Positions 1 through 53,754 of a stretch of 53,754 nucleotides of DNA are shown here, piece after piece (the stretch's first letter is position 1; the number at the start of each line of letters is the position of its first letter). The stretch comes from Nitrospirota bacterium (lineage in GTDB: Bacteria; Nitrospirota; Thermodesulfovibrionia; Thermodesulfovibrionales; JdFR-86). Position numbers and translations under genes: made by a program. Location of the stretch: assembly GCA_016207905.1 (NCBI GenBank), contig JACQZC010000019.1, forward strand, positions 1 through 53,754. The letters are read 5' to 3'. The notes under the pieces are model-generated. The model made no database searches. It was not told where the DNA came from and saw only the letters and a program-made list of their open reading frames with translations.

Positions 1-147
1 CTTAGCCTTGAAGACTGGAAAAGAATAATCGAAACGCTGAAGATTATGTCAAGCAAAGAATTAATCCAATCCATTAGACGGGCAAAACAACAGTTACGCA
101 CTAAAACCAGATTGCTATCTTTTGAAGAGGTATTTGGAGATTTATAA
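1..147 (+). CDS. Type II antitoxin, C-terminal part (cut by window edge)
   Basis: An open frame runs from the first base to a TAA at 145-147 and gives about 48 residues ending in FEEVFGDL. The helical, charged tail with a run of K, R and Q is typical of Phd/YefM/RelB-like antitoxins, whose C-terminus wraps the toxin. The N-terminal DNA-binding part lies outside the window. It overlaps the start of the next gene by about 26 bases, the usual coupling of an antitoxin to its toxin. The family call rests mostly on this partnership. Confidence 0.6.
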   Translation, partial: LSLEDWKRIIETLKIMSSKELIQSIRRAKQQLRTKTRLLSFEEVFGDL

Positions 148-463
148 AACATACTTTTCTCCTGAGTTTCTAAAACAAACTACACGATATAGCCATTTTA
201 AAAAGGTAATTGCCAATAAGATAAAGCTATTGGCAGAAAATCCGTATGTAATTTGTAAAAGCGAACTGCTTGTGGGCGAACTTAAAGGGCTTCGTTCCGC
301 AAGAATTACGAAGTCATTTAGAGCTATCTTCTCGGTCTGTGAGGAGTGCATGGCAAAAAGATTCCAGAAACTCGTCGGTTGCTCACCATCCCTCTGTGAA
401 AAAATGGGTTCAGACACCATAGTTTTCCTCACTTTTGGCCCTCACGATAAAGCATATTCATAA
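122..463 (+). CDS. RelE/ParE-superfamily toxin
   Basis: This 113-residue protein has the RelE/ParE plan: an N-terminal helical stretch, the strand segment LKGLRSARI, then FRAIFSVCEEC and a C-terminal TFGPHDKAY. RelE-type proteins are ribosome-dependent mRNA interferases; the HDxxY-like end recalls HigB/YoeB relatives. The only plausible starts are TTG at 122 or TTG at 134, both inside the preceding antitoxin gene, so translation is probably coupled. Cysteines in the middle (CEEC and a later C pair) are unusual for a RelE fold. The family is fairly safe; the exact subfamily and activity are not. Confidence 0.65.
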   Translation: MKRYLEIYKTYFSPEFLKQTTRYSHFKKVIANKIKLLAENPYVICKSELLVGELKGLRSARITKSFRAIFSVCEECMAKRFQKLVGCSPSLCEKMGSDTIVFLTFGPHDKAYS

Positions 464-770
464 CTCCCTCCTGAATCTTTTATAAACCTTAAAATCCATG
501 ATTCCTTATTTTTTCCTCCATAACCTCCCAAGCCCACAATGTCCTGTCTGATTTGAGGGCTATGGTGTGATAACCTCCTGCTGAAATCTGGGGCTTTACC
601 ACTGCCTCTACAGGCAGGGCGAACATAAGAGCGGTAAAGCAGAAGAGCAGAATCATCGCAATAGTACGGAAGTGCAGAAGTGCAAATCCCCCTGTCTATA
701 AGAAACCTGCTTATATTAAAAACATAAAGAACAGGCAAAAGTTAAGGTAAAAATACCCTAAGCGTAAGAC
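464..770. other. Intergenic stretch, no supported gene
   Basis: About 300 bases separate the toxin gene from the 3' end of panC, which converges on it. The reading frames here look like chance frames, with no family motif and no ribosome binding site. I see no convincing terminator hairpin with a T-run, no promoter and no repeat shared with the rest of the window. Confidence 0.5.
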
Positions 771-1634
771 TCATTGGGAGGGCTTATTACATACCACGAG
801 CATATTATCTATCAGCCTTACATCTCCGAACTTCACTGCCACTGCCAAAAGGGCATTGTCTTTTATCTCAGTGAGCTCATCGAGGCTCTCTACATCATAT
901 ACACCTGCATACTGCACCTCTGCAATAAGGGGCTCGGGTTTAAGGATGTCCCACATAAGCCCTTTGATTTTCGCTACATCCATTGTGCCTGATTTAATTT
1001 TTTCAGAGGCTGATTTAAGTGCCCTATAAATTATGCCTGCGGATTTTCTCTCCTCAGGCTTAAGATACTGGTTTCTTGAGCTCATTGCAAGACCGTCTTC
1101 CGCCCTTTGTGTTGGGCATATGACTACATCTACTTCCATATTGAGGTCATTGACGAGCCTCTTTATGATAAGGTACTGTTGGTAGTCTTTCTGTCCAAGG
1201 TATGCCCTTGTGGGATATACAATATTGAAAAGCTTTGTAACGACAGTGGCAACCCCTTTAAAATGTCCTTGTCTGAATTGACCACAGAGCTTTTCCGAAA
1301 GCCCTTCTACATCTATGCTTACTGAAAAGCCATCTGGATACATGGAAGAGGCATCAGGCAAAAAAAGTATGTCTACTTCAGCCTCTCTTAAGAGCTTTGT
1401 GTCTTTCTCTATATCCCTTGGGTATCTTTGGAAATCCTCTTTTGGTCCAAACTGAAGCGGATTTACGAAAATGCTTGAAACAACAATGTCATTTTCAAGC
1501 CTGCTGGTCCTTAAAAGACTCTTATGGCCTTCATGAAGGGCACCCATCGTTGGAACAAAACCAATGCTTTTACCATGCATCCTTTGTGTTTTTACCTCAT
1601 CCTGCATTATTCGTGGAATCCGTATTATCTGCAT
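771..1634 (-). CDS. panC: Pantothenate synthetase
   Basis: PanC condenses pantoate and beta-alanine using ATP, through a pantoyl-adenylate, in the cytoplasmic pathway to pantothenate and coenzyme A. The protein (287 residues, normal length) shows the nucleotidyltransferase signature PTMGALHEGH near residues 29-38, with the HIGH-like HEGH. It also has SIFVNPLQFGPKEDF and the GQKDYQQ segment that contacts ATP and pantoate. It is the last gene of a minus-strand run after ispG with only three bases between them, so the two are probably cotranscribed. The coaBC gene of the same cofactor pathway lies far away at 45.8-47.0 kb. Confidence 0.95.
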   Translation of the reverse strand: MQIIRIPRIMQDEVKTQRMHGKSIGFVPTMGALHEGHKSLLRTSRLENDIVVSSIFVNPLQFGPKEDFQRYPRDIEKDTKLLREAEVDILFLPDASSMYPDGFSVSIDVEGLSEKLCGQFRQGHFKGVATVVTKLFNIVYPTRAYLGQKDYQQYLIIKRLVNDLNMEVDVVICPTQRAEDGLAMSSRNQYLKPEERKSAGIIYRALKSASEKIKSGTMDVAKIKGLMWDILKPEPLIAEVQYAGVYDVESLDELTEIKDNALLAVAVKFGDVRLIDNMLVVCNKPSQ

Positions 1635-1637
1635 GTT

Positions 1638-2714
1638 TTACCTTTGGATAGTTATTTTAAATTGCCCTTGTATCTCTTTCATAAGTGCATCGAGAAGGTC
1701 TTTTTCCTTTAGCCTCTTTATTATCCTGCCTGACCTAAAAAGAATGCCTGTGCCTTTACCAGCTGCTATTCCAATGTCAGCCTCTTTAGCCTCTCCAGGG
1801 CCATTAACAACGCATCCCATTACTGCAACTTTAAAAGGCTTCTCGATACCCTTAAGCCTTTTTTCGACCTTTCGGACAAGTCCTTTGAGGTCAATCCTGC
1901 ATCTTCCGCATGTTGGACAGGACACAAGCTCAGGGCCTCTTTGTCTAAGCCCAAGTGACCTCAAAATCTCATAAGCAGTCCTTACCTCCTCTATGGGCTC
2001 TTCTGTTAAAGACACTCTGATTGTATCGCCTATTCCCTCTGAAAGGAGAATTCCAAGTCCAACAGAGCTTTTGATAATGCCTGAAAAATGAGGTCCTGCC
2101 TCTGATATGCCGATATGAAGCGGATAGCTATACCTTTCTGCAAAGCTCCTGTATGCTTGGATTGTGGATAGCACATTGGATGCCTTAAGCGAAACCTTGA
2201 TGGAAGAAAACCCCATATCCTCAAGCATGGATATGTGCCTTTCTGCAGACTCAACGAGTGCTTCGGGTGTTGGATGACCGTATTTTTTCAAAAGGTCTTT
2301 CTCTAAAGAGCCTGCATTTACGCCTACCCGAAGGGGTATAGACTTGTCAAGGAGTGCATTGACTACTTCTTTGAGCTTCCATCTTGCACCGATATTTCCG
2401 GGATTAATTCTCAAGCCCGATACACCCCTTTTTACAGCCTCTATGGCAAGCCTCCAGTCAAAATGCACATCTGCTATAACAGGGATTGGCGATGCACTGG
2501 TGAGTTTTCCAATTGCCTGTGCGGCATTCATATCAGGCACAGCAACCCTTATAATCTCACAGCCTTCCCTCGTTAGCGCCCTTATCTGCCTTAGGGTAGA
2601 TTTAATATCAGAGGTGTCTGTCTTTGTCATCGTCTGAACCCTTACAGGGCTTCCCCCTCCTATAGAGACATTGCCAACGAAGAGCTTTTTTGTGTCTGTC
2701 CTTTTAAATGTCAT
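1638..2714 (-). CDS. ispG: 4-hydroxy-3-methylbut-2-en-1-yl diphosphate synthase
   Basis: IspG (GcpE) is the 4Fe-4S enzyme that reductively opens MEcPP to HMBPP, the penultimate step of the non-mevalonate isoprenoid pathway. The 358-residue protein has the TIM-barrel N-terminal part (GGGSPVRVQTM, IADVHFDW, LRINPGNIG) and the C-terminal cluster-binding part with CPTCGRC near residue 266 and GCVVNGPGEA near 303. It is the short two-domain bacterial form. Its start overlaps the 3' end of mltG by 11 bases, indicating translational coupling in the mltG-ispG-panC run. Confidence 0.95.
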   Translation of the reverse strand: MTFKRTDTKKLFVGNVSIGGGSPVRVQTMTKTDTSDIKSTLRQIRALTREGCEIIRVAVPDMNAAQAIGKLTSASPIPVIADVHFDWRLAIEAVKRGVSGLRINPGNIGARWKLKEVVNALLDKSIPLRVGVNAGSLEKDLLKKYGHPTPEALVESAERHISMLEDMGFSSIKVSLKASNVLSTIQAYRSFAERYSYPLHIGISEAGPHFSGIIKSSVGLGILLSEGIGDTIRVSLTEEPIEEVRTAYEILRSLGLRQRGPELVSCPTCGRCRIDLKGLVRKVEKRLKGIEKPFKVAVMGCVVNGPGEAKEADIGIAAGKGTGILFRSGRIIKRLKEKDLLDALMKEIQGQFKITIQR

Positions 2715-3720
2715 TTTTTATATCCCCCTCGGAGTTTTTCTTCATTTCTTTAATAAGCTCTATTGCCTTCAGGTGGTCTGAAAGGGTAATGGAGAATGTA
2801 TGAGTTCCATCCCCATTTGAGACAAAGTAAAGGTAAGGAACCTTTGACGGATAAAGGGTTGCCTTTATAGAGTTAATACCCGGAGAGGCTATTGGCCCAG
2901 GAGGCAGTCCTTTTATATGGTATGTATTATATGGAGTCTTTCGCTTTAAGTCTTTTATTTTAATGCCTGCGCCCTGTGGCTTTATCCCGTATATCGAAGT
3001 TGGGTCTGCCTGAAGTAGCATCCTTCTTTTAAGTCTGTTATGGTACACTGCTGAGATAATATACCTTTCCTCATTTACCTGTGCCTCCTTTTCTATTATA
3101 GATGCAAGGGTAAGAACTTCCCTTTCGCTTAGTCTAAGGCTATGAGCTTTAGTTATTAAATCACCGCTAAATTTCTGTCTGAGCCTCTGAACCATAATCC
3201 TTAGGACTTCTTCTGGCTCGAGCCCTTTTGGAAATGCGTATGTATCCGGAAAAAGATACCCCTCAAGGGAGGGCGCAGATATATTAAGGCTCATAAGGAA
3301 TGTCTTGTCATTTGAAAGTCTATCAAAAACCTCTTCGGTTATTATCTCGTTTAAGGAGAGCTTTTTCTTAATCTCAAGAAGGCTGTCGCCTTCCAAAATG
3401 GTCAGTGTGCTCTGGATGATAAAGCCCATTTTGAGTGCCTTGAAAACATTCCATGCATTCATGCTTCCCATAAAGGGATAGTAGCCGGGCTTTATGCGTT
3501 TATCCAGCCTGCTTATTTTTCCTAAGGCAATAAAGATATTTTTGTCATGTATTAAGCCCTGACTGTAAAGTGTGTCAACCGCCTCTTTAAAGCTCATGCC
3601 TTTTTTTATCCTTACCTCGATTGGCTTATCGAGACGAATTGGAATAAATACTGCTGAAAGCACATATATGAAGAAAAACCCTACGATGATAAAGATGACA
3701 AATAGTATTGCTCTTTTCAT
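2704..3720 (-). CDS. mltG: Endolytic murein transglycosylase MltG (YceG-like)
   Basis: MltG is an inner-membrane lytic transglycosylase that cuts nascent glycan strands. The 338-residue protein begins with a single membrane anchor (about residues 5-27), followed by a LysM-like segment and the YceG catalytic domain. The signature LASIIEKEA with the catalytic glutamate is near residue 210, followed by YHNRL, LQADPTSIYG and YNTY..KGLPPGPI, all typical of the family. It overlaps ispG by 11 bases and the upstream TPR gene by one base, so the four genes probably form one unit. Confidence 0.93.
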   Translation of the reverse strand: MKRAILFVIFIIVGFFFIYVLSAVFIPIRLDKPIEVRIKKGMSFKEAVDTLYSQGLIHDKNIFIALGKISRLDKRIKPGYYPFMGSMNAWNVFKALKMGFIIQSTLTILEGDSLLEIKKKLSLNEIITEEVFDRLSNDKTFLMSLNISAPSLEGYLFPDTYAFPKGLEPEEVLRIMVQRLRQKFSGDLITKAHSLRLSEREVLTLASIIEKEAQVNEERYIISAVYHNRLKRRMLLQADPTSIYGIKPQGAGIKIKDLKRKTPYNTYHIKGLPPGPIASPGINSIKATLYPSKVPYLYFVSNGDGTHTFSITLSDHLKAIELIKEMKKNSEGDIKNDI

Positions 3721-4688
3721 TACTTCTCTCTTGTTTGCTCCATTAGTGCCTCCTCAAGAAGTTTTATCTCCTCTTTGAAGGATTCAGGATGTGGCGCATC
3801 CTGAGATGGAATCGATGGGTCCCAGTATTTTACATATAGCTTGAATTCATCGAGTGCCTCTTTAAGCATGTTCATTCTCAAATAGGTCCTTCCCATATTA
3901 TAGTGTGCCTTTGCAAAGGTTGGTTCAAGTTCGAGGGCTTTTCTATAAGAGGCATACGCCTCCTCTGTCATGTCTTTATGGGAGTAGGCATTGCCGATAT
4001 TGTAATAGTACCCTGCGTTATCCGGGTCGACCTCGATTGCCCTCTTATATGTTTGTATTGCATAGGTGTAGTAGTGCCTTTCTTTGTAGTTATAGCCCAA
4101 GTTATTAAGTGCCTGTGCAAAATCAGGGTTAATCTTAAGGGACTTCTTATATGCCTCTATCGCATCGTCAAATGCATAATGGATTTCAAATAGATTGCCT
4201 ATAAAGAAATACGACATATAGTCCGTGGGGTCTTTTTCGACTGCGACATTGAAATAAGAAAGTGCCTTTTCATCAAAGCCATGCTTCATGTATGCAATGC
4301 CTGCTGACCTCCAGAGCCTTGGGTTATCCGAATAGAGCTTAAAGAGCTTATCGAGCTCCTTGAGGTATTTCTTTTTCTCGATTGCCTTGAGCATGGCAAG
4401 TGAGACCCTGAAGTCAGGATTGTCTTTAACCTTTAAAGTACTTTCGAGTGTCTCCTTTGCGGATTTGTAGTTTTCTAAGTAGATATAGGCATCGGAAAGC
4501 CGTAGCAGTTCTTCTACTTCGATTGAATCTAAAGCCTCGTATGCCCTGATTGCCTTTTGCCATTTGCCTTGAAGAAAATAGATTTCGCCTGACATATATT
4601 CTTCGGAAGTCGCATTCAGCACTCCTCCTGATGCCAATGAAAGGGATAAAACCAAAGTGGCTACAGATATAAGCAAAATTTTTATCAC
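3720..4688 (-). CDS. Exported tetratricopeptide-repeat protein
   Basis: The first 20 or so residues form a signal peptide (MIKILL...SLASG). The rest is a chain of about seven to eight TPR units with the usual spacing, clearest at ALNNLGYNYKER, AGYYYNIGNAYS and AKAHYNMGRTYLR. TPR solenoids are protein-binding scaffolds, so a periplasmic adaptor role is likely. The partner is unknown, although its one-base overlap with mltG hints at cell-wall work. The start at 4688 is supported by the signal peptide beginning there. Confidence 0.8.
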   Translation of the reverse strand: MIKILLISVATLVLSLSLASGGVLNATSEEYMSGEIYFLQGKWQKAIRAYEALDSIEVEELLRLSDAYIYLENYKSAKETLESTLKVKDNPDFRVSLAMLKAIEKKKYLKELDKLFKLYSDNPRLWRSAGIAYMKHGFDEKALSYFNVAVEKDPTDYMSYFFIGNLFEIHYAFDDAIEAYKKSLKINPDFAQALNNLGYNYKERHYYTYAIQTYKRAIEVDPDNAGYYYNIGNAYSHKDMTEEAYASYRKALELEPTFAKAHYNMGRTYLRMNMLKEALDEFKLYVKYWDPSIPSQDAPHPESFKEEIKLLEEALMEQTREK

Positions 4689-4793
4689 TTCTATATTTTA
4701 ACAGAAATTCCTTCCCCTGTTGCCTCATTTAAAAATCTTGATGAAATAAAAATCGTTGCCATCTCCTTTTTTTATAGGTTCAAGTTGAATTCC

Positions 4794-4946
4794 CTAAGTG
4801 CTTGAATTATCTTCATTTTTATCGTTAGAGTGTTCAATCTTTTTCATTTTGTTCAAATTGCCGCCTTTTTCATCACCCTCTATGAGCCTTGCCTTGTCCA
4901 TGAGGATTGCAGAGGCAATAACCTTGCACAAAATCTTTTTGCTCAT
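4794..4946 (-). CDS. Possible small protein (50 aa), unknown
   Basis: An ATG at 4944-4946 opens a 50-codon frame ending in TAG at 4794-4796. The product starts MSKKILCKVIASAILMDK and ends in a hydrophilic tail rich in K, N, D and E. The N-terminal composition looks protein-like, and a remnant of a longer gene is possible. No clear Shine-Dalgarno sequence precedes the start and I recognise no family, so this is only a candidate. Confidence 0.3.
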   Translation of the reverse strand: MSKKILCKVIASAILMDKARLIEGDEKGGNLNKMKKIEHSNDKNEDNSST

Positions 4947-4994
4947 ATGTCGGCCTGTCATAGCTTAAATCAAAAGGAGATGAAGGAGTCAAGA

Positions 4995-5036
4995 TGAAGT
5001 ATTTCACCTGAAGTATTTCACCTGAAATGTTTCACT
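4995..5036 (+). repeat. Tandem 14-bp repeat, three units
   Basis: Two perfect copies of TGAAGTATTTCACC (4995-5008 and 5009-5022) are followed by a diverged third, TGAAATGTTTCACT (5023-5036). They lie in the intergenic space between the small minus-strand frame and mdh, immediately before a copy of the dispersed hairpin repeat. No role is evident. Confidence 0.75.
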
Positions 5037-5055
5037 TAAGACATTTCCACATCCC

Positions 5056-5130
5056 GTCATTCCTGCTTGTCAGGAATCCTTCCGACTTGTTCGGAATCGA
5101 AAGAAAGATTCTGGACAAGCCAGAATGACA
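5056..5130. repeat. Dispersed hairpin repeat, copy 1
   Basis: The segment starts GTCATTCCTGCTTGTC and ends in the inverted half GGACAAGCCAGAATGAC, with a smaller inner palindrome TTCCGACTTGTTCGGAA. The same half-sites recur near 22.9, 33.1, 43.3-44.0 and 48.3 kb. As RNA or single-stranded DNA it would fold into a long imperfect hairpin. It lies 110 bases upstream of mdh. Confidence 0.85.
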
Positions 5131-5203
5131 ATCAACGAAACCGAATGCCAAAAAATTGGGGCAACTCCTGTTCTAAATTGGCAAGACAAACAGAAATTCC
5201 TCC

Positions 5204-5233
5204 TTGAGATTATCTTCTTTATATGGGTATAAT
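5204..5233 (+). promoter_or_regulatory. Sigma-70-type promoter of mdh
   Basis: TTGAGA at 5204-5209 and a perfect TATAAT at 5228-5233 are separated by 18 bases. The expected transcription start, about seven bases downstream, almost coincides with the mdh ATG at 5243. There is no Shine-Dalgarno sequence, so the mdh message is probably leaderless. Confidence 0.7.
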
Positions 5234-5242
5234 TAGCACTCC

Positions 5243-6169
5243 ATGAAAAACAAGGTCTCCATTATAGGCTGTGGTAATGTTGGCACAACAACTGCTGGGT
5301 TTATTGCACAAGCAGGCATTTCGGATGTTGTGCTTTTTGACATCCTTGAGGGTATGCCTCAGGGAAAGGCATTGGATTTATCAGAGGCATGTCCCCTCTG
5401 GGGCTCGGCTTCGTCCATAAAAGGCACAAATAACTATCAGGACACCAAGGATTCCGATATTGTCGTAATTACTGCCGGACTTGCAAGAAAGCCGGGCATG
5501 TCAAGAGACGACCTTCTTTTTGCAAATGCAAAGATTATAAAAGAGGTGGCAGTTCGGGTCTCAAGGCTCTCGCCTGAAGCAGTTATCATAGCGGTTACAA
5601 ACCCTATGGATGCAATGGCATATCTTGCATGGAAGACATCGGGGTTTCCGCATAAAAGGGTAATAGGGATGGGAGGAGTTCTGGATTCATCGAGGCTAAG
5701 GACTTTTACTGCATGGAACCTCGGGGTCTCTCCATCGGATATAGAGGCAATGGTAATTGGAAGTCATGGAGACGAGATGCTCCCACTCATGAGATTTACA
5801 ACCCTAAAGGGTGTCCCGGTAACAGAGCTAATTAAACGGTCCGAGATAGATGCTATTAAAGAAAGGACTAAAAAAGCAGGTGCTGAGATTGTCGGGCTTC
5901 TTAAAATAGGTAGTGCTTATTACTCTCCAGCACAGTCGGCATTTGAGATGATAAAGGCAATACTACTCGATGAAAAAAGGCTTCTTCCGTGCTCTTGCTA
6001 TTTAAATGGCGAGTATGGTGTAAGGGGAATCTATGTAGGTGTGCCTGCCATCATAGGAAAAGAAGGTGTTGAAAAGGTCATAGAACTTAAATTAGATGAT
6101 CCTGAAATTGAGGAATTTAAAAGTTCCATTGCCTCTGTTAGGGCAATGATAGAAAAGCTCAACATATAA
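5243..6169 (+). CDS. mdh: NAD-dependent malate dehydrogenase
   Basis: This enzyme interconverts malate and oxaloacetate with NAD in the central carbon pathway. The 308-residue protein begins with a Rossmann motif (GCGNVGTTTAGF) and has the acidic NAD-ribose residue in VVLFD. It has the LDH-like MDH loop ARKPGMSRDDL, whose arginine pattern favours a dicarboxylate substrate, then VTNPMDAM and the catalytic GSHGDEM. The active-site set is that of the [LDH-like] MDH group rather than lactate dehydrogenase. It heads a plus-strand run with ndk and acyl-CoA dehydrogenase. Confidence 0.93.
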   Translation: MKNKVSIIGCGNVGTTTAGFIAQAGISDVVLFDILEGMPQGKALDLSEACPLWGSASSIKGTNNYQDTKDSDIVVITAGLARKPGMSRDDLLFANAKIIKEVAVRVSRLSPEAVIIAVTNPMDAMAYLAWKTSGFPHKRVIGMGGVLDSSRLRTFTAWNLGVSPSDIEAMVIGSHGDEMLPLMRFTTLKGVPVTELIKRSEIDAIKERTKKAGAEIVGLLKIGSAYYSPAQSAFEMIKAILLDEKRLLPCSCYLNGEYGVRGIYVGVPAIIGKEGVEKVIELKLDDPEIEEFKSSIASVRAMIEKLNI

Positions 6170-6187
6170 TACCAAGGAGGATTTATA

Positions 6188-6604
6188 GTGCAGAGGACTC
6201 TTTCTATTGTAAAACCAGATGCTGTAAAGAAAAACCTGATAGGTAAAATAATTGGACGGTTTGAAAAAGCAGGGCTCAGGGTATCTGCCCTTAGAATGTT
6301 TAGGATTACAAAGGAAACCGCAAAAAGGTTTTATATCGCCCATAAGGATAAGCCCTTCTATGAAAGCCTTACTGATTTTATATCAGAAGGACCCATAGTG
6401 GTAATGGTGCTTGAGGGGAAAGATGCCATTTCAAAGGTAAGGGACATAATGGGTGCTACAAACCCAAAGGATGCAAAGAAGGGGACACTCAGGGCTGATT
6501 TTGCAGAAAGTATAGACAGGAATATTGTTCATGGTTCCGATTCTTTGGAGTCTGCAAAATATGAGATACCGTTTTTCTTTTCAGCAATTGAAATAATGGA
6601 GTAG
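6188..6604 (+). CDS. ndk: Nucleoside diphosphate kinase
   Basis: Ndk transfers the gamma-phosphate of ATP to nucleoside diphosphates through a phosphohistidine. The 138-residue product shows the family start [14 protein letters not shown], the [10 protein letters not shown] segment, the GATNPKDA loop and the active-site histidine in NIVHGSDS. The start is GTG at 6188, placed by an AAGGAGG seven to nine bases upstream. The gene sits 18 bases after mdh and eight before the acyl-CoA dehydrogenase gene. Confidence 0.95.
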
Positions 6605-6612
6605 GAGGTTTT

Positions 6613-7770
6613 ATGGATTATTTTTTAACAGAAGAGCAGGTGATGCTCAGGGACTTAGCAAGGCAGATTGCAAGTGAAAAGGTCATACCTCAAAGGCATG
6701 AGCTTGATGAAAAAGAAGAGTTCCCGTGGGAGATAATGAAAGTCCTTGCCCAATCAGACCTTTTGGGGCTTTTCATACCTGAAGAATATGGTGGTCTTGG
6801 CAAAGGCTCTTTAGAGCTTTGTATTGCGGTTGAGGAGCTTTCGAGGGCATGTCTTGGGGTTTCAACAACATATGCGGCAAATGCATTAGGCACATATCCA
6901 CTACTTCTTTATGGCACAGATGAGCAGAAAAAGAAATACCTTCCTGACATAGCATCGGGCAAAAGGCTCGTTGCATTTGGCTTGACAGAGGCAAATGCAG
7001 GCTCTGATGCAGGTGGTATACAGACAACTGCCCAAAAAAATGGAAACGAATATGTCCTTAATGGAACAAAGCAATGGATAACAAATGGCGGCGAGGCTGA
7101 AATCTATACAATCATCGCAATGACTGATAAATCTAAAGGCACAAGAGGTGCATCTGCATTCATAGTTGAGAAAGGCACAGCAGGCTTTACATTTGGGAAA
7201 AAGGAAAAGAAGATGGGTATAAGGGCATCTGTAACTCGGGAGCTTGTGTTTGATAATTGCAAAATCCCTAAAGAAAACATTATCTCAAAGGAAGGAATGG
7301 GCTTTATTGTAGCTATGAGGACATTAGATAACTCAAGGACAGGAGTCGGTGCACAGGGTGTTGGGGTTGCACAGGGTGCATTCGATGAGGCAGTGAAATT
7401 CGCAAGGCAGAGGATTCAGTTTGGACATCCAATTATCAGCTTTCAGGCAATTCAGCATATGCTTGCCGATATGGCTACTGAGATAGAGGCAGGAAGGGCA
7501 TTAGTTTATTCGGTTTGTAGATACATAGACAGTGGTGCAAAGGACATAACAAAGGAATCTGCAATGGCAAAGCTCTTTGCCACTGACATTGCAATGAGGG
7601 TTACAACGAATGCAGTTCAAGTCATGGGTGGTGCAGGATATATGAGGGAATACCCTGTTGAGAAAATGATGAGGGATGCAAAGATTCTTCAAATCTACGA
7701 GGGCACAAACCAGATTCAGAGGAATGTCATAGCACAGGCACTCATTAAAGAGGCGGCGAGGAAGAAATAA
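6613..7770 (+). CDS. Acyl-CoA dehydrogenase
   Basis: This flavoprotein oxidises acyl-CoA to trans-2-enoyl-CoA and passes electrons to ETF. The 385-residue protein has the complete three-domain family layout. The signatures are FGLTEANAGSDAGG (flavin contact, about residues 122-135), the QWITNGGEAE loop, FGHPI with QHMLADMATE, QVMGGAGYMREYP, and the C-terminal IYEGTNQIQRNVIA. The glutamate of YEGT is the catalytic base in short-chain and butyryl-type enzymes, so a short-chain substrate is likely. The 3' end of this gene is repeated at 8279-8356 in diverged form. Confidence 0.93.
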   Translation: MDYFLTEEQVMLRDLARQIASEKVIPQRHELDEKEEFPWEIMKVLAQSDLLGLFIPEEYGGLGKGSLELCIAVEELSRACLGVSTTYAANALGTYPLLLYGTDEQKKKYLPDIASGKRLVAFGLTEANAGSDAGGIQTTAQKNGNEYVLNGTKQWITNGGEAEIYTIIAMTDKSKGTRGASAFIVEKGTAGFTFGKKEKKMGIRASVTRELVFDNCKIPKENIISKEGMGFIVAMRTLDNSRTGVGAQGVGVAQGAFDEAVKFARQRIQFGHPIISFQAIQHMLADMATEIEAGRALVYSVCRYIDSGAKDITKESAMAKLFATDIAMRVTTNAVQVMGGAGYMREYPVEKMMRDAKILQIYEGTNQIQRNVIAQALIKEAARKK

Positions 7771-7783
7771 CAAAGGTGATGGA

Positions 7784-7972
7784 TTGAAATTCAGTGAGCT
7801 TATTAGGTTATTAGAGGAAAATGGATTTAGAATTTTAAAGGAGAAAGGCTCTGTAAGATACTATGGCAAGCCGGGATGGGATAAGTTAATCAGAGTTGAT
7901 TATCATGGTTCAAAAGAAGTCCCAAAAGGCACCTGTCATGCTATACTTAAATCGGCAGACATTAAGAGATAG
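7784..7972 (+). CDS. hicA: HicA-type mRNA interferase toxin
   Basis: The 62-residue product fits HicA, a small double-stranded-RNA-binding-like fold that cleaves mRNA. It has KFSELIRLLEENGF, the GSVRYYGKPG segment where the catalytic histidine of other family members would lie, and KEVPKGTCHAILK near the end. A tyrosine stands where most HicA proteins have H in the GSHxxF motif, so activity is uncertain. The start is TTG at 7784 after a GGTGAT stretch. It is paired with hicB 15 bases downstream, in the toxin-first order. Confidence 0.8.
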   Translation: MKFSELIRLLEENGFRILKEKGSVRYYGKPGWDKLIRVDYHGSKEVPKGTCHAILKSADIKR

Positions 7973-7987
7973 AAAGGAGCTATCAGG

Positions 7988-8233
7988 ATGATTGAACTGG
8001 AATACTCCCTCGTAATAGAGGCAACCGAAGAGCCTGATTACTTCGGATTTTATTCTCCTGAGCTGGAAGGTTTCTCAGGTATCGGTCATTCAATTGAGGA
8101 CTGCCTTTATAAAGCAAAATGGGGGATGATTGAGCATGTGAATCTCTTGAAGGAAAAGGGACTTCCTGTTCCTTCAAAAAACCCGAACCCTAAGATTATT
8201 GTTCAGAATGAACCTAAGATGGCGATTGCGTGA
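7988..8233 (+). CDS. hicB: HicB-type antitoxin
   Basis: This 81-residue protein has the partly degraded RNase H-like fold of HicB antitoxins: a strand-rich start (IELEYSLVIEATEEPDYFGFYSPELEGFSGIG), then SIEDCLYKAKWGMIEHVNLLKEKGLPVP. The AGGAG before the ATG at 7988 is a good ribosome binding site. There is no C-terminal HTH or RHH domain, so DNA binding would have to come from elsewhere. It lies between the real and the copied 3' end of the acyl-CoA dehydrogenase gene. Confidence 0.8.
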   Translation: MIELEYSLVIEATEEPDYFGFYSPELEGFSGIGHSIEDCLYKAKWGMIEHVNLLKEKGLPVPSKNPNPKIIVQNEPKMAIA

Positions 8234-8278
8234 AATGTAGGTTAGAATGAACCTCAGGTCTTGACAGTTCTTTTATAG

Positions 8279-8356
8279 ATATATGAAGGAACTAATCAGA
8301 TTCAGAGGAATGTCATAGCACAGGCTTTGATTAAAGATGCGGCGAGGAAGAAATAG
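8279..8356 (+). pseudogene. Remnant: second copy of the acyl-CoA dehydrogenase 3' end
   Basis: Reading from 8279, the frame gives IYEGTNQIQRNVIAQALI followed by KDAARKK and a TAG stop. It matches the last 25 codons of the gene ending at 7770. Ten of 26 codons differ, and nine of those changes are silent, including the stop; the only amino-acid change is E to D. A 29-base block is identical. The upstream part of the gene is absent. Confidence 0.85.
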
Positions 8357-8369
8357 AAGGGGTTTTAGC

Positions 8370-8684
8370 CTACCCCAAATCCAGTGCGAATTTTATAGCC
8401 TTTTTTATATCTGTCAGCTTATCGCTCCTAAGCAATGTGATTCTTTCGGTAAGAAGTTCTTTACGGATGGTCATGATTGTATCAAGATTTACCGCACACT
8501 TTTTCGGCATGCCGTCTTCGGGTCCAAGCAGGACTTCAACGGGGATTCCCCTTATTGTTCTTGTAACCTCTGCTACTGTTACTGCATTTCTTATAGAATA
8601 TGCCTCGTCCCTCGAAAGAAGCACTACAGGACGCTTTCCAACCGGAAGCGGAAGATTAGCCCACCAGATCTCACCCTGCTTCAA
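8370..8684 (-). CDS. MazF/PemK-family mRNA interferase toxin
   Basis: The 104-residue protein begins KQGEIWWANLPLPVGKRPVVLLSR, the standard MazF opening with the RP..LL strand of the SH3-like barrel, and has TRTIRGIPVEV and AVNLDTIMTI, the conserved NLD segment. MazF toxins cleave single-stranded RNA at short sequences. Its first codons overlap the end of the upstream antitoxin gene by four bases (ATGA), a firm sign of one operon. Length is normal. Confidence 0.88.
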   Translation of the reverse strand: MKQGEIWWANLPLPVGKRPVVLLSRDEAYSIRNAVTVAEVTRTIRGIPVEVLLGPEDGMPKKCAVNLDTIMTIRKELLTERITLLRSDKLTDIKKAIKFALDLG

Positions 8685-8938
8685 TCCCAGTCCTCTTTAG
8701 ACAGAATCTCAATGGATGCTTTTTCTATAGCTTTTATCTCAGGCAGTTTTTCTGGATGTTTTTTATAGCCTTCTTCGTATAATCTTATCAGCCTTTCCTT
8801 TTCTGCTTTATCTCTAAGAAGCCTGATTGCTTCAGTTATAACACCGCTCCTTGTGATACCCTCTTTTTTCCTTACAGTCTCGATTGCCTTGAAGTCCTCA
8901 TCAGTTATGCTTATTGCCAGTTTAACTGCCTTTGACAT
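8681..8938 (-). CDS. Ribbon-helix-helix antitoxin partner of MazF
   Basis: The 85-residue product has an N-terminal ribbon-helix-helix pattern: the strand KLAISITDEDF, then a helix, then TRSGVITEAIRLL. The tail is charged and likely disordered, as needed to cover the toxin. AGGTTCC with GGAGG lies just before the ATG. A palindrome immediately upstream is a plausible operator for this repressor. Confidence 0.82.
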   Translation of the reverse strand: MSKAVKLAISITDEDFKAIETVRKKEGITRSGVITEAIRLLRDKAEKERLIRLYEEGYKKHPEKLPEIKAIEKASIEILSKEDWD

Positions 8939-8948
8939 TAGGAACCTC

Positions 8949-8978
8949 CAGTATGATTATTTTCATACTGAAGTATGA
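8949..8978 (-). promoter_or_regulatory. Putative operator of the mazEF-like pair
   Basis: CAGTATG (8949-8955) and CATACTG (8964-8970) form an inverted repeat with eight bases between, and a third half-site AGTATGA follows at 8972-8978. The sites lie directly upstream of the antitoxin's ribosome binding site, where an autoregulating RHH repressor would bind. Confidence 0.6.
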
Positions 8979-9080
8979 CTAATCTCGAAATAAAAAGTCA
9001 ATACTACTATCTCCTGCCGAGCCAATCGGCAGGGAAGGTTCTATCTTTAGCAGGGAATCCAGAAAGGCAGTTGGAGGCGT

Positions 9081-10538
9081 TTAAGAAGGCATTGGGATTC
9101 CTGCTTTTTTAAGCACCCTGTTGATTTCCTCTGGCATTGTCCTCATGTCTCCTGCCAGGTAAGAGTCCTCTGCTATGAGCTTTATCACCTTTATCATGAA
9201 GTCCCTTTTCCTACTGCTCATCTTATCGAGGGTTTCGAGTTTGTGCATATAAAATTCCATAGATGCCCTTCCAAGCTCATCCCTTACCTCATTTAGTGTC
9301 ATATTCTTTGGCTTTACTACAGGCTCAACGAGATTATATTTGCTATAGTCCCGTACTTCTACATAGGGCTTAAGCTCAGGATATATCTCCGAATAAGGCC
9401 AGGGGGCTATGGCAAGGAAGAATGCAAGGTCAGGGTTATAGTGCTTTGCAAGCTCAACTGTCTGCCTCATGCTGTCCTTTGTATCATCGGGCATTCCAAG
9501 GACAAAGGAGGTCTCTGAGACGATGTCCTGTTCATTTATCAAATCCAGTGCCCTTCTGGATTCCTCCACCTTGATGTCTTTCTTGAATATATTCAGGGTC
9601 GTCTGCGAGGTGGACTCCACACCCACATATATGTGGTCAACCCCTGCCTCTTTGTACTTCCACATAATGTCTTCATCCCTCAGAATATCATCGACCCTCG
9701 TTTCAAGAAGGAGCCTTGTATCAAGCCCCCGTTTCATCTTAAGGTCAAGAATTTGCTCCCACCTTTTTCTTGAAAGCGTTGGTGTCTCATCGGAGAGCAT
9801 TACGACATTCACGCCATATCTGTCTCTTAGATATTCAAGCTCGGCTATGAAATTTTCAGGGCTTCTTGCCCTCCATCGCCTCTGCCAAAAAAGCTGTTGA
9901 CTGCAGAAACTGCACTGCTGGGAGCACCCCCTCGAGGAGCTTACAATAGCAAGGACAGAGCCTTCCATAGGTTTATATGTATAGTGATGCCAGTCTATGA
10001 GGTCCCATGCAAGGGGAAGTCCGTCGAGGTCTTTTATGAGGGCTTTCATGGCTGTTACAACTACCGTGCTACCTTTTAAGAATGCTATTGATTTTACTTT
10101 TTCAGGATTATCGCCTGCACTCAAACAGTCCATGAGCTCAACCATGGTCTCCTCGCCCTCTCCCCTTACGATGTAATCCACATAGCCATGTTGCTCCGTG
10201 AGCACCTCCTCGTAGCAGAATGTAGGATGGACATTGCCTATGACAGTGACAACCTCAGGATTGACCTGCTTGGCTAATTTTAAAACCTTCAGGGCATCTA
10301 CGATTTCTGCTGTAAAGGCAGTTGTAGCAACCACATCGGGCTTTGAGTCCATGATGCGCCTTTCGATGTCTTCGTAAGTATGCCTTAAGCTCATGGCGTC
10401 GTAGATTTCAGGCTCATAGCCTGCGCCCCTCAGAGAGCCTGCTATATATACGAAGCCCACATTGAGCCAGACCCCGGCAGATTCAACCACGCCCGAATGG
10501 TAAGGAGGGGTTATAAGCATGATTCTTTTAATTTTCAT
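9081..10538 (-). CDS. B12-binding radical SAM protein, BchE-like
   Basis: The 485-residue protein has an N-terminal cobalamin-binding-like Rossmann domain (about residues 1-150, with VVTVIGNVHPTF and YIVRGEGEETM). The radical SAM core follows, with SSSRGCSQQCSFCSQQ (CX3CX2C) near residue 205. The segment after the cluster (RSPENFIAELEYLRDRYGV, LSDETPTLSRKRW) resembles BchE, the anaerobic Mg-protoporphyrin monomethyl ester cyclase, and the wider family of B12-dependent methylases and oxidases. Substrate is unknown. It is the last gene of the haem/radical SAM cluster, 59 bases after a small membrane protein. Confidence 0.8.
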   Translation of the reverse strand: MKIKRIMLITPPYHSGVVESAGVWLNVGFVYIAGSLRGAGYEPEIYDAMSLRHTYEDIERRIMDSKPDVVATTAFTAEIVDALKVLKLAKQVNPEVVTVIGNVHPTFCYEEVLTEQHGYVDYIVRGEGEETMVELMDCLSAGDNPEKVKSIAFLKGSTVVVTAMKALIKDLDGLPLAWDLIDWHHYTYKPMEGSVLAIVSSSRGCSQQCSFCSQQLFWQRRWRARSPENFIAELEYLRDRYGVNVVMLSDETPTLSRKRWEQILDLKMKRGLDTRLLLETRVDDILRDEDIMWKYKEAGVDHIYVGVESTSQTTLNIFKKDIKVEESRRALDLINEQDIVSETSFVLGMPDDTKDSMRQTVELAKHYNPDLAFFLAIAPWPYSEIYPELKPYVEVRDYSKYNLVEPVVKPKNMTLNEVRDELGRASMEFYMHKLETLDKMSSRKRDFMIKVIKLIAEDSYLAGDMRTMPEEINRVLKKAGIPMPS

Positions 10539-10597
10539 TTTTATATTTTACCAGAGGGATTATACGAAGAGTATCTTTTTAAATCTCTTCTTTGCCC

Positions 10598-10963
10598 TCA
10601 TTTGAATATCACCGTGTACTGCCAGTAAGTGCCGAGGCCAAAGATGGAAAAAAGGATTATGTGCTTTGCCAGAAGCATCTTTCTCCTGAACCTCTCTGAT
10701 TCCTCTCCATATACGCTTCCGATGTAGGCATAGGTGAAGGTTCTGCCCACGCCGGCAACAAGCACAGTGGCAATACAAGCTATGCCGATATAGAAGAACT
10801 CTCTCTGAATTTCAGAGATAAGAGGCACAAGGGCTTCATCCTGCACCCTCTCGAGCCACCAGACCACAAACACCGTTGCCGCCCAACATCCCGCGGCAAA
10901 ATCGTGGACGAATCCCACGAAGATGGTGAATATTTTTTTCCTAAACGCTTTTTCCATCGGCAA
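10598..10963 (-). CDS. Small three-helix membrane protein, possible haem b binder
   Basis: The 121-residue protein has three predicted membrane helices: about residues 10-34 (FVGFVHDFAAGCWAATVFVVWW), 50-72, and 96-118 (KHIILFSIFGLGTYWQY). One histidine in the first helix and one at the start of the last could ligate a haem, which is an inference. It is clearly related to the gene at 13691-14257, sharing GRTF, YIG..YG and GTYWQY. The first codons overlap the upstream radical SAM gene by 23 bases. I do not recognise a named family. Confidence 0.65.
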   Translation of the reverse strand: MPMEKAFRKKIFTIFVGFVHDFAAGCWAATVFVVWWLERVQDEALVPLISEIQREFFYIGIACIATVLVAGVGRTFTYAYIGSVYGEESERFRRKMLLAKHIILFSIFGLGTYWQYTVIFK

Positions 10964-12284
10964 TAGTTTTTACCCTCATTTGCCATTCTTGGTAGGCTAT
11001 CTTCATCCCACGACGAACAGGTAATTGTCGCATCAAAGAGGCTAAATGGGTCGTGGGAAACCCAGTCAGGGGAATATCGAACAGATGCCCAAATAACTTT
11101 TTTAAACTTAGTAATTTAAGAGAAACCCGATAAAATTTTTCTTCTCTTGCCTCAGGGCTCATCTCGGGCAAGGGATGTTCGAAAACAGCATGTGCACCGT
11201 CATAAAATTCCCAGCCTTTATCTTTGAATAAGAACGGTTTATATTCCTGATAGAGATCTGTACCTGGATAGGGGACCAAAAGCGCAGGATGAACATTAAC
11301 TCCCAGTCTGTCTGCAACTTCTACTGTTCGGTCAAAGTCATCAAGGGTATCCGCTCTTCCACCGAGCATCACCGACAGCGTTATATCGATGCCGTAATCC
11401 TTTACCATCTTAACCGCATCTTCCCGATTTCTACCCATTTTTTCTGCCGCACAATACGCCTTAAGCCCCTCATCGGAAAATGTTTCCCATCCTACCCATA
11501 GTGAGATAAGTCCACTGTCTTTTGCTGACTTAAGGAGTTTATGACCCAATGGAGTCTGCACTGCCTGCAAATCGCCATAACCAAACCATTTTTTCTTCGA
11601 ACCTTTTAAGGCACTAAAGAGGTCTATGGCTCTCTGGATATTGCCTACCCAAATATTTTCGTCGGCATTTAAGTAAATACTCCCCTGGCAAGTCTCTATT
11701 TCTTCGACTACATCTTTTATGGGACGGTAACGAATAGTGTCTCCAAAAAACTTTCTTGACGAACAAAAACTACACCTATAAGGACAACCCCGCACAGTAA
11801 AGATAACACTGATTCTATATGGATGATTTGTAAGACCTTTCAAAGGAAATGGTACATTATCTAAAGGGAGAGGTTCGCCGTAATAAAAGGATTTCAAGCT
11901 TTCTCTTTGTGCATCATGTAGAACTTCGCTCCAGACCGATTCCGCCTCGCCTACAACCACCGAATCCGCATGTGCCTTTGCCTCTAAAGGCAGGGCAGTC
12001 GGATGTATCCCTCCTAAAACAACATGGATGCCCATTTTCCTTAAGGCATCGGCAAGCTTGTATCCCCATGTGGCTGTACTTGTTTTACAACTTATACCCA
12101 CTAGGTCGGCATCTATATCTTTCGGGGAAAAGGAAGAAAAATTTCCATCCACAAGTTGGATTTCTGCATCTGGCATCGTCCTCTTTGTAAGAGCAGCAAG
12201 ATATTCTAAAGTCAAGGGTGCAATTGGTGCCTTGCCAAAGGGCATTGGTGGCATAATAAGACAAACTTTCATTACTCTGGGCAT
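10941..12284 (-). CDS. B12-binding radical SAM protein (paralogue A)
   Basis: The 447-residue protein has a B12-binding-like N-terminal domain (VCLIMPPMPF, DADLVGISCKT, VVLGGIHPTALP, VVGEAESVW). A radical SAM core with RGCPYRCSFCSSRKFFG (CX3CX2C) lies near residue 170, followed by a C-terminal helical domain. It is closely similar along its whole length to the next gene upstream (12363-13682), so the two arose by duplication. Such enzymes typically methylate or rearrange unactivated carbon. ATG at 12284 or the in-frame ATG four codons later could be the start. Confidence 0.8.
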   Translation of the reverse strand: MPRVMKVCLIMPPMPFGKAPIAPLTLEYLAALTKRTMPDAEIQLVDGNFSSFSPKDIDADLVGISCKTSTATWGYKLADALRKMGIHVVLGGIHPTALPLEAKAHADSVVVGEAESVWSEVLHDAQRESLKSFYYGEPLPLDNVPFPLKGLTNHPYRISVIFTVRGCPYRCSFCSSRKFFGDTIRYRPIKDVVEEIETCQGSIYLNADENIWVGNIQRAIDLFSALKGSKKKWFGYGDLQAVQTPLGHKLLKSAKDSGLISLWVGWETFSDEGLKAYCAAEKMGRNREDAVKMVKDYGIDITLSVMLGGRADTLDDFDRTVEVADRLGVNVHPALLVPYPGTDLYQEYKPFLFKDKGWEFYDGAHAVFEHPLPEMSPEAREEKFYRVSLKLLSLKKLFGHLFDIPLTGFPTTHLASLMRQLPVRRGMKIAYQEWQMRVKTIADGKSV

Positions 12285-12362
12285 CTAAATAGCTTACATC
12301 AGCATTTGTCAGTTTTGCAAGCAAATCGCACTAAGAATCCCTCTTAAAAACACAGAGGAGAG

Positions 12363-13682
12363 CTATTTAGTAAATCGATAATTCTCCGCCTTCCAGTTTT
12401 TATATGCCTTTTCCATGGCACGTTTCATTGGAATCTGTTTCATAAGAGAAAGCAGGTGTGTCATAGGGAAACCTTTTAATCGGATGTCGAATAGATGTTT
12501 CATTATCCTTGTTTTGCTCAACAATCTGAGCGATGCCTTATAAAACATACTCTCTCTCTCTTTTGGGGTCATCGTAGGGTGTTCAAAGACAGCATGGACG
12601 CCCGCATAATATTCCCATCCTTTACCCTTAAAAAGATAAGGTTTATATTCTTCGTAAAGTTCCGTGCCAGGCAGAGGCGTAAGCAGTACAGGATGGATTC
12701 CCACTCCAAGTCTTTCTGCAAGCTCGATAATCCTGTCAAAATCTGCAGTAGTATCTTCCCTTCCGCCTATTACCACAAAGAGAGTGACATCGATACCATA
12801 ACCCTTTATTTTTTTTACGGCATCTTCCCTGTTTTTGCCCTGTTTGGCAGAGGCACGATACATATTAAGCATTCTTTGAGATAATGTCTCCCATCCAACC
12901 CATACCGAAAACAGTCCGCTATCTCTTGCCGCCTTTAAAAGCCTATCTCCGTTGGGTTCTTGAGTCGCTCTGAGGTCTCCAAACCCATACCACCACTTCC
13001 TGGTGCCCTTAGAGATCTCCGTAAAAAGCTCTATGGACCTTCTTATATCTCCACCCCAGATGTTATCATCCCCATTGAAGTAAACCTTCCCCGTACACCT
13101 TTCTATTTCTTCCACAACCTTATCGATAGGCCTGTAACGGATGGTATCGCCAAAAAACTTTCTCACGGAGCAGAAGGTACATCTGTAAGGACATCCCCTT
13201 GCAGTGAAAACTGCTCTGAACTTATAATTTCCCTTTAGAACCCCTGCAAGAGGAAAGGGTATATCATCCAATGGAAGTCTTTCGCCCCGATAAAAAGGCT
13301 TTAGTCTCCCTTTTAACGCATCATTCAGAACATCTGCCCATACCGATTCGGCTTCTCCCACAACTATAGAATCCGCATGCCCTTTTGCCTCATCCGGAAG
13401 GGCGCTTGGATGTATCCCGCCCAGCACGACCTTCTTACCGAATCTTCTTAAGTCATCTCCAAAACGATACGCCCATGTAACAGTAGCGGTCATGGAGGTT
13501 ATACCTACGAGGTCAGCATCTATATCTTCTGGCATAGGTTCACGGACATTTGCATCTATAAGGGTAAGTTTGGCATCAGGCATTGCCCTTAGTGTCAATG
13601 CCCCAAGGTATTCGAGGATTGGCGGCGCCATTGGCACCCTGCCGGAAAAAGGAAATGGTGGAGAAATCAGGCAGACCTTCAT
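12363..13682 (-). CDS. B12-binding radical SAM protein (paralogue B)
   Basis: This is the sister of the 10941-12284 protein: KVCLISPPFPF opening, DADLVGITSMTATVTW, VVLGGIHPSALP, GEAESVW, and RGCPYRCTFCSVRKFFG with the CX3CX2C cluster motif. A longer frame begins at 13760, but the added 26 residues overlap the preceding gene and do not match the paralogue, so I place the start at ATG 13682. The two paralogues share most residues around the cluster and in YRPI..VVEEIE, suggesting related reactions on the same kind of substrate. Confidence 0.8.
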   Translation of the reverse strand: MKVCLISPPFPFSGRVPMAPPILEYLGALTLRAMPDAKLTLIDANVREPMPEDIDADLVGITSMTATVTWAYRFGDDLRRFGKKVVLGGIHPSALPDEAKGHADSIVVGEAESVWADVLNDALKGRLKPFYRGERLPLDDIPFPLAGVLKGNYKFRAVFTARGCPYRCTFCSVRKFFGDTIRYRPIDKVVEEIERCTGKVYFNGDDNIWGGDIRRSIELFTEISKGTRKWWYGFGDLRATQEPNGDRLLKAARDSGLFSVWVGWETLSQRMLNMYRASAKQGKNREDAVKKIKGYGIDVTLFVVIGGREDTTADFDRIIELAERLGVGIHPVLLTPLPGTELYEEYKPYLFKGKGWEYYAGVHAVFEHPTMTPKERESMFYKASLRLLSKTRIMKHLFDIRLKGFPMTHLLSLMKQIPMKRAMEKAYKNWKAENYRFTK

Positions 13683-13690
13683 CCGAAATT

Positions 13691-14257
13691 CTACCTGAAT
13701 GCCATGGTATACTGCCAATAAGTTCCAGCAGTAAGAGCGGAAATAAGGACGATATGCCACACAAACATCATCTTTTTCCAGATTCGCTGCAGTTTCTCTG
13801 GGTCATTGCCATAGGTATTCCCTATGTATCTAAACCTGAGAGACCTTTCAATCTCAAAAGGCAAAAGAACCAGTATACAAACAAGCCCCAGATAAAATAA
13901 TTCTTTTCCTAATTCGGCGATACCGGATCTCCAATAAATTCCCGTGAAAAGAACAAGAAAAAGGATGAGATACATCCTCAGCAACTGCTTTAACCTTTGT
14001 TTCTCGCGTTTTTTGTCAAAAATCTTTTTTACATCCGTAGGGTAAAAAGTTCTCCCAGTCCCGGCAAGGAGAATAACTGTTGTGCATACCAGTCCAAGAT
14101 AAAAAAGTTCCTTATTCAGTCCGATGAGCGAGGACCGTAGCTCTGTATTTTTGAGAGACAGTCGATAGAACCAGTAGATTGCCAGCACGGTCATTGCCCA
14201 GCACCTCGTGGCAAAATTGTGCCCATGCCCGATAAAGGTTCTCAATATTTTTTTCAT
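13691..14257 (-). CDS. Membrane protein, internally duplicated relative of 10598-10963
   Basis: From ATG 14257 the 188-residue protein starts KKILRTFIGHGHNFATRCWAM. It contains the same elements as the 121-residue protein (first helix with a histidine, ELFYLGLVC, GRTF). It then repeats the ELFYLGLVC module a second time before RYIGNTYG and a final WHIVLISALTAGTYWQY helix. About five membrane helices are expected. An upstream start at 14365 is possible but would lie inside the ccsA gene and lacks similarity. It sits between ccsA and radical SAM paralogue B; histidines in helices suggest haem contact. Confidence 0.65.
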   Translation of the reverse strand: MKKILRTFIGHGHNFATRCWAMTVLAIYWFYRLSLKNTELRSSLIGLNKELFYLGLVCTTVILLAGTGRTFYPTDVKKIFDKKREKQRLKQLLRMYLILFLVLFTGIYWRSGIAELGKELFYLGLVCILVLLPFEIERSLRFRYIGNTYGNDPEKLQRIWKKMMFVWHIVLISALTAGTYWQYTMAFR

Positions 14258-14262
14258 CTTCT

Positions 14263-15087
14263 TTAAAAGTGTGTAACCCGGAAACCGCGGTGGAACATAT
14301 CCGGAACAAGAGGTATGCCCCATATAGTAATTACCATCACTGGTAAAGCTAATAAAGAATACCACGCAAGTTTTTTACCACGCCAACCAAAGGTTAGACG
14401 CAGATGCATCCATATTGCATAGACAAGCCATGAGATTAGCGCCTGGACCTCCAGCGGGTCCCAAGCCCAATAACTACCGTGGACTTGCTTTGTCCAGAGA
14501 GCACCGGAAATAATCATCAAGGTTAGCATCACAAATCCAATACTAATAAAAAGATAATTCGAATTATCCAGTTTCTTCATCTCCGGTAGCTCTTCATAAA
14601 AAGCGTCACCTGTATGTCTCGTCTTAAATAGGTAAAGCAGTCCTACTGCTCCGGCAAGTAAGACAAATCCATAAGCAATCGAGGAAGTAATTACATGTAC
14701 CCAGAACCACGGAGTATTATATTCCGGCGGAGTTATCCCGATTTCTTTTTCGGAAATCACTGCCCAGATTTGTAGAAAAATCGTAACAGGCATAATTAGA
14801 ATTCCTGCCGGACGCATAAATCTGGCGAACAAAAAAATCAAAAGAAAGATAAACACTCCTGCCCATGAAGCATCATTGATTATTTGGAAAGTAGAGAAGG
14901 AAAGATATGACGGTCGTGTCCAATAGAAAGATAAACAAAGTGTCTGGGAAAGAAAACCCAACCCGGCAAAAAATACTCCCCTGCGGAGTAAGTGCCCTTT
15001 TCTATAAATAAAGCTGAAAAGATAAAAAAGAGCACTTATTCCATAAAGACCTACCGCAGCCCAAAAGAAAATAAGAATCGTTTCCAA
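14263..15087 (-). CDS. ccsA: CcsA/ResC-type cytochrome c biogenesis protein
   Basis: CcsA (ResC/CcsB in some schemes) is the polytopic half of System II cytochrome c synthetase, which carries haem across the membrane and attaches it with ResB. The 274-residue protein has about eight membrane helices. It shows the tryptophan-rich WWD motif HGSYWAWDPLEVQAL near residue 205, an external histidine in WVHVITSSIAYG, WMHLRL after the WWD segment, and a C-terminal MFHRG that fits the second periplasmic histidine. The partner ResB lies 5 kb upstream in the same orientation. Confidence 0.88.
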   Translation of the reverse strand: METILIFFWAAVGLYGISALFYLFSFIYRKGHLLRRGVFFAGLGFLSQTLCLSFYWTRPSYLSFSTFQIINDASWAGVFIFLLIFLFARFMRPAGILIMPVTIFLQIWAVISEKEIGITPPEYNTPWFWVHVITSSIAYGFVLLAGAVGLLYLFKTRHTGDAFYEELPEMKKLDNSNYLFISIGFVMLTLMIISGALWTKQVHGSYWAWDPLEVQALISWLVYAIWMHLRLTFGWRGKKLAWYSLLALPVMVITIWGIPLVPDMFHRGFRVTHF

Positions 15088-15096
15088 TTATTCTTT

Positions 15097-15846
15097 TTAT
15101 TCTTTAATTTCCCGTATTTTTGCCACCTTATCCACTTTATCGGAAAGGGGAACAGGTCTGCTCTGGTCGATTGGCTTATTAGGTTTGACACCGGATTCCT
15201 TATTCTTCAGGAATGGCTTCATGTGCTCTGGCGAATCATAAGGTGGGAAAAAAGGTCCGGTATGGTAGCTCTTTTCCCGAAAAGGTGCCATATAGAATGT
15301 GAACACCATCACAAGGATTAAAGCAAGCTGAGAATACAAGGCAAGTTTTCTTCCCCGCCAACGAAGCCCCCAACGCAAGCCTAACCAGACCGCATAAACC
15401 ATCCAGTATCCCCAGACAAGTGCTATTATCGAGTTTCCCGCCCGTGCTACATAATCGCTGGGTAATTTCATGTGAGCCCAAAGAACAGCAAAATGAACCA
15501 TTATCGTGGCTAAAATGAACGAGACCAGCACAAACCGATAATTCAAACGGTCTAAGACCTCCAGTTCAGGCAGTTGGTCATAGGGATAACCAGTTTTCCC
15601 CTTTGCTTTAAGCAAATAAAACAATCCCATTGCTGCCGCAAGTAAGGCGAATCCATAACTGAAACCTCCACCCATAACATGCCCCCAGAGTTGCCAACCT
15701 TTGAATACCGGCGAAGGTCCAAGAGGATGACATGGAAGTAAACCTCCTAACACCATCAAACCGAAACTAACCGGCAGAATCAGCACCCCCACAGGTCTTA
15801 CTGCTCTGTAAACCAGCGAAGCACCGACAAATGCCATCATGCCCAT
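15097..15846 (-). CDS. CcsA-like protein with degenerate WWD region, C-terminal part
   Basis: This 249-residue frame aligns with ccsA from its third helix onward: WGHVMGGGFSYGFALL keeps the external histidine and REKSYHTG is in the place of the second one. The WWD motif is not recognisable (LPSDYVARAGNSIIALVWGYW), and the histidine after it is replaced (VWLGLRW). The last 50 residues form a soluble, proline- and lysine-rich tail. It is in the same frame as the 64-residue piece upstream (15880-16074), separated by one TGA and 11 further sense codons. Broken gene or read-through product are both possible. Confidence 0.7.
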   Translation of the reverse strand: MGMMAFVGASLVYRAVRPVGVLILPVSFGLMVLGGLLPCHPLGPSPVFKGWQLWGHVMGGGFSYGFALLAAAMGLFYLLKAKGKTGYPYDQLPELEVLDRLNYRFVLVSFILATIMVHFAVLWAHMKLPSDYVARAGNSIIALVWGYWMVYAVWLGLRWGLRWRGRKLALYSQLALILVMVFTFYMAPFREKSYHTGPFFPPYDSPEHMKPFLKNKESGVKPNKPIDQSRPVPLSDKVDKVAKIREIKE

Positions 15847-15879
15847 CCAGGTAGTCCCACCGACTACCTTGTCAAACGA

Positions 15880-16074
15880 TCATATACCAGTGTAATTTTG
15901 TCTAATCGCTGGCCAGAAAACATTGAGTGCGTGAACGAAAACACCTGCCCACACGAGTTTCATTGCTAAGTGTGCAAGTCTCTCCTTTTTCTGAACAAAA
16001 GCCAGGATTTGTAAGGTGGCAGCTACTCCGTAAAAGGCTGTCGCAGTCCAGAAATAAACAACTGCTGGTTCCAT
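15880..16074 (-). CDS. CcsA-like protein, N-terminal part before an in-frame TGA
   Basis: The 64-residue product (MEPAVVYFWTATAFYGVAA...) matches the first two helices of the neighbouring ccsA product (METILIFFWAAVGLYGISA...). It stops at a TGA after QNYTGI. Reading straight on in the same frame gives SFDKVVGGTTWMGMMAFVG, which joins smoothly to the downstream frame and aligns with NDASWAGVFIF of CcsA. The pair is therefore one gene with a single nonsense codon. A sigma-70-type promoter lies upstream. Confidence 0.7.
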   Translation of the reverse strand: MEPAVVYFWTATAFYGVAATLQILAFVQKKERLAHLAMKLVWAGVFVHALNVFWPAIRQNYTGI

Positions 16075-16110
16075 TTTTCCCCCCTTTCTTAAAGCATAAT
16101 ATCAATTATA

Positions 16111-16139
16111 ACAATATCATATGTCATAATGCTTGTCAA
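16111..16139 (-). promoter_or_regulatory. Sigma-70-type promoter upstream of the ccsA-like genes
   Basis: On the minus strand TTGACA (16139-16134) is followed after 17 bases by TATTGT (16116-16111), with a TATAAT overlapping just downstream. It precedes the GGGGGG-rich ribosome binding region and ATG at 16074. It would give the 16.1-9.1 kb half of the cluster its own transcript. Confidence 0.6.
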
Positions 16140-16207
16140 GTTTTTTTTCGCCTTTTGTCGAGCCAATTTAGGAATGCGATTATTCTATGTCGGGATTGGT
16201 TGTGGTG

Positions 16208-16813
16208 TTATAAAGGGTTAACCCAGACAGCCCATGGGGACCGCATCTTCACTGCTCCGCCTGAACAGAAAAGCGTATTGGCGGTGATGAAATTGAATTT
16301 CAGCGGTTCGGTCTGGTTTTCTCTTATCGCTACGGGGCCAAGCAGAATATGCGTAATCCGAGAGCCTGCCCATGTCCCACCGCGGTCGTCATAGGTGGCA
16401 AAGTTTATCTGCACCTGCCAATTCAGGTCCGTCCCATCGGCTATAGAGAAGACACTGTCGGTAAAGGTTCCGCTTTTTCTGCCACATGGGTTGTCTACCG
16501 CATTTGCAATGCTTAGTTTAATCCCATTCGTCACGGTCATTCTTATCCGCTTATATGTGCCTGCCTGTATCTGCGCCTGCTCGATAACTGCATCCGTGTC
16601 TTTTGTGAGGTCTATCTCCTTGCCTGTGGCATTGGAAAAAACTACCTGTGGGTTTGTGTCCGATGCGTCGGCCATAAATTCCACTTTGTGAACGGTTAGT
16701 TTTACGCTCGACGGACTTGTTGCACTCAGGTATACCTTTGCCAAAAGGGCGACCCCTGCTACGGCAACCGCCGCAATCAGGACAAAGAGCCATATCTTGC
16801 TTAACTTCCGCAC
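16208..16813 (-). CDS. Membrane-anchored or exported protein, DUF4382-like
   Basis: The 201-residue protein begins with a signal anchor (IWLFVLIAAVAVAGVALL) and continues as a beta-rich domain. KLTVHKVEFMADASD, EIDLTKDTDAVIEQAQIQAGTYKRIRMTV resembles DUF4382-type extracytoplasmic domains, which are of unknown function and are often found in lipoproteins. Two cysteines (PCGRKSG and FCSGG) might form a disulphide or hold a ligand. Its 5' end overlaps the stop of the flavin-barrel gene by one base. Confidence 0.5.
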   Translation of the reverse strand: MRKLSKIWLFVLIAAVAVAGVALLAKVYLSATSPSSVKLTVHKVEFMADASDTNPQVVFSNATGKEIDLTKDTDAVIEQAQIQAGTYKRIRMTVTNGIKLSIANAVDNPCGRKSGTFTDSVFSIADGTDLNWQVQINFATYDDRGGTWAGSRITHILLGPVAIRENQTEPLKFNFITANTLFCSGGAVKMRSPWAVWVNPL

Positions 16814-17292
16814 TATTTTATTTTTCTTACCGATGCGCGGTCAAAGTGCCTGAAGAAAGGATGTCTTTCGTCCTCTTGTTTTTTCCTTACCTCATAAGTC
16901 TCCTCCCTTACTTCTTCCGGAGTAATAATCCATACCCCGGCAAGTTCGGAGTCCGGACCCCGTTTCTCCCTTTCCGCAAGATAAAATTTCTTAAACAAAG
17001 GCCCTGCGTGGACATACCTGTAAGGTTTTCCTTTAATCTGCAATGTCCTGCCGCGTCTATCCCGCACGGTCAATTCCACGCTCTTATTAAACCATATGCT
17101 TCTGACTAAATTTACATTGGTCTGAGAACCTTCGAATTCCTCGCCAAAGGCTAAATTTCCGTTCTCAATTACAGTCAGTCCGTCTTTGAAGGCAGTACAT
17201 GGATTGCCTTCCTCATCAGTGGTTGCGAGAACCTTGACCGATTCGGAATCGTTAATTAAAGCGACTATTTCCTTCGACAATTTTTCAGGCAC
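16813..17292 (-). CDS. Pyridoxamine 5'-phosphate oxidase-like flavin split-barrel protein
   Basis: The 159-residue protein follows the split-barrel pattern: EIVALINDSESVKVLATTDEEGNPCTAF, then NLAFGEEFEGSQTNVNLVRS, SVELTVRDRRGRTLQIKGKPYRYVHAGP. These folds bind FMN, F420 or haem; members such as HugZ/HutZ act on haem, which is relevant given the neighbours. The ligand cannot be decided here. It overlaps the radical SAM gene upstream by eight bases, so the two products probably act together. Confidence 0.75.
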   Translation of the reverse strand: MPEKLSKEIVALINDSESVKVLATTDEEGNPCTAFKDGLTVIENGNLAFGEEFEGSQTNVNLVRSIWFNKSVELTVRDRRGRTLQIKGKPYRYVHAGPLFKKFYLAEREKRGPDSELAGVWIITPEEVREETYEVRKKQEDERHPFFRHFDRASVRKIK

Positions 17293-18604
17293 TATTATAC
17301 CTTTTCTCCGAATGGGTCCTGCTACAGTGAAGCCTGTCTAGGTCACCTGTTGGATGACACCTGTAATTGTTGAAATCAACGCTCAGGTCATACTTCCTAT
17401 GGATATCGCTTATGCCTTTCATTAGCCTCACATAATATTCGAGGGGCGCAGGCTTCTGTTTTTCCCTGTAAAACACACTGCCCTTCTCGAGACGGTGGAT
17501 GATGGCAATCGGGCCGACCCCGTGTCGGGCAAAAAATTCAGCACCTTCCAATGTGGATTCCAATGCCTCGTCAATAGTCTTAAACCCATACGGCTGTGTC
17601 AGCTCGACTCCCCCTACGAATTGGGTGCAAACATATCCCCTGCCAAATATCTCCACTGCGGACAGGGCACTGTCTATCCAGTACTGCCTGCCAAAATACT
17701 TTGCCTTTCCAGGGCACATCCATTCAAAGAGTTTTTCGTCCCATACCTCGATGTGTGGCTGATAAGTGGTGGCACCAGCCTCCTTAAGCCTGAGCAACTG
17801 CTCTCTGGAAAAAGCGCTGGCAACCATTTTCGCATAGACCTTTTCCGTGCCAAATGACTTCCTCAGCGTCGTCAATACCTTGACATACTCGTCAACTTCG
17901 TTGTCATACGGAGAGTTTCCCGTTGGGTCGGAGCCGGCAAGTAAGACGATATTCATCCATTTCCCTTCTTCTTTCAATGCCTCGTTCATCGTTTCATAGA
18001 GGTCATCTAAACATCCCTGTGTATAGCCATGCTTTTTGCGGAGTACGCGTGTGGGGAAACTGCAATATTTACAGGGCTTTTTTTCCAGCCAGAAATGGCA
18101 TCGGTTATACAGATAGACAAACAGAAGGCCAGGCAACCTGGCGCTTACCACTTTCAACATCGGCGTTCCCCTGCTGGTCTTCTTACCAAAGTATTCGGGA
18201 TAAGGCACAAAAAAGACCTCTTCCACAGGCTCGCCTCCGTCTAAAAGCCATAACCCATCGTTAATCGCATCGATGGTATAAGAGCTACCTCTTCTTTCAT
18301 ACTCTTGGGGGAATTGCAGGTACATGGGCTCCATGCCCAAAACCCAGCTTCCATCCCTGAATAATGCGCCGCCGAGCACCGGCCTGGGAGTCTTTTGTCC
18401 GAGGTCCTCCGAGGCATCATACAGAGAGCCCTCCTCTTTTGCCCTTTCCAATGCCCTCTTGGTCAGGGAAACCCCGCGCAGCTCTGCATCGAGTTTACGA
18501 ATTAACAGACGCGGAAAATCAGGATACTTCTCTACAACTTCCCCAAAACCCAATTCGTAATTATTTTCATTCACCTTTTTTTCACTCGCAACCAACTGGT
18601 GCAT
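17285..18604 (-). CDS. Radical SAM protein with CX8CX2C motif (paralogue 2)
   Basis: The 439-residue protein has an N-terminal domain of about 150 residues with no family I recognise, then LYNRCHFWLEKKPCKYCSFP, a cysteine triplet spaced CX8CX2C instead of CX3CX2C. The following LLAGSDPTGN, PHIEVWDEKLFEWMCPGK and FVGGVELTQPYGF fit a radical SAM TIM barrel (glycine-rich SAM-binding strand and later beta strands). It is a tandem duplicate of 18609-19871 and overlaps the flavin-barrel gene. The last 20 residues (SRTHSEKRYNSA) are unlike the paralogue. Confidence 0.75.
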   Translation of the reverse strand: MHQLVASEKKVNENNYELGFGEVVEKYPDFPRLLIRKLDAELRGVSLTKRALERAKEEGSLYDASEDLGQKTPRPVLGGALFRDGSWVLGMEPMYLQFPQEYERRGSSYTIDAINDGLWLLDGGEPVEEVFFVPYPEYFGKKTSRGTPMLKVVSARLPGLLFVYLYNRCHFWLEKKPCKYCSFPTRVLRKKHGYTQGCLDDLYETMNEALKEEGKWMNIVLLAGSDPTGNSPYDNEVDEYVKVLTTLRKSFGTEKVYAKMVASAFSREQLLRLKEAGATTYQPHIEVWDEKLFEWMCPGKAKYFGRQYWIDSALSAVEIFGRGYVCTQFVGGVELTQPYGFKTIDEALESTLEGAEFFARHGVGPIAIIHRLEKGSVFYREKQKPAPLEYYVRLMKGISDIHRKYDLSVDFNNYRCHPTGDLDRLHCSRTHSEKRYNSA

Positions 18605-18608
18605 TTCT

Positions 18609-19871
18609 TTATTTTATATAATCGAGCCTTGCTAAATCAACATCAGGACGGCCCGAAGAGCACCTGTAATTGTTAAAGTCCATAGTCAACTTATATCTTC
18701 TTTGAATATCGCGGACGCCCTTTGCCAGCCTCACATGATATTCAAGAGGTGCAGGTTTCTGTTTTTGTGCATAAAGTATGCTGCCTCCCACGACCCAGAG
18801 GATAAAAAAACTTGAGGCAACCCCATGACGGGCGAAAAATTCAACGCCTTCCAGTGTGGATTTTAGTCCTTCCTCAATCGTCTTAAATCCATTTGGCTGT
18901 GCCAGTTCGACCCCTCCTACGAATTGGGTGCATACATTGCCTCTGCCGAATATCTCCACAGCAGACAGGGCGCTGTCTATCCAGTACTGCCTGCCAAAAT
19001 ACTTTGCCTTTCCAGGGCATATCCATTCAAAGAGTTTTTCGTCCCATACCTCTATGTGCGGTTCGTAAGTCACTGCCCCTGCCTCCTTGAGCCTGAGCAG
19101 TTGTTCTCTCGGAAAAGCGTTGGCAACTACCCTTGCATAGACCTTTTCCGTGCCAAAAGACTTCTGAAGAGTCCTTAATGCCTTGACATACTCGTCCGCT
19201 GTATTTTCATAGGGAGAATCCCCTCGCGGGTCAGAGCCACCGCTTAAGAACAGCACCGTCCATCTGCCTTCTTCTTTCAGAGCCTCCTCTATTGTCTCGC
19301 GGAGGTCCTCGAGGCTTTCCTGCGTAAAGGCAGGTTCCCCCTCGGACTTGACGAAGCTACAATACTTACAGGGAGTTTTTCCTTCCCAGAAATAGCAATA
19401 ATTATAAAGACGGACGAATAGGCAACTGGGAAACCTGGGTGTCACCACTTTCAACATCGGCGTTCCCCTGCTGGTCTTCTTGCCAAAATATTCGGGATAA
19501 GGCACAAAAAAGACCTCTTCCACAGGCTCGCCTCCGTCTAAAAGCCATAACCCGCCGTCAACAGCATCGAGGGTATAAGGGCTCCCTCTTCTTATGAATT
19601 TTTCGGGGAATTGTAGGTACATGTTTTCCAAGCCCAAGACAACTGTTCCGTCTCTGAAGAGCGCTCCACCAAGCACTAACTTAGGGGTCTTAAGCCCAAA
19701 GTCAGCTGAGACATCATACAGGGCGCCTTCCTCTTTCGCCCTTTTTAGTGCCCTTCTGGTCAGAGTAACCCCGCGCAATGCCGTATCTATCTTACACATT
19801 ACTATGCGGGGAAAATCCGGATGTCCTTTGGCTACTTCCTTAAAACTCAACTCATGGTTGTTTTCATTCAT
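18609..19871 (-). CDS. Radical SAM protein with CX8CX2C motif (paralogue 1)
   Basis: The 420-residue sister protein has LYNYCYFWEGKTPCKYCSFV with the same CX8CX2C spacing, FLSGGSDPRGDSP for the SAM-binding strand, and PHIEVWDEKLFEWICPGK. Large blocks are nearly identical to paralogue 2, including the DNA encoding GGEPVEEVFFVPYPEYFG and KYFGRQYWIDSALSAVEIFG. Its start overlaps the resB stop by one base, linking it to haem ligation. Conservation of the odd spacing in both copies argues that it is functional. Confidence 0.75.
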   Translation of the reverse strand: MNENNHELSFKEVAKGHPDFPRIVMCKIDTALRGVTLTRRALKRAKEEGALYDVSADFGLKTPKLVLGGALFRDGTVVLGLENMYLQFPEKFIRRGSPYTLDAVDGGLWLLDGGEPVEEVFFVPYPEYFGKKTSRGTPMLKVVTPRFPSCLFVRLYNYCYFWEGKTPCKYCSFVKSEGEPAFTQESLEDLRETIEEALKEEGRWTVLFLSGGSDPRGDSPYENTADEYVKALRTLQKSFGTEKVYARVVANAFPREQLLRLKEAGAVTYEPHIEVWDEKLFEWICPGKAKYFGRQYWIDSALSAVEIFGRGNVCTQFVGGVELAQPNGFKTIEEGLKSTLEGVEFFARHGVASSFFILWVVGGSILYAQKQKPAPLEYHVRLAKGVRDIQRRYKLTMDFNNYRCSSGRPDVDLARLDYIK

Positions 19872-20506
19872 TAAAGTTTCTCTTCCTTCTCTCTGCCCCT
19901 TGCCACCTTCAAGATAGTGGTCAAGGTTATTCCTCCGAGTCCAACCCAGAAACTGCTGAAGATTATCCCTAAGCCCGGATGATAAACTACCTTCATACTC
20001 GTCCAGTAACGCACCTCATCCATGGAGAGGAAAAAATCCCCTGCCTTAACCATCTCCCCTAATACCGCCTTCCCTTTAAAAAGCTCCTCAGAGGGTTCCA
20101 TGGGTTCCATTGCATTGGGGCTGGCACGCCAGACCTGAAAAAAAACCTCTCCAGCCCTCTTTTTTTCCTCGTCAGGATAATATGCCGTCTGCAATCTGAA
20201 AACGGTGGGAAGCCCGGGCTCTTGAGGGAAATAGAAGCTCCCTGGGGCATCTGCGCTTCCACTGGTATAAAGATAAGTTTCGTCTTCCTGTTTGATGCTC
20301 TGTAAAGGCGCATATGCACCATAAAGCACCCTTCCCCCATTATCCCGTATCACAAATAATGGAGAATAACCCTCTTTATCACGGTAAAACTCAACCCCTT
20401 TGTACTTCAAGGGCTGGGTTACATAAATAATTTCTTTTTTCCCTTGATTGCCATCCGAGCCGACGGCAATCTCGTAGGCGACCCCCCTCTCTTTCCCTTC
20501 TACCAC
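19871..20506 (-). CDS. resB: ResB-like cytochrome c biogenesis protein, C-terminal part (frameshifted)
   Basis: This frame encodes the periplasmic domain and last membrane helix of ResB (YVTQPLKYKGVEFYRD, and WTSMKVVYHPGLGIIFSSFWVGLGGITL). The annotated GTG start is internal. Reading upstream in the same frame gives continuous ResB sequence (RLTEGETLSCAERSSYDW) back to a run of ten A on the plus strand at 20657-20666. ResB holds haem with CcsA and presents it to apocytochromes. One more base in that run would restore a single gene of about 360 residues. Confidence 0.8.
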   Translation of the reverse strand: MVEGKERGVAYEIAVGSDGNQGKKEIIYVTQPLKYKGVEFYRDKEGYSPLFVIRDNGGRVLYGAYAPLQSIKQEDETYLYTSGSADAPGSFYFPQEPGLPTVFRLQTAYYPDEEKKRAGEVFFQVWRASPNAMEPMEPSEELFKGKAVLGEMVKAGDFFLSMDEVRYWTSMKVVYHPGLGIIFSSFWVGLGGITLTTILKVARGREKEEKL

Positions 20507-20619
20507 ATAGGGGGGAGTATGAACCTTATGAAGATAAATCTCGCCCAGCTCTTTAAGTTTCGGGTTTTTAAAGAAACTGCCATTTCTTGCCCAATCATAA
20601 CTTGACCGCTCGGCACAAC

Positions 20620-20949
20620 TTAGAGTTTCCCCTTCGGTAAGACGAATCGCTCCCTCAAAAAAAAAAGCTGGTCGTAAACCACGCCGGCAAAGAGCATAAC
20701 GAGGCTTAAATGAAAGACTGTCGTTCCGATTCGTGACAAACGGAAAACCTTTATCCGCTTGAATGTGCAGAAAACGATATTAACTATCAAGATGACTAAT
20801 AAAAGATTAAACCATAAGGAAGAAAAAACAGCCTCCTTGCCCACATAAGGGGGCAAACTTACCCCAACAACACAGGAAATGAGGATTAATGCCAGTAAGA
20901 CTAAGGCGGTTTTTGTGGACCAAAAAAGACCGAATATCTTATTTATCAT
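20620..20949 (-). CDS. resB: ResB-like cytochrome c biogenesis protein, N-terminal part (frameshifted)
   Basis: The 109-residue frame has three membrane helices: FWSTKTALVLLALILISCVVG, FNLLLVILIVNIVFCTF, and TTVFHLSLVMLFAGVVYDQLFF, with the conserved histidine of ResB in the last. After the homopolymer the frame reads LRERFVLPKGKL and stops. With one extra T in the sense strand it would read FFFEGAIRLTEGE, the usual ResB continuation. The gene is 47 bases downstream of the propeller lipoprotein. Confidence 0.8.
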   Translation of the reverse strand: MINKIFGLFWSTKTALVLLALILISCVVGVSLPPYVGKEAVFSSLWFNLLLVILIVNIVFCTFKRIKVFRLSRIGTTVFHLSLVMLFAGVVYDQLFFLRERFVLPKGKL

Positions 20950-20996
20950 AGATTTTTAATTTACAAAAAAATTGAGATAAAAGTCAAACGATTCCT

Positions 20997-22475
20997 CTAT
21001 GGCACTGGCTCTACCTTCCACCACAATTCACTTCCAATCCGCACTCCGTAAGCAACTGATTTTCCGTCAGGGCTAAAGACCGGCGGCCAGACCTCGTCGC
21101 ATACCGGCCCCTCCTTAATCACTTTTCCTGTTTTCGCATCCGCAATGACAATAAATCGCTTGGCTTCCTCCATCGTCCCTGTCCTTGCACGATAGGTAAT
21201 ATATTTGCCATCCGGGCTCCACACAGGCGTAACCACCATATCATAGGCTGAGCCCTCCTTTACCAGAGAAGGATTGCCAACAGGAGAGATGACCATGACC
21301 CACTTGCCTTTTTTCATTGCCGGATAAGCTATCATTGTGCCATCAGGACTAAAGACAGGGGCATTTCCGACACCGTCGTAGACCGCCGCGCCTTCCTTAT
21401 CCCCGACTACACTCTGCCACTTGCCTTTTTCCATTGCAAGAAAGGCAACTGTCAATGAGTCAGGACTAAATACCGCAGGACCAATCCCTTCATAGGGTCC
21501 CCTTTCTTTTCCCTGTGCCGGAGATTCCCATAGACTTTCCACTAAATAATGTTTCCCCTCTTTGGTTGCAATATATACAATCTTTTTCCCATCAGGGCTT
21601 AAAGCAAGCCGGCCTATCGAGGCGTAAGGAAGTTCCATCTCTCTTTCTTCATTCAAGGAAAAATCGTGCAAAACAAGAGAGATTTTGCCCTCTTTTCCAA
21701 CTTCGTATATGACCCGCGAAGAATCGGCGCTGAAGGCAAATCTTCCCGATTCTTCGCCTTCCGTATAACGCCGTTCCTTGATTATCTTCCCGGCAGACAA
21801 ATCAAGAAAAAAGACGGTTCTCTTCTTATTCCCTGCTTCACGCTTATCATCGCCAAGTTCGTAAACAAGTAAACGGCCGTCAGGACTAAAAGATGGCGCA
21901 CGATAGGTATCGGGGTAAACCTTACTGCGATAAACCTCCTTCTCTCCGTCAGAGACAAATATAAACCATTTCTTTTCCTTTAAGCCCCCCACTTCGCATG
22001 CAACCAGACGGCCGTCAGGACTGAAAGAGCCGGGGGCAACCTCTTCATAATACGGCTCTTTCAATTCTTTATTGTCGATTACGAGATGCTTTTTTTCTCC
22101 CTTTTTACCGCCAAAAGCAAATCTCCGTCCATCAGGACTCCTGACTAACCAACTAACACTCTCATATGCTGGGCTTATATCTTCGCTGTCTGCTGATACA
22201 GCTACCAAAAATTCCTTATCCCTTTTTCTTGCCGTATATAAAACCAGATGTCCATCGGCACTAAAGGAAATGTTGCCCCACCTGTCATAGTCTTCTGAAA
22301 TAGTGGCTAACCTTGTCTCCTCCAGTTTTATCCCTTTGGTTTTCTCTAAACTTGTCTCTTTTGGAACCTCTTTAGGAGGGGCTTTTTCTTTACAACTGGT
22401 GATGACAAGGAGTAGACACAGAAGAAGGAGGGCAAAATGTCCGCTACTACTGGTGCGTTTCCTGCAAATGTGCAT
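20997..22475 (-). CDS. Lipoprotein with WD40-like (PD40/TolB-type) beta-propeller
   Basis: The 492-residue protein begins with a signal sequence and lipobox (LLLVITSC, acylated cysteine about residue 28). About ten PD40 repeats follow, each carrying SPDG or SADG followed by an aromatic strand (for example SPDGRLLVYEL, SPDGTMIAYPA, SPDGKSVAYGV). TolB-type propellers bind proteins in the periplasm. In this setting a scaffold role for the haem-ligation complex is possible. The start overlaps the coiled-coil gene by 29 bases, so it is the second gene of the cluster. Confidence 0.8.
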   Translation of the reverse strand: MHICRKRTSSSGHFALLLLCLLLVITSCKEKAPPKEVPKETSLEKTKGIKLEETRLATISEDYDRWGNISFSADGHLVLYTARKRDKEFLVAVSADSEDISPAYESVSWLVRSPDGRRFAFGGKKGEKKHLVIDNKELKEPYYEEVAPGSFSPDGRLVACEVGGLKEKKWFIFVSDGEKEVYRSKVYPDTYRAPSFSPDGRLLVYELGDDKREAGNKKRTVFFLDLSAGKIIKERRYTEGEESGRFAFSADSSRVIYEVGKEGKISLVLHDFSLNEEREMELPYASIGRLALSPDGKKIVYIATKEGKHYLVESLWESPAQGKERGPYEGIGPAVFSPDSLTVAFLAMEKGKWQSVVGDKEGAAVYDGVGNAPVFSPDGTMIAYPAMKKGKWVMVISPVGNPSLVKEGSAYDMVVTPVWSPDGKYITYRARTGTMEEAKRFIVIADAKTGKVIKEGPVCDEVWPPVFSPDGKSVAYGVRIGSELWWKVEPVP

Positions 22476-22773
22476 CGAGTCTTCCCTCTATAGTGCCCAT
22501 CTTATTGGCAAGCAATATATAATCTCTCTCAAAGTGGGCTACTATTGCCCTGATGTCAGCCTCCATATGCTCAAGCCGCTTGTCCATCTGCTCGAATCGC
22601 TTGTCCATCTGCTCGAATCGCTTGTCCATCTGCTCGAATCGCTTGTCCATCTGCTCGAATCGCTTGTCCATCTGCTCGAATCGCTTGTTCGTATCTTCTC
22701 TGAGGGTTCTAATCTCGTCCCTAATGGAGATCAATATTTCCACTGTTATGTCTTTTACCTTGTCTTTATCCAT
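22447..22773 (-). CDS. Short coiled-coil protein built on a heptad repeat
   Basis: The 108-residue protein has five perfect and two partial copies of the seven-residue unit FEQMDKR (residues about 32-70), a parallel or antiparallel coiled coil, then LEHMEADIRAIVAHFERDYILLANKMGTIEGRLDAH. There is no signal peptide or membrane helix. Similar heptad proteins occur widely and usually lack an assigned role. A TGGTATAAT promoter element lies upstream, making it the first gene of the minus-strand cluster. Confidence 0.65.
   Translation of the reverse strand: MDKDKVKDITVEILISIRDEIRTLREDTNKRFEQMDKRFEQMDKRFEQMDKRFEQMDKRFEQMDKRLEHMEADIRAIVAHFERDYILLANKMGTIEGRLDAHLQETHQ
22577..22681 (-). repeat. 21-bp coding minisatellite, five perfect units
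   Basis: Five identical 21-base units (plus strand CGCTTGTCCATCTGCTCGAAT) run head to tail inside the coiled-coil gene, with partial units on both sides. Because the unit is 21 bases, copy changes would keep the frame and change the coiled-coil length by one heptad. Perfect identity points to recent expansion. Confidence 0.95.
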
Positions 22774-22801
22774 TTTAATCCAACCTTTACTCTTATGATT
22801 G

Positions 22802-22810
22802 ATTATACCA
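22802..22810 (-). promoter_or_regulatory. Extended -10 promoter element
   Basis: The minus strand reads TGGTATAAT, an extended -10 box, about 30 bases before the ATG at 22773. No strong -35 is visible, as expected for this promoter type. It probably drives the coiled-coil, propeller and resB genes. Confidence 0.5.
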
Positions 22811-22867
22811 CAAAATCTTCCTACATCGAGAGGACAGCTAAAATTGCCGATAGGATTTCCTTATATT

Positions 22868-22926
22868 GTCACTCCGGCTTGTCCTGAGTCTTTCTTAAGA
22901 AGGATTCCTGACAAGCAGGGATGACA
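22868..22926. repeat. Dispersed hairpin repeat, copy 2
   Basis: The element starts GTCACTCCGGCTTGTCCTGAG and ends with the inverted GGATTCCTGACAAGCAGG half and ATGAC. It is a member of the same family as the copies near 5.1, 33.1, 43.3-44.0 and 48.3 kb. Confidence 0.8.
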
Positions 22927-22937
22927 AAGACCACTAT

Positions 22938-23021
22938 CATTGCGAGCACCCAAAGGGTGCGTGGCAATCTCAGTTTAAAGCATTAAGATTGCTTCGTCGC
23001 TTCGCTCCTCGCAATGACACA
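22938..23021. repeat. Second type of dispersed palindromic repeat
   Basis: CATTGCGAGCACCC...GTGGCAATCT is followed by AGATTGCTTCGTCGC and CGCTCCTCGCAATGAC. Both ends carry the inverted TCATTGCGAG/CTCGCAATGA pair, so the unit folds as a long hairpin. It sits between the dispersed repeat and the 3' end of the giant cytochrome gene and may end transcription. Confidence 0.75.
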
Positions 23022-23030
23022 GAGGATGAA

Positions 23031-26000
23031 TTAATACCTGCCTGCTGGTCCATAGGTATAATCCCTGCCACCATTACACATATTCTCGCATAACCCCCTC
23101 GCTGTGCCTGACCCTGTTCCGATATTCCAGTAGTCACAGAAGTAGCTGGTGTACCGTAAGAAAGAATATGGCTTTGTTGCTTGACCACCCGTTAGACCGC
23201 TTGCAGGCCAAGTAGTCTCTCCTGTAGTCAGTACATTAGAGCCGTGAACATTCGGGGTCCTGGGCCGGACAGGCAATGTGCCACCAACGTCAGTGGTAGT
23301 ATTAAAAGTAGTAGCTCCGTGACAAACTGTACAGCCATCATACTCCCCACGGGTAAGAGGATGGTAAGTATCCCAGTTGCTATCGCTGCTCGTACCTGAT
23401 GTTAAAGCGCTACCGCTATTGGGCCGTACATGTGTAGTGTTAGTCCAGTAAATCGAAACCTTATGGCAGACGATACAGAGCTGTGTAGCTATTTTATCCT
23501 GCGCATCATAAGGCCTCCTTGTGGTCTGGGCGGCACCATGTGCTACTGGCGTCTTGGTAATGTTACCGGTTGAGTTTGCAGGGGCATGGCAGTCAAAGCA
23601 GGTAATCTTGTTGCCTAATTTAAGCGACCCTTTGGGCGTCTTGGCAGATTGATTCCACGGTGTATTCATCGTGCTTACATCGCAGTAGTCGTTGTTTCCA
23701 TTAAACAAGACTGGGTGGAAAGAGGCATTGGTGTTGCTGAACTCCGCTCTCACATCTAAGATAGCCTCAGTTCGTCCTGAGAAAAACGGGTCATTAGCCG
23801 AGCCACCCGTAACCTGCGCTCCTGTAGAGCTTGCACCATTTGAATCATGACAGCTGAGGCAATGCTCGTTCTGAACCGCTAAGGCAAAAGCCTCGAGGGT
23901 AGCACTGCCGAGATTACGCTCAAAAGTGCCTGTCACAATAGTGCTTATTGTATCACCCGAATCAGCGTTCCTTATTTGCAGTTTGTTGTCCTTATGCAGG
24001 GTCGCATTTATTGCACCTGTGGACACAATACCCTCCATATGGCAAACACAGCAGTCATCCGGCTTGACATCCTTGCCAGCAGACTGGCGCGTGGCATTGA
24101 CATGTCCCCATGCAAGGTGAAACTCACCACTTGCGCCTGTGATTATTCGACGGGAGCCCTTAATATCTTTATGGCAAGCCACACAGTCTCCACCCTCTAC
24201 TATCCTGTTTATGTGAAGCGCCCTGTTTGCAACGCCTGAGAAGCCGTAGTCATCCGCATCCGTATGAGTGTGGCAACCTGAACAGTCCGTATCACCGGCA
24301 CCGTGTGAGCCCGGCGGATAGGCATGGCACTGTCCACAATCTGCCTTGGAAAAAGGTGAGGAAGAGTTTGAAAGATAAGCAGTGTTGTTCCACGCAGGAC
24401 TTAGACCTGTGCCGCCAAAGCTCCCTTTGGCATGACAATATGTGCCTGAGCATGTAAGGGTAGCTTGTGCATATGAAGGCGTCTGAGGAAACTCCGTGCC
24501 TCCTGCGGCATTAGTTCCCCATGTAATGTCCGCAGGCAGTTGCCCAAAGTGTCCATTGATGCCAACATTTGTTACTGCTGGCACTTGATGACACTCCGTA
24601 CAAGCCACACCTAAGGAGTTGTAAAGCCCAGCAGTGTCCAGATGTATATCATGAGCACCGACATTTGCATCAGATGCCAAAGACGACCCTGCTGTGTCAA
24701 CACCTGTATTATTGCCTCCAGGAGCCCTCAGAATCGCAAGAGTTGAGCCATCAGCCGATGGCCCAGATTTCGTCCCATGACAGATTGTGCATGCATCATA
24801 AGGTGCTAAAGACGCAGCACCCCATGCACCAAAGACCTTGCCATGACATCTCGTATTAGAGCAACTGCCATATGCACCAGAGTTAGGTATTCCATCTCCT
24901 GTGTAGTTTGTAATAGTGCCTGCATTGGCTGCCGAGAAACTATAATTAATCGTCCTGTTTGCATGCGAAGCGGTCTCATCCCCATATCCGTTATGACAGT
25001 CATTACATACATAGGCATATGTAGTTGCATTGACATGCGCTCCATGACTGCCTGAGGCAGGCATTCCAGAGTCTACTGAGCTATGACAGCCTCCGTCTGA
25101 GCAGGTAACCGCACCACCCCATGTTGGAGTTCCATATGTAGTTGGCGCTGCAAGTCCGCCTGGTGCCTGAACATTGCTATGACAGTATATGCCTGAGCAG
25201 GTCTTGTATGAGGCACTTGGTGCCTTCAGCCCTGTCTGTCCACTTATAGTGCCGTTGTATGTCGCATATGAGCTAAATTTTGTATTTGCCGTATTCATCA
25301 CCCACGAGACACTTAAATTTTCATGCCCAATAGCTCCATTTCCATTTGCACCATGACAGTCAAAGCATAAAAGATTCAGGTTAGGCGGAACACTTGCACC
25401 TGCATGCCTTGTGTGAGAGCCACCCGGAGGCGGGCTTGCAGCCGTCGCCGCATGACAGTCCCCACAATCACCAGTCGTTGCATCTCCCCATACAGGTGTG
25501 TTGTCTGTACCTCCTGACAAGCCCCATGCACCATGACAGTAAACCGATGAGCAATCGCTATATCCATTGCCCGGTGCGTTATTGCCCTGTGTGTAATTGG
25601 CTGCGGCGCCATAATTCGTTGTATCTATTGTCACATTTATTATGCCATTTACATGCCCCACATTCTGTGAAGAAAAGTTCTTATGGCACACTGTGCAGGC
25701 ATAGCTTAAAGGAGCAGAGGTATGTGTGGTATGGTTGCCTGTTGCAGGAGGATTTGCATGGCACTGATTACATGCAAGTGTGGTCATTGGCCACGATGGA
25801 ACACCATATGAAGCTGGTCCCGCTCCTCCTGTTGTGCCCTGAACACTGCTATGACAGTAAACCGATGAGCATGAGGAGTTGTCATAATACAAAAACCCAC
25901 TGTCTCCTGTTGCTGTCGTAGTGCCTGCATTGTACTTGCCACTCTTATATCCAGAAGGTGCAAATGGAACATTGAATATAACATCCACCGTATATCCATT

Positions 26001-29000
26001 AGTTCCCAATGCGCCCTGATTACTGCCATCGGAATGCTCGTTTGTCGGGTCAACATCATGGCATACTCCACAGTTAAAGATATATCTATTATTTACAGAG
26101 TTATTTATAGCGGTTCTCGCAGTTGTATCTGTAGTAGTGTTATAGTGAAAAGCATGGGATGCCGCAAGGTTTGTGCCTGCACCACCACCTGTGTGAGCCT
26201 TATGACAGCTCGAGCAGGTCATAGATGCCCCACCCCATTCTGGTATGGATGAGGCATGACAGTATGTATTAGAGCATGTGCTTAAAGCGGGCATATTCTT
26301 AAATGTATATGTGAAGTTCGATACACCCGGAGCGTTCTTTACATCATAAGATGCACCGTTGTTGGCATGTAGTGACGGACTCGTTATTGCCGTGCCATTT
26401 GTCGTAACAGTGTAATGACACTTTTCGCAGGTCGTGTGCTTTGCATGGCTATTGCCTTTTGGCTGTTTGTTCGTATAAGCAGGTGGATTGCCATGACAGC
26501 CATTACATGCAAGCGCACCTCCGCTCCATACAGGCACAGTGTATATCTGACCTCCTGAATTGGATATGCTTGTGCCAGCACTATGGCAGTATACATTGGA
26601 GCAGGAGTATGTCTCTGCAGTGTATGTTCCACTTGAGAATGAGCTCATTGAGACATTCTTTAAGCCATTTACATGAACTGCATTACTAATTATGACCGTA
26701 TTGCTCGAAGCAGTTGTGGAATGACAGTTATTGCATGTGTAGTTTGCCCAATAAGTCTCTGTGTGCTTGTCGTGTGCAGGACTCCATGCAATAGACCCAC
26801 CTGGGCTTCCATGACAGCTTGAGCAGGTTGTAGTAGTCGTATCCCAGACAGGGCTCTGGTATGCATTACCTCCTCCAAGAGGATTAGCATTTGAATGGCA
26901 ATATAACGATGAACATGTCTTTGTGCCTGATGTATATGTGCCTCCACTCTGGTCCACCCCTGAGTCTCTCATAGAGGAATAAAATACTACATTTTTAATC
27001 CCAATATGATTTGAAAAAACAGTTATAGATGTATTATTAAGTCCAACTGTTCCTGTATGGCATTCTATGCACCTGAAGCCATATGCGAGGGCATCTGTTG
27101 CCACATGCTTTGCATGCTTTACGCTTAGCGTAACAGACGCATTTAGCTCAGGACCTCCATGACAGGACTTGCATGTCATTGCACTGCCTGTCCATGTAAC
27201 GGACTGATATGTAGGTGATGCCTTTGCATCGCTATGGCAGTAAAGATTAGAGCATGTTCCATTTGTCCAGTATTTAAGCCCACTGTCCCCTGTTGCCGAG
27301 GAGCTACTACTTCCATTACTATAGGCGCCTGTTTTAAGTGATACCCACGAGACATTGAAGATTACATCTACCACATATCCATTAGTTCCAAGTTTGCCCT
27401 GATTACTGCCATCTAAATGCTCTACTGTAGGCTGGACATCATGACAGGTGCCACAGTTAAATATATAATTCGTGGCACTCGAAAGGTTTTGAGCATCCCT
27501 CGATGTTGCATTCGTTGAGCTGTTATAGTGAACAGCATGCTCAGCCGCAAGGCTTTGGCCCGAGACACCTGTCTTTGCCTTATGACAACTTCCACAGTCT
27601 GCTACACCACCCCACTGAGGAGTGCCTGTTCCATGACAGTAGGTCGTTGAACAGGACTTTGTCCCAGCAGTATATATTGCATCTGGATTCATAGAGTTAA
27701 AGAATACATCCTGTATATTTGCATTTACATGCTTTGTAGGAGAAATATCTGTCCTGATGCTTGTGCCATTAGATGTTGTCTGGTTATGACATTTCTGACA
27801 CTCTGTGCCATGTGTTGGATGACTGTTTGCAGTAGATGTTCCTGCCCCTCCGTTTGTATAAGAAGGAGGAGTGCTATGACAGGATGTGCATGAAAGTGTG
27901 CCACCCCATGTAGGAACATTATATACCTCTGCCGAGGTTTCGACCTTTGCATTGCTATGACAATAATTATTAGAGCATTGGTCAGCAGTCGTATTATAGA
28001 TCCCTCCGCCTGGCACCGAGTTTGCTGTATAAGCTTCTATTGTAACATCAGAGGTCGTGTTTACATGATATGTGCTAAAGCCTTTTGTTGATATAGTTGC
28101 AGGGGCATTGTTGTTTACAGCATCTGTATGACACTTGTAGCATTTATACTGATAAACCTCAGTGCTTCCTGCGTGTTTTGCATGATTGCCTGTAGATGGA
28201 GGCGTGCCTGAAGTTGCGCCATGACAGGTTCCACATGCACCTGTGCCTGCATCGCCCCATGTAGGTACTTTATAAGTCGGTGATGTGCCTCCTGTGCTAT
28301 GGCAGTAGTTATTCGAGCAGTTCCCATAAGCATCACCTGGCCCATTTGAGCCTGAGTATGAGCCATTGTATGTTAAATCTATAGATACATCTATGCTTCT
28401 GTCGCCATGCTTTGTTGTGCCTGTACCTGCATCTGTATGGCAGGTTGAGCAGGTCTTAAACCTTGCTCCATAATCCGAGACATGCTTTGTGTGGCTTCCC
28501 GAATTCATAAGGGTTGGCGAGCCATCTGCCTTGTGGCAGTCTCCACAAGCCACACTCCCGCCCCAAAGAGGAGTTTTATATGTAACAGAGCCTCCAGGAG
28601 GAGATGTCTGAACATTGCTATGACAATAAATATTAGAGCAGTTTCCATAGGCATCGAGCATCGTTGTAGTTCCACTATAGCTTCCATCAGAAACCCTCTG
28701 GTCTCCTGAGAAGCTTACATTTGCACGGTTGTTGGCATGAACAGATGGACTCGTGTATGTGCTGTGGCAGAGCGAGCATGCATAATTAAGATTCGGACTT
28801 GCACCTGAATGCTTTGGGTGGTTTCCGAGGGTTGGAGGCACCGAGGCAGTTGCCTTGTGGCAGTCACCACATGCCACCTGGCCAACTGCATTCCATAGAG
28901 GAGTTATATTTGCACCACCACCCCATGCAGAGCTATCAATAGAGCCATGACAATATATATTAGAGCACTGAAGCTCAGTTCCACCCACTGCAGTGCCATT

Positions 29001-30113
29001 TGTAAACTCATAGCTGTAAGGGTCATTTAGGATTTGTCCTTTATAATAGGTCCCTGTGCCTTTCCTTTCACCGTTAAATAGATAAAAACCAATCTGTATC
29101 TTGTTATTGTCTTCTACGGGAGTGGCAGGCATTCCATTGTAATGACATGTCCCGCATACATAGCTATGATTCGTCCCTCCTGATGAGTGCTTTATATGTG
29201 CCGCACCTGTCTTTGAGTTTGTAACAGATGGAGAAAATACAAGGCCCCCTACCTCAGGGGTGTTTGACTCTGGTGGGTTTCCATGACACTCGTCACAGCT
29301 ACCAACTAGACCCTGTGCATGTTCATGGCAGTCAAGACATGGCTTTTTGTCATAATGAAGAACTCCATCAGGACTCCACTTGGTTGTCTTGGTATGGCAT
29401 ACATAGCAGACACTGGTGCTTTTATTAGTTGAAGAGCCGGGACCGAAGTCTCCTGAGCCATTAAAAAGCTTTACTGAGTTTGCTACTCCGTTATAAGCGA
29501 CAGAGGATTTGACAAGCTGTCCATAGACAAGGGCAAATGTCCCATTTACCCTTGCATACCGAGTATTCATATTCCTTTGAACAGTTATGGTATCTCCTGT
29601 GTTTCCTATAATCCTATAGCTGAATCCCATATATCTTGTATTTGGGATTAAGATATAATCCACCCAGTTCCCAGCCACCAAGCTGGTGTTCACTGTTATT
29701 GTGTTCGATGGAGAGCTTATCGATAAAACAGTTCCTGTTTTAAGAAATGAATCTGATTTCCATTTCCTGTACTGCATTTGATAATGAGGGTCATGGCATG
29801 TTATGCACTGGCTTGTCCATGTGCCATAGGAGTTGTCTGTTGTCAAGCTTGAATGGGTCATTGCATTTAAGGCGGCTACACCCTCGTGACAGCCTCTACA
29901 TATTAAATTAGTGGCGGTATTGTCTATGCTTGTGCCAATATTGGCGACTAATCCAGGGGTCTTGCTCGAATCATGACATCTTAGGCATCTATCAGTGCTA
30001 AAGCCTGTTGTATTAGTTATGTGCGGTGGGTCAATCGCATATACTTGAGCTGAGAGCAAAAGCAGAAATGAGCTTATAATCAAAAATGCCTTTAGCTCAT
30101 ATCGCCTCATCAA
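23031..30113 (-). CDS. Giant secreted multihaem cytochrome c (CxxxxCH/CxxCH family)
   Basis: The 2360-residue protein has a signal peptide (AFLIISSFLLLLSAQVYA) and, by my count, about 40 CX2CH and 15 CX4CH sites, roughly 55 candidate haem c positions. From about residue 360 to 1900 it is built of repeating modules: CSNxYCH (CX4CH), a W-G-G segment, CxxCH, an HxxH, then a second CxxCH. This matches the CxxxxCH/CxxCH domain known in Geobacter outer-surface cytochromes. Linkers are rich in S, T, N and G. The last 40 residues carry non-haem cysteines. There is no C-terminal membrane anchor, so it is probably secreted or held on the outer surface. Confidence 0.93.
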   Translation of the reverse strand: MMRRYELKAFLIISSFLLLLSAQVYAIDPPHITNTTGFSTDRCLRCHDSSKTPGLVANIGTSIDNTATNLICRGCHEGVAALNAMTHSSLTTDNSYGTWTSQCITCHDPHYQMQYRKWKSDSFLKTGTVLSISSPSNTITVNTSLVAGNWVDYILIPNTRYMGFSYRIIGNTGDTITVQRNMNTRYARVNGTFALVYGQLVKSSVAYNGVANSVKLFNGSGDFGPGSSTNKSTSVCYVCHTKTTKWSPDGVLHYDKKPCLDCHEHAQGLVGSCDECHGNPPESNTPEVGGLVFSPSVTNSKTGAAHIKHSSGGTNHSYVCGTCHYNGMPATPVEDNNKIQIGFYLFNGERKGTGTYYKGQILNDPYSYEFTNGTAVGGTELQCSNIYCHGSIDSSAWGGGANITPLWNAVGQVACGDCHKATASVPPTLGNHPKHSGASPNLNYACSLCHSTYTSPSVHANNRANVSFSGDQRVSDGSYSGTTTMLDAYGNCSNIYCHSNVQTSPPGGSVTYKTPLWGGSVACGDCHKADGSPTLMNSGSHTKHVSDYGARFKTCSTCHTDAGTGTTKHGDRSIDVSIDLTYNGSYSGSNGPGDAYGNCSNNYCHSTGGTSPTYKVPTWGDAGTGACGTCHGATSGTPPSTGNHAKHAGSTEVYQYKCYKCHTDAVNNNAPATISTKGFSTYHVNTTSDVTIEAYTANSVPGGGIYNTTADQCSNNYCHSNAKVETSAEVYNVPTWGGTLSCTSCHSTPPSYTNGGAGTSTANSHPTHGTECQKCHNQTTSNGTSIRTDISPTKHVNANIQDVFFNSMNPDAIYTAGTKSCSTTYCHGTGTPQWGGVADCGSCHKAKTGVSGQSLAAEHAVHYNSSTNATSRDAQNLSSATNYIFNCGTCHDVQPTVEHLDGSNQGKLGTNGYVVDVIFNVSWVSLKTGAYSNGSSSSSATGDSGLKYWTNGTCSNLYCHSDAKASPTYQSVTWTGSAMTCKSCHGGPELNASVTLSVKHAKHVATDALAYGFRCIECHTGTVGLNNTSITVFSNHIGIKNVVFYSSMRDSGVDQSGGTYTSGTKTCSSLYCHSNANPLGGGNAYQSPVWDTTTTTCSSCHGSPGGSIAWSPAHDKHTETYWANYTCNNCHSTTASSNTVIISNAVHVNGLKNVSMSSFSSGTYTAETYSCSNVYCHSAGTSISNSGGQIYTVPVWSGGALACNGCHGNPPAYTNKQPKGNSHAKHTTCEKCHYTVTTNGTAITSPSLHANNGASYDVKNAPGVSNFTYTFKNMPALSTCSNTYCHASSIPEWGGASMTCSSCHKAHTGGGAGTNLAASHAFHYNTTTDTTARTAINNSVNNRYIFNCGVCHDVDPTNEHSDGSNQGALGTNGYTVDVIFNVPFAPSGYKSGKYNAGTTTATGDSGFLYYDNSSCSSVYCHSSVQGTTGGAGPASYGVPSWPMTTLACNQCHANPPATGNHTTHTSAPLSYACTVCHKNFSSQNVGHVNGIINVTIDTTNYGAAANYTQGNNAPGNGYSDCSSVYCHGAWGLSGGTDNTPVWGDATTGDCGDCHAATAASPPPGGSHTRHAGASVPPNLNLLCFDCHGANGNGAIGHENLSVSWVMNTANTKFSSYATYNGTISGQTGLKAPSASYKTCSGIYCHSNVQAPGGLAAPTTYGTPTWGGAVTCSDGGCHSSVDSGMPASGSHGAHVNATTYAYVCNDCHNGYGDETASHANRTINYSFSAANAGTITNYTGDGIPNSGAYGSCSNTRCHGKVFGAWGAASLAPYDACTICHGTKSGPSADGSTLAILRAPGGNNTGVDTAGSSLASDANVGAHDIHLDTAGLYNSLGVACTECHQVPAVTNVGINGHFGQLPADITWGTNAAGGTEFPQTPSYAQATLTCSGTYCHAKGSFGGTGLSPAWNNTAYLSNSSSPFSKADCGQCHAYPPGSHGAGDTDCSGCHTHTDADDYGFSGVANRALHINRIVEGGDCVACHKDIKGSRRIITGASGEFHLAWGHVNATRQSAGKDVKPDDCCVCHMEGIVSTGAINATLHKDNKLQIRNADSGDTISTIVTGTFERNLGSATLEAFALAVQNEHCLSCHDSNGASSTGAQVTGGSANDPFFSGRTEAILDVRAEFSNTNASFHPVLFNGNNDYCDVSTMNTPWNQSAKTPKGSLKLGNKITCFDCHAPANSTGNITKTPVAHGAAQTTRRPYDAQDKIATQLCIVCHKVSIYWTNTTHVRPNSGSALTSGTSSDSNWDTYHPLTRGEYDGCTVCHGATTFNTTTDVGGTLPVRPRTPNVHGSNVLTTGETTWPASGLTGGQATKPYSFLRYTSYFCDYWNIGTGSGTARGLCENMCNGGRDYTYGPAGRY

Positions 30114-30123
30114 AGACCCCCTT

Positions 30124-32808
30124 TCAATACCCCAGCTCGCCTAATGAAACCTTAACACCTGAGATGTTCTTTTTATTGCCAAATGCATTAAATTCCTCAA
30201 GAAGACTTCCGACTGCACTGTATACCCTTACCCTCGATGGGTTCTGCTTGCCTGTGTCACCAATAACGAGCTCTGCTATAGCATCCATATCAGTGTCACC
30301 TGCTGATATAACGAGGTCTTTGCCTGCTGATATAGTAAACTCACCTGCCAATGAGCCATCTGCCCTCAATGCCCTGACTGTAACGGTTTTTCCTGAAGGC
30401 TCAGGTGTTAAAGTAACTATGAGCTCATCAATTCCATCTCCATCAATATCGCCTCCTGTGATATCAACTGGTCTTCTGCTATCTACAGGGCTGATTGAGC
30501 CTTTCTGAACTATCTTCCACGCACCCATGCCTTTTTCGGTGCTGACTCCCCATATCCTTATATCAATATTCATAGACTCATTATCATCAGAGGGCTTGCC
30601 CTGCACAGTAAGAATCTCGGAGATGTCATCTCCATCTATATCACCTGAAGAGACATTCACCCCTGAGCCTTCAGGATATGCAAGGAAATAAACGCCTGTA
30701 TCTATGACCTGACCACCTCTAAAGGCAAAAACCCTGATCTCTGATGGGTCTTCTTTCCCTGCCCTTCCAATAATAATCTCCTTTATACCATCTCCATTTA
30801 GGTCAGCAAGAGCTATGTCAGTGGACATCTCATCATCATCACAGTTATCATTACAGATAAATGCTTTAAAGGCAAGCCCTACTATGGAAGTTCCATCAGC
30901 CTTATAACCTCTAATAATTCCATCTGTGCCTGAAGTCAGGATATCGTCTTTTCCATCTCCATCAACATCACCAACTACTATCTGTGAGCCTGCCTCACCC
31001 TCTTCCTTAAGCTCTACTACAAATGAGTTCAGGAGATCTCCTTTATGGCTAAAGAGTCTGACCTCATCAGTTATGGATTCAGGCCCCTTGCCCCTTACTG
31101 CTGCTATCTCCAATTGCCTCCTGAGGTCCTTATAATTACCTATAAACTCAATAACTCCACCACCTGCCACAAAAAGACTATATGATGGAGGGGTCTTGAA
31201 GCCCATTACCCTACCAAATGTAATTGTATATGTGCCCTCTGGAACATCTTCAACAATATAAGATGTTCCTGTACCTGAGTATGTTGCAGGACCTGTGATT
31301 GTATATGTTGCCTCATCGAGATTCGATATAACCTTCACTGTCCCGCCTTTTATATATGTCATGTCTACTTTTACAAAAGAAGGACTTCCTTCGGCACAAC
31401 CTGCATCCACCTTAATATTGCCTGTGTATTGACCACCAGCAAGTCCTGCCACATCCACCCATACATTTGACATCGCTAAGGTGTTTGATGGGCCCTTTGA
31501 AGGAGAGACCTTTAGCCAGCTACTGTCTGAGGATGCAGTCCATTCAAGCTGGTTACTCGTATCTCCTTTAAGCTCTATGTTTATAGACTCAGAAGGGGGT
31601 ATGATGCTTCCCTTTACGAGGAATGAAAGGGATGTTGGATTTACAGAAAGAACTGGAGGAGGAAGAACCTCAACTGTAACTGGAATACTTTCCGATGCAC
31701 CCTGAGAGGAAACAGTTATAGAGCCTCTGTAAGTGCCAACGCTTAAGCCACTTATGTTTACCGAGACACCTATATCCTCAAATGAACCTCCAGAAATCTG
31801 CCCTGATGACTGAGATAAAGTTATCCATGACAAATCGGAGCTTACTGTCCAGTCTAAAACCCCTTTGCCCTTATTGGCTATCAATAGCTTCTGGGAAGAA
31901 GTTCCTGCTCCACAATTAGAGCCTTTAAAGGAAAGCGACAATGGGCTTAGCTCCATCTTCACAAAATCATCTATCCCTATCGTGGCAATCTTACTGCCTT
32001 CCTTGTCAAGCACATAGAGGATTTTGTTTCCGCCCATTGCTATCCCAAATGGCTTATTCATTTGAACTCCTGCACCAAAAGAGCATACATAGCTGTTGTT
32101 AGTGTCAAAGACAAATGTCTGAAAGCCTAATGCATCCGAGATGTATACCCTATCTGAGGAATCAAGGAGAATGCCTCTCGGCGAAACCATCAGTCCGCCT
32201 GTCTCAACCGCATCCGAGTAGAACTTTCTTATTAGACTGCCGCTTTGAGAAAAGACATATACACCTGCAGGTGCCTTTGACACTGCATATATATTGCCTG
32301 TAGATGGCTCTACTGTAAGCCATATAGGCGAAAAATTAGCGTCAGCCTTAATGTTAGATAAATACCCTCCCTCTTTGTCATACACACGAATGCTTCCCCA
32401 CTTGGGGTCAGATACATAAATCCTTCCTGATGAAACAGCAACCAAAGAGCCATATCTTATGCCTGTGTTTACCACCTTCTTTACCTTGAGGTCTGCCCCG
32501 TATATCGTTAGCTTTCCACTAAGGGATGTGACATAAAGCCCATTGCCGTCAACTGCTATGCCGAGGGGCTTTCTGTGCCCTATCCTGCCTATGAGCCTTC
32601 CTGACTGGCTGTATATCTTAATCCTGTTCTTTACACCTTCTGTAACATAAAGATTGCCATTTGAGTCAATGGCTATCGAGGATGGGTCGGTCAAATTAGT
32701 GATGGAAGAAAGAGGAGTCACATCCGGACATATTGCAGATGATGCAGATGCCGTGACAATTAAACTGAGGATTAAAAATGCGGTTATGAATGCCCCTCTT
32801 TTATCCAT
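30124..32808 (-). CDS. Secreted NHL propeller / BACON-like / VCBS repeat protein
   Basis: From ATG 32808 the 894-residue protein has a signal peptide (ITAFLILSLIVTASASS). Domains in order: a six-bladed NHL propeller (blades such as IAIDSNGNLYVTEG and GILLDSSDRVYISDA); two BACON-like domains of about 90 residues (WTVSSDLSWITLSQSSG and WTASSDSSWLKVSPSKG); a small PEGA-like strand domain; and five VCBS/FG-GAP calcium-binding repeats (VGDVDGDGKDDI, LADLNGDGIKEI, GGDIDGDGIDEL). It lies 10 bases upstream of the giant cytochrome gene and probably scaffolds it outside the cell. A start at 32871 is possible but would put 21 residues before the signal peptide. Confidence 0.85.
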   Translation of the reverse strand: MDKRGAFITAFLILSLIVTASASSAICPDVTPLSSITNLTDPSSIAIDSNGNLYVTEGVKNRIKIYSQSGRLIGRIGHRKPLGIAVDGNGLYVTSLSGKLTIYGADLKVKKVVNTGIRYGSLVAVSSGRIYVSDPKWGSIRVYDKEGGYLSNIKADANFSPIWLTVEPSTGNIYAVSKAPAGVYVFSQSGSLIRKFYSDAVETGGLMVSPRGILLDSSDRVYISDALGFQTFVFDTNNSYVCSFGAGVQMNKPFGIAMGGNKILYVLDKEGSKIATIGIDDFVKMELSPLSLSFKGSNCGAGTSSQKLLIANKGKGVLDWTVSSDLSWITLSQSSGQISGGSFEDIGVSVNISGLSVGTYRGSITVSSQGASESIPVTVEVLPPPVLSVNPTSLSFLVKGSIIPPSESINIELKGDTSNQLEWTASSDSSWLKVSPSKGPSNTLAMSNVWVDVAGLAGGQYTGNIKVDAGCAEGSPSFVKVDMTYIKGGTVKVISNLDEATYTITGPATYSGTGTSYIVEDVPEGTYTITFGRVMGFKTPPSYSLFVAGGGVIEFIGNYKDLRRQLEIAAVRGKGPESITDEVRLFSHKGDLLNSFVVELKEEGEAGSQIVVGDVDGDGKDDILTSGTDGIIRGYKADGTSIVGLAFKAFICNDNCDDDEMSTDIALADLNGDGIKEIIIGRAGKEDPSEIRVFAFRGGQVIDTGVYFLAYPEGSGVNVSSGDIDGDDISEILTVQGKPSDDNESMNIDIRIWGVSTEKGMGAWKIVQKGSISPVDSRRPVDITGGDIDGDGIDELIVTLTPEPSGKTVTVRALRADGSLAGEFTISAGKDLVISAGDTDMDAIAELVIGDTGKQNPSRVRVYSAVGSLLEEFNAFGNKKNISGVKVSLGELGY

Positions 32809-32849
32809 AAAATTCCCTTCTCTGACTGCTCCAAACCATATGTTCTCCA

Positions 32850-32878
32850 AATATCTCATGTTATATAACAAATGTCAA
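32850..32878 (-). promoter_or_regulatory. Sigma-70-type promoter of the NHL/giant cytochrome pair
   Basis: On the minus strand TTGACA (32878-32873) and GATATT (32855-32850) are separated by 17 bases. The start codon lies about 40 bases downstream, after an AGAAGGGAA ribosome binding site. The palindrome GTTATATAAC occupies the spacer and could be a regulator site. Confidence 0.55.
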
Positions 32879-33022
32879 TATGGGGTTTTAACCCACATAA
32901 TAGTCATATTTGTGGCTTTTGACGCAAAGTTCTCCATCCATGCCTCTCTAACTCCGCATAAATGCGGTATAAATTCTATTTCACTAAATTATAATTGCAA
33001 AAGGTGTGCCAGAACCCTCGAT

Positions 33023-33188
33023 GTCATTCCGACTTGTCCCTTGCATGTCATCATTCTTGCTTGTCCTTCGATGTCATTCTGGCTTGTCCAGAATCCTTCT
33101 TTTGATTCCAAACAACTCAGAAGGACTCCTGACAAGCAGGAGTGACAAAAAGAAGGATTCCCGACGCGCTTCGCTTGCGGGAATGACA
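33023..33188. repeat. Cluster of dispersed hairpin repeats, copy 3
   Basis: Several half-units follow one another: GTCATTCCGACTTGTCCC, GTCATCATTCTTGCTTGTCC, GTCATTCTGGCTTGTCCAG, then the inverted GGACTCCTGACAAGCAGGAG and GGATTCCCGACGCG...GCGGGAATGAC. The last pair uses a CGACGCGCTTCGC inner loop that recurs at 43.95 kb. It lies between the tetrahaem cytochrome gene and the NHL promoter. Confidence 0.85.
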
Positions 33189-33266
33189 TATGGGAGGTAA
33201 GCAGGAATGATACCATGAAAAAAATATGCACATCCATATTACAAAATTGAGATGGACATTAACGGG

Positions 33267-34136
33267 TTACTTCACATGACAGTTGAGGCAGAGACCGCTT
33301 CCTTTGTTTGGAATAACAAGAAATGGATACTGGGGAGTGTCTGCATACTCGTTATGCACATCATGGCATGTAGAGCATTCCATGCTGTTTAGCTTAGAAG
33401 GGTCTGTTGGGTTGGGGAAAAGCCTTACAGAGGTATGATTGACATAACCTGAACCTGAGACAGTAGCTCTTAAAGATTTTGCATCAACATCAGGATGAGT
33501 AGTGTCAGAAGGATAGTCAAAGCTTATTGGATGGTCATTCGATAGATTAAGCGTATCGCCGGGGTTAACCCTTTCTCCTATATTAGGTCCCCAGCCATAG
33601 GTTGAGTCTCCGGTGTACACATCTTTAAACCTTGTTGGGCCTCCTGGCTCAACAGGCTCTAATGAAGGTGGTTGTCCATCCACAACCTCAGAGGGATTAT
33701 TTACAAGAACATTGAGTGCATTTATTCCATCATGACAGCTTAGACAAAGAAGGGAATATATCCTTATCTCATAGATATTTACATTTAAGGTCGATGATGT
33801 ATAAGGTAAAAACTCTGTCTGGTTTGAAAGTCCCCTGTTCCAGAGAAGAAGAGAAGGTGTGCCTGTTCCTTCTTGGTACTGATTGGTGGTGTTATAAACA
33901 GTCCCTGTCCTTATTATTAATTCCGGAGCAGTAGCATTCTGGATATTCTGTCTTGCCCTGTGAGGCGTATGGCAGAAAACACATACCTGCTCAGTCTCAA
34001 ATGTAAATTTGGAAGTTCCAGAAATAGAAAGGTCATGTTTACTTTCAAACACGCCGGAGTGTGAAATGCCGCTATAGAGTGCCAAAATGCACAGAATTGT
34101 AATACTAATTAACCCTATCGAGGACCTAATTTTCAT
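33267..34136 (-). CDS. Tetrahaem cytochrome c, OmcE-like in size and motif order
   Basis: The 289-residue protein has a signal peptide (about residues 1-27) and four haem sites: CVFCHTPHR, CLSCHDG, CSTCHDVH and a C-terminal CLNCH. The ESKHDLS start after cleavage, LLLWNR, SNDHPISFDY and the CxxCHDVH..F segment are shared with the protein at 42470-43195. Size, four haems and motif order resemble the OmcE family, whose Geobacter member polymerises into extracellular filaments; polymerisation here is inference. It has its own sigma-54-type promoter. Confidence 0.85.
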   Translation of the reverse strand: MKIRSSIGLISITILCILALYSGISHSGVFESKHDLSISGTSKFTFETEQVCVFCHTPHRARQNIQNATAPELIIRTGTVYNTTNQYQEGTGTPSLLLWNRGLSNQTEFLPYTSSTLNVNIYEIRIYSLLCLSCHDGINALNVLVNNPSEVVDGQPPSLEPVEPGGPTRFKDVYTGDSTYGWGPNIGERVNPGDTLNLSNDHPISFDYPSDTTHPDVDAKSLRATVSGSGYVNHTSVRLFPNPTDPSKLNSMECSTCHDVHNEYADTPQYPFLVIPNKGSGLCLNCHVK

Positions 34137-34183
34137 AAAACCCTATGATAATTCAAATTTTTAAGAATCTCCATAATATTTAA

Positions 34184-34200
34184 AAGCAATTATTATGCCG
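34184..34200 (-). promoter_or_regulatory. Sigma-54-type promoter of the tetrahaem cytochrome
   Basis: The minus strand reads CGGCATAATAATTGCTT: GG at -24 and GC at -12 with exactly ten bases between, near the consensus TGGCAC-N5-TTGC. The gene's ATG is about 48 bases downstream of the GC. The other tetrahaem cytochrome gene has the same kind of site. Confidence 0.65.
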
Positions 34201-34202
34201 AA

Positions 34203-35309
34203 TTACCATCCTTCTGGCAGTTCTGTGCCATCGGCTCTAAAGACGCCATTGATATTATGGTCAATGTCATGGCATCTAAGGTAGCACCTTATGCTCTGGC
34301 TATCGTACTGTATCGGACTACCTGTATTTGAAAAGCCAACGAGCCTACTTATATCCTCGATGTCTCTTACATAGTCGTTGTAATCGCTGAATCTTATGAG
34401 GTGCTTTCCTCTTTCTATTCCATGTGAGACATGGCATGTATAGCACGATGTAGATGCTGTAAGGATATGAAGGCTGTGCTTTCTAAAGCCCTCGTCACCG
34501 AGGATGCTTCTTCTGTCATGGCACATATAGCAAAGCTCGTATGCCTTTGGGGACTCAAGCCCCTCGTATGTCCTGTATTCAGCCTTTAGGATTGGTGCAT
34601 AGTCAGAGCCATGCGGGCCTTGTGCTCCGATTGGGTCGTTATTTCCGTGACAATCTGTGCAGGCTATCATGGAATTGACATTTAGCTCCCTTATAAGGGA
34701 GGGTACGAATTTATTTCTTCCTGTAAGCTCAACTGGGTGGTATGAATCGTTGAATGGGTCAAACTCCTGCCTTTTGTTTTTTGCACCTGAAGGACGGTTT
34801 GCACTATCTGAATGGCAGAGATAGCAGAGCTCATACTCAAAAGATGCCCTATTTAATCTCATTCGGGTTCTCGAAAATCCCCTTGCTCCCTGCCATGGCT
34901 TTTTTGGTGTCGAGACATGCGAGACATGGCAGTCAAAGCACGAGACATGCCTTGGTGCAGTAGGCAGTTTCTCAGGCAAATCCTCTCCTCTAAAATGATA
35001 TTTAGTCGTTTCCTGTATCGGGTGCTTTGAAAACTTCGTAAAAACCGTTTCTACATCCGCCTTTGCCTTTCCTCTCGAGAAAAAGCCATGGCACTCATAG
35101 CAGATCTCTCCTTTTGACCTTTTAAGAAGAGGCGTGCCTGGAACTCCAGAGACCTTATGACAGCCCGCACATCCTTCTGGGTTCCTCTCCTCGCTCATAT
35201 GGGAGGCGGATTCCTCTTCTATCCACGGAGGAGCTGCCCATGCAAGGACAGCTATAAGGCAAAGGATTAACGAGCTTGACAATATCCCCTGCAAAGATTT
35301 CATTGCCAC
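34203..35309 (-). CDS. Periplasmic multihaem cytochrome c, about eight haems
   Basis: The 368-residue protein has a signal peptide ending near AWA and seven CX2CH sites (CAGCH, CYECH, CFDCH, CYLCH, CTDCH, CYMCH, CYTCH). One C-terminal CX3CH (CYLRCHDIDHN) may bind an eighth. The alternation of CxxCH with HPI/HPVE histidines is that of doubled-CxxCH cytochromes. Placed after the beta-barrel, isomerase and NHL lipoprotein genes, it fits the periplasmic carrier of a porin-cytochrome conduit (role by analogy with OmaB/MtrA, not by sequence). Confidence 0.85.
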   Translation of the reverse strand: MAMKSLQGILSSSLILCLIAVLAWAAPPWIEEESASHMSEERNPEGCAGCHKVSGVPGTPLLKRSKGEICYECHGFFSRGKAKADVETVFTKFSKHPIQETTKYHFRGEDLPEKLPTAPRHVSCFDCHVSHVSTPKKPWQGARGFSRTRMRLNRASFEYELCYLCHSDSANRPSGAKNKRQEFDPFNDSYHPVELTGRNKFVPSLIRELNVNSMIACTDCHGNNDPIGAQGPHGSDYAPILKAEYRTYEGLESPKAYELCYMCHDRRSILGDEGFRKHSLHILTASTSCYTCHVSHGIERGKHLIRFSDYNDYVRDIEDISRLVGFSNTGSPIQYDSQSIRCYLRCHDIDHNINGVFRADGTELPEGW

Positions 35310-35333
35310 CTCCTTAGTCCCGAATGGTCGGGA

Positions 35334-36365
35334 TTAGTCCCCTCCTAAGAATTGAAATACCTGAATCCTCATATTCAAGCTGTCCGATACGAATATCCTG
35401 TTTTTAGAGTCAACATATAGCCCTGTGGGCAGAACAAAGTCTCCATAAAACTGTCCATTCTTTCCAAAAAAAAGAAGAAGCCTTCCTTCCCTGTCGAAAA
35501 TCTGAACCATATCCTGCGCAGAGTCAGCCACATATATATGGCCTTCTCTGTCAACCGATATACCCTTAATCTTGTCAAAACTTCCAAATGAATCTCCAAT
35601 CACGCCAAATGCATTAATCAGCTTACCTGTTGGAGAGAATATCTGAACCCTAAAGTTAAGAGTATCGGAAACATAGACAAAACCATCCTTATCAACTGCT
35701 ATAAATGTGGGATAGTGAAGACTCCCCGGTGCATCGCCCTTCTCACCAAAACTGTCTCCTCTTTTGCCATCTTTATCATAAATATAAATCTTATGTGCCC
35801 ATGTGTCAGAGACATATATCCGATTTGAAGATATCGCTATGCCAGTGGGCCTTTTAAATTCGCCCTCGAAGAATTTGATAAACTTGCCTCTGCCATTGAA
35901 GATACAGACCTTTCTCAGGTCCGAGTCCGTGATATAGATTCTGCCCCCGTCTGCAACCACTGCCATTGGACTTATTAGGTCAGTTTTGCCTGCTGTGTCT
36001 ATGGTAAAGGAATGGTTGTTTTTTAGATCTATAACATTCACCCTCGCTGCCTCGGGGTCTGCTATATAAAGGACATCGTCTTTGTCCACAAAGACTCCAT
36101 ATGGACCAATAAGTATGTCCGAGTATCTTGGGTTTTCGATGTCATAGTCGATCTCGCCTGTAAGAAGCCTTATAAATGGACTTTCTGTCTCTCCGCCCCT
36201 AATCCTCTGAAGGCTCCATAGGTATTTTATTCGGGGTTTTTGAGGAGGACCTGGCCAGACGATACCCTCTGTGAAGGTGTAATCTATCAGTGCCTTCGAT
36301 GGTGCACACGAAAACACAAATCCAACGAGCAGGGTAAGGCTTATGACTTTTAGTATCCTTATCAT
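35334..36365 (-). CDS. NHL-repeat six-bladed propeller lipoprotein
   Basis: The 343-residue protein starts with a lipoprotein signal (LLVGFVFSC, acylated cysteine about residue 20). It contains six NHL blades, for example GVFVDKDDVLYIADPEAARV, GIAISSNRIYVSDTWAHKI and GLYVDSKNRIFVSDSLNMRI. NHL propellers commonly accompany multihaem cytochrome operons in metal reducers, where they may bind or organise the cytochromes. Its start overlaps the isomerase gene stop by four bases (ATGA). Confidence 0.85.
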   Translation of the reverse strand: MIRILKVISLTLLVGFVFSCAPSKALIDYTFTEGIVWPGPPQKPRIKYLWSLQRIRGGETESPFIRLLTGEIDYDIENPRYSDILIGPYGVFVDKDDVLYIADPEAARVNVIDLKNNHSFTIDTAGKTDLISPMAVVADGGRIYITDSDLRKVCIFNGRGKFIKFFEGEFKRPTGIAISSNRIYVSDTWAHKIYIYDKDGKRGDSFGEKGDAPGSLHYPTFIAVDKDGFVYVSDTLNFRVQIFSPTGKLINAFGVIGDSFGSFDKIKGISVDREGHIYVADSAQDMVQIFDREGRLLLFFGKNGQFYGDFVLPTGLYVDSKNRIFVSDSLNMRIQVFQFLGGD

Positions 36366-37327
36366 TTTATATAAATCTCAATCTTCGAGCCTGCCTTCAG
36401 GTCTCCTATAAATGCATCATGGATGGCTTTTAGTTTTTTCTCTAAAAGCTGTCCTTGTATCTTCTGGGAGACATCCTCGAGACTCAGTTGTTCGGGCTGT
36501 TTTTCCTCCTCGACTTTAATTATGTGATAGCCGTATATGGTCTCTATTACATCGCTTACAGAGCCAACTGGAAGGCTAAATGCAATTTCATTAAGCGGGC
36601 TCTCGAGCCTTCCTCTGTGGATGATGCCAAAATCTCCTCCTTTTACCCTATATGGGTCATCCGAATAATCCCATGCAAGCTGGGCAAAGTCCTCGCCTGC
36701 TTTTATCTTCTGGAGGACCTCCTCTGCCACTTTCTTTTTGCTCTGTTTGTCATTTGGAGTGGATGCAGGGTCGACCTTTATGAGTATATGTCTTATCCTC
36801 CTTGACTCTGGCCTCATAAAGTCTGCCTTGTTGTCTTCATAATACCGAGAGATTTCCTCGACAGTTACAACTACCTTTTGCTCTACTTCTATGTTGTAGA
36901 GGTCATTAACGAGAAACTTCTTTTCGACCCTTCTTCTGAAATCCTCATTAGAGATGTCCCGGCTTTTGAGTGCCTCTTTGAATGCCTTTTTCCCGCCAAG
37001 CTTTTTTATAATTGCCTCTACTGAGGTATCAACCTTGTCTTTGTCTACCTTCATCCCTCTTCTTAATGCCTCCTGATAAAGGAGTTCCCTTTCTATAAGA
37101 AGCTCCGTTGCCTTTGGAATAAAAGACGCCCTCCTTTCAGGGCTCATGCCGCGATGCACACTGACCGATGGAATAAGCTCATTCAGGATTTCCTCTAAGT
37201 CCATCTCTGTCAAAACAGTGTTATTAACCTTTACAACCGGCTTATCCTCTGCCAGTACCGACAGACTATGAAAAATAAATAAAAGCGTCGTAAGAGCTAT
37301 AGCGAAAACTGCTTTAGTAAATTTCAT
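36362..37327 (-). CDS. Periplasmic peptidyl-prolyl isomerase, SurA/PrsA-like
   Basis: The 321-residue protein has a signal peptide and an N-terminal chaperone helix bundle (VLTEMDLEEILNELIP...LLIERELLYQEALRRG). A parvulin domain lies at about residues 170-275 (RIRHILIKVD, AQLAWDYSDDP, GGDFGIIHRGRLESPLNEIAFSLPVGSVS, YGYHIIKVEEE). Such proteins help outer-membrane barrels and secreted proteins fold, which fits its place directly after the beta-barrel gene and before the cytochromes. Confidence 0.9.
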   Translation of the reverse strand: MKFTKAVFAIALTTLLFIFHSLSVLAEDKPVVKVNNTVLTEMDLEEILNELIPSVSVHRGMSPERRASFIPKATELLIERELLYQEALRRGMKVDKDKVDTSVEAIIKKLGGKKAFKEALKSRDISNEDFRRRVEKKFLVNDLYNIEVEQKVVVTVEEISRYYEDNKADFMRPESRRIRHILIKVDPASTPNDKQSKKKVAEEVLQKIKAGEDFAQLAWDYSDDPYRVKGGDFGIIHRGRLESPLNEIAFSLPVGSVSDVIETIYGYHIIKVEEEKQPEQLSLEDVSQKIQGQLLEKKLKAIHDAFIGDLKAGSKIEIYIK

Positions 37328-37382
37328 CTTTGGTTTAACACCCCTTCTTTAGATTTTAACCTATTCACCCATTAATCTCAAC

Positions 37383-39488
37383 TTACCTTCCTCTAAACGA
37401 CCTTCCAAATGACCTTGAAACCTTCAGCATCAGCACATTGTTTTTGCTTTCTGAGCCCGAGTTTTTGTTACCAGATATTGAATGCATATAGTCTGCACCG
37501 AATAACAGTTTTCTATATCTCCAGCCATATGAGACCTTCATCTGTCGGGTATAACCACCTGAGGGCTCGGTCCATGAGGTTGAGGCACTCACAGAAAGAG
37601 AGCTTCTCAAAAATATGCTTGCGGTATATATGCTCGAAAGACTATATGATTTGGATGATTCGGAAAAGTCTCCTCTCCCACTGAACTCAAGTTTTCCCCT
37701 TCTTGAGACCCTCCATAAAACATTTCCATCCGCAGAAGATGTTTTGTCTTTATAACCGTGACCGTTTTGAACCTCTGTTATGGTATGCGTAACCGAGCCG
37801 TTAAACTGCACACTACTGAAAACCCTCCAGTTCATTGAAACTCTGAAGATATGGGATGCCCTACTGCCTTTTTCTTTTATTGGATATATCTTAGAAAATA
37901 TATAGTTTCCGATAAGGCTTACTTTCCTGAAGCCAACAGATGTTATAGTAAGGTCAGCCCTAAATGGTAAAGCAGTGGCGTCTTTATTATAACTTACTGT
38001 TGCATGTCCATTTATGGTTGCTCTCTTGAAATGGGTTGAGAGCGCCGTCTGTGTTAGGGAAATCGTATAGCCATAGTCTTTTGCCACAGGGTCATCTTTG
38101 CTTTTTCCTCCTGATGCGCCAACACTCAGACTGGCAAGTGTTTCAAGGGTTAGTTTAGGCGTGGGCTTGACCCTTAGACCTCTTCCCAATGCAGTGCTTA
38201 CAGAACCGCCAATGCCGTAATTGGTTGAGGAAACATCCTCTGCCTTATGATACGAACCCCCTGCGTTCACCCTGTATTTGAGAATTTTCCACATATTGGC
38301 ATAGCCAATGGTTGAGCTTAAGTTAATGTCTTCCCTGCCATTAAGTTTCTCGTCAGTGAGGTTATTACTGAGACTGAATCTGCTCCAGTTGTGTCGGGTA
38401 GATATGGTGATGGTATCTCGCCGTCTTGTTTCAGTGGCAATCATGCCCTTGGTCTCGGTTTCGTAGAAGATATATCCAAAGTTGTAAGAAGACACATAAG
38501 TGCCTTTTTTTGTTTTTACAGTTGGGTTTTGAATGGCTGCAGAAAGCCTGCCTGTGGTTGTTATCCATTTCCTTTCTGAGTCTTTCGTATCTGTATATGT
38601 GCCTTTAGATATGTCTAAAGAGACCATTGGGAATTTAAAGACAAATCTCCTTCTTTCTCTTTCCTGTTGCTGTTGTTGTAGGTTCAGGTTGATATTATTG
38701 TTGTTATTGTTGTTTCTGTTGCCTCTGTTTATATTCTTATTCCAGTTCGCATTGTTTCCCGTATTGTTCAGATTGCGGTTAAGGTTCATGTTGTTTCCAT
38801 TTGCATTGGCATTTCCGTTTCCATTTCCATTGCCATCACCATTACCGTTTTGATTATTTACTTGATATTTAACCCTGTAACGGTTCTTTTTATTATTGTT
38901 GTTATCATTATTTCTATTCCTATTAAGGTCAGGTTCATACTTTTCTTCTTTTTCAGAATAACTCAGGAATTTTTTATCCCGAAATACCCTTACATAGCCA
39001 GGACGGGTATAATAAGTGCTTACTCCATAGTCAAAACTGGTGAAGTCCGTGCCTTCGTAGTAGGAGAATCTGAGAATAATAGGTCTTGGCACATAATTCC
39101 AGAGCTTAACTCCCCTGTTTGGGTTTATGGCATTCAAGAAGCTCATAGTAAAATTGAGTCCTTTTATAGAGTAAGACTCACTAGCACCTGAAGATCCGCT
39201 TTGCCTATTTGAGAAAGAGGAAGTTAAACCAAAAGATACCAGTCTTGGGTCAAAGACATATCCCGACAAGCCTGCCGAGTAGGTCTGAATAAACGAAGAG
39301 CCCTTCCCTGCAGTGCCCCATTCAGTGTTGTATTGAAACGCTACGCCAGCACTAAGGGTATAATTTCGGTAAAACTGGTTTCTGTTCCTTAATCTCTGTG
39401 CCTCTGCATTTTCTGGCAGGAACGAAAGGGCAAAACCGAAAATGAGGGCTAATAAAAAGACGGATTTAATGCCAAACCTATGCCTCAT
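37383..39488 (-). CDS. Outer-membrane beta-barrel protein with Asn/Gly-rich insert
   Basis: The 701-residue protein has a signal peptide (FLLALIFGFALSFLPENAEA) and then alternating amphipathic strands ending in an aromatic/arginine C-terminus (LMLKVSRSFGRSFRGR). This is typical of a large outer-membrane barrel. Residues about 190-285 form a low-complexity insert rich in N, G and K, then Q, probably an exposed loop or plug. Operon position with isomerase and cytochrome genes makes it the likely porin of an electron conduit (MtrB/OmbB role by context). Sequence similarity to MtrB cannot be judged by eye. Confidence 0.8.
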   Translation of the reverse strand: MRHRFGIKSVFLLALIFGFALSFLPENAEAQRLRNRNQFYRNYTLSAGVAFQYNTEWGTAGKGSSFIQTYSAGLSGYVFDPRLVSFGLTSSFSNRQSGSSGASESYSIKGLNFTMSFLNAINPNRGVKLWNYVPRPIILRFSYYEGTDFTSFDYGVSTYYTRPGYVRVFRDKKFLSYSEKEEKYEPDLNRNRNNDNNNNKKNRYRVKYQVNNQNGNGDGNGNGNGNANANGNNMNLNRNLNNTGNNANWNKNINRGNRNNNNNNNINLNLQQQQQERERRRFVFKFPMVSLDISKGTYTDTKDSERKWITTTGRLSAAIQNPTVKTKKGTYVSSYNFGYIFYETETKGMIATETRRRDTITISTRHNWSRFSLSNNLTDEKLNGREDINLSSTIGYANMWKILKYRVNAGGSYHKAEDVSSTNYGIGGSVSTALGRGLRVKPTPKLTLETLASLSVGASGGKSKDDPVAKDYGYTISLTQTALSTHFKRATINGHATVSYNKDATALPFRADLTITSVGFRKVSLIGNYIFSKIYPIKEKGSRASHIFRVSMNWRVFSSVQFNGSVTHTITEVQNGHGYKDKTSSADGNVLWRVSRRGKLEFSGRGDFSESSKSYSLSSIYTASIFLRSSLSVSASTSWTEPSGGYTRQMKVSYGWRYRKLLFGADYMHSISGNKNSGSESKNNVLMLKVSRSFGRSFRGR

Positions 39489-39823
39489 TGCTTATGCACC
39501 TCTTCTGCCTGCATGCCATTTTTTTTCCTGCCACGAAGTGAAATACGATAGCCATGTCTTTCAAGCCAGCTCACATCCCTTTTGAGTGTTGCTAAGGATG
39601 TCAGCAGAAGTCCGGCAATGTCTTCATAGCTCAAAAGGCAACCCTGCTCCTCGGCTTCTTTTGTTAGCCTCAGTATCCTTTCTCTTCTCAGGTTAGCAAG
39701 CCCTCCAGCCCGAAGGGCAGTGTCATCTGCCTGACCAATAAGGGTGAGCTTTAGCTTTCGCATGGCATTGCCATTGCCGTTTTTTGTCTCGAAGAATATA
39801 TATTCTACTTTTCCGAAATCCAT
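39485..39823 (-). CDS. DUF1670-type DNA-binding protein (paralogue 2)
   Basis: The 112-residue protein contains RRERILRLTKEAEEQGCLLSYEDIAGLLLTSLATLKRDVSWLERHGY, a helix-turn-helix of the DUF1670 type. The ATLKRD segment is the probable recognition helix. It overlaps the beta-barrel gene by four bases (ATGA), so it is cotranscribed with the electron conduit and is a likely local regulator. The N-terminus is a short strand region (FGKVEYIFFETKNG). Confidence 0.75.
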   Translation of the reverse strand: MDFGKVEYIFFETKNGNGNAMRKLKLTLIGQADDTALRAGGLANLRRERILRLTKEAEEQGCLLSYEDIAGLLLTSLATLKRDVSWLERHGYRISLRGRKKNGMQAEEVHKQ

Positions 39824-39835
39824 TCTCTGATTCTC

Positions 39836-40144
39836 CTAAAAAGCCTTACTCCCTATCCCTCGGTTTCGGACATTTCCCCTGAGCAGCATCTCTACTCCCT
39901 GCTTTCTTAAATAACTGATATCCCTTTTCAGAGTTGCCTTTGAAGTAAGCGTGATAATGCTCAGGTCCTTGTAGCTTAACCTTGCTCCTTGAGTTGCTGC
40001 CTCGCTCAAAAGCCTTCTCAGTCTCATCCTTCTCGTGTCCGCAAGTCTGCTTATCCGCCTGTCATCTTCCGAGCAAACAGTCAACTTCAAACTGCGTAAC
40101 CTGTTTTCACCCTCAAAAACCCAGTAAGTTAGGGTTCCACTCAT
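39836..40144 (-). CDS. DUF1670-type DNA-binding protein (paralogue 1)
   Basis: The 102-residue sister of the next gene has LTYWVFEGENRLRSLKLTV, then RRMRLRRLLSEAATQGARLSYKDLSIITLTSKATLKRDISYLRKQG. The same HTH with ATLKRD is present. AGGAGGTGTGTT before the ATG at 40144 is a strong ribosome binding site. Two adjacent paralogues could act as a heterodimer. The palindrome-rich intergenic region just upstream is the obvious place for them to bind. Confidence 0.75.
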   Translation of the reverse strand: MSGTLTYWVFEGENRLRSLKLTVCSEDDRRISRLADTRRMRLRRLLSEAATQGARLSYKDLSIITLTSKATLKRDISYLRKQGVEMLLRGNVRNRGIGSKAF

Positions 40145-40167
40145 AACACACCTCCTGTCTTTAAGTG

Positions 40168-40199
40168 AGTCATATAACGCATGATAGGGTTATATGACT
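40168..40199. promoter_or_regulatory. Perfect 11-bp inverted repeat, putative operator
   Basis: AGTCATATAAC (40168-40178) and GTTATATGACT (40189-40199) are perfect inverted arms with ten bases between, 24 bases upstream of the first DUF1670 gene. The spacing would place the half-sites two helical turns apart, as for a dimeric HTH protein. The TATAAC and TTATAT in the arms could also be -10 elements. Confidence 0.65.
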
Positions 40200-40572
40200 T
40201 ATGCTGTTTAACATATCCCTTCTATCCAAAGCCTTTCTAAAGGCTCATTTGAGCCCACTTTAGAGTAGACGCAAAAATCACCTCATACCAACTCCTTTAT
40301 ACCTCTATTCAAATATCATGCCATACTAAAGGCTTACCAAACCGTTATTGTCAGCCATTGTTCGTAGACAACCCGACTTAAGCGAGTCTAAGGCAAATAC
40401 GATAAAAAGGAGGTTTTTGAGGTTTTCTTTTGAAAACATAAGCTCATATGAGCCTATGTTTGGAAGGCATTTTAGAAAGATTTTCCTATTAACTTATAAC
40501 AAAAAGTATGCCAGAGATTAGGGCAGAGCCTCTTTGACCTCAGATATGGGAAAATAAAGTATAATATTCGAC
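40200..40572. other. Palindrome-rich intergenic region
   Basis: No gene is supported here. It holds further palindromes: AGCCTTT-CT-AAAGGCT (40229-40244), GGCTCATTTGAGCC (40242-40255), GACTTAAGCGAGTC (40375-40388) and GCTCATATGAGC (40442-40453). The GCTCAT/TGAGC pair occurs twice, about 200 bases apart. A TATAAT at 40560-40565 ends the region seven bases before the next gene's ATG, suggesting a leaderless message. Confidence 0.55.
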
Positions 40573-42252
40573 ATGAAGAAATTGGTTTTTATATTCTTTA
40601 CGATTTGCCTCTTTAGTGTCTTTCTTACTCCAATGGAGCTTGGCGATGTATGGTGGCATCTTAAAACAGGTTCATTGATATGGGCTAATCAGGAACTTCC
40701 TTCATCCGACCCGTTTTCATTGGCACCGCCTGTTGACAAAGAAGTTCTTACGCCTTTCTGGCTTTTCCAGCTAATAATTTATGGACTCTATAGTGTTTTG
40801 GGCATCTCTGGGCTTGTATATCTAAAGGCTTTAGTTTTTAGCGGCAGTGTCCTTTTACTTAATGCCATTTTAAAGGACTATGGAATGACTCAGGCAGAAA
40901 GATACATCTTACTTTTGCCTACGGTTTTTATTGCCACCTACTATGATGAAATAAGGCCCCAGACAGTGTCTTTCCTTTTTTTTACTTTCACTTTTTATCT
41001 TCTTGAAAGGAAAAGGTCTAAGTGGCTTTTCTTACTTCTTCCTCCTGTCATGCTCCTTTGGTCTAACATGCACGCAGGGTATGTGTCAGGGGTTACGCTG
41101 ATTGTCCTTTATTGCTTAAGGGATGCAATTAAGAAGAAGTGGTCTCATCTACTCGCATATGTCTTATCTCTTCTCGCAAGTGCTTTAAATCCCAATGGCT
41201 TGAAAGCGGTGTCATGGACATGGAACATGCTTTTAGGCTCTATAAAGGGCGCTCAGGTAATTCACGAGCATCTCGGACTTATAGAGTTTACCTCTCTTAC
41301 AGGGCAGAGAAACCTTCGTAGTTCAATCCTTATCCTCTTAGCACTGGGCATCCTGAGCCTTATCCCTGTGCTTGCCTCTAACATCAAAGAAAAGCAACCC
41401 AGAATCCAGATTGACCTTACCCATCTAATACTTTTCATTGGCTTAGGGACTGCATCCATTGCCACATTCAGGGCAGGCATGTTCTTTTCGATAATTGCAA
41501 CTGCCTTTATTGGCAAAAACCTTGCCCCATTGACGCAGGGCTTAAAGCTCATAAGGGCACGCAGTGTCCTGCTTGAATTGGCTATGCTAATAGTTTTTCT
41601 TATAGCTGGTTTTTTCCTTATCTATCCAAGAACAATACTAAAAAACTCTATTTTACCTGAAAGGCTACTGCCTGTTAAGACTGTGAATTTCATGCTCTCG
41701 TCAGCTCCTCCTAAAAACATTTTTCATCCATACGAATGGGGAGGATATTTAATCTGGAGGCTTCATCCTAAATACAAGGTCTTTATCGATGGAAGGGCAT
41801 TAGGCCTTATGAAGGACTACTTAGATGTGCTAACCTGCACCTCTTCATGGAAAGAGACCCTTAAAAAACATGAAGTAAACACAGTGATTTACTGGGCATT
41901 ACTGCCATACAAAGGCAGGGTGCCGCAAATCGTTCTCTGCCTTTTGAAAGACCAATCATGGAGCCCTGTTTACTGGGACCTTCAGAGCATAGCATTTGTC
42001 AGGACAGAGCTTGCAAAAAACCCTATAAACAAGACCCGTATATGGGAATTTCTGACATTCCTGATTTCTTCTAATATAAAGGCATCTCCTTTAGCTCCTG
42101 AAAACTATGTGGCATTGGGTGTGCTTTATTTAGAGATGGGCATGAAGGCAGATGCTTTAAAGGCATTTAAGGTCGCATTGTCTTTAGAGCCTGAAAACAA
42201 AGAGGCATTGCTATATTATAAGGCATTATATGGTAGTGAGTCATTTCACTAA
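40573..42252 (+). CDS. Polytopic membrane protein with C-terminal TPR
   Basis: The 559-residue protein has about ten to eleven membrane helices over the first 360 residues. The N-terminal loop GDVWWHLKTGSLIW..LPSSDPFS is a pattern seen in GT-C-like membrane proteins of unknown substrate. A soluble domain of about 150 residues follows (YEWGGYLIWRLHPKYKVFIDGRALG). The end is a TPR unit (NYVALGVLYLEMGMKADALKAFKVALSLEPENKEALLYY). Glycosyl transfer from a lipid-linked sugar is possible but not shown. It is transcribed away from the conduit operon. Confidence 0.65.
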   Translation: MKKLVFIFFTICLFSVFLTPMELGDVWWHLKTGSLIWANQELPSSDPFSLAPPVDKEVLTPFWLFQLIIYGLYSVLGISGLVYLKALVFSGSVLLLNAILKDYGMTQAERYILLLPTVFIATYYDEIRPQTVSFLFFTFTFYLLERKRSKWLFLLLPPVMLLWSNMHAGYVSGVTLIVLYCLRDAIKKKWSHLLAYVLSLLASALNPNGLKAVSWTWNMLLGSIKGAQVIHEHLGLIEFTSLTGQRNLRSSILILLALGILSLIPVLASNIKEKQPRIQIDLTHLILFIGLGTASIATFRAGMFFSIIATAFIGKNLAPLTQGLKLIRARSVLLELAMLIVFLIAGFFLIYPRTILKNSILPERLLPVKTVNFMLSSAPPKNIFHPYEWGGYLIWRLHPKYKVFIDGRALGLMKDYLDVLTCTSSWKETLKKHEVNTVIYWALLPYKGRVPQIVLCLLKDQSWSPVYWDLQSIAFVRTELAKNPINKTRIWEFLTFLISSNIKASPLAPENYVALGVLYLEMGMKADALKAFKVALSLEPENKEALLYYKALYGSESFH

Positions 42253-42355
42253 CAGGTGTTTTATTTCACGCATATTTATGCCTTTACTCTCAAACCTTAT
42301 GTCAAACTTACTTAATTTTGCCTTTGAAATCAAGCATTAAAGGGTCTTTTTGCCG

Positions 42356-42372
42356 TGGCATAGCCTTTGCAT
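42356..42372 (+). promoter_or_regulatory. Sigma-54-type promoter of the second tetrahaem cytochrome
   Basis: TGGCATAGCCTTTGCAT matches TGGCAY-N5-TTGC with GG and GC exactly ten bases apart. The expected start near 42382 leaves a leader of about 88 bases, ending with AAAGGAGGTGA before the ATG at 42470. The match is better than that at 34184-34200. Confidence 0.75.
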
Positions 42373-42469
42373 ATAAATCAGTAACCTAAAGGTTTCTTCT
42401 TAAGAGAAGGGGAACAAAAAGGACCAGATAGGAACCAAATAAGAAACAGAAAGGAGGTGAAAAGAAATT

Positions 42470-43195
42470 ATGAAGAAGGTTTTAATTTTGACATTAGCAA
42501 TAAGCCTCGTAGTAGCAGGCATTGCAATGGCAACTGTCTTGAGTTCAAAGCATGACATGAGGTCAAGAGTCACAGGCAATACAACGACACAGATTTGTGT
42601 ATTCTGCCACCATCCTCACAGAGGAGTTGCGGCTGATGGCACCTCGAGGATCCTCCTTTGGAACATCAACGGTTCAGCAGCCACAAACTTTCCGACCTAC
42701 AACTCACCAACGGCACCTCTGGGTGGAGACACTAACCTCGGCACATCTGATGCAGCACAGTACTCAAGGCTTTGCATGACATGCCATGATGGTACAGTTG
42801 CAGACGGCGGCTTCATCAAAGGAACAAAGGAAGCCGGTGCATCAGCATCCTTAGGCTCACTGACAATCAACGATGCAACTGCCAACTTAGGCTCAACATT
42901 AGCTGATGACCATCCAGTTGACTTCACATACGCAAACGCAACAGGTAGTGACATAAAGGCAAAAGATGCCAGCACCACTGACCCTAAGGTTATCGGAAAT
43001 GTTACAGCAGTCAAGTATCCACTTTACAATGATGGCTCTAATGCCACAATGCAGTGTGCAACATGCCATGATGTCCACAGAGGCGAGGCAGTTGGTATTC
43101 AGTTCATGAGAGAGCTCGACGATGCTGGCGTCGCATATTCAGGCGGAGTTATCACAGCGAGCAAGATCTGTCGTGACTGTCATACCGCAAAATAA
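42470..43195 (+). CDS. Tetrahaem cytochrome c, OmcE-like in size and motif order
   Basis: The 241-residue protein has a signal peptide ending near AMA and four haem sites: CVFCHHPHRG, CMTCHDG, CATCHDVHRG and CRDCH close to the C-terminus. SSKHDMR after cleavage, ILLWNING, and DDHPVDFTY match the gene at 33267-34136. Codon choice is richer in C/G endings than most neighbours, which may reflect high expression. A strong ribosome binding site (AAAGGAGGTGA), a sigma-54 site and a clear terminator make this a self-contained, probably abundant unit. Confidence 0.9.
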   Translation: MKKVLILTLAISLVVAGIAMATVLSSKHDMRSRVTGNTTTQICVFCHHPHRGVAADGTSRILLWNINGSAATNFPTYNSPTAPLGGDTNLGTSDAAQYSRLCMTCHDGTVADGGFIKGTKEAGASASLGSLTINDATANLGSTLADDHPVDFTYANATGSDIKAKDASTTDPKVIGNVTAVKYPLYNDGSNATMQCATCHDVHRGEAVGIQFMRELDDAGVAYSGGVITASKICRDCHTAK

Positions 43196-43214
43196 TTCCG
43201 ATTATTCGGGATTT

Positions 43215-43244
43215 AAAAAGGGGAGTGCAAACTCCCCTTTTTTT
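43215..43244 (+). terminator. Rho-independent terminator
   Basis: AAGGGGAGT, loop GCAA, ACTCCCCTT and then a run of T (43238-43244) form a textbook intrinsic terminator 20 bases after the tetrahaem cytochrome stop codon. Confidence 0.92.
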
Positions 43245-43323
43245 ATTGTCCTTTCTGCATAGTTGTCATTCCCGCTTACCTCTCCTTTGTCATGCCGACT
43301 TGTTCGGCATCTTTCTTCAGAAA

Positions 43324-43508
43324 GATTCTGGACAAGCCAGAATGACATGCAAGGGACAAGCCCGAATGACAGAGGAAAATGTAAATGACCGTTAGAAACA
43401 GCACATTAGCTTGTCTCTATCGTAGATGTCACTCCTGCTTGTCAGGAGTCCTTCTTTTTGTCACTCCTGCTTGTCAGGAGTCCTTCCGACTTGTTCGGAA
43501 TCGGATAT
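43324..43508 (+). repeat. Long direct repeat, left copy, with embedded hairpin repeats
   Basis: The copy begins GATTCTGGACAAGCCAGAATG, contains a unique-looking 60-base core (GAGGAAAATGTAAATGACCG ... TCTCTATCGTAGATGTCA) and ends TTCGGAATCGGATATA. The same order recurs at 43817-44034, after the GIY-YIG gene. Inside are two tandem GTCACTCCTGCTTGTCAGGA units of the dispersed hairpin family. Confidence 0.88.
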
Positions 43509-43520
43509 AATAGTTGTATT

Positions 43521-43838
43521 ATGGAGAAAAGCTTTGCTGTGTATATTATGGCAAATGCAAGGCCAACTCTTTATGTCGGTATAACGAATGACCTCATACG
43601 AAGAGTCTATGAGCATAGACACAATCTCAATCCGCATTGCTTTACGGCCAGATATTACCTGCACAGGCTTGTGTATTATGAGTTTTGTGACAACAGCCAT
43701 AGTGCTATTGTCAGAGAAAAACAGATTAAGAATATGAGCAGGCAAGGCAAGATAGAGCTTATCAGACAGGTGAATCCTACAATAAAAGATTTATATGAAG
43801 ATATCACAGAAAGAATGATTCTGGACAAGCCAGAATGA
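43521..43838 (+). CDS. GIY-YIG nuclease-superfamily protein
   Basis: From ATG 43521 the 105-residue protein has AVYIMANARPTLYVGITNDLIRRVYEH, where YIM...LYVG is the GIY-YIG pair, then the catalytic arginine in LIRRVYEH and a glutamate in REKQIKN. Single-domain members of this size (UPF0213/YhbQ-like) are common and mostly uncharacterised, with some nicking DNA. The last nine residues (RMILDKPE plus stop) are encoded by a dispersed hairpin repeat. A TATAAT at 43506-43511 sits nine bases before the ATG with no Shine-Dalgarno sequence. A longer frame from 43458 would be read through repeat sequence and is unlikely. Confidence 0.85.
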   Translation: MEKSFAVYIMANARPTLYVGITNDLIRRVYEHRHNLNPHCFTARYYLHRLVYYEFCDNSHSAIVREKQIKNMSRQGKIELIRQVNPTIKDLYEDITERMILDKPE

Positions 43839-44034
43839 CATCGAGGGACAAGCCAGAATGACATCGAGGGATAAGCCCGAATGACAGAGGAAAATGTAAA
43901 TGACCGTTAGGGACAGCACATTAGCTTGTCTCTATCGTAGATGTCATTCCCGCAAGCGAAGCGCGTCGGGAGTCCTTCTTTTTGTCACTCCTGCTTGTCA
44001 GGAGTCCTTCCGACTTATTTGGAATCGGATATAT
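43817..44034 (+). repeat. Long direct repeat, right copy, with embedded hairpin repeats
   Basis: The right copy repeats GATTCTGGACAAGCCAGAATG (with an extra half-unit), the core GAGGAAAATGTAAATGACCG through TCTCTATCGTAGATGTCA with two base changes, and the end GGAATCGGATATA. One hairpin unit is replaced by the CGCAAGCGAAGCGCG version. It leads into the promoter region of the next gene. Confidence 0.88.
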
Positions 44035-44049
44035 ATGTTATAATAATTT

Positions 44050-44259
44050 ATGCCTATTTATGAGTATAGGTGCTCTGCCTGCGAAAAAGACTTTGAGAAG
44101 CTTGTTTTTGGCTCTCAAGTAGTGAGATGCCCTCATTGCAATTCATCCAATATAAAGAAAAAGCTCTCTCTGTTTGGGATGAGCGGTGTAGAGAAGCCCT
44201 TTTCTGGAACATCCACCTGCACATCTTGCAGTAAGAGCACCTGCACTACCTGTCACTGA
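44050..44259 (+). CDS. FmdB-type zinc-ribbon protein
   Basis: The 69-residue protein begins [18 protein letters not shown] and continues [14 protein letters not shown], the CX2C...CX2C zinc ribbon of the FmdB (putative regulatory) family. The tail has further cysteines ([14 protein letters not shown]), giving a second possible metal site. Function in the family is not firmly known. TATAAT at 44039-44044 lies five bases before the ATG, so the message may be leaderless. Confidence 0.85.
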
Positions 44260-44271
44260 GCAAGGCTTCAT

Positions 44272-45807
44272 GTGTTAAAATTAATCCCTATGGTTGAAAA
44301 TATTGGCAAGGTATATCTTGTTGGAGCAGGCCCTGGTGACATCGGGCTGATGACCATAAAGGGTCTCTCCTGCCTTAAAAAGGCAGAGGTAGTTGTTTAC
44401 GATTTCCACCTTAATGCACAGGTCCTAAACTACATCAATCATTCGGCTGAGTTCATATACGCAGGGAAAAGAGGTGGACATCATACAATGACACAGGAGG
44501 AGATAAACGACATCCTTATTAAGAGGGCAGGTAAAGGAAGGATAGTTTGCAGGCTAAAAGGCGGCGACCCGTTTGTTTTTGGAAGAGGAGGAGAGGAGGC
44601 ATCTGCCCTCGCAAAGGCAGGTATCCCATTTGAGGTTGTCCCGGGTGTAAGCTCTGCAATAGCCGCACCTGCATACGCAGGGATTCCGCTTACCCACAGG
44701 CATTACTCATCCTCTTTTACAGTCATCCCGGGATATGAGGATATAACAAAGGAGAAATCCTCTATAGACTGGTCAGGGCTCAAAGGAATCGGCACGCTGG
44801 TGTTTTTGATGGCTATTAAAAACATAGCAGACCTTACGAGAAAACTAATTGAAAACGGTCTCTCCCCTGACACTCCTACTGCCATCATAAGGTGGGGAAC
44901 CAGGGCAGAGCAAAAGACAATTGTAGGCACACTTGGCAACATCGTAGCTCTGGTTAAAGAAAAAGACATATTGCCACCTGCAGTCATGGTCGTAGGAGAT
45001 GTTGTAAGGCTAAGAAGTACTCTTAACTGGTATGAGAAAAAGCCTTTTTTTGGTCAGAGGATTCTTGTAACCCGAGAGACCGTAGAAGGGTTTGAGGCAC
45101 TTGAGGAGCTTGGCGCAGAGGTCATTTCGTTTCCAACAATAGAAATCCAGCCACCTGTAAGCTATGATGAGCTTGACAGTGTAATAGAGGGAATAGATTC
45201 CTACGACTGGGCAATATTTACGAGTTCAAATGGTGTGGAGTTTTTCTTTAGAAGATTCTTTGAGCTTGGAAAAGACATAAGGAATCTAAAGGGAATAAAG
45301 GTCTGTGCCGTTGGCTCAAAGACCGCCTCCTCTATAAGGAAATTTGGAATCAATGTAGACCTGATGCCTCTCGAATTCCATGCAGAAGGCTTAATAGAGT
45401 CATTCAAAAGGCTTTATGAAAAAGAAGGTCTAAAGGGTCTTAGGATTGTCCTTCCGAGGGCTGAGCTTGGAAGTGATGTTTTCCCTGATGCAATTAGAAA
45501 CCTTGGCGGTCATATAGATGTCCCTGTTGCATATAGAACGGTCAAGCCCAAAGGAACAGGCAAAAGACTAAGGAGATTTCTCAAGGAAGGCAGAATCACA
45601 ATCGCTACATTTACCAGCCCAAGCACATTCAATAATTTCATGGACCTAATGGGCAAAGATGCATCACCTCTTCTTAGAGGTGTCAGGATTGCAGTTATAG
45701 GTCCTGTCACAAAGAAGGCAATTGAAAAGGCAGGTCTCAAAGTGGATATTATGCCTCATGAGGCAACCATCGAGGCATTGGTCGAAGAGATTAAGTCTGT
45801 GCTTTAA
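44272..45807 (+). CDS. cobA-hemD: Fused uroporphyrinogen-III C-methyltransferase and uroporphyrinogen-III synthase
   Basis: The 511-residue protein joins two enzymes of tetrapyrrole synthesis. Residues about 10-250 are SUMT/CobA (VYLVGAGPGDIGLMTIKG, RLKGGDPFVFGRGGEEA, VVPGVSSAIAAPAYAGIPLTHR), which methylates uroporphyrinogen III to precorrin-2. Residues about 255-511 are HemD (RILVTRE, WAIFTSSNGVEFFF, VCAVGSKTA, TFTSPSTFNNF, IAVIGPVTKKA), which closes the macrocycle. The fusion feeds sirohaem, cobalamin and possibly sirohaem-dependent haem synthesis. GTG 44272 or ATG 44290 may be the start. Its 3' end overlaps coaBC, read from the other strand, by 17 bases. Confidence 0.93.
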   Translation: MLKLIPMVENIGKVYLVGAGPGDIGLMTIKGLSCLKKAEVVVYDFHLNAQVLNYINHSAEFIYAGKRGGHHTMTQEEINDILIKRAGKGRIVCRLKGGDPFVFGRGGEEASALAKAGIPFEVVPGVSSAIAAPAYAGIPLTHRHYSSSFTVIPGYEDITKEKSSIDWSGLKGIGTLVFLMAIKNIADLTRKLIENGLSPDTPTAIIRWGTRAEQKTIVGTLGNIVALVKEKDILPPAVMVVGDVVRLRSTLNWYEKKPFFGQRILVTRETVEGFEALEELGAEVISFPTIEIQPPVSYDELDSVIEGIDSYDWAIFTSSNGVEFFFRRFFELGKDIRNLKGIKVCAVGSKTASSIRKFGINVDLMPLEFHAEGLIESFKRLYEKEGLKGLRIVLPRAELGSDVFPDAIRNLGGHIDVPVAYRTVKPKGTGKRLRRFLKEGRITIATFTSPSTFNNFMDLMGKDASPLLRGVRIAVIGPVTKKAIEKAGLKVDIMPHEATIEALVEEIKSVL

Positions 45808-46981
45808 TCATAGGAATCCTGTCTAAGATGGCATCTGCCACCTCATCCTTACTCATAAGGGGAAGCTTTTCTGTCTTCCTTTTAGAAATGAGCACCACCT
45901 TGTTTGTATCAACTGCAAAACCAGAATCAGGTCTGCTTATATCGTTAAAGACTATCATATCAGCACCCTTCCCAATGAGTTTTTCTTTTGCTCTTTTGAG
46001 GTTATAGCCAAATTCAGCAGAAAACCCGATGATAAGAGGCTTTTGAGGCATCCCACCAAGCTCCTTTAGAATGTCAGGTGTGCTTTTAAGTTTAAGAGAT
46101 GAGATGCCGCCTGCCTTTGGAATTTTCCCTTTCTGCTTTACCACAGGCATAAAATCTCCTACTGCAGATGCCATGACAACGGTAGTTATGCCTTTTAGGT
46201 TTTTAATTACAGCATCCCGCATCTGAAGTGCCGTTTCAACCATGATGAGCTTTATTCCCGATACAGGCTTGAGGTTGGATGGACCGCTTATAAGGGTAAC
46301 CTCTGCACCCCTTGCATGCCCTGAATTTGCTATTGCATAGCCCATCTTTCCAGTTGAGCTATTGGAGATGAATCGGACTTCATCTATGTATTCCCTCGTT
46401 GGACCAGCAGTGACAAGTATTTTTTCTGTTGAGAGGTCTTTTCTCCTGAGTTCGGATTTAACTGCATGGATTATGGTTTCTATGTCTGCCATCTTGCCTA
46501 TGCCTTGCTCTCCGCATGCTAAAGTGCCTTTAACAGGCTCTACGATAATTACCCCATCTCCGATGACCTGCTTTAGGTTTCTTTGGAGTGCCTTGCTTTC
46601 ATACATTCTCCAGTTCATTGCAGGTGCCATAACCACCCTGCCTTTGAAAGAAAGCAAGCACAAACTTAGGAGGTCATCTGAAATGCCGTTTGCCGACTTT
46701 GCAATGATATTTGCAGTGGCAGGTGCAATGAGCATAAGCTCTGCATCCTTTGAAAGGCTTATATGAGCCATTGGGTCTCCGAATATGTCAGAGTAAACCT
46801 TCCTGCCTGATGCTATCTCGAGGGAAAGAGAGGTTACGAAGTTTTTTGAGGCATTGGTCATTACGACCCTGACATCTGCGCCTTCCTCTTTAAGCCTTCT
46901 TGAGAGGTCTATTGCTTTGTAAGCCGCAATGCTTCCTGTAACGCCAAGAAGGATACAGCTATTCTTCAGGCTCTGAGGCAT
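45791..46981 (-). CDS. coaBC: Bifunctional phosphopantothenoylcysteine synthetase/decarboxylase
   Basis: CoaBC makes 4'-phosphopantetheine from phosphopantothenate and cysteine. The 396-residue protein has the FMN-binding CoaC half (GVTGSIAAYKAIDLSRRL, MAHISLSKDAELMLIAPATANIIAK, APAMNWRMYES) and the CoaB half from about residue 185 (ILVTAGPTREYIDEVRFISNSSTGKMGYAIA). ADMIVFNDIS..DSGFAVDTN forms the nucleotide site. It overlaps rpoZ by 23 bases, a common bacterial arrangement gmk-rpoZ-coaBC. Confidence 0.95.
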   Translation of the reverse strand: MPQSLKNSCILLGVTGSIAAYKAIDLSRRLKEEGADVRVVMTNASKNFVTSLSLEIASGRKVYSDIFGDPMAHISLSKDAELMLIAPATANIIAKSANGISDDLLSLCLLSFKGRVVMAPAMNWRMYESKALQRNLKQVIGDGVIIVEPVKGTLACGEQGIGKMADIETIIHAVKSELRRKDLSTEKILVTAGPTREYIDEVRFISNSSTGKMGYAIANSGHARGAEVTLISGPSNLKPVSGIKLIMVETALQMRDAVIKNLKGITTVVMASAVGDFMPVVKQKGKIPKAGGISSLKLKSTPDILKELGGMPQKPLIIGFSAEFGYNLKRAKEKLIGKGADMIVFNDISRPDSGFAVDTNKVVLISKRKTEKLPLMSKDEVADAILDRIPMIKAQT

Positions 46982-47363
46982 CCTTTTGTTTCTCTTTGAA
47001 GATTTCCTCTAATGCCTGCCTGCTTACCTCTTCTTTTTCATGGAGGTAGACCCTGAGGTCTTTTTCGAGCTCAGAGAGGTCCTCTGGAACAGCTTCCCTT
47101 TTTCTTTCCTCTAAGAATTTCCTGTAGTCGAATTTCTTAGCCTCTTCCGTTGCAGTTATTGCCTCCTGACCTACGAGAAACTCTAAGACATTTTCTATTG
47201 TCTCCTCCATAGCTATCGTCGTTGGCTTTTTGCCCTTTGCCTTAATCTTTGGCTTGACACCTAAGGCAAGCTCTTTTGCCCTCTGAGAGGCTATTGTCGC
47301 AAGCCTGAACCTGCTGTCTATCTTTTTTTTGTCAAACTCTATTGGAAGCGAAACAATATCCAT
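46959..47363 (-). CDS. rpoZ: RNA polymerase omega subunit (extended)
   Basis: From ATG 47363 the 134-residue protein has the omega core (SRFRLATIASQRAKELALGVKP, TTIAMEETI). A C-terminal acidic and lysine-rich extension follows (EEAKKFDYRKFLEERKREAVPEDLSELEK), making it longer than the usual 70-90 residues. The start is fixed by AAGGAGA upstream and by the TGATG overlap with the gmk stop. A frame from 47426 would add 21 residues lying in gmk and is unlikely. Omega stabilises polymerase and binds ppGpp in some bacteria. Confidence 0.88.
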   Translation of the reverse strand: MDIVSLPIEFDKKKIDSRFRLATIASQRAKELALGVKPKIKAKGKKPTTIAMEETIENVLEFLVGQEAITATEEAKKFDYRKFLEERKREAVPEDLSELEKDLRVYLHEKEEVSRQALEEIFKEKQKDASEPEE

Positions 47364-47995
47364 CAGCCCTTCTCCTTTATGGTAAGATTTCTCCTGACCC
47401 ACGAGGGGTCTATATTCGACGAGCACAGTCTTTCGGATATCACAATCGACTGTAACTGCCTGAGCGCCTCATCAAATACCTTATTTACTATAACATAATC
47501 GTATTTTTTATACTCCTTTATCTCTCTTAGTGCTGTCTTGAGTCTTACCTGTATCTCCTCCGAAGAGTTACACATCCTTTGCTCGAGCCTTCTCCTGAGG
47601 TCTCTGTGGGTGGGTGGAAGAACGAATATGTAGACTGCATCCTCATAGAGGTTTCTTATCTTCGATGCACCCTTGACATCTATGTCTAATATTACATCCA
47701 CCGGCTCATCGAGCATTGCCTCGAGCCTTTCTCTGGATGTGCCGTAAAGGGAGTCGTGAACCCTTGCCCATTCTGCAAACTCTCCCTTTTTAGCCATGCT
47801 TTTAAATTCCTCTTTGCTTACAAAGGTATAGTCTCTGTCATTTATCTCTCCTTTTCTTGGCGGTCTCGTTGTGTAGGAGGTGGAATGCCTTATGCCATTA
47901 AGTGTCTCTGTAAGCCTCTGGCAGAGCGTGGTCTTTCCTGCACCCGATGGTGCAGAGACGACAAAGAGGTTTCCCCTGGGCTTAGTCTTCTTCAC
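47363..47995 (-). CDS. gmk: Guanylate kinase
   Basis: Gmk phosphorylates GMP to GDP. The 210-residue protein has the P-loop [12 protein letters not shown] near residue 14, [23 protein letters not shown] for GMP binding, [10 protein letters not shown], and [17 protein letters not shown] (lid). Length is normal. It overlaps remA by 14 bases upstream and shares one base with rpoZ downstream, in the classic yicC-remA-gmk-rpoZ-coaBC order. Confidence 0.95.
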
Positions 47996-48281
47996 CTTTG
48001 CCCATGGACTTGCTTTCGGTTAATCTCTGAGAGATGGTCTCTGCCTGTAGGGCGCTTAATATCACATGGTCGCTGTCTGTGACGATTATGCTTCTGGTTT
48101 TTCTTCCTGATGTGGCATCGATGAGTTTTCCCTTTTCCTTTGCCACATCCCTCAGCCTCTTGATTGGAGATGAGCCGGGTGTCACGATAGCTACTATCTT
48201 GGAGGAGGCAATGACATTACCAAAGCCAATGTTAACTATGAGCGGTGGCAAAGAAGACTTTTTTATCTTAGTTTCCGTCAT
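47982..48281 (-). CDS. remA: RemA/DUF370-family regulator
   Basis: From ATG 48281 the 99-residue protein contains [74 protein letters not shown], the whole DUF370/RemA family. In Bacillus, RemA binds DNA and activates matrix genes. A longer frame starting at 48407 would include residues encoded by a dispersed repeat and is not supported by the family. It lies between yicC and gmk as in many bacteria. Confidence 0.88.
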
Positions 48282-48319
48282 ATTATTATTGAGCCCTGCA
48301 TAATAATGTCCGTTTTCGC

Positions 48320-48384
48320 TGTCATTCCCGCTTGTCGGGAATCCTTCTTGAAGTAAGAAAGATTCTGGACAAGCCAGAATGACC
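48320..48384. repeat. Dispersed hairpin repeat, simplest copy
   Basis: GTCATTCCCGCTTGTCGGGAATCC, a short centre, then AAGATTCTGGACAAGCCAGAATGAC: this copy shows the full unit in about 65 bases with nothing inserted. It lies in the yicC-remA intergenic space. Confidence 0.88.
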
Positions 48385-48437
48385 TTAATCCTAAGGGTAT
48401 AGGACATAATATTACAGGTTTCAATAGTTATCCTTGC

Positions 48438-49289
48438 CTACTGGATATTCTGAATCAGCTCTTTTATGTTTTCTATCTCGGATTTCATATCCACTGCCTT
48501 TTTAATAATCTCCTCATCCTCTGATTTTGAGGCAATCGTATTTGCCTCCCTCGAAAGCTCCTGAAGAAGGAAATCGAGCTTTCTTCCTATTTTACCACTG
48601 TTTTCGAGGATTTTAGCAAAAAAACTTAAATGGCTTTTTATGCGTGTAGTCTCCTCAACGATGTCTACTTTTTCAACTGCCTTCGATGCCTCGAGGATGA
48701 GTTTCGTATCGTCTGCACATTCCTCCACGAGAAATGCCTTTATCCTTTCCCTAAAGTTTTTCCGTGCAGATTCAATGCTCTGTGGGAGAATGGATTGCAC
48801 CTCGTCATTAATCCTCCGAATCCTTTCTGCGCCTTTAAGTATTGCGGTTTCTATATCAGTGCCTTCCTTCACCCTCATTGCCAAAACCTCATCGAGGCTG
48901 ACTTTGAATGCAGAATAAAGCGAATCTATATCATACGATGGCTCCTCTTGAATGAGCAGTTCTTTCCATGCCAAAAGCACAGTCATATCTATCTCTTTTG
49001 TTATCTTGAGTTGTTCTTTGAGGCTATCGAGGCTGACGAGGAGTTCCTTTGCCATGGCATCGTTGATTCTGAACCTTACTTTTTCTTCTCCTGTAGTAGA
49101 GACAAAGACATCGAATCTGCCTCTTAGGAACCTCTCCTTAATCATCTCCCTTAATGCCATTTCGTGCCTTCCGAGCATTGGAGGCATCTTTACCGTTATA
49201 TCTAAAAACCTGTGATTTAAACTGCGGACCTCAACCCTAAAGCCTCCTTTTTCAGCCCCTCCAAAACCTGTCATGCCCTGTATTGCCAT
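48438..49289 (-). CDS. yicC: YicC-family endoribonuclease
   Basis: The 283-residue protein begins AIQGMTGFGGAEKGGFRVEVRSLNHRFLDITVKMPP and ends RELDFLLQEL-type sequence (IGRKLDFLLQELSREANTIASKSEDEEIIKKAVDMKSEIENIKELIQNIQ), the YicC N-terminal domain and DUF1732. E. coli YicC was shown to be an endoribonuclease acting on small RNA. Length is normal. ATG 49289 or the MTGFG methionine five codons later could be the start. Confidence 0.92.
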   Translation of the reverse strand: MAIQGMTGFGGAEKGGFRVEVRSLNHRFLDITVKMPPMLGRHEMALREMIKERFLRGRFDVFVSTTGEEKVRFRINDAMAKELLVSLDSLKEQLKITKEIDMTVLLAWKELLIQEEPSYDIDSLYSAFKVSLDEVLAMRVKEGTDIETAILKGAERIRRINDEVQSILPQSIESARKNFRERIKAFLVEECADDTKLILEASKAVEKVDIVEETTRIKSHLSFFAKILENSGKIGRKLDFLLQELSREANTIASKSEDEEIIKKAVDMKSEIENIKELIQNIQ

Positions 49290-49447
49290 AACCTTAGAAT
49301 AATAATGTAGAAAAACAGTTTAGTCAATAAAAAGGTGGTGCTATGTCAAGCCAATTTAGAAATGTCCTATTTTTCTCTCAGCCGAAGGCTCATAGAGGGG
49401 GATGTCTAATAATTAGAACCGTTGTGCCTATTGTTTTCTCTCGACTT

Positions 49448-49783
49448 TTACAGTCTTTCTATCAAATAAAGGACATTATACTTTAGCAAGGCATATGCCT
49501 CGGGGAGAAGGTGTTTGCCAGAAGGGCAATTATCATATGTCTCACACCCCTGTGCCTCTATCTCATTAATTAGAGCATTTAAAATATTCTTAGCTGTGCC
49601 ATTTTGGCCCTGTTCAAGTTTCTTCTTTGCGGCTTCCAACTTTGCATCTAAGCTCATCTCTATGCCCTTGTTTGTTATCCAGCCTAAAGACGATGCCTCG
49701 TGCTTTAGGGAAATAATGTAATTGAGGAAATCCAAAGGCTTAAAATCAGCAGGAGGGGCTTTAGGACTTATTGCTTTCAGCAC
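49448..49783 (-). pseudogene. Remnant of a secreted protein's C-terminal FIMAH-like domain
   Basis: The 111-residue frame contains LGWITNKGIEMSLDAKLEAAKKKLEQGQNGTAKNILNALINEIEAQ and a final ALLKYNVLYLIERL. This helical unit ends many large exported multidomain proteins of such bacteria (FIMAH-type). There is no signal peptide, and the frame starts at GTG without a ribosome binding site just after an in-frame TAA. It is best read as the surviving 3' end of a larger gene. Confidence 0.6.
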
Positions 49784-50111
49784 TACTTTTTTAAATTGTT
49801 CCGATTATACTGCGCCATCAAAAGAATGGCTTATCTTACCTAATTATAGAGAACTGAATGAAATACATTGGGCAAAGACCGACAGTGAACCGCCCGGCAT
49901 TCCTGAATAATACTTTTTTATCGGGCATTAGCTATTACCTCCACAGTAAGATAGGCGGGGGCTAAGCCCCCGCCTGAACTCAGGTTCATCTTATCACATC
50001 AGGAATCTTTGTGGGATGGCAAATAAAACTTCTTGAAATCTATAATAAAGAGGAATAAAATGGTCTTAAATAAAGAGAACTGATTAAGTCCTCAAAAAGG
50101 AGGCAAAGATT
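49784..50111. other. Intergenic region before cydA
   Basis: The first 120 bases may be further debris: plus-strand frame ...NYRELNEIHWAKTDSEPPGIPE ends at 49910. A strong GC hairpin is present at 49953-49975 and TGAACTCAGGTTCA follows at 49974-49987. The cydA ribosome binding site AAAAAGGAGG lies at 50094-50103. I see no clear -35/-10 pair. Confidence 0.45.
49953..49975. terminator. GC-rich hairpin, possible terminator or transcript stop
   Basis: AGGCGGGGGCT and AGCCCCCGCCT are perfect inverted arms around a single base, giving a very stable stem with a small loop. There is no T-run on either strand, so intrinsic termination is doubtful. A border or attenuator function upstream of cydA is equally possible. 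Confidence 0.45.
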
Positions 50112-51476
50112 ATGGATGTGGTGACTTTGAGCAGACTTCAGTTTGCGGTCACAAGCGCCTTCCACTTCATCTTCGTGCCCCTCACTCTGGGGCTCTCTAT
50201 TCTCGTAGCTTACATGGAGACGCGATATGTCCGCACCGGAGACGAGACCTATCTCGGAATGACGAAGTTCTGGGGGAAGCTCTTCCTCATAAACTTCGCC
50301 CTCGGGGTGGTGACAGGAATCACTATGGAGTTTCAGTTCGGGATGAACTGGTCGGAGTATTCGAGATATGTCGGAGACATATTCGGAGCGCCGCTCGCAA
50401 TAGAGGCCACGGTGACATTCTTCCTCGAGTCAACCTTCATAGGGCTCTGGGTCTTCGGCTGGAACAGGGTCTCAAAGAGGACTCACGCCCTCGCCATGTG
50501 GCTCGTGGCGATTGCCACAAACCTTTCCGCGCTCTTCATACTGCTCGCAAACGGCTGGATGCAGAAGCCCGTGGGCTATGTGCTCAGAAACAACCGAGCC
50601 GAGATGGTTGACTTTACTGCTCTTCTCACTAACAGCTATGGATGGCTAAAGTTCACCCATACGCTCACGTCCGGCTATGTGCTCGCCTCATTCTTCGTCA
50701 TGGGTGTCTCGGCCTATCATCTCCTTAAAAAGAGCAGTCCTGATTTTTTCAGGCGCTCCTTCAGGATGGCGGCCGCATTGGGGCTTGCAAGCTCGATAAT
50801 GCTCTTCGTAATCGGACACTTCCACGCGGCAGAGGTCGCGAAGGTACAGCCCACAAAGTTCGCGGCTATGGAGTCCGTATGGGAGACCCGAAAATCCGTC
50901 CCGTATAACATGATAGTCATACCCGACACCGCAAACGAAAGGAACGTGGTCGAGGCCATCGGCGTCCCCAAGATGCTGAGCTTCCTCGCCTTTCATAGCG
51001 GAGACGCCGAGGTAAAGGGACTCAAGGAATTCCCCGTTGACGAGAGGCCGCCCGTCATGCCCGTATTTCTCAGCTTCAGGGTGATGATAGCGCTGGGGCT
51101 TCTCTTTATCCTCCTTTCTTTAGTTGCGGTTATAAAGGCAAGAAGGAATAGGCTTGAGACAAGCCCTCTATTCCTGAGGCTTATGCTCTATGCGATTCCG
51201 CTTCCGTACATAGCCACCCAGATCGGCTGGATAGTGGCCGAGGTCGGACGACAGCCGTGGCTGGTCTACGGCGTGCTTAAGACATCAAGCGGAGTATCCG
51301 GTGCTGTATCTGCCTCTCAGGTAATGGCATCCCTCGCTGGCTTTACTGTCATATACGGCCTTCTTGCCGTCATAGACATATATCTCCTTACAAAGTACTC
51401 AAAGAAAGGGCCCGCGGCCATACGGGTCGCAGAAAATGCCGGAGAGGGGTTAGGAACCCCTGCCGGGGAGGTGTAA
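50112..51476 (+). CDS. cydA: Cytochrome bd quinol oxidase subunit I
   Basis: CydA carries haems b558, b595 and d and oxidises quinol, reducing oxygen to water. The 454-residue membrane protein has LSRLQFAVTSAFHFIFVPLTLGLS with the haem b595 histidine (about 18), then GVVTGITMEFQFGMNW. TTEF-like WLKFTHTLTSGYV holds the b558 histidine, followed by HFHAAEVAKVQPTKFAAMES in a short Q-loop region, and GWIVAEVGRQPW. Ribosome binding site AAGGAGG precedes it. Codons end in G or C far more than in surrounding genes. It gives the organism oxygen defence or micro-oxic respiration. Confidence 0.95.
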   Translation: MDVVTLSRLQFAVTSAFHFIFVPLTLGLSILVAYMETRYVRTGDETYLGMTKFWGKLFLINFALGVVTGITMEFQFGMNWSEYSRYVGDIFGAPLAIEATVTFFLESTFIGLWVFGWNRVSKRTHALAMWLVAIATNLSALFILLANGWMQKPVGYVLRNNRAEMVDFTALLTNSYGWLKFTHTLTSGYVLASFFVMGVSAYHLLKKSSPDFFRRSFRMAAALGLASSIMLFVIGHFHAAEVAKVQPTKFAAMESVWETRKSVPYNMIVIPDTANERNVVEAIGVPKMLSFLAFHSGDAEVKGLKEFPVDERPPVMPVFLSFRVMIALGLLFILLSLVAVIKARRNRLETSPLFLRLMLYAIPLPYIATQIGWIVAEVGRQPWLVYGVLKTSSGVSGAVSASQVMASLAGFTVIYGLLAVIDIYLLTKYSKKGPAAIRVAENAGEGLGTPAGEV

Positions 51477-51477
51477 G

Positions 51478-52506
51478 ATGGAATTCTATCAGGTGATATG
51501 GTTTGTCCTCTGGGGAACGCTCTGGGCGGTCTATTTCACGCTCGACGGCTTTGACTTCGGCGCGGCCATCCTCCAGAAGTTCATAGCCAAAAGCGACGAC
51601 GAAAAACGGATGATCAGCCGGAGCGTGGGCCCGGTCTGGGACGGAAACGAGGTCTGGCTCCTCACGGCAGGAGGAGCAACATTCGCGGCATTCCCGACAG
51701 CGTATGCTTTAATGTTCAGCTACCTCTACTCGGCCCTTCTGCTCATACTCTTCTCTTTGATATTCAGAGGCATAGCGCTTGAGTTCAGGGAAAAGGCTGA
51801 GTCCGCGAGCTGGAAAAGGTCATGGGACAACACGGTCTGCATAAGCAGTTTTCTGCTTTCTCTTCTTTTCGGGGTGGCCTTCGGCAATATCTTTCAGGGG
51901 CTTCCGATGGACGATAAAGGTTACCACGGCTCGCTAATCTCCCTTCTTAACCCTTACGGGCTTCTTACGGGGGTGTTCTTCGTCCTTCTATTTGTGGAGC
52001 ACGGGGCGCTTTATATTGCCGTGAAGATAGATAATCCACTAAGCGAGAGGGCCGCCAAGGTCGCGGGCAAGCTCTGGTACGCTCTTTTGACCGTTGCCGT
52101 TATTTTTCTTGTCTTTACGGCATTCGCTACCAAGCTCTACGCCAACTATCTTGCGACGCCCGCTTTCTTTGTTGTTCCTTTTGCCGCGGTGCTCGCACTC
52201 TTAGGAACAAAGATATTCGCCGCGCGGGGCTCTTATCTTAAAGCGTTCTTCTCCTCGGCTACTACGATACTCTCAGTCACATTTACTGGAGTGATAGGGC
52301 TCTATCCTAACCTTATTCCATCGAGCCTGAACCCGGAGTACAGCCTGACGATATTCAATTCCTCATCGAGCGCCTATACGCTAAAGATAATGACAGCCGT
52401 CGCTTTTATCTTCGTGCCCATCGTTATCGCTTACCAGATATGGGTCTACCGGGTCTTCAGAAATAAGATAACGGCAAAGGATATAACAGAGGAGGAGTCC
52501 TACTGA
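51478..52506 (+). CDS. cydB: Cytochrome bd quinol oxidase subunit II
   Basis: CydB is the haem-free partner of CydA. The 342-residue protein shows IWFVLWGTLWAVYFTLDGFDFGAAIL at the start, GPVWDGNEVWLLTAGGATFAAFP, and about nine membrane helices with FRGIALEFREK. The acidic residues in DGFDFG and WDGNEVW are the conserved ones. The start is one base after the cydA stop. It shares the GC-rich codon use of cydA, so both came together. No cydX or cydCD is nearby. Confidence 0.95.
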   Translation: MEFYQVIWFVLWGTLWAVYFTLDGFDFGAAILQKFIAKSDDEKRMISRSVGPVWDGNEVWLLTAGGATFAAFPTAYALMFSYLYSALLLILFSLIFRGIALEFREKAESASWKRSWDNTVCISSFLLSLLFGVAFGNIFQGLPMDDKGYHGSLISLLNPYGLLTGVFFVLLFVEHGALYIAVKIDNPLSERAAKVAGKLWYALLTVAVIFLVFTAFATKLYANYLATPAFFVVPFAAVLALLGTKIFAARGSYLKAFFSSATTILSVTFTGVIGLYPNLIPSSLNPEYSLTIFNSSSSAYTLKIMTAVAFIFVPIVIAYQIWVYRVFRNKITAKDITEEESY

Positions 52507-52584
52507 CGGAAGATGCAGATAACGCGGGAGAGACTATACGATAAGGTGCGTCTCATATCTCGCCCGTAACGGATGAAATGCTTT

Positions 52585-52689
52585 TTAGCGGTCGGATTTG
52601 AACTTCCCGTCTTTCCAGTCATTCAGGAGCATGACTGTCTTCATCGCCACATCTGCCGTTACCCGGTCAATCCTCCTGACTTCATCATG
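52585..52689 (-). pseudogene. Probable remnant of a small gene
   Basis: The minus-strand frame reads HDEVRRIDRVTADVAMKTVM followed by LLNDWKDGKFKSDR and a TAA. A strong AAAAGGAGG with ATGATG lies just upstream but in a different frame, which stops after nine codons. One base inserted after the ATG would restore a continuous 34-residue protein. I recognise no family; it may be a frameshifted small gene. Confidence 0.4.
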
Positions 52690-52787
52690 TTACCTCCTTT
52701 TCTTGAGTCAATCCTGTAATAGCTGAAATCCTATACAACCCCTTTTGGCTGCATCGGGCAGCCACCGCCTCCTTCCCTACGCATTAT

Positions 52788-52885
52788 TGGAGGGGGGTAG
52801 TGGGAATCGAACCCACACCCAGCTACTTCTTTCGCCGGGTCACAAGTTTTGCAGACCAGGAGGGACACCAGTCCCCTTGCTCCCC
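52788..52885 (-). tRNA. Selenocysteine-type (class II) tRNA-like gene with GCA anticodon
   Basis: The 98-base minus-strand segment has a T-arm GTGGG-TTCGATT-CCCAC and an encoded 3' CCA after a U discriminator. It has a long variable arm ACCCGGC/GCTGGGT (7 bp) and a D-arm GGGGAC-TGGT-GTCCCT (up to 6 bp, 4-base loop). The anticodon loop CTGCAAA has GCA (Cys) at 52850-52852. The acceptor pairs only 6 of 8 (GGGGAGCA with TACCCCCC, two A-C mismatches) and the anticodon stem has one U-U mismatch. Length, long variable arm, 6-bp D-stem and 8-base acceptor are features of tRNA-Sec. It may be a functional odd tRNA or a decaying one. Confidence 0.65.
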
Positions 52886-53094
52886 ATTTCTCTTCACTTT
52901 ATCGAACCTATTGTCATTCCACGACTCTTCCTGAACATAAATAGCAATGCTAAGAGTCGAATCCGCATTGTGGGGAATCCACGATGCCTGATTACAAACC
53001 CTTAAGTTTTTAGAGAGAAAAGTGTTTACTTTGAGGAGATGCGGTAGGAGAGAATCTTAGCTAAGGAAAATCATCAACGGCTCGGGTGGCAATT

Positions 53095-53188
53095 GACCGC
53101 ACACTCCCCGGTAAACCTCGACCAGGTTCCTGTGGGACTACTTCAGCCAAAAGCGGATTTGAATAGCCCTGCTATAAACAGTGCGGTC
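53095..53188 (-). ncRNA. Candidate structured RNA (three-way junction)
   Basis: On the minus strand GACCGCAC (53188-53181) pairs with GTGCGGTC (53102-53095) as an 8-bp closing helix. Inside are two hairpins: GGGCTATT (53169-53162) with AGTAGTCC (53142-53135), and AACCT/AGGTT with loop GGTCG or its complement (53114-53128). An extended -10 lies about 35 bases upstream and the tRNA-like gene follows in the same direction. A 14-codon frame (GTG at 53183) with GGGAGGTG upstream overlaps the 5' half. I match it to no known RNA family. Confidence 0.35.
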
Positions 53189-53220
53189 ACCTATTCACCT
53201 CCCTTTTTAAGTATGGATGG

Positions 53221-53229
53221 ATTATACCA
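53221..53229 (-). promoter_or_regulatory. Extended -10 promoter upstream of the RNA/tRNA-like region
   Basis: The minus strand reads TGGTATAAT at 53229-53221, with TTGACA eight bases upstream (too close to be its -35). Transcription would run through the candidate RNA into the tRNA-like gene. Confidence 0.5.
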
Positions 53230-53297
53230 GATATTGTCAAGTCTTTTCTGCAAATTCTCTCAGGGCATTTATTCCCAATGGTTTTTATAGCTTCTAA

Positions 53298-53363
53298 TTA
53301 AGCAGCTTCCTCAAGTTTTGATGCCCTTATCCCTGCAAGGATTGCCCTTGCCTCATCTGTCAT
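53298..53363 (-). pseudogene. Short coding-like fragment, unknown
   Basis: ATG 53363 opens MTDEARAILAGIRASKLEEAA followed by TAA. The frame stays open upstream for about 11 more codons (LLRRELRWNGVS) into the 3' end of the secreted-protein gene. Its helical, alanine-rich sequence looks like real protein, perhaps the end of a truncated gene. It has no ribosome binding site of its own. Confidence 0.3.
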
Positions 53364-53380
53364 TGAAACCCCATTCCACC

Positions 53381-53737
53381 TTAGTTCCCTCCGCAGGAGT
53401 CAGTTGCACTTACAGAGAATGCACCACACGCAGAACTACTTAGACTAATTACTCCATTTGCATTAATGCTCACACCTGAACCTTCCACACACCACCTAAT
53501 ATCTCCAACTGCATTAGCAATGCTATATTGATAAGTTCCTGATTTTGTGACCCCATCAGGACCTGAGATGGATAAAGAACAGGTATTACTTCCTCCTCCT
53601 GATGCTACCTGAAGATAGGATGAAGGAGTGGAATTACAGGTATTTTCAGCACTAAGTTCTAATGGAGAGGCAATATAGGGCAATGTTAAAAGAAAGGTGA
53701 TTGACAGGATAAAACACTTAAGGATATAGCCCTTCAT
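53381..53737 (-). CDS. Secreted Ig-like domain protein, probably truncated
   Basis: The 118-residue product has a signal peptide (FILSITFLLTLPYIASPL) and one beta-sandwich-like unit (CSLSISGPDGVTKSGTYQYSIANAVGDIRWCVEGSGVSINANGVISLSSSACGAFSVSATDSCGG). Such units normally occur in large multidomain exported proteins and continue after TDxCGG. Here a stop follows at once, so the gene was probably cut short. Four cysteines suggest disulphides. The ATG is at 53737, near the window edge. Confidence 0.6.
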   Translation of the reverse strand: MKGYILKCFILSITFLLTLPYIASPLELSAENTCNSTPSSYLQVASGGGSNTCSLSISGPDGVTKSGTYQYSIANAVGDIRWCVEGSGVSINANGVISLSSSACGAFSVSATDSCGGN

Positions 53738-53754
53738 TTTACTCCTGCTTCGGC

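Follow-up and report, generated by a model that had tools for sequence, protein, structure and literature searches.

A BchE-like radical SAM gene cluster linked to System II cytochrome c maturation in Nitrospirota: a possible route to a modified haem and a very probable CcsA-family selenoprotein

Among the described systems closest to the locus reported here are BchE (PMC13142503), the B12-binding radical SAM enzyme which carries out the ring-forming step of chlorophyll synthesis, and System II of cytochrome c maturation (ResB-CcsA / CcsBA; PDB 7s9y; PMC11322641), which serves haem export and attachment. Literature searches returned nothing on BchE together with ResB/CcsA or with multihaem cytochromes, and no relevant paper that joins selenoproteins with cytochrome c biogenesis. 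The locus lies in the window, i.e., a stretch of 53,754 nucleotides from a Nitrospirota genome (G000), and was read as an elaborated cytochrome c maturation locus, in which a tetrapyrrole would be modified and subsequently attached by a dedicated System II to the adjoining cytochrome, a reading that we regard as evenly poised.

All genes listed between positions 9081 and 22475 locate to the minus strand (Table 1), and the short overlaps between them described by the initial annotation are real (e.g., at 16813, 17285-17292 and 19871). The three B12-binding radical SAM proteins named there were confirmed by PF02310 and PF04055 and the two CX8CX2C radical SAM proteins by NF045502 (177-180 bits, cut-off 125), and likewise CcsA (PF01578), the propeller (PD40/TmcD-like), two small membrane proteins and the adjoining multihaem cytochrome with its 40 CxxCH were all found. 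In small membrane protein 1, H20, D21, R74, K100 and H101 are conserved among 22 relatives, H20 and H101 being invariant (22/22). The second CcsA-like gene is real, but starts at 16074 and not at 15846 and contains one in-frame TGA; a ResB homologue is present, but is split by a frameshift into two frames; and for the proposed flavin split barrel a PNPOx-like match was obtained which scores 20.9 bits (E 5e-4) against a Pfam cut-off of 28.1. Both the TGA and the ResB frameshift had been missed before. The TmcD-like cluster was seen again in 14 loci.

Table 1. Features of the locus, with coordinates in the window and the evidence used for their assignment.
Feature	Coordinates	Strand	Evidence
BchE-like B12 radical SAM protein (Nitrospirota family, class I; 485 aa)	9081..10538	-	PF02310 102 bits and PF04055 94 bits; TIGR02026 411.6 bits; tree; motifs
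Small 4-helix membrane protein 1, CopD-like below cut-off	10598..10963	-	Profile match and conserved residues
B12 radical SAM protein B, 447 aa	10941..12284	-	PF04055 and PF02310 above cut-off; alignment
B12 radical SAM protein C, ATG start at 13682	12363..13682	-	PF04055 and PF02310; alignment
Small membrane protein 2, ~190 aa, start chosen as in relatives	13691..14260	-	ORF and relatives
CcsA1, canonical System II haem-handling protein	14263..15087	-	PF01578 110 bits; alignment; 7s9y match
CcsA2, CcsA paralogue, 325 aa read through TGA	15097..16074	-	Alignment; fold match to CcsBA/CcmF
In-frame TGA, proposed selenocysteine codon 65 of CcsA2	15880..15882	-	Orthologue comparison
SECIS-like hairpin AGGTAGTC-GGTGG-GACTACCT in CcsA2 gene	15849..15869	-	Apical loop 18 nt past TGA
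Exported DUF4382-like protein	16208..16813	-	PF14321 29.0 bits, cut-off 25
PNPOx-like split-barrel protein	16813..17292	-	Sub-cut-off Pfam score and relatives
Variant radical SAM protein 1, CX8CX2C	17285..18604	-	NF045502 180 bits; alignment
Variant radical SAM protein 2, CX8CX2C	18609..19871	-	NF045502 177 bits; alignment; model pLDDT 88
ResB C-terminal part, out of frame relative to N-terminal part	19871..20506	-	PF05140 20.9 bits, just under cut-off
ResB N-terminal part	20620..20949	-	PF05140 40 bits; T10 tract alignment
TmcD-like / PD40 beta-propeller lipoprotein	20997..22475	-	Profile matches
Multihaem cytochrome, 2360 aa, 40 CxxCH, likely client	23031..30113	-	PF09698, PF14522; CxxCH count

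The gene cluster is genuine and its arrangement lies far beyond chance. Near-identical gene order was found in two further genomes (G038 and G056) of the taxonomic order to which the window's genome belongs, and part or most of the cluster recurs in an Elusimicrobia MAG and in one further MAG; the related Elusimicrobia cluster comes along with a 23-haem cytochrome, and a search centred on that genome revealed a second BchE-like gene adjoining a ResB-like gene. The core that is widespread in Nitrospirota consists of the BchE-like radical SAM protein, CcsA, usually ResB, a B12 radical SAM protein and multihaem cytochromes. Within at most 10 kb of the class I BchE-like genes, CcsA was identified in 34/47 cases, ResB in 23/47 and an ORF with at least three CxxCH in 21/47, while class II genes have ccsA/resB nearby in 3/17 only and keep the B12 radical SAM partner in about half. 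In all loci with both genes (classes I and II) the spacing between BchE-like gene and CcsA ranges from 3 bp to 8.8 kb, with 36/37 on the same strand, and at a generous chance rate of 8% the linkage yields p ~1e-26, the loci being partly non-independent. A mere chance neighbourhood was rejected in view of the repeated linkage across Nitrospirota and another phylum. In other genomes, BchE-like and B12 radical SAM homologues were repeatedly placed beside ccsA/resB and multihaem cytochromes, and hence the usual lack of linkage to ccsA/resB, which the initial annotation had named as speaking against its reading, was not what was found for these genes. The accessory genes differ between loci: a LuxE-like acyl-adenylating enzyme occurs in many sister clusters and an O-methyltransferase in one, the window's cluster holds no LuxE, and the SRPBCC gene of G038 and G056 has no counterpart in the window. 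Genome G400, which contains locus L027, yielded no close BchE-like match (best 32%), and its contig stops within the cluster.

The BchE-like protein combines B12-binding and radical SAM domains with a CxxxCxxC and the motifs of the BchE family. When scored with TIGR02026 (BchE), it reaches 411.6 bits and thereby falls under the curated equivalog cut-off of 481 bits; its relatives score 412-430 bits and a phototroph BchE control 828, the next-best family model giving ~150-165 bits for the BchE-like proteins (154 for that of the window). Identity to phototroph BchE amounts to 36-39% over most of the length, with the next matches among those listed at about 22-30%. Three motifs (YHxGxxExAGxW, PWP[FY] and DYxxYN) are common to the BchE-like proteins and most phototroph BchE and were lacking in HpnR, in a cyanobacterial BchE-annotated paralogue and in the B12 radical SAM sister genes. 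As judged by sequence, authentic chlorophyll BchE is the nearest characterised relative of the family, the fork uniting the two in the tree being weakly supported (86/50). The Mg-chelatase BchH gave no match in G000, G038 and G056, and a chlorophyll pathway is therefore unlikely in these genomes; bacteriochlorophyll synthesis was rejected for the window's genome on this ground. Among the 31 genomes carrying the BchE-like family, 26 were without any BchH match and 0/31 had one above cut-off. The position of a BchE-like gene beside genes for haem export and attachment suggests that haem is chemically remodelled prior to its attachment.

B12 radical SAM proteins B and C are paralogues (61% identity), for which no substrate-defined NCBIfam model scored above cut-off, the best being TIGR04013 and TIGR04014 (about 50-75 bits), the latter being the model of the Mcr glutamine C-methyltransferase. 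The variant radical SAM proteins 1 and 2 are likewise paralogues (about 70% identity), whose alignment revealed the invariant cysteines of a C159-x8-C168-x2-C171 motif. Being present in 3/101 genomes and 85-90% identical between families, they were initially suspected of horizontal transfer; the split-barrel protein shows 82-91% identity across the three closest clusters. In two Chloroflexi the variant radical SAM and split-barrel pair was found without ccsA/resB nearby, its neighbours being ABC transporters and nitroreductase-like genes, and as a consequence variant radical SAM proteins and split barrel are not tied to haem delivery. The modified-haem pathway suggested initially, which took in all radical SAM genes and was to feed a dedicated System II, therefore endures with respect to the linkage and BchE kinship of its BchE-like and B12-binding members, while its variant radical SAM and split-barrel part is weakened; the haem-degrading function considered for the split barrel found no support, and the pair also occurs apart from haem genes.

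These findings bear on what the enzymes act upon. Rather than on haem, they might act on the apocytochrome polypeptide (e.g., by C-methylation near the haem sites), on a lipid or on a soluble cofactor, with the product working together with the multihaem cytochromes, which would be in line with the absence of a substrate-defined match for B and C and with the Chloroflexi pairs. Among the enzymes, however, it is the BchE-like protein that accompanies CcsA most consistently, and its closest characterised relative acts on a porphyrin and has the same motifs. A non-haem substrate is judged unlikely, though it deserves serious consideration. Haem salvage or ring opening, that is anaerobic haem breakdown instead of modified-haem synthesis, is improbable: some split-barrel proteins are haem degraders, but the PNPOx-like domain is sub-threshold here and the split barrel also resides away from haem genes in Chloroflexi, the conserved neighbours are those of haem export and attachment and cytochromes, and none of the cluster's genes was recognised as one for haem uptake.

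Turning to the haem delivery proteins, CcsA1 possesses the WWD motif in the form HGSYWAWDPLE together with TM-His and P-His, with a His aligned to H761 in the 7s9y match. ResB switches frame at a T10 tract around 20650-20665, whereas ResB is intact elsewhere (354 aa in G038 and also whole in locus L029); System II may therefore be impaired in this strain, unless slippage allows for read-through or the frameshift is an assembly error. In CcsA2, PSDYVARAGNS replaces the WWD motif and Gly the TM-His (H858 of H. hepaticus), while P-His1 (H132) and P-His2 (H271) are kept. Best fold matches were CcsBA (7s9y, E 0.012) and CcmF (6zmq, E 0.068), obtained with a model of low confidence (pLDDT 60), too low for distances between Sec65, C115 and the P-His residues.

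The in-frame TGA of CcsA2 recurs at the same position in the G056 orthologue, with G038 and G090 having a Cys codon (TGT) instead. It is followed 18 nt in the 3' direction by a hairpin with an 8-bp stem and the loop GGTGG, the loop thus opening with GG, a structure which is not formed in the Cys version; this distance is the usual one for bacterial SECIS elements. The longest identical run (40 nt) spans the hairpin within an 82% identical gene, and dN/dS amounts to about 0.35 upstream of the TGA and 0.18 downstream. The genome holds selA, selB and tRNA-Sec, a UCA tRNA of the tRNA-Sec form with G73. CcsA2 is very probably a selenoprotein, and its interpretation as two genes or as a pseudogene was rejected in view of the conserved TGA, the hairpin and dN/dS. 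Could the TGA yet be a nonsense mutation, a sequencing error or a Cys codon? ResB of the same window is frameshifted as well, and some described members of the selC*-like tRNA-Cys class carry a UCA anticodon (PMC7609411). Against these readings stand the repetition of the TGA in an independent MAG, the dN/dS values on both sides, the identical run over the hairpin, the GCA anticodon of the local tRNA-Cys genes, the tRNA-Sec form of the UCA tRNA and the presence of selA and selB, which leaves them highly doubtful. The proposed Sec65 (Cys in two relatives) locates to a predicted periplasmic loop and a conserved Cys to the next one, and CcsA2 probably assists CcsA1 in the periplasm, either in selenol/thiol redox chemistry or by holding haem.

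That an ordinary System II lies beside an unrelated radical SAM cluster without common function is scarcely credible, as the genes separating CcsA from the BchE-like gene do vary between loci (TPR proteins, others), but the linkage, nearly always on the same strand, persists across families, classes and another phylum.

For a cytochrome c maturation locus with prior tetrapyrrole modification we infer the following substrate, product and order of steps. Haem or a late haem precursor would be modified before attachment, either within the cytoplasm or at the membrane, whereby the BchE-like protein is the likeliest modifier and would convert a propionate side chain into an oxidised or cyclised form, in a manner similar to BchE acting on Mg-protoporphyrin monomethyl ester. 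B and C, and in this subtype also the variant radical SAM pair with the split barrel, may add methyl groups or other changes, and in sister clusters the LuxE-like enzyme could activate a propionate. Finally, ResB and CcsA1 would serve as dedicated System II, moving the tetrapyrrole across the membrane to the CxxCH motifs of the adjoining multihaem cytochrome, with CcsA2 probably acting beside CcsA1 on the periplasmic side. In its furthest-reaching form, namely that non-phototrophic Nitrospirota and some Elusimicrobia attach a new BchE-type haem (e.g., with a ring-fused or oxidised propionate) covalently via a dedicated System II to giant multihaem cytochromes, one subtype employing a CcsA-family selenoprotein, the proposal is tentative and its chances are put somewhat short of even.

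If haem is modified before it is attached, these long cytochrome wires could differ in redox potential and spectrum from every studied c-type cytochrome, and reconstructions counting only CxxCH would miss the modification. A close BchE relative outside photosynthesis would moreover bear on the origin of chlorophyll's ring-forming step, and a selenoprotein CcsA would, according to the literature searched, constitute a selenoprotein family of a new kind and show selenium in an unexpected role, the handling of haem.

In comparison with known systems, the variant radical SAM proteins have the CX8CX2C motif and an above-cut-off score in common with NF045502 / MSMEG_0568, but the protein 2 model approaches solved structures, the closest being the HydE/PylB/BioB radical SAM core, with a TM-score of ~0.4 only, and a PDB search with their profile gave zero matches. 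CcsA2 resembles bacterial SECIS selenoproteins in its in-frame TGA, hairpin, Cys orthologues and accompanying selA, selB and tRNA-Sec. System II (PMC11322641) is matched by the WWD, P-His and TM-His of CcsA1, by the ResB homologue and by the adjoining multihaem cytochrome, whereas here the genes sit among radical SAM enzymes, with a second CcsA carrying Sec or Cys and with a frameshifted ResB. With BchE (PMC13142503), finally, the BchE-like protein has architecture, 36-39% identity and three motifs in common, but it belongs to a clade of its own, sub-cut-off, linked to ccsA/resB and cytochromes and found mostly in genomes without BchH.

The window corresponds to contig C19 of a 2.03 Mb genome (98% complete), and its haem-delivery and radical SAM cluster is transcribed from 22475 downwards in the following order: a TmcD-like propeller lipoprotein, ResB (in two frames), two variant radical SAM proteins of the CX8CX2C type, a PNPOx-like split barrel, a DUF4382-like exported protein, the CcsA paralogue CcsA2, the canonical CcsA1, a small membrane protein, two B12 radical SAM proteins, a second small membrane protein and finally a BchE-like B12 radical SAM protein. 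Upstream of the cluster, a 2360-aa cytochrome with 40 CxxCH motifs is encoded.

Coordinates of features in the window and in compared loci (L-numbers)
Feature	Location	Strand	Remark
Cluster	9081-22475	minus	all genes on this strand
CcsA2 start	16074	minus	
CcsA2 TGA	15880-15882	minus	codon 65
ResB poly-T tract	20640-20670	minus	
Short coiled-coil protein	22447-22773	minus	tandem seven-residue repeat RFEQMDK
Small 4-CxxCH protein	42470-43195	plus	upstream of cytochrome genes
Fused uroporphyrinogen-III methyltransferase/synthase	44272-45807	plus	upstream of cytochrome genes
tRNA-Cys (GCA), long variable arm	52788-52885	minus	98 nt; tRNA-Sec family score 51 bits
O-methyltransferase	L142:8369-9334		immediately follows a class I BchE-like gene
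Class II BchE-like protein	L155:4355-6283		C-terminal SRPBCC domain, residues 497-635

When compared with NCBIfam, the window's BchE-like protein reached 411.6 bits with the BchE model (cut-off 481) and 154 with the next family, with relatives from class I, class II and the Elusimicrobia scoring 412-430 and a Rhodobacteraceae BchE 828. Among plasmid records the best matches were phototroph BchE (38-39.5% over 88-94% of the length), followed by others at about 22-30%. A tree of 76 rows recovered the BchE-like family as monophyletic (100/98) with phototroph BchE as nearest branch, the fork joining the two being weak (86/50) and several outgroup branches being long. Three motifs beyond the generic radical SAM motif are common to the family and phototroph BchE, of which three of five rows carry all three and each carries at least one; HpnR, a cyanobacterial paralogue and the sister genes for B12 radical SAM proteins lack these motifs. 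BchE has been reconstituted in vitro and forms the fifth ring of bacteriochlorophyll (PMC13142503). No BchH match was found in the window's genome or in G038 and G056, two genomes of the same order sharing the cluster; five of the 31 genomes with the gene family hold sub-cut-off BchH matches, that of G016 reaching 806 bits vs 829, and absence of Mg-chelatase is therefore not claimed for all carriers.

Within the phylum (396 genomes), the B12 radical SAM proteins were found to have relatives in 93 genomes and the BchE-like protein in 66, many of them on shared contigs, and 78 stretches around a chosen subset of matches were read, with genes called by a simple script. The BchE-like genes fall into two classes in the tree, the window's gene belonging to class I. 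Within 10 kb of the 47 class I rows, CcsA was found in 34, ResB in 23, a LuxE-like acyl-adenylating enzyme (PF04443) in 22, B12 radical SAM proteins and an ORF with at least three CxxCH motifs in 21 each, and a CopD-like small membrane protein in 19. For CcsA this corresponds to p ~1e-26 at a chance bound of 8%, an estimate that assumes no more than ten CcsA-like genes in 2.5 Mb, whereby related genomes are counted separately and independence is hence overstated. In thirteen class I rows, both CcsA and ResB are absent from the stretch covered; at least four of these possess a CcsA farther off on the same contig (e.g., G017, G073, G143 and G171) and contig ends truncate several others. Considering both classes, 37 loci have CcsA at 3 bp to 8.8 kb from the BchE-like gene, in 36 of them on the same strand. 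The 17 class II rows have CcsA nearby in three cases and a B12 radical SAM partner in nine. Several class II proteins comprise about 580-660 aa (L155 and the similar loci L149, L159, L163-L167 and L173), and the one scanned, L155, is fused to an SRPBCC (polyketide-cyclase-like) domain, a hint that the substrate has a carrier or binding protein. Separately, the O-methyltransferase of L142 matches PF00891 with 95 bits, BchU with just 41 and BchM with 25.

Few genomes carry the variant radical SAM protein (three of 101 related ones), and a search by two peptide patterns revealed six loci in the genome collection. G038 and G056 match the window in gene content and order over the stretch that runs from ResB through the small membrane proteins, except that they hold a single B12 radical SAM gene vs the window's two; a free SRPBCC gene also lies within both clusters. 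This stretch is followed by the BchE-like gene in G038, whereas in G056 the contig stops at this point and the BchE-like gene locates to another contig. Locus L027 comprises cytochrome, propeller, ResB, both variant radical SAM proteins, split barrel and the DUF4382 start, followed by the contig end. An Elusimicrobia MAG (L029, L211) encodes ResB, three variant radical SAM proteins, the split barrel, one CcsA, a small membrane protein, two B12 radical SAM proteins, a BchE-like protein and a 23-haem cytochrome. In two Chloroflexi MAGs (L030 and L031, the latter with two pairs), ccsA and resB are absent from about 21 kb around the variant radical SAM and split-barrel pairs, which adjoin ABC transporters and nitroreductase-like genes. 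As to ResB itself, frame is lost at a poly-T tract in three of the five genomes compared, namely in the window (T10), G056 (T10) and L027 (T9), by different lengths in the latter two; G038 and L029 have an intact frame. Phase variation and transcriptional slippage at the tract are both possible, as is an error in the assembly.

In the proposed scheme, haem or one of its late precursors would be modified by the BchE-like enzyme together with its B12 radical SAM partners, and ResB-CcsA1 would deliver the product to the adjacent cytochromes. The analysis shows the linkage, the kinship with BchE and the lack of BchH in this genome, and substrate, reaction, order and delivery are inferred. By analogy with BchE, which acts on a methyl ester, it is conjectured that the LuxE-like enzyme, and in the L142 cluster the O-methyltransferase, could activate or esterify a propionate. 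No paper joining BchE with ResB/CcsA or multihaem cytochromes was found in the literature covered, outside of which most subscription journals lie.

The second CcsA-like gene of the initial annotation was confirmed as a CcsA paralogue, but its start was revised and it contains one in-frame TGA. At the same codon G056 likewise possesses TGA, whereas G038 and its congener G090 encode Cys. A hairpin with an 8-bp stem (beginning 10 nt past the TGA) and the loop GGTGG (beginning 18 nt past it) folds in both genes with TGA but not in the Cys version; its single-sequence z-scores are -2.1 and -1.3, and the fold alone is hence weak evidence. Both TGA genes are 82% identical overall, their longest identical run (40 nt) spans the hairpin, and dN/dS is ~0.35 upstream and ~0.18 downstream of the TGA. 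All three genomes encode tRNA-Sec (UCA anticodon, G73), SelA and SelB. Codon 65 very likely encodes selenocysteine. Alignment to H. hepaticus CcsBA (residue names from PMC11322641) revealed that CcsA1 retains WWD, H761 (P-His1) and the transmembrane haem ligand H858, whereas CcsA2 lacks WWD, has Gly in place of H858 and retains the P-His1 and P-His2 (H271) positions. By the positive-inside rule, we infer that Sec65 and C115 locate to predicted periplasmic loops. The CcsA2 model is uncertain (pLDDT 60) and has CcsBA and CcmF as best fold matches, and CcsA2 is conjectured to be a periplasmic selenol/thiol or haem-holding partner. A paper on a cytochrome c biogenesis selenoprotein was not found either, which, with the same journals lying outside the coverage, is no proof of absence. 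The window also encodes a long-variable-arm tRNA-Cys (GCA), a second copy of which resides on contig C91; it agrees with the selC* class of tRNA-Cys known from Nitrospirae and others (PMC7609411).
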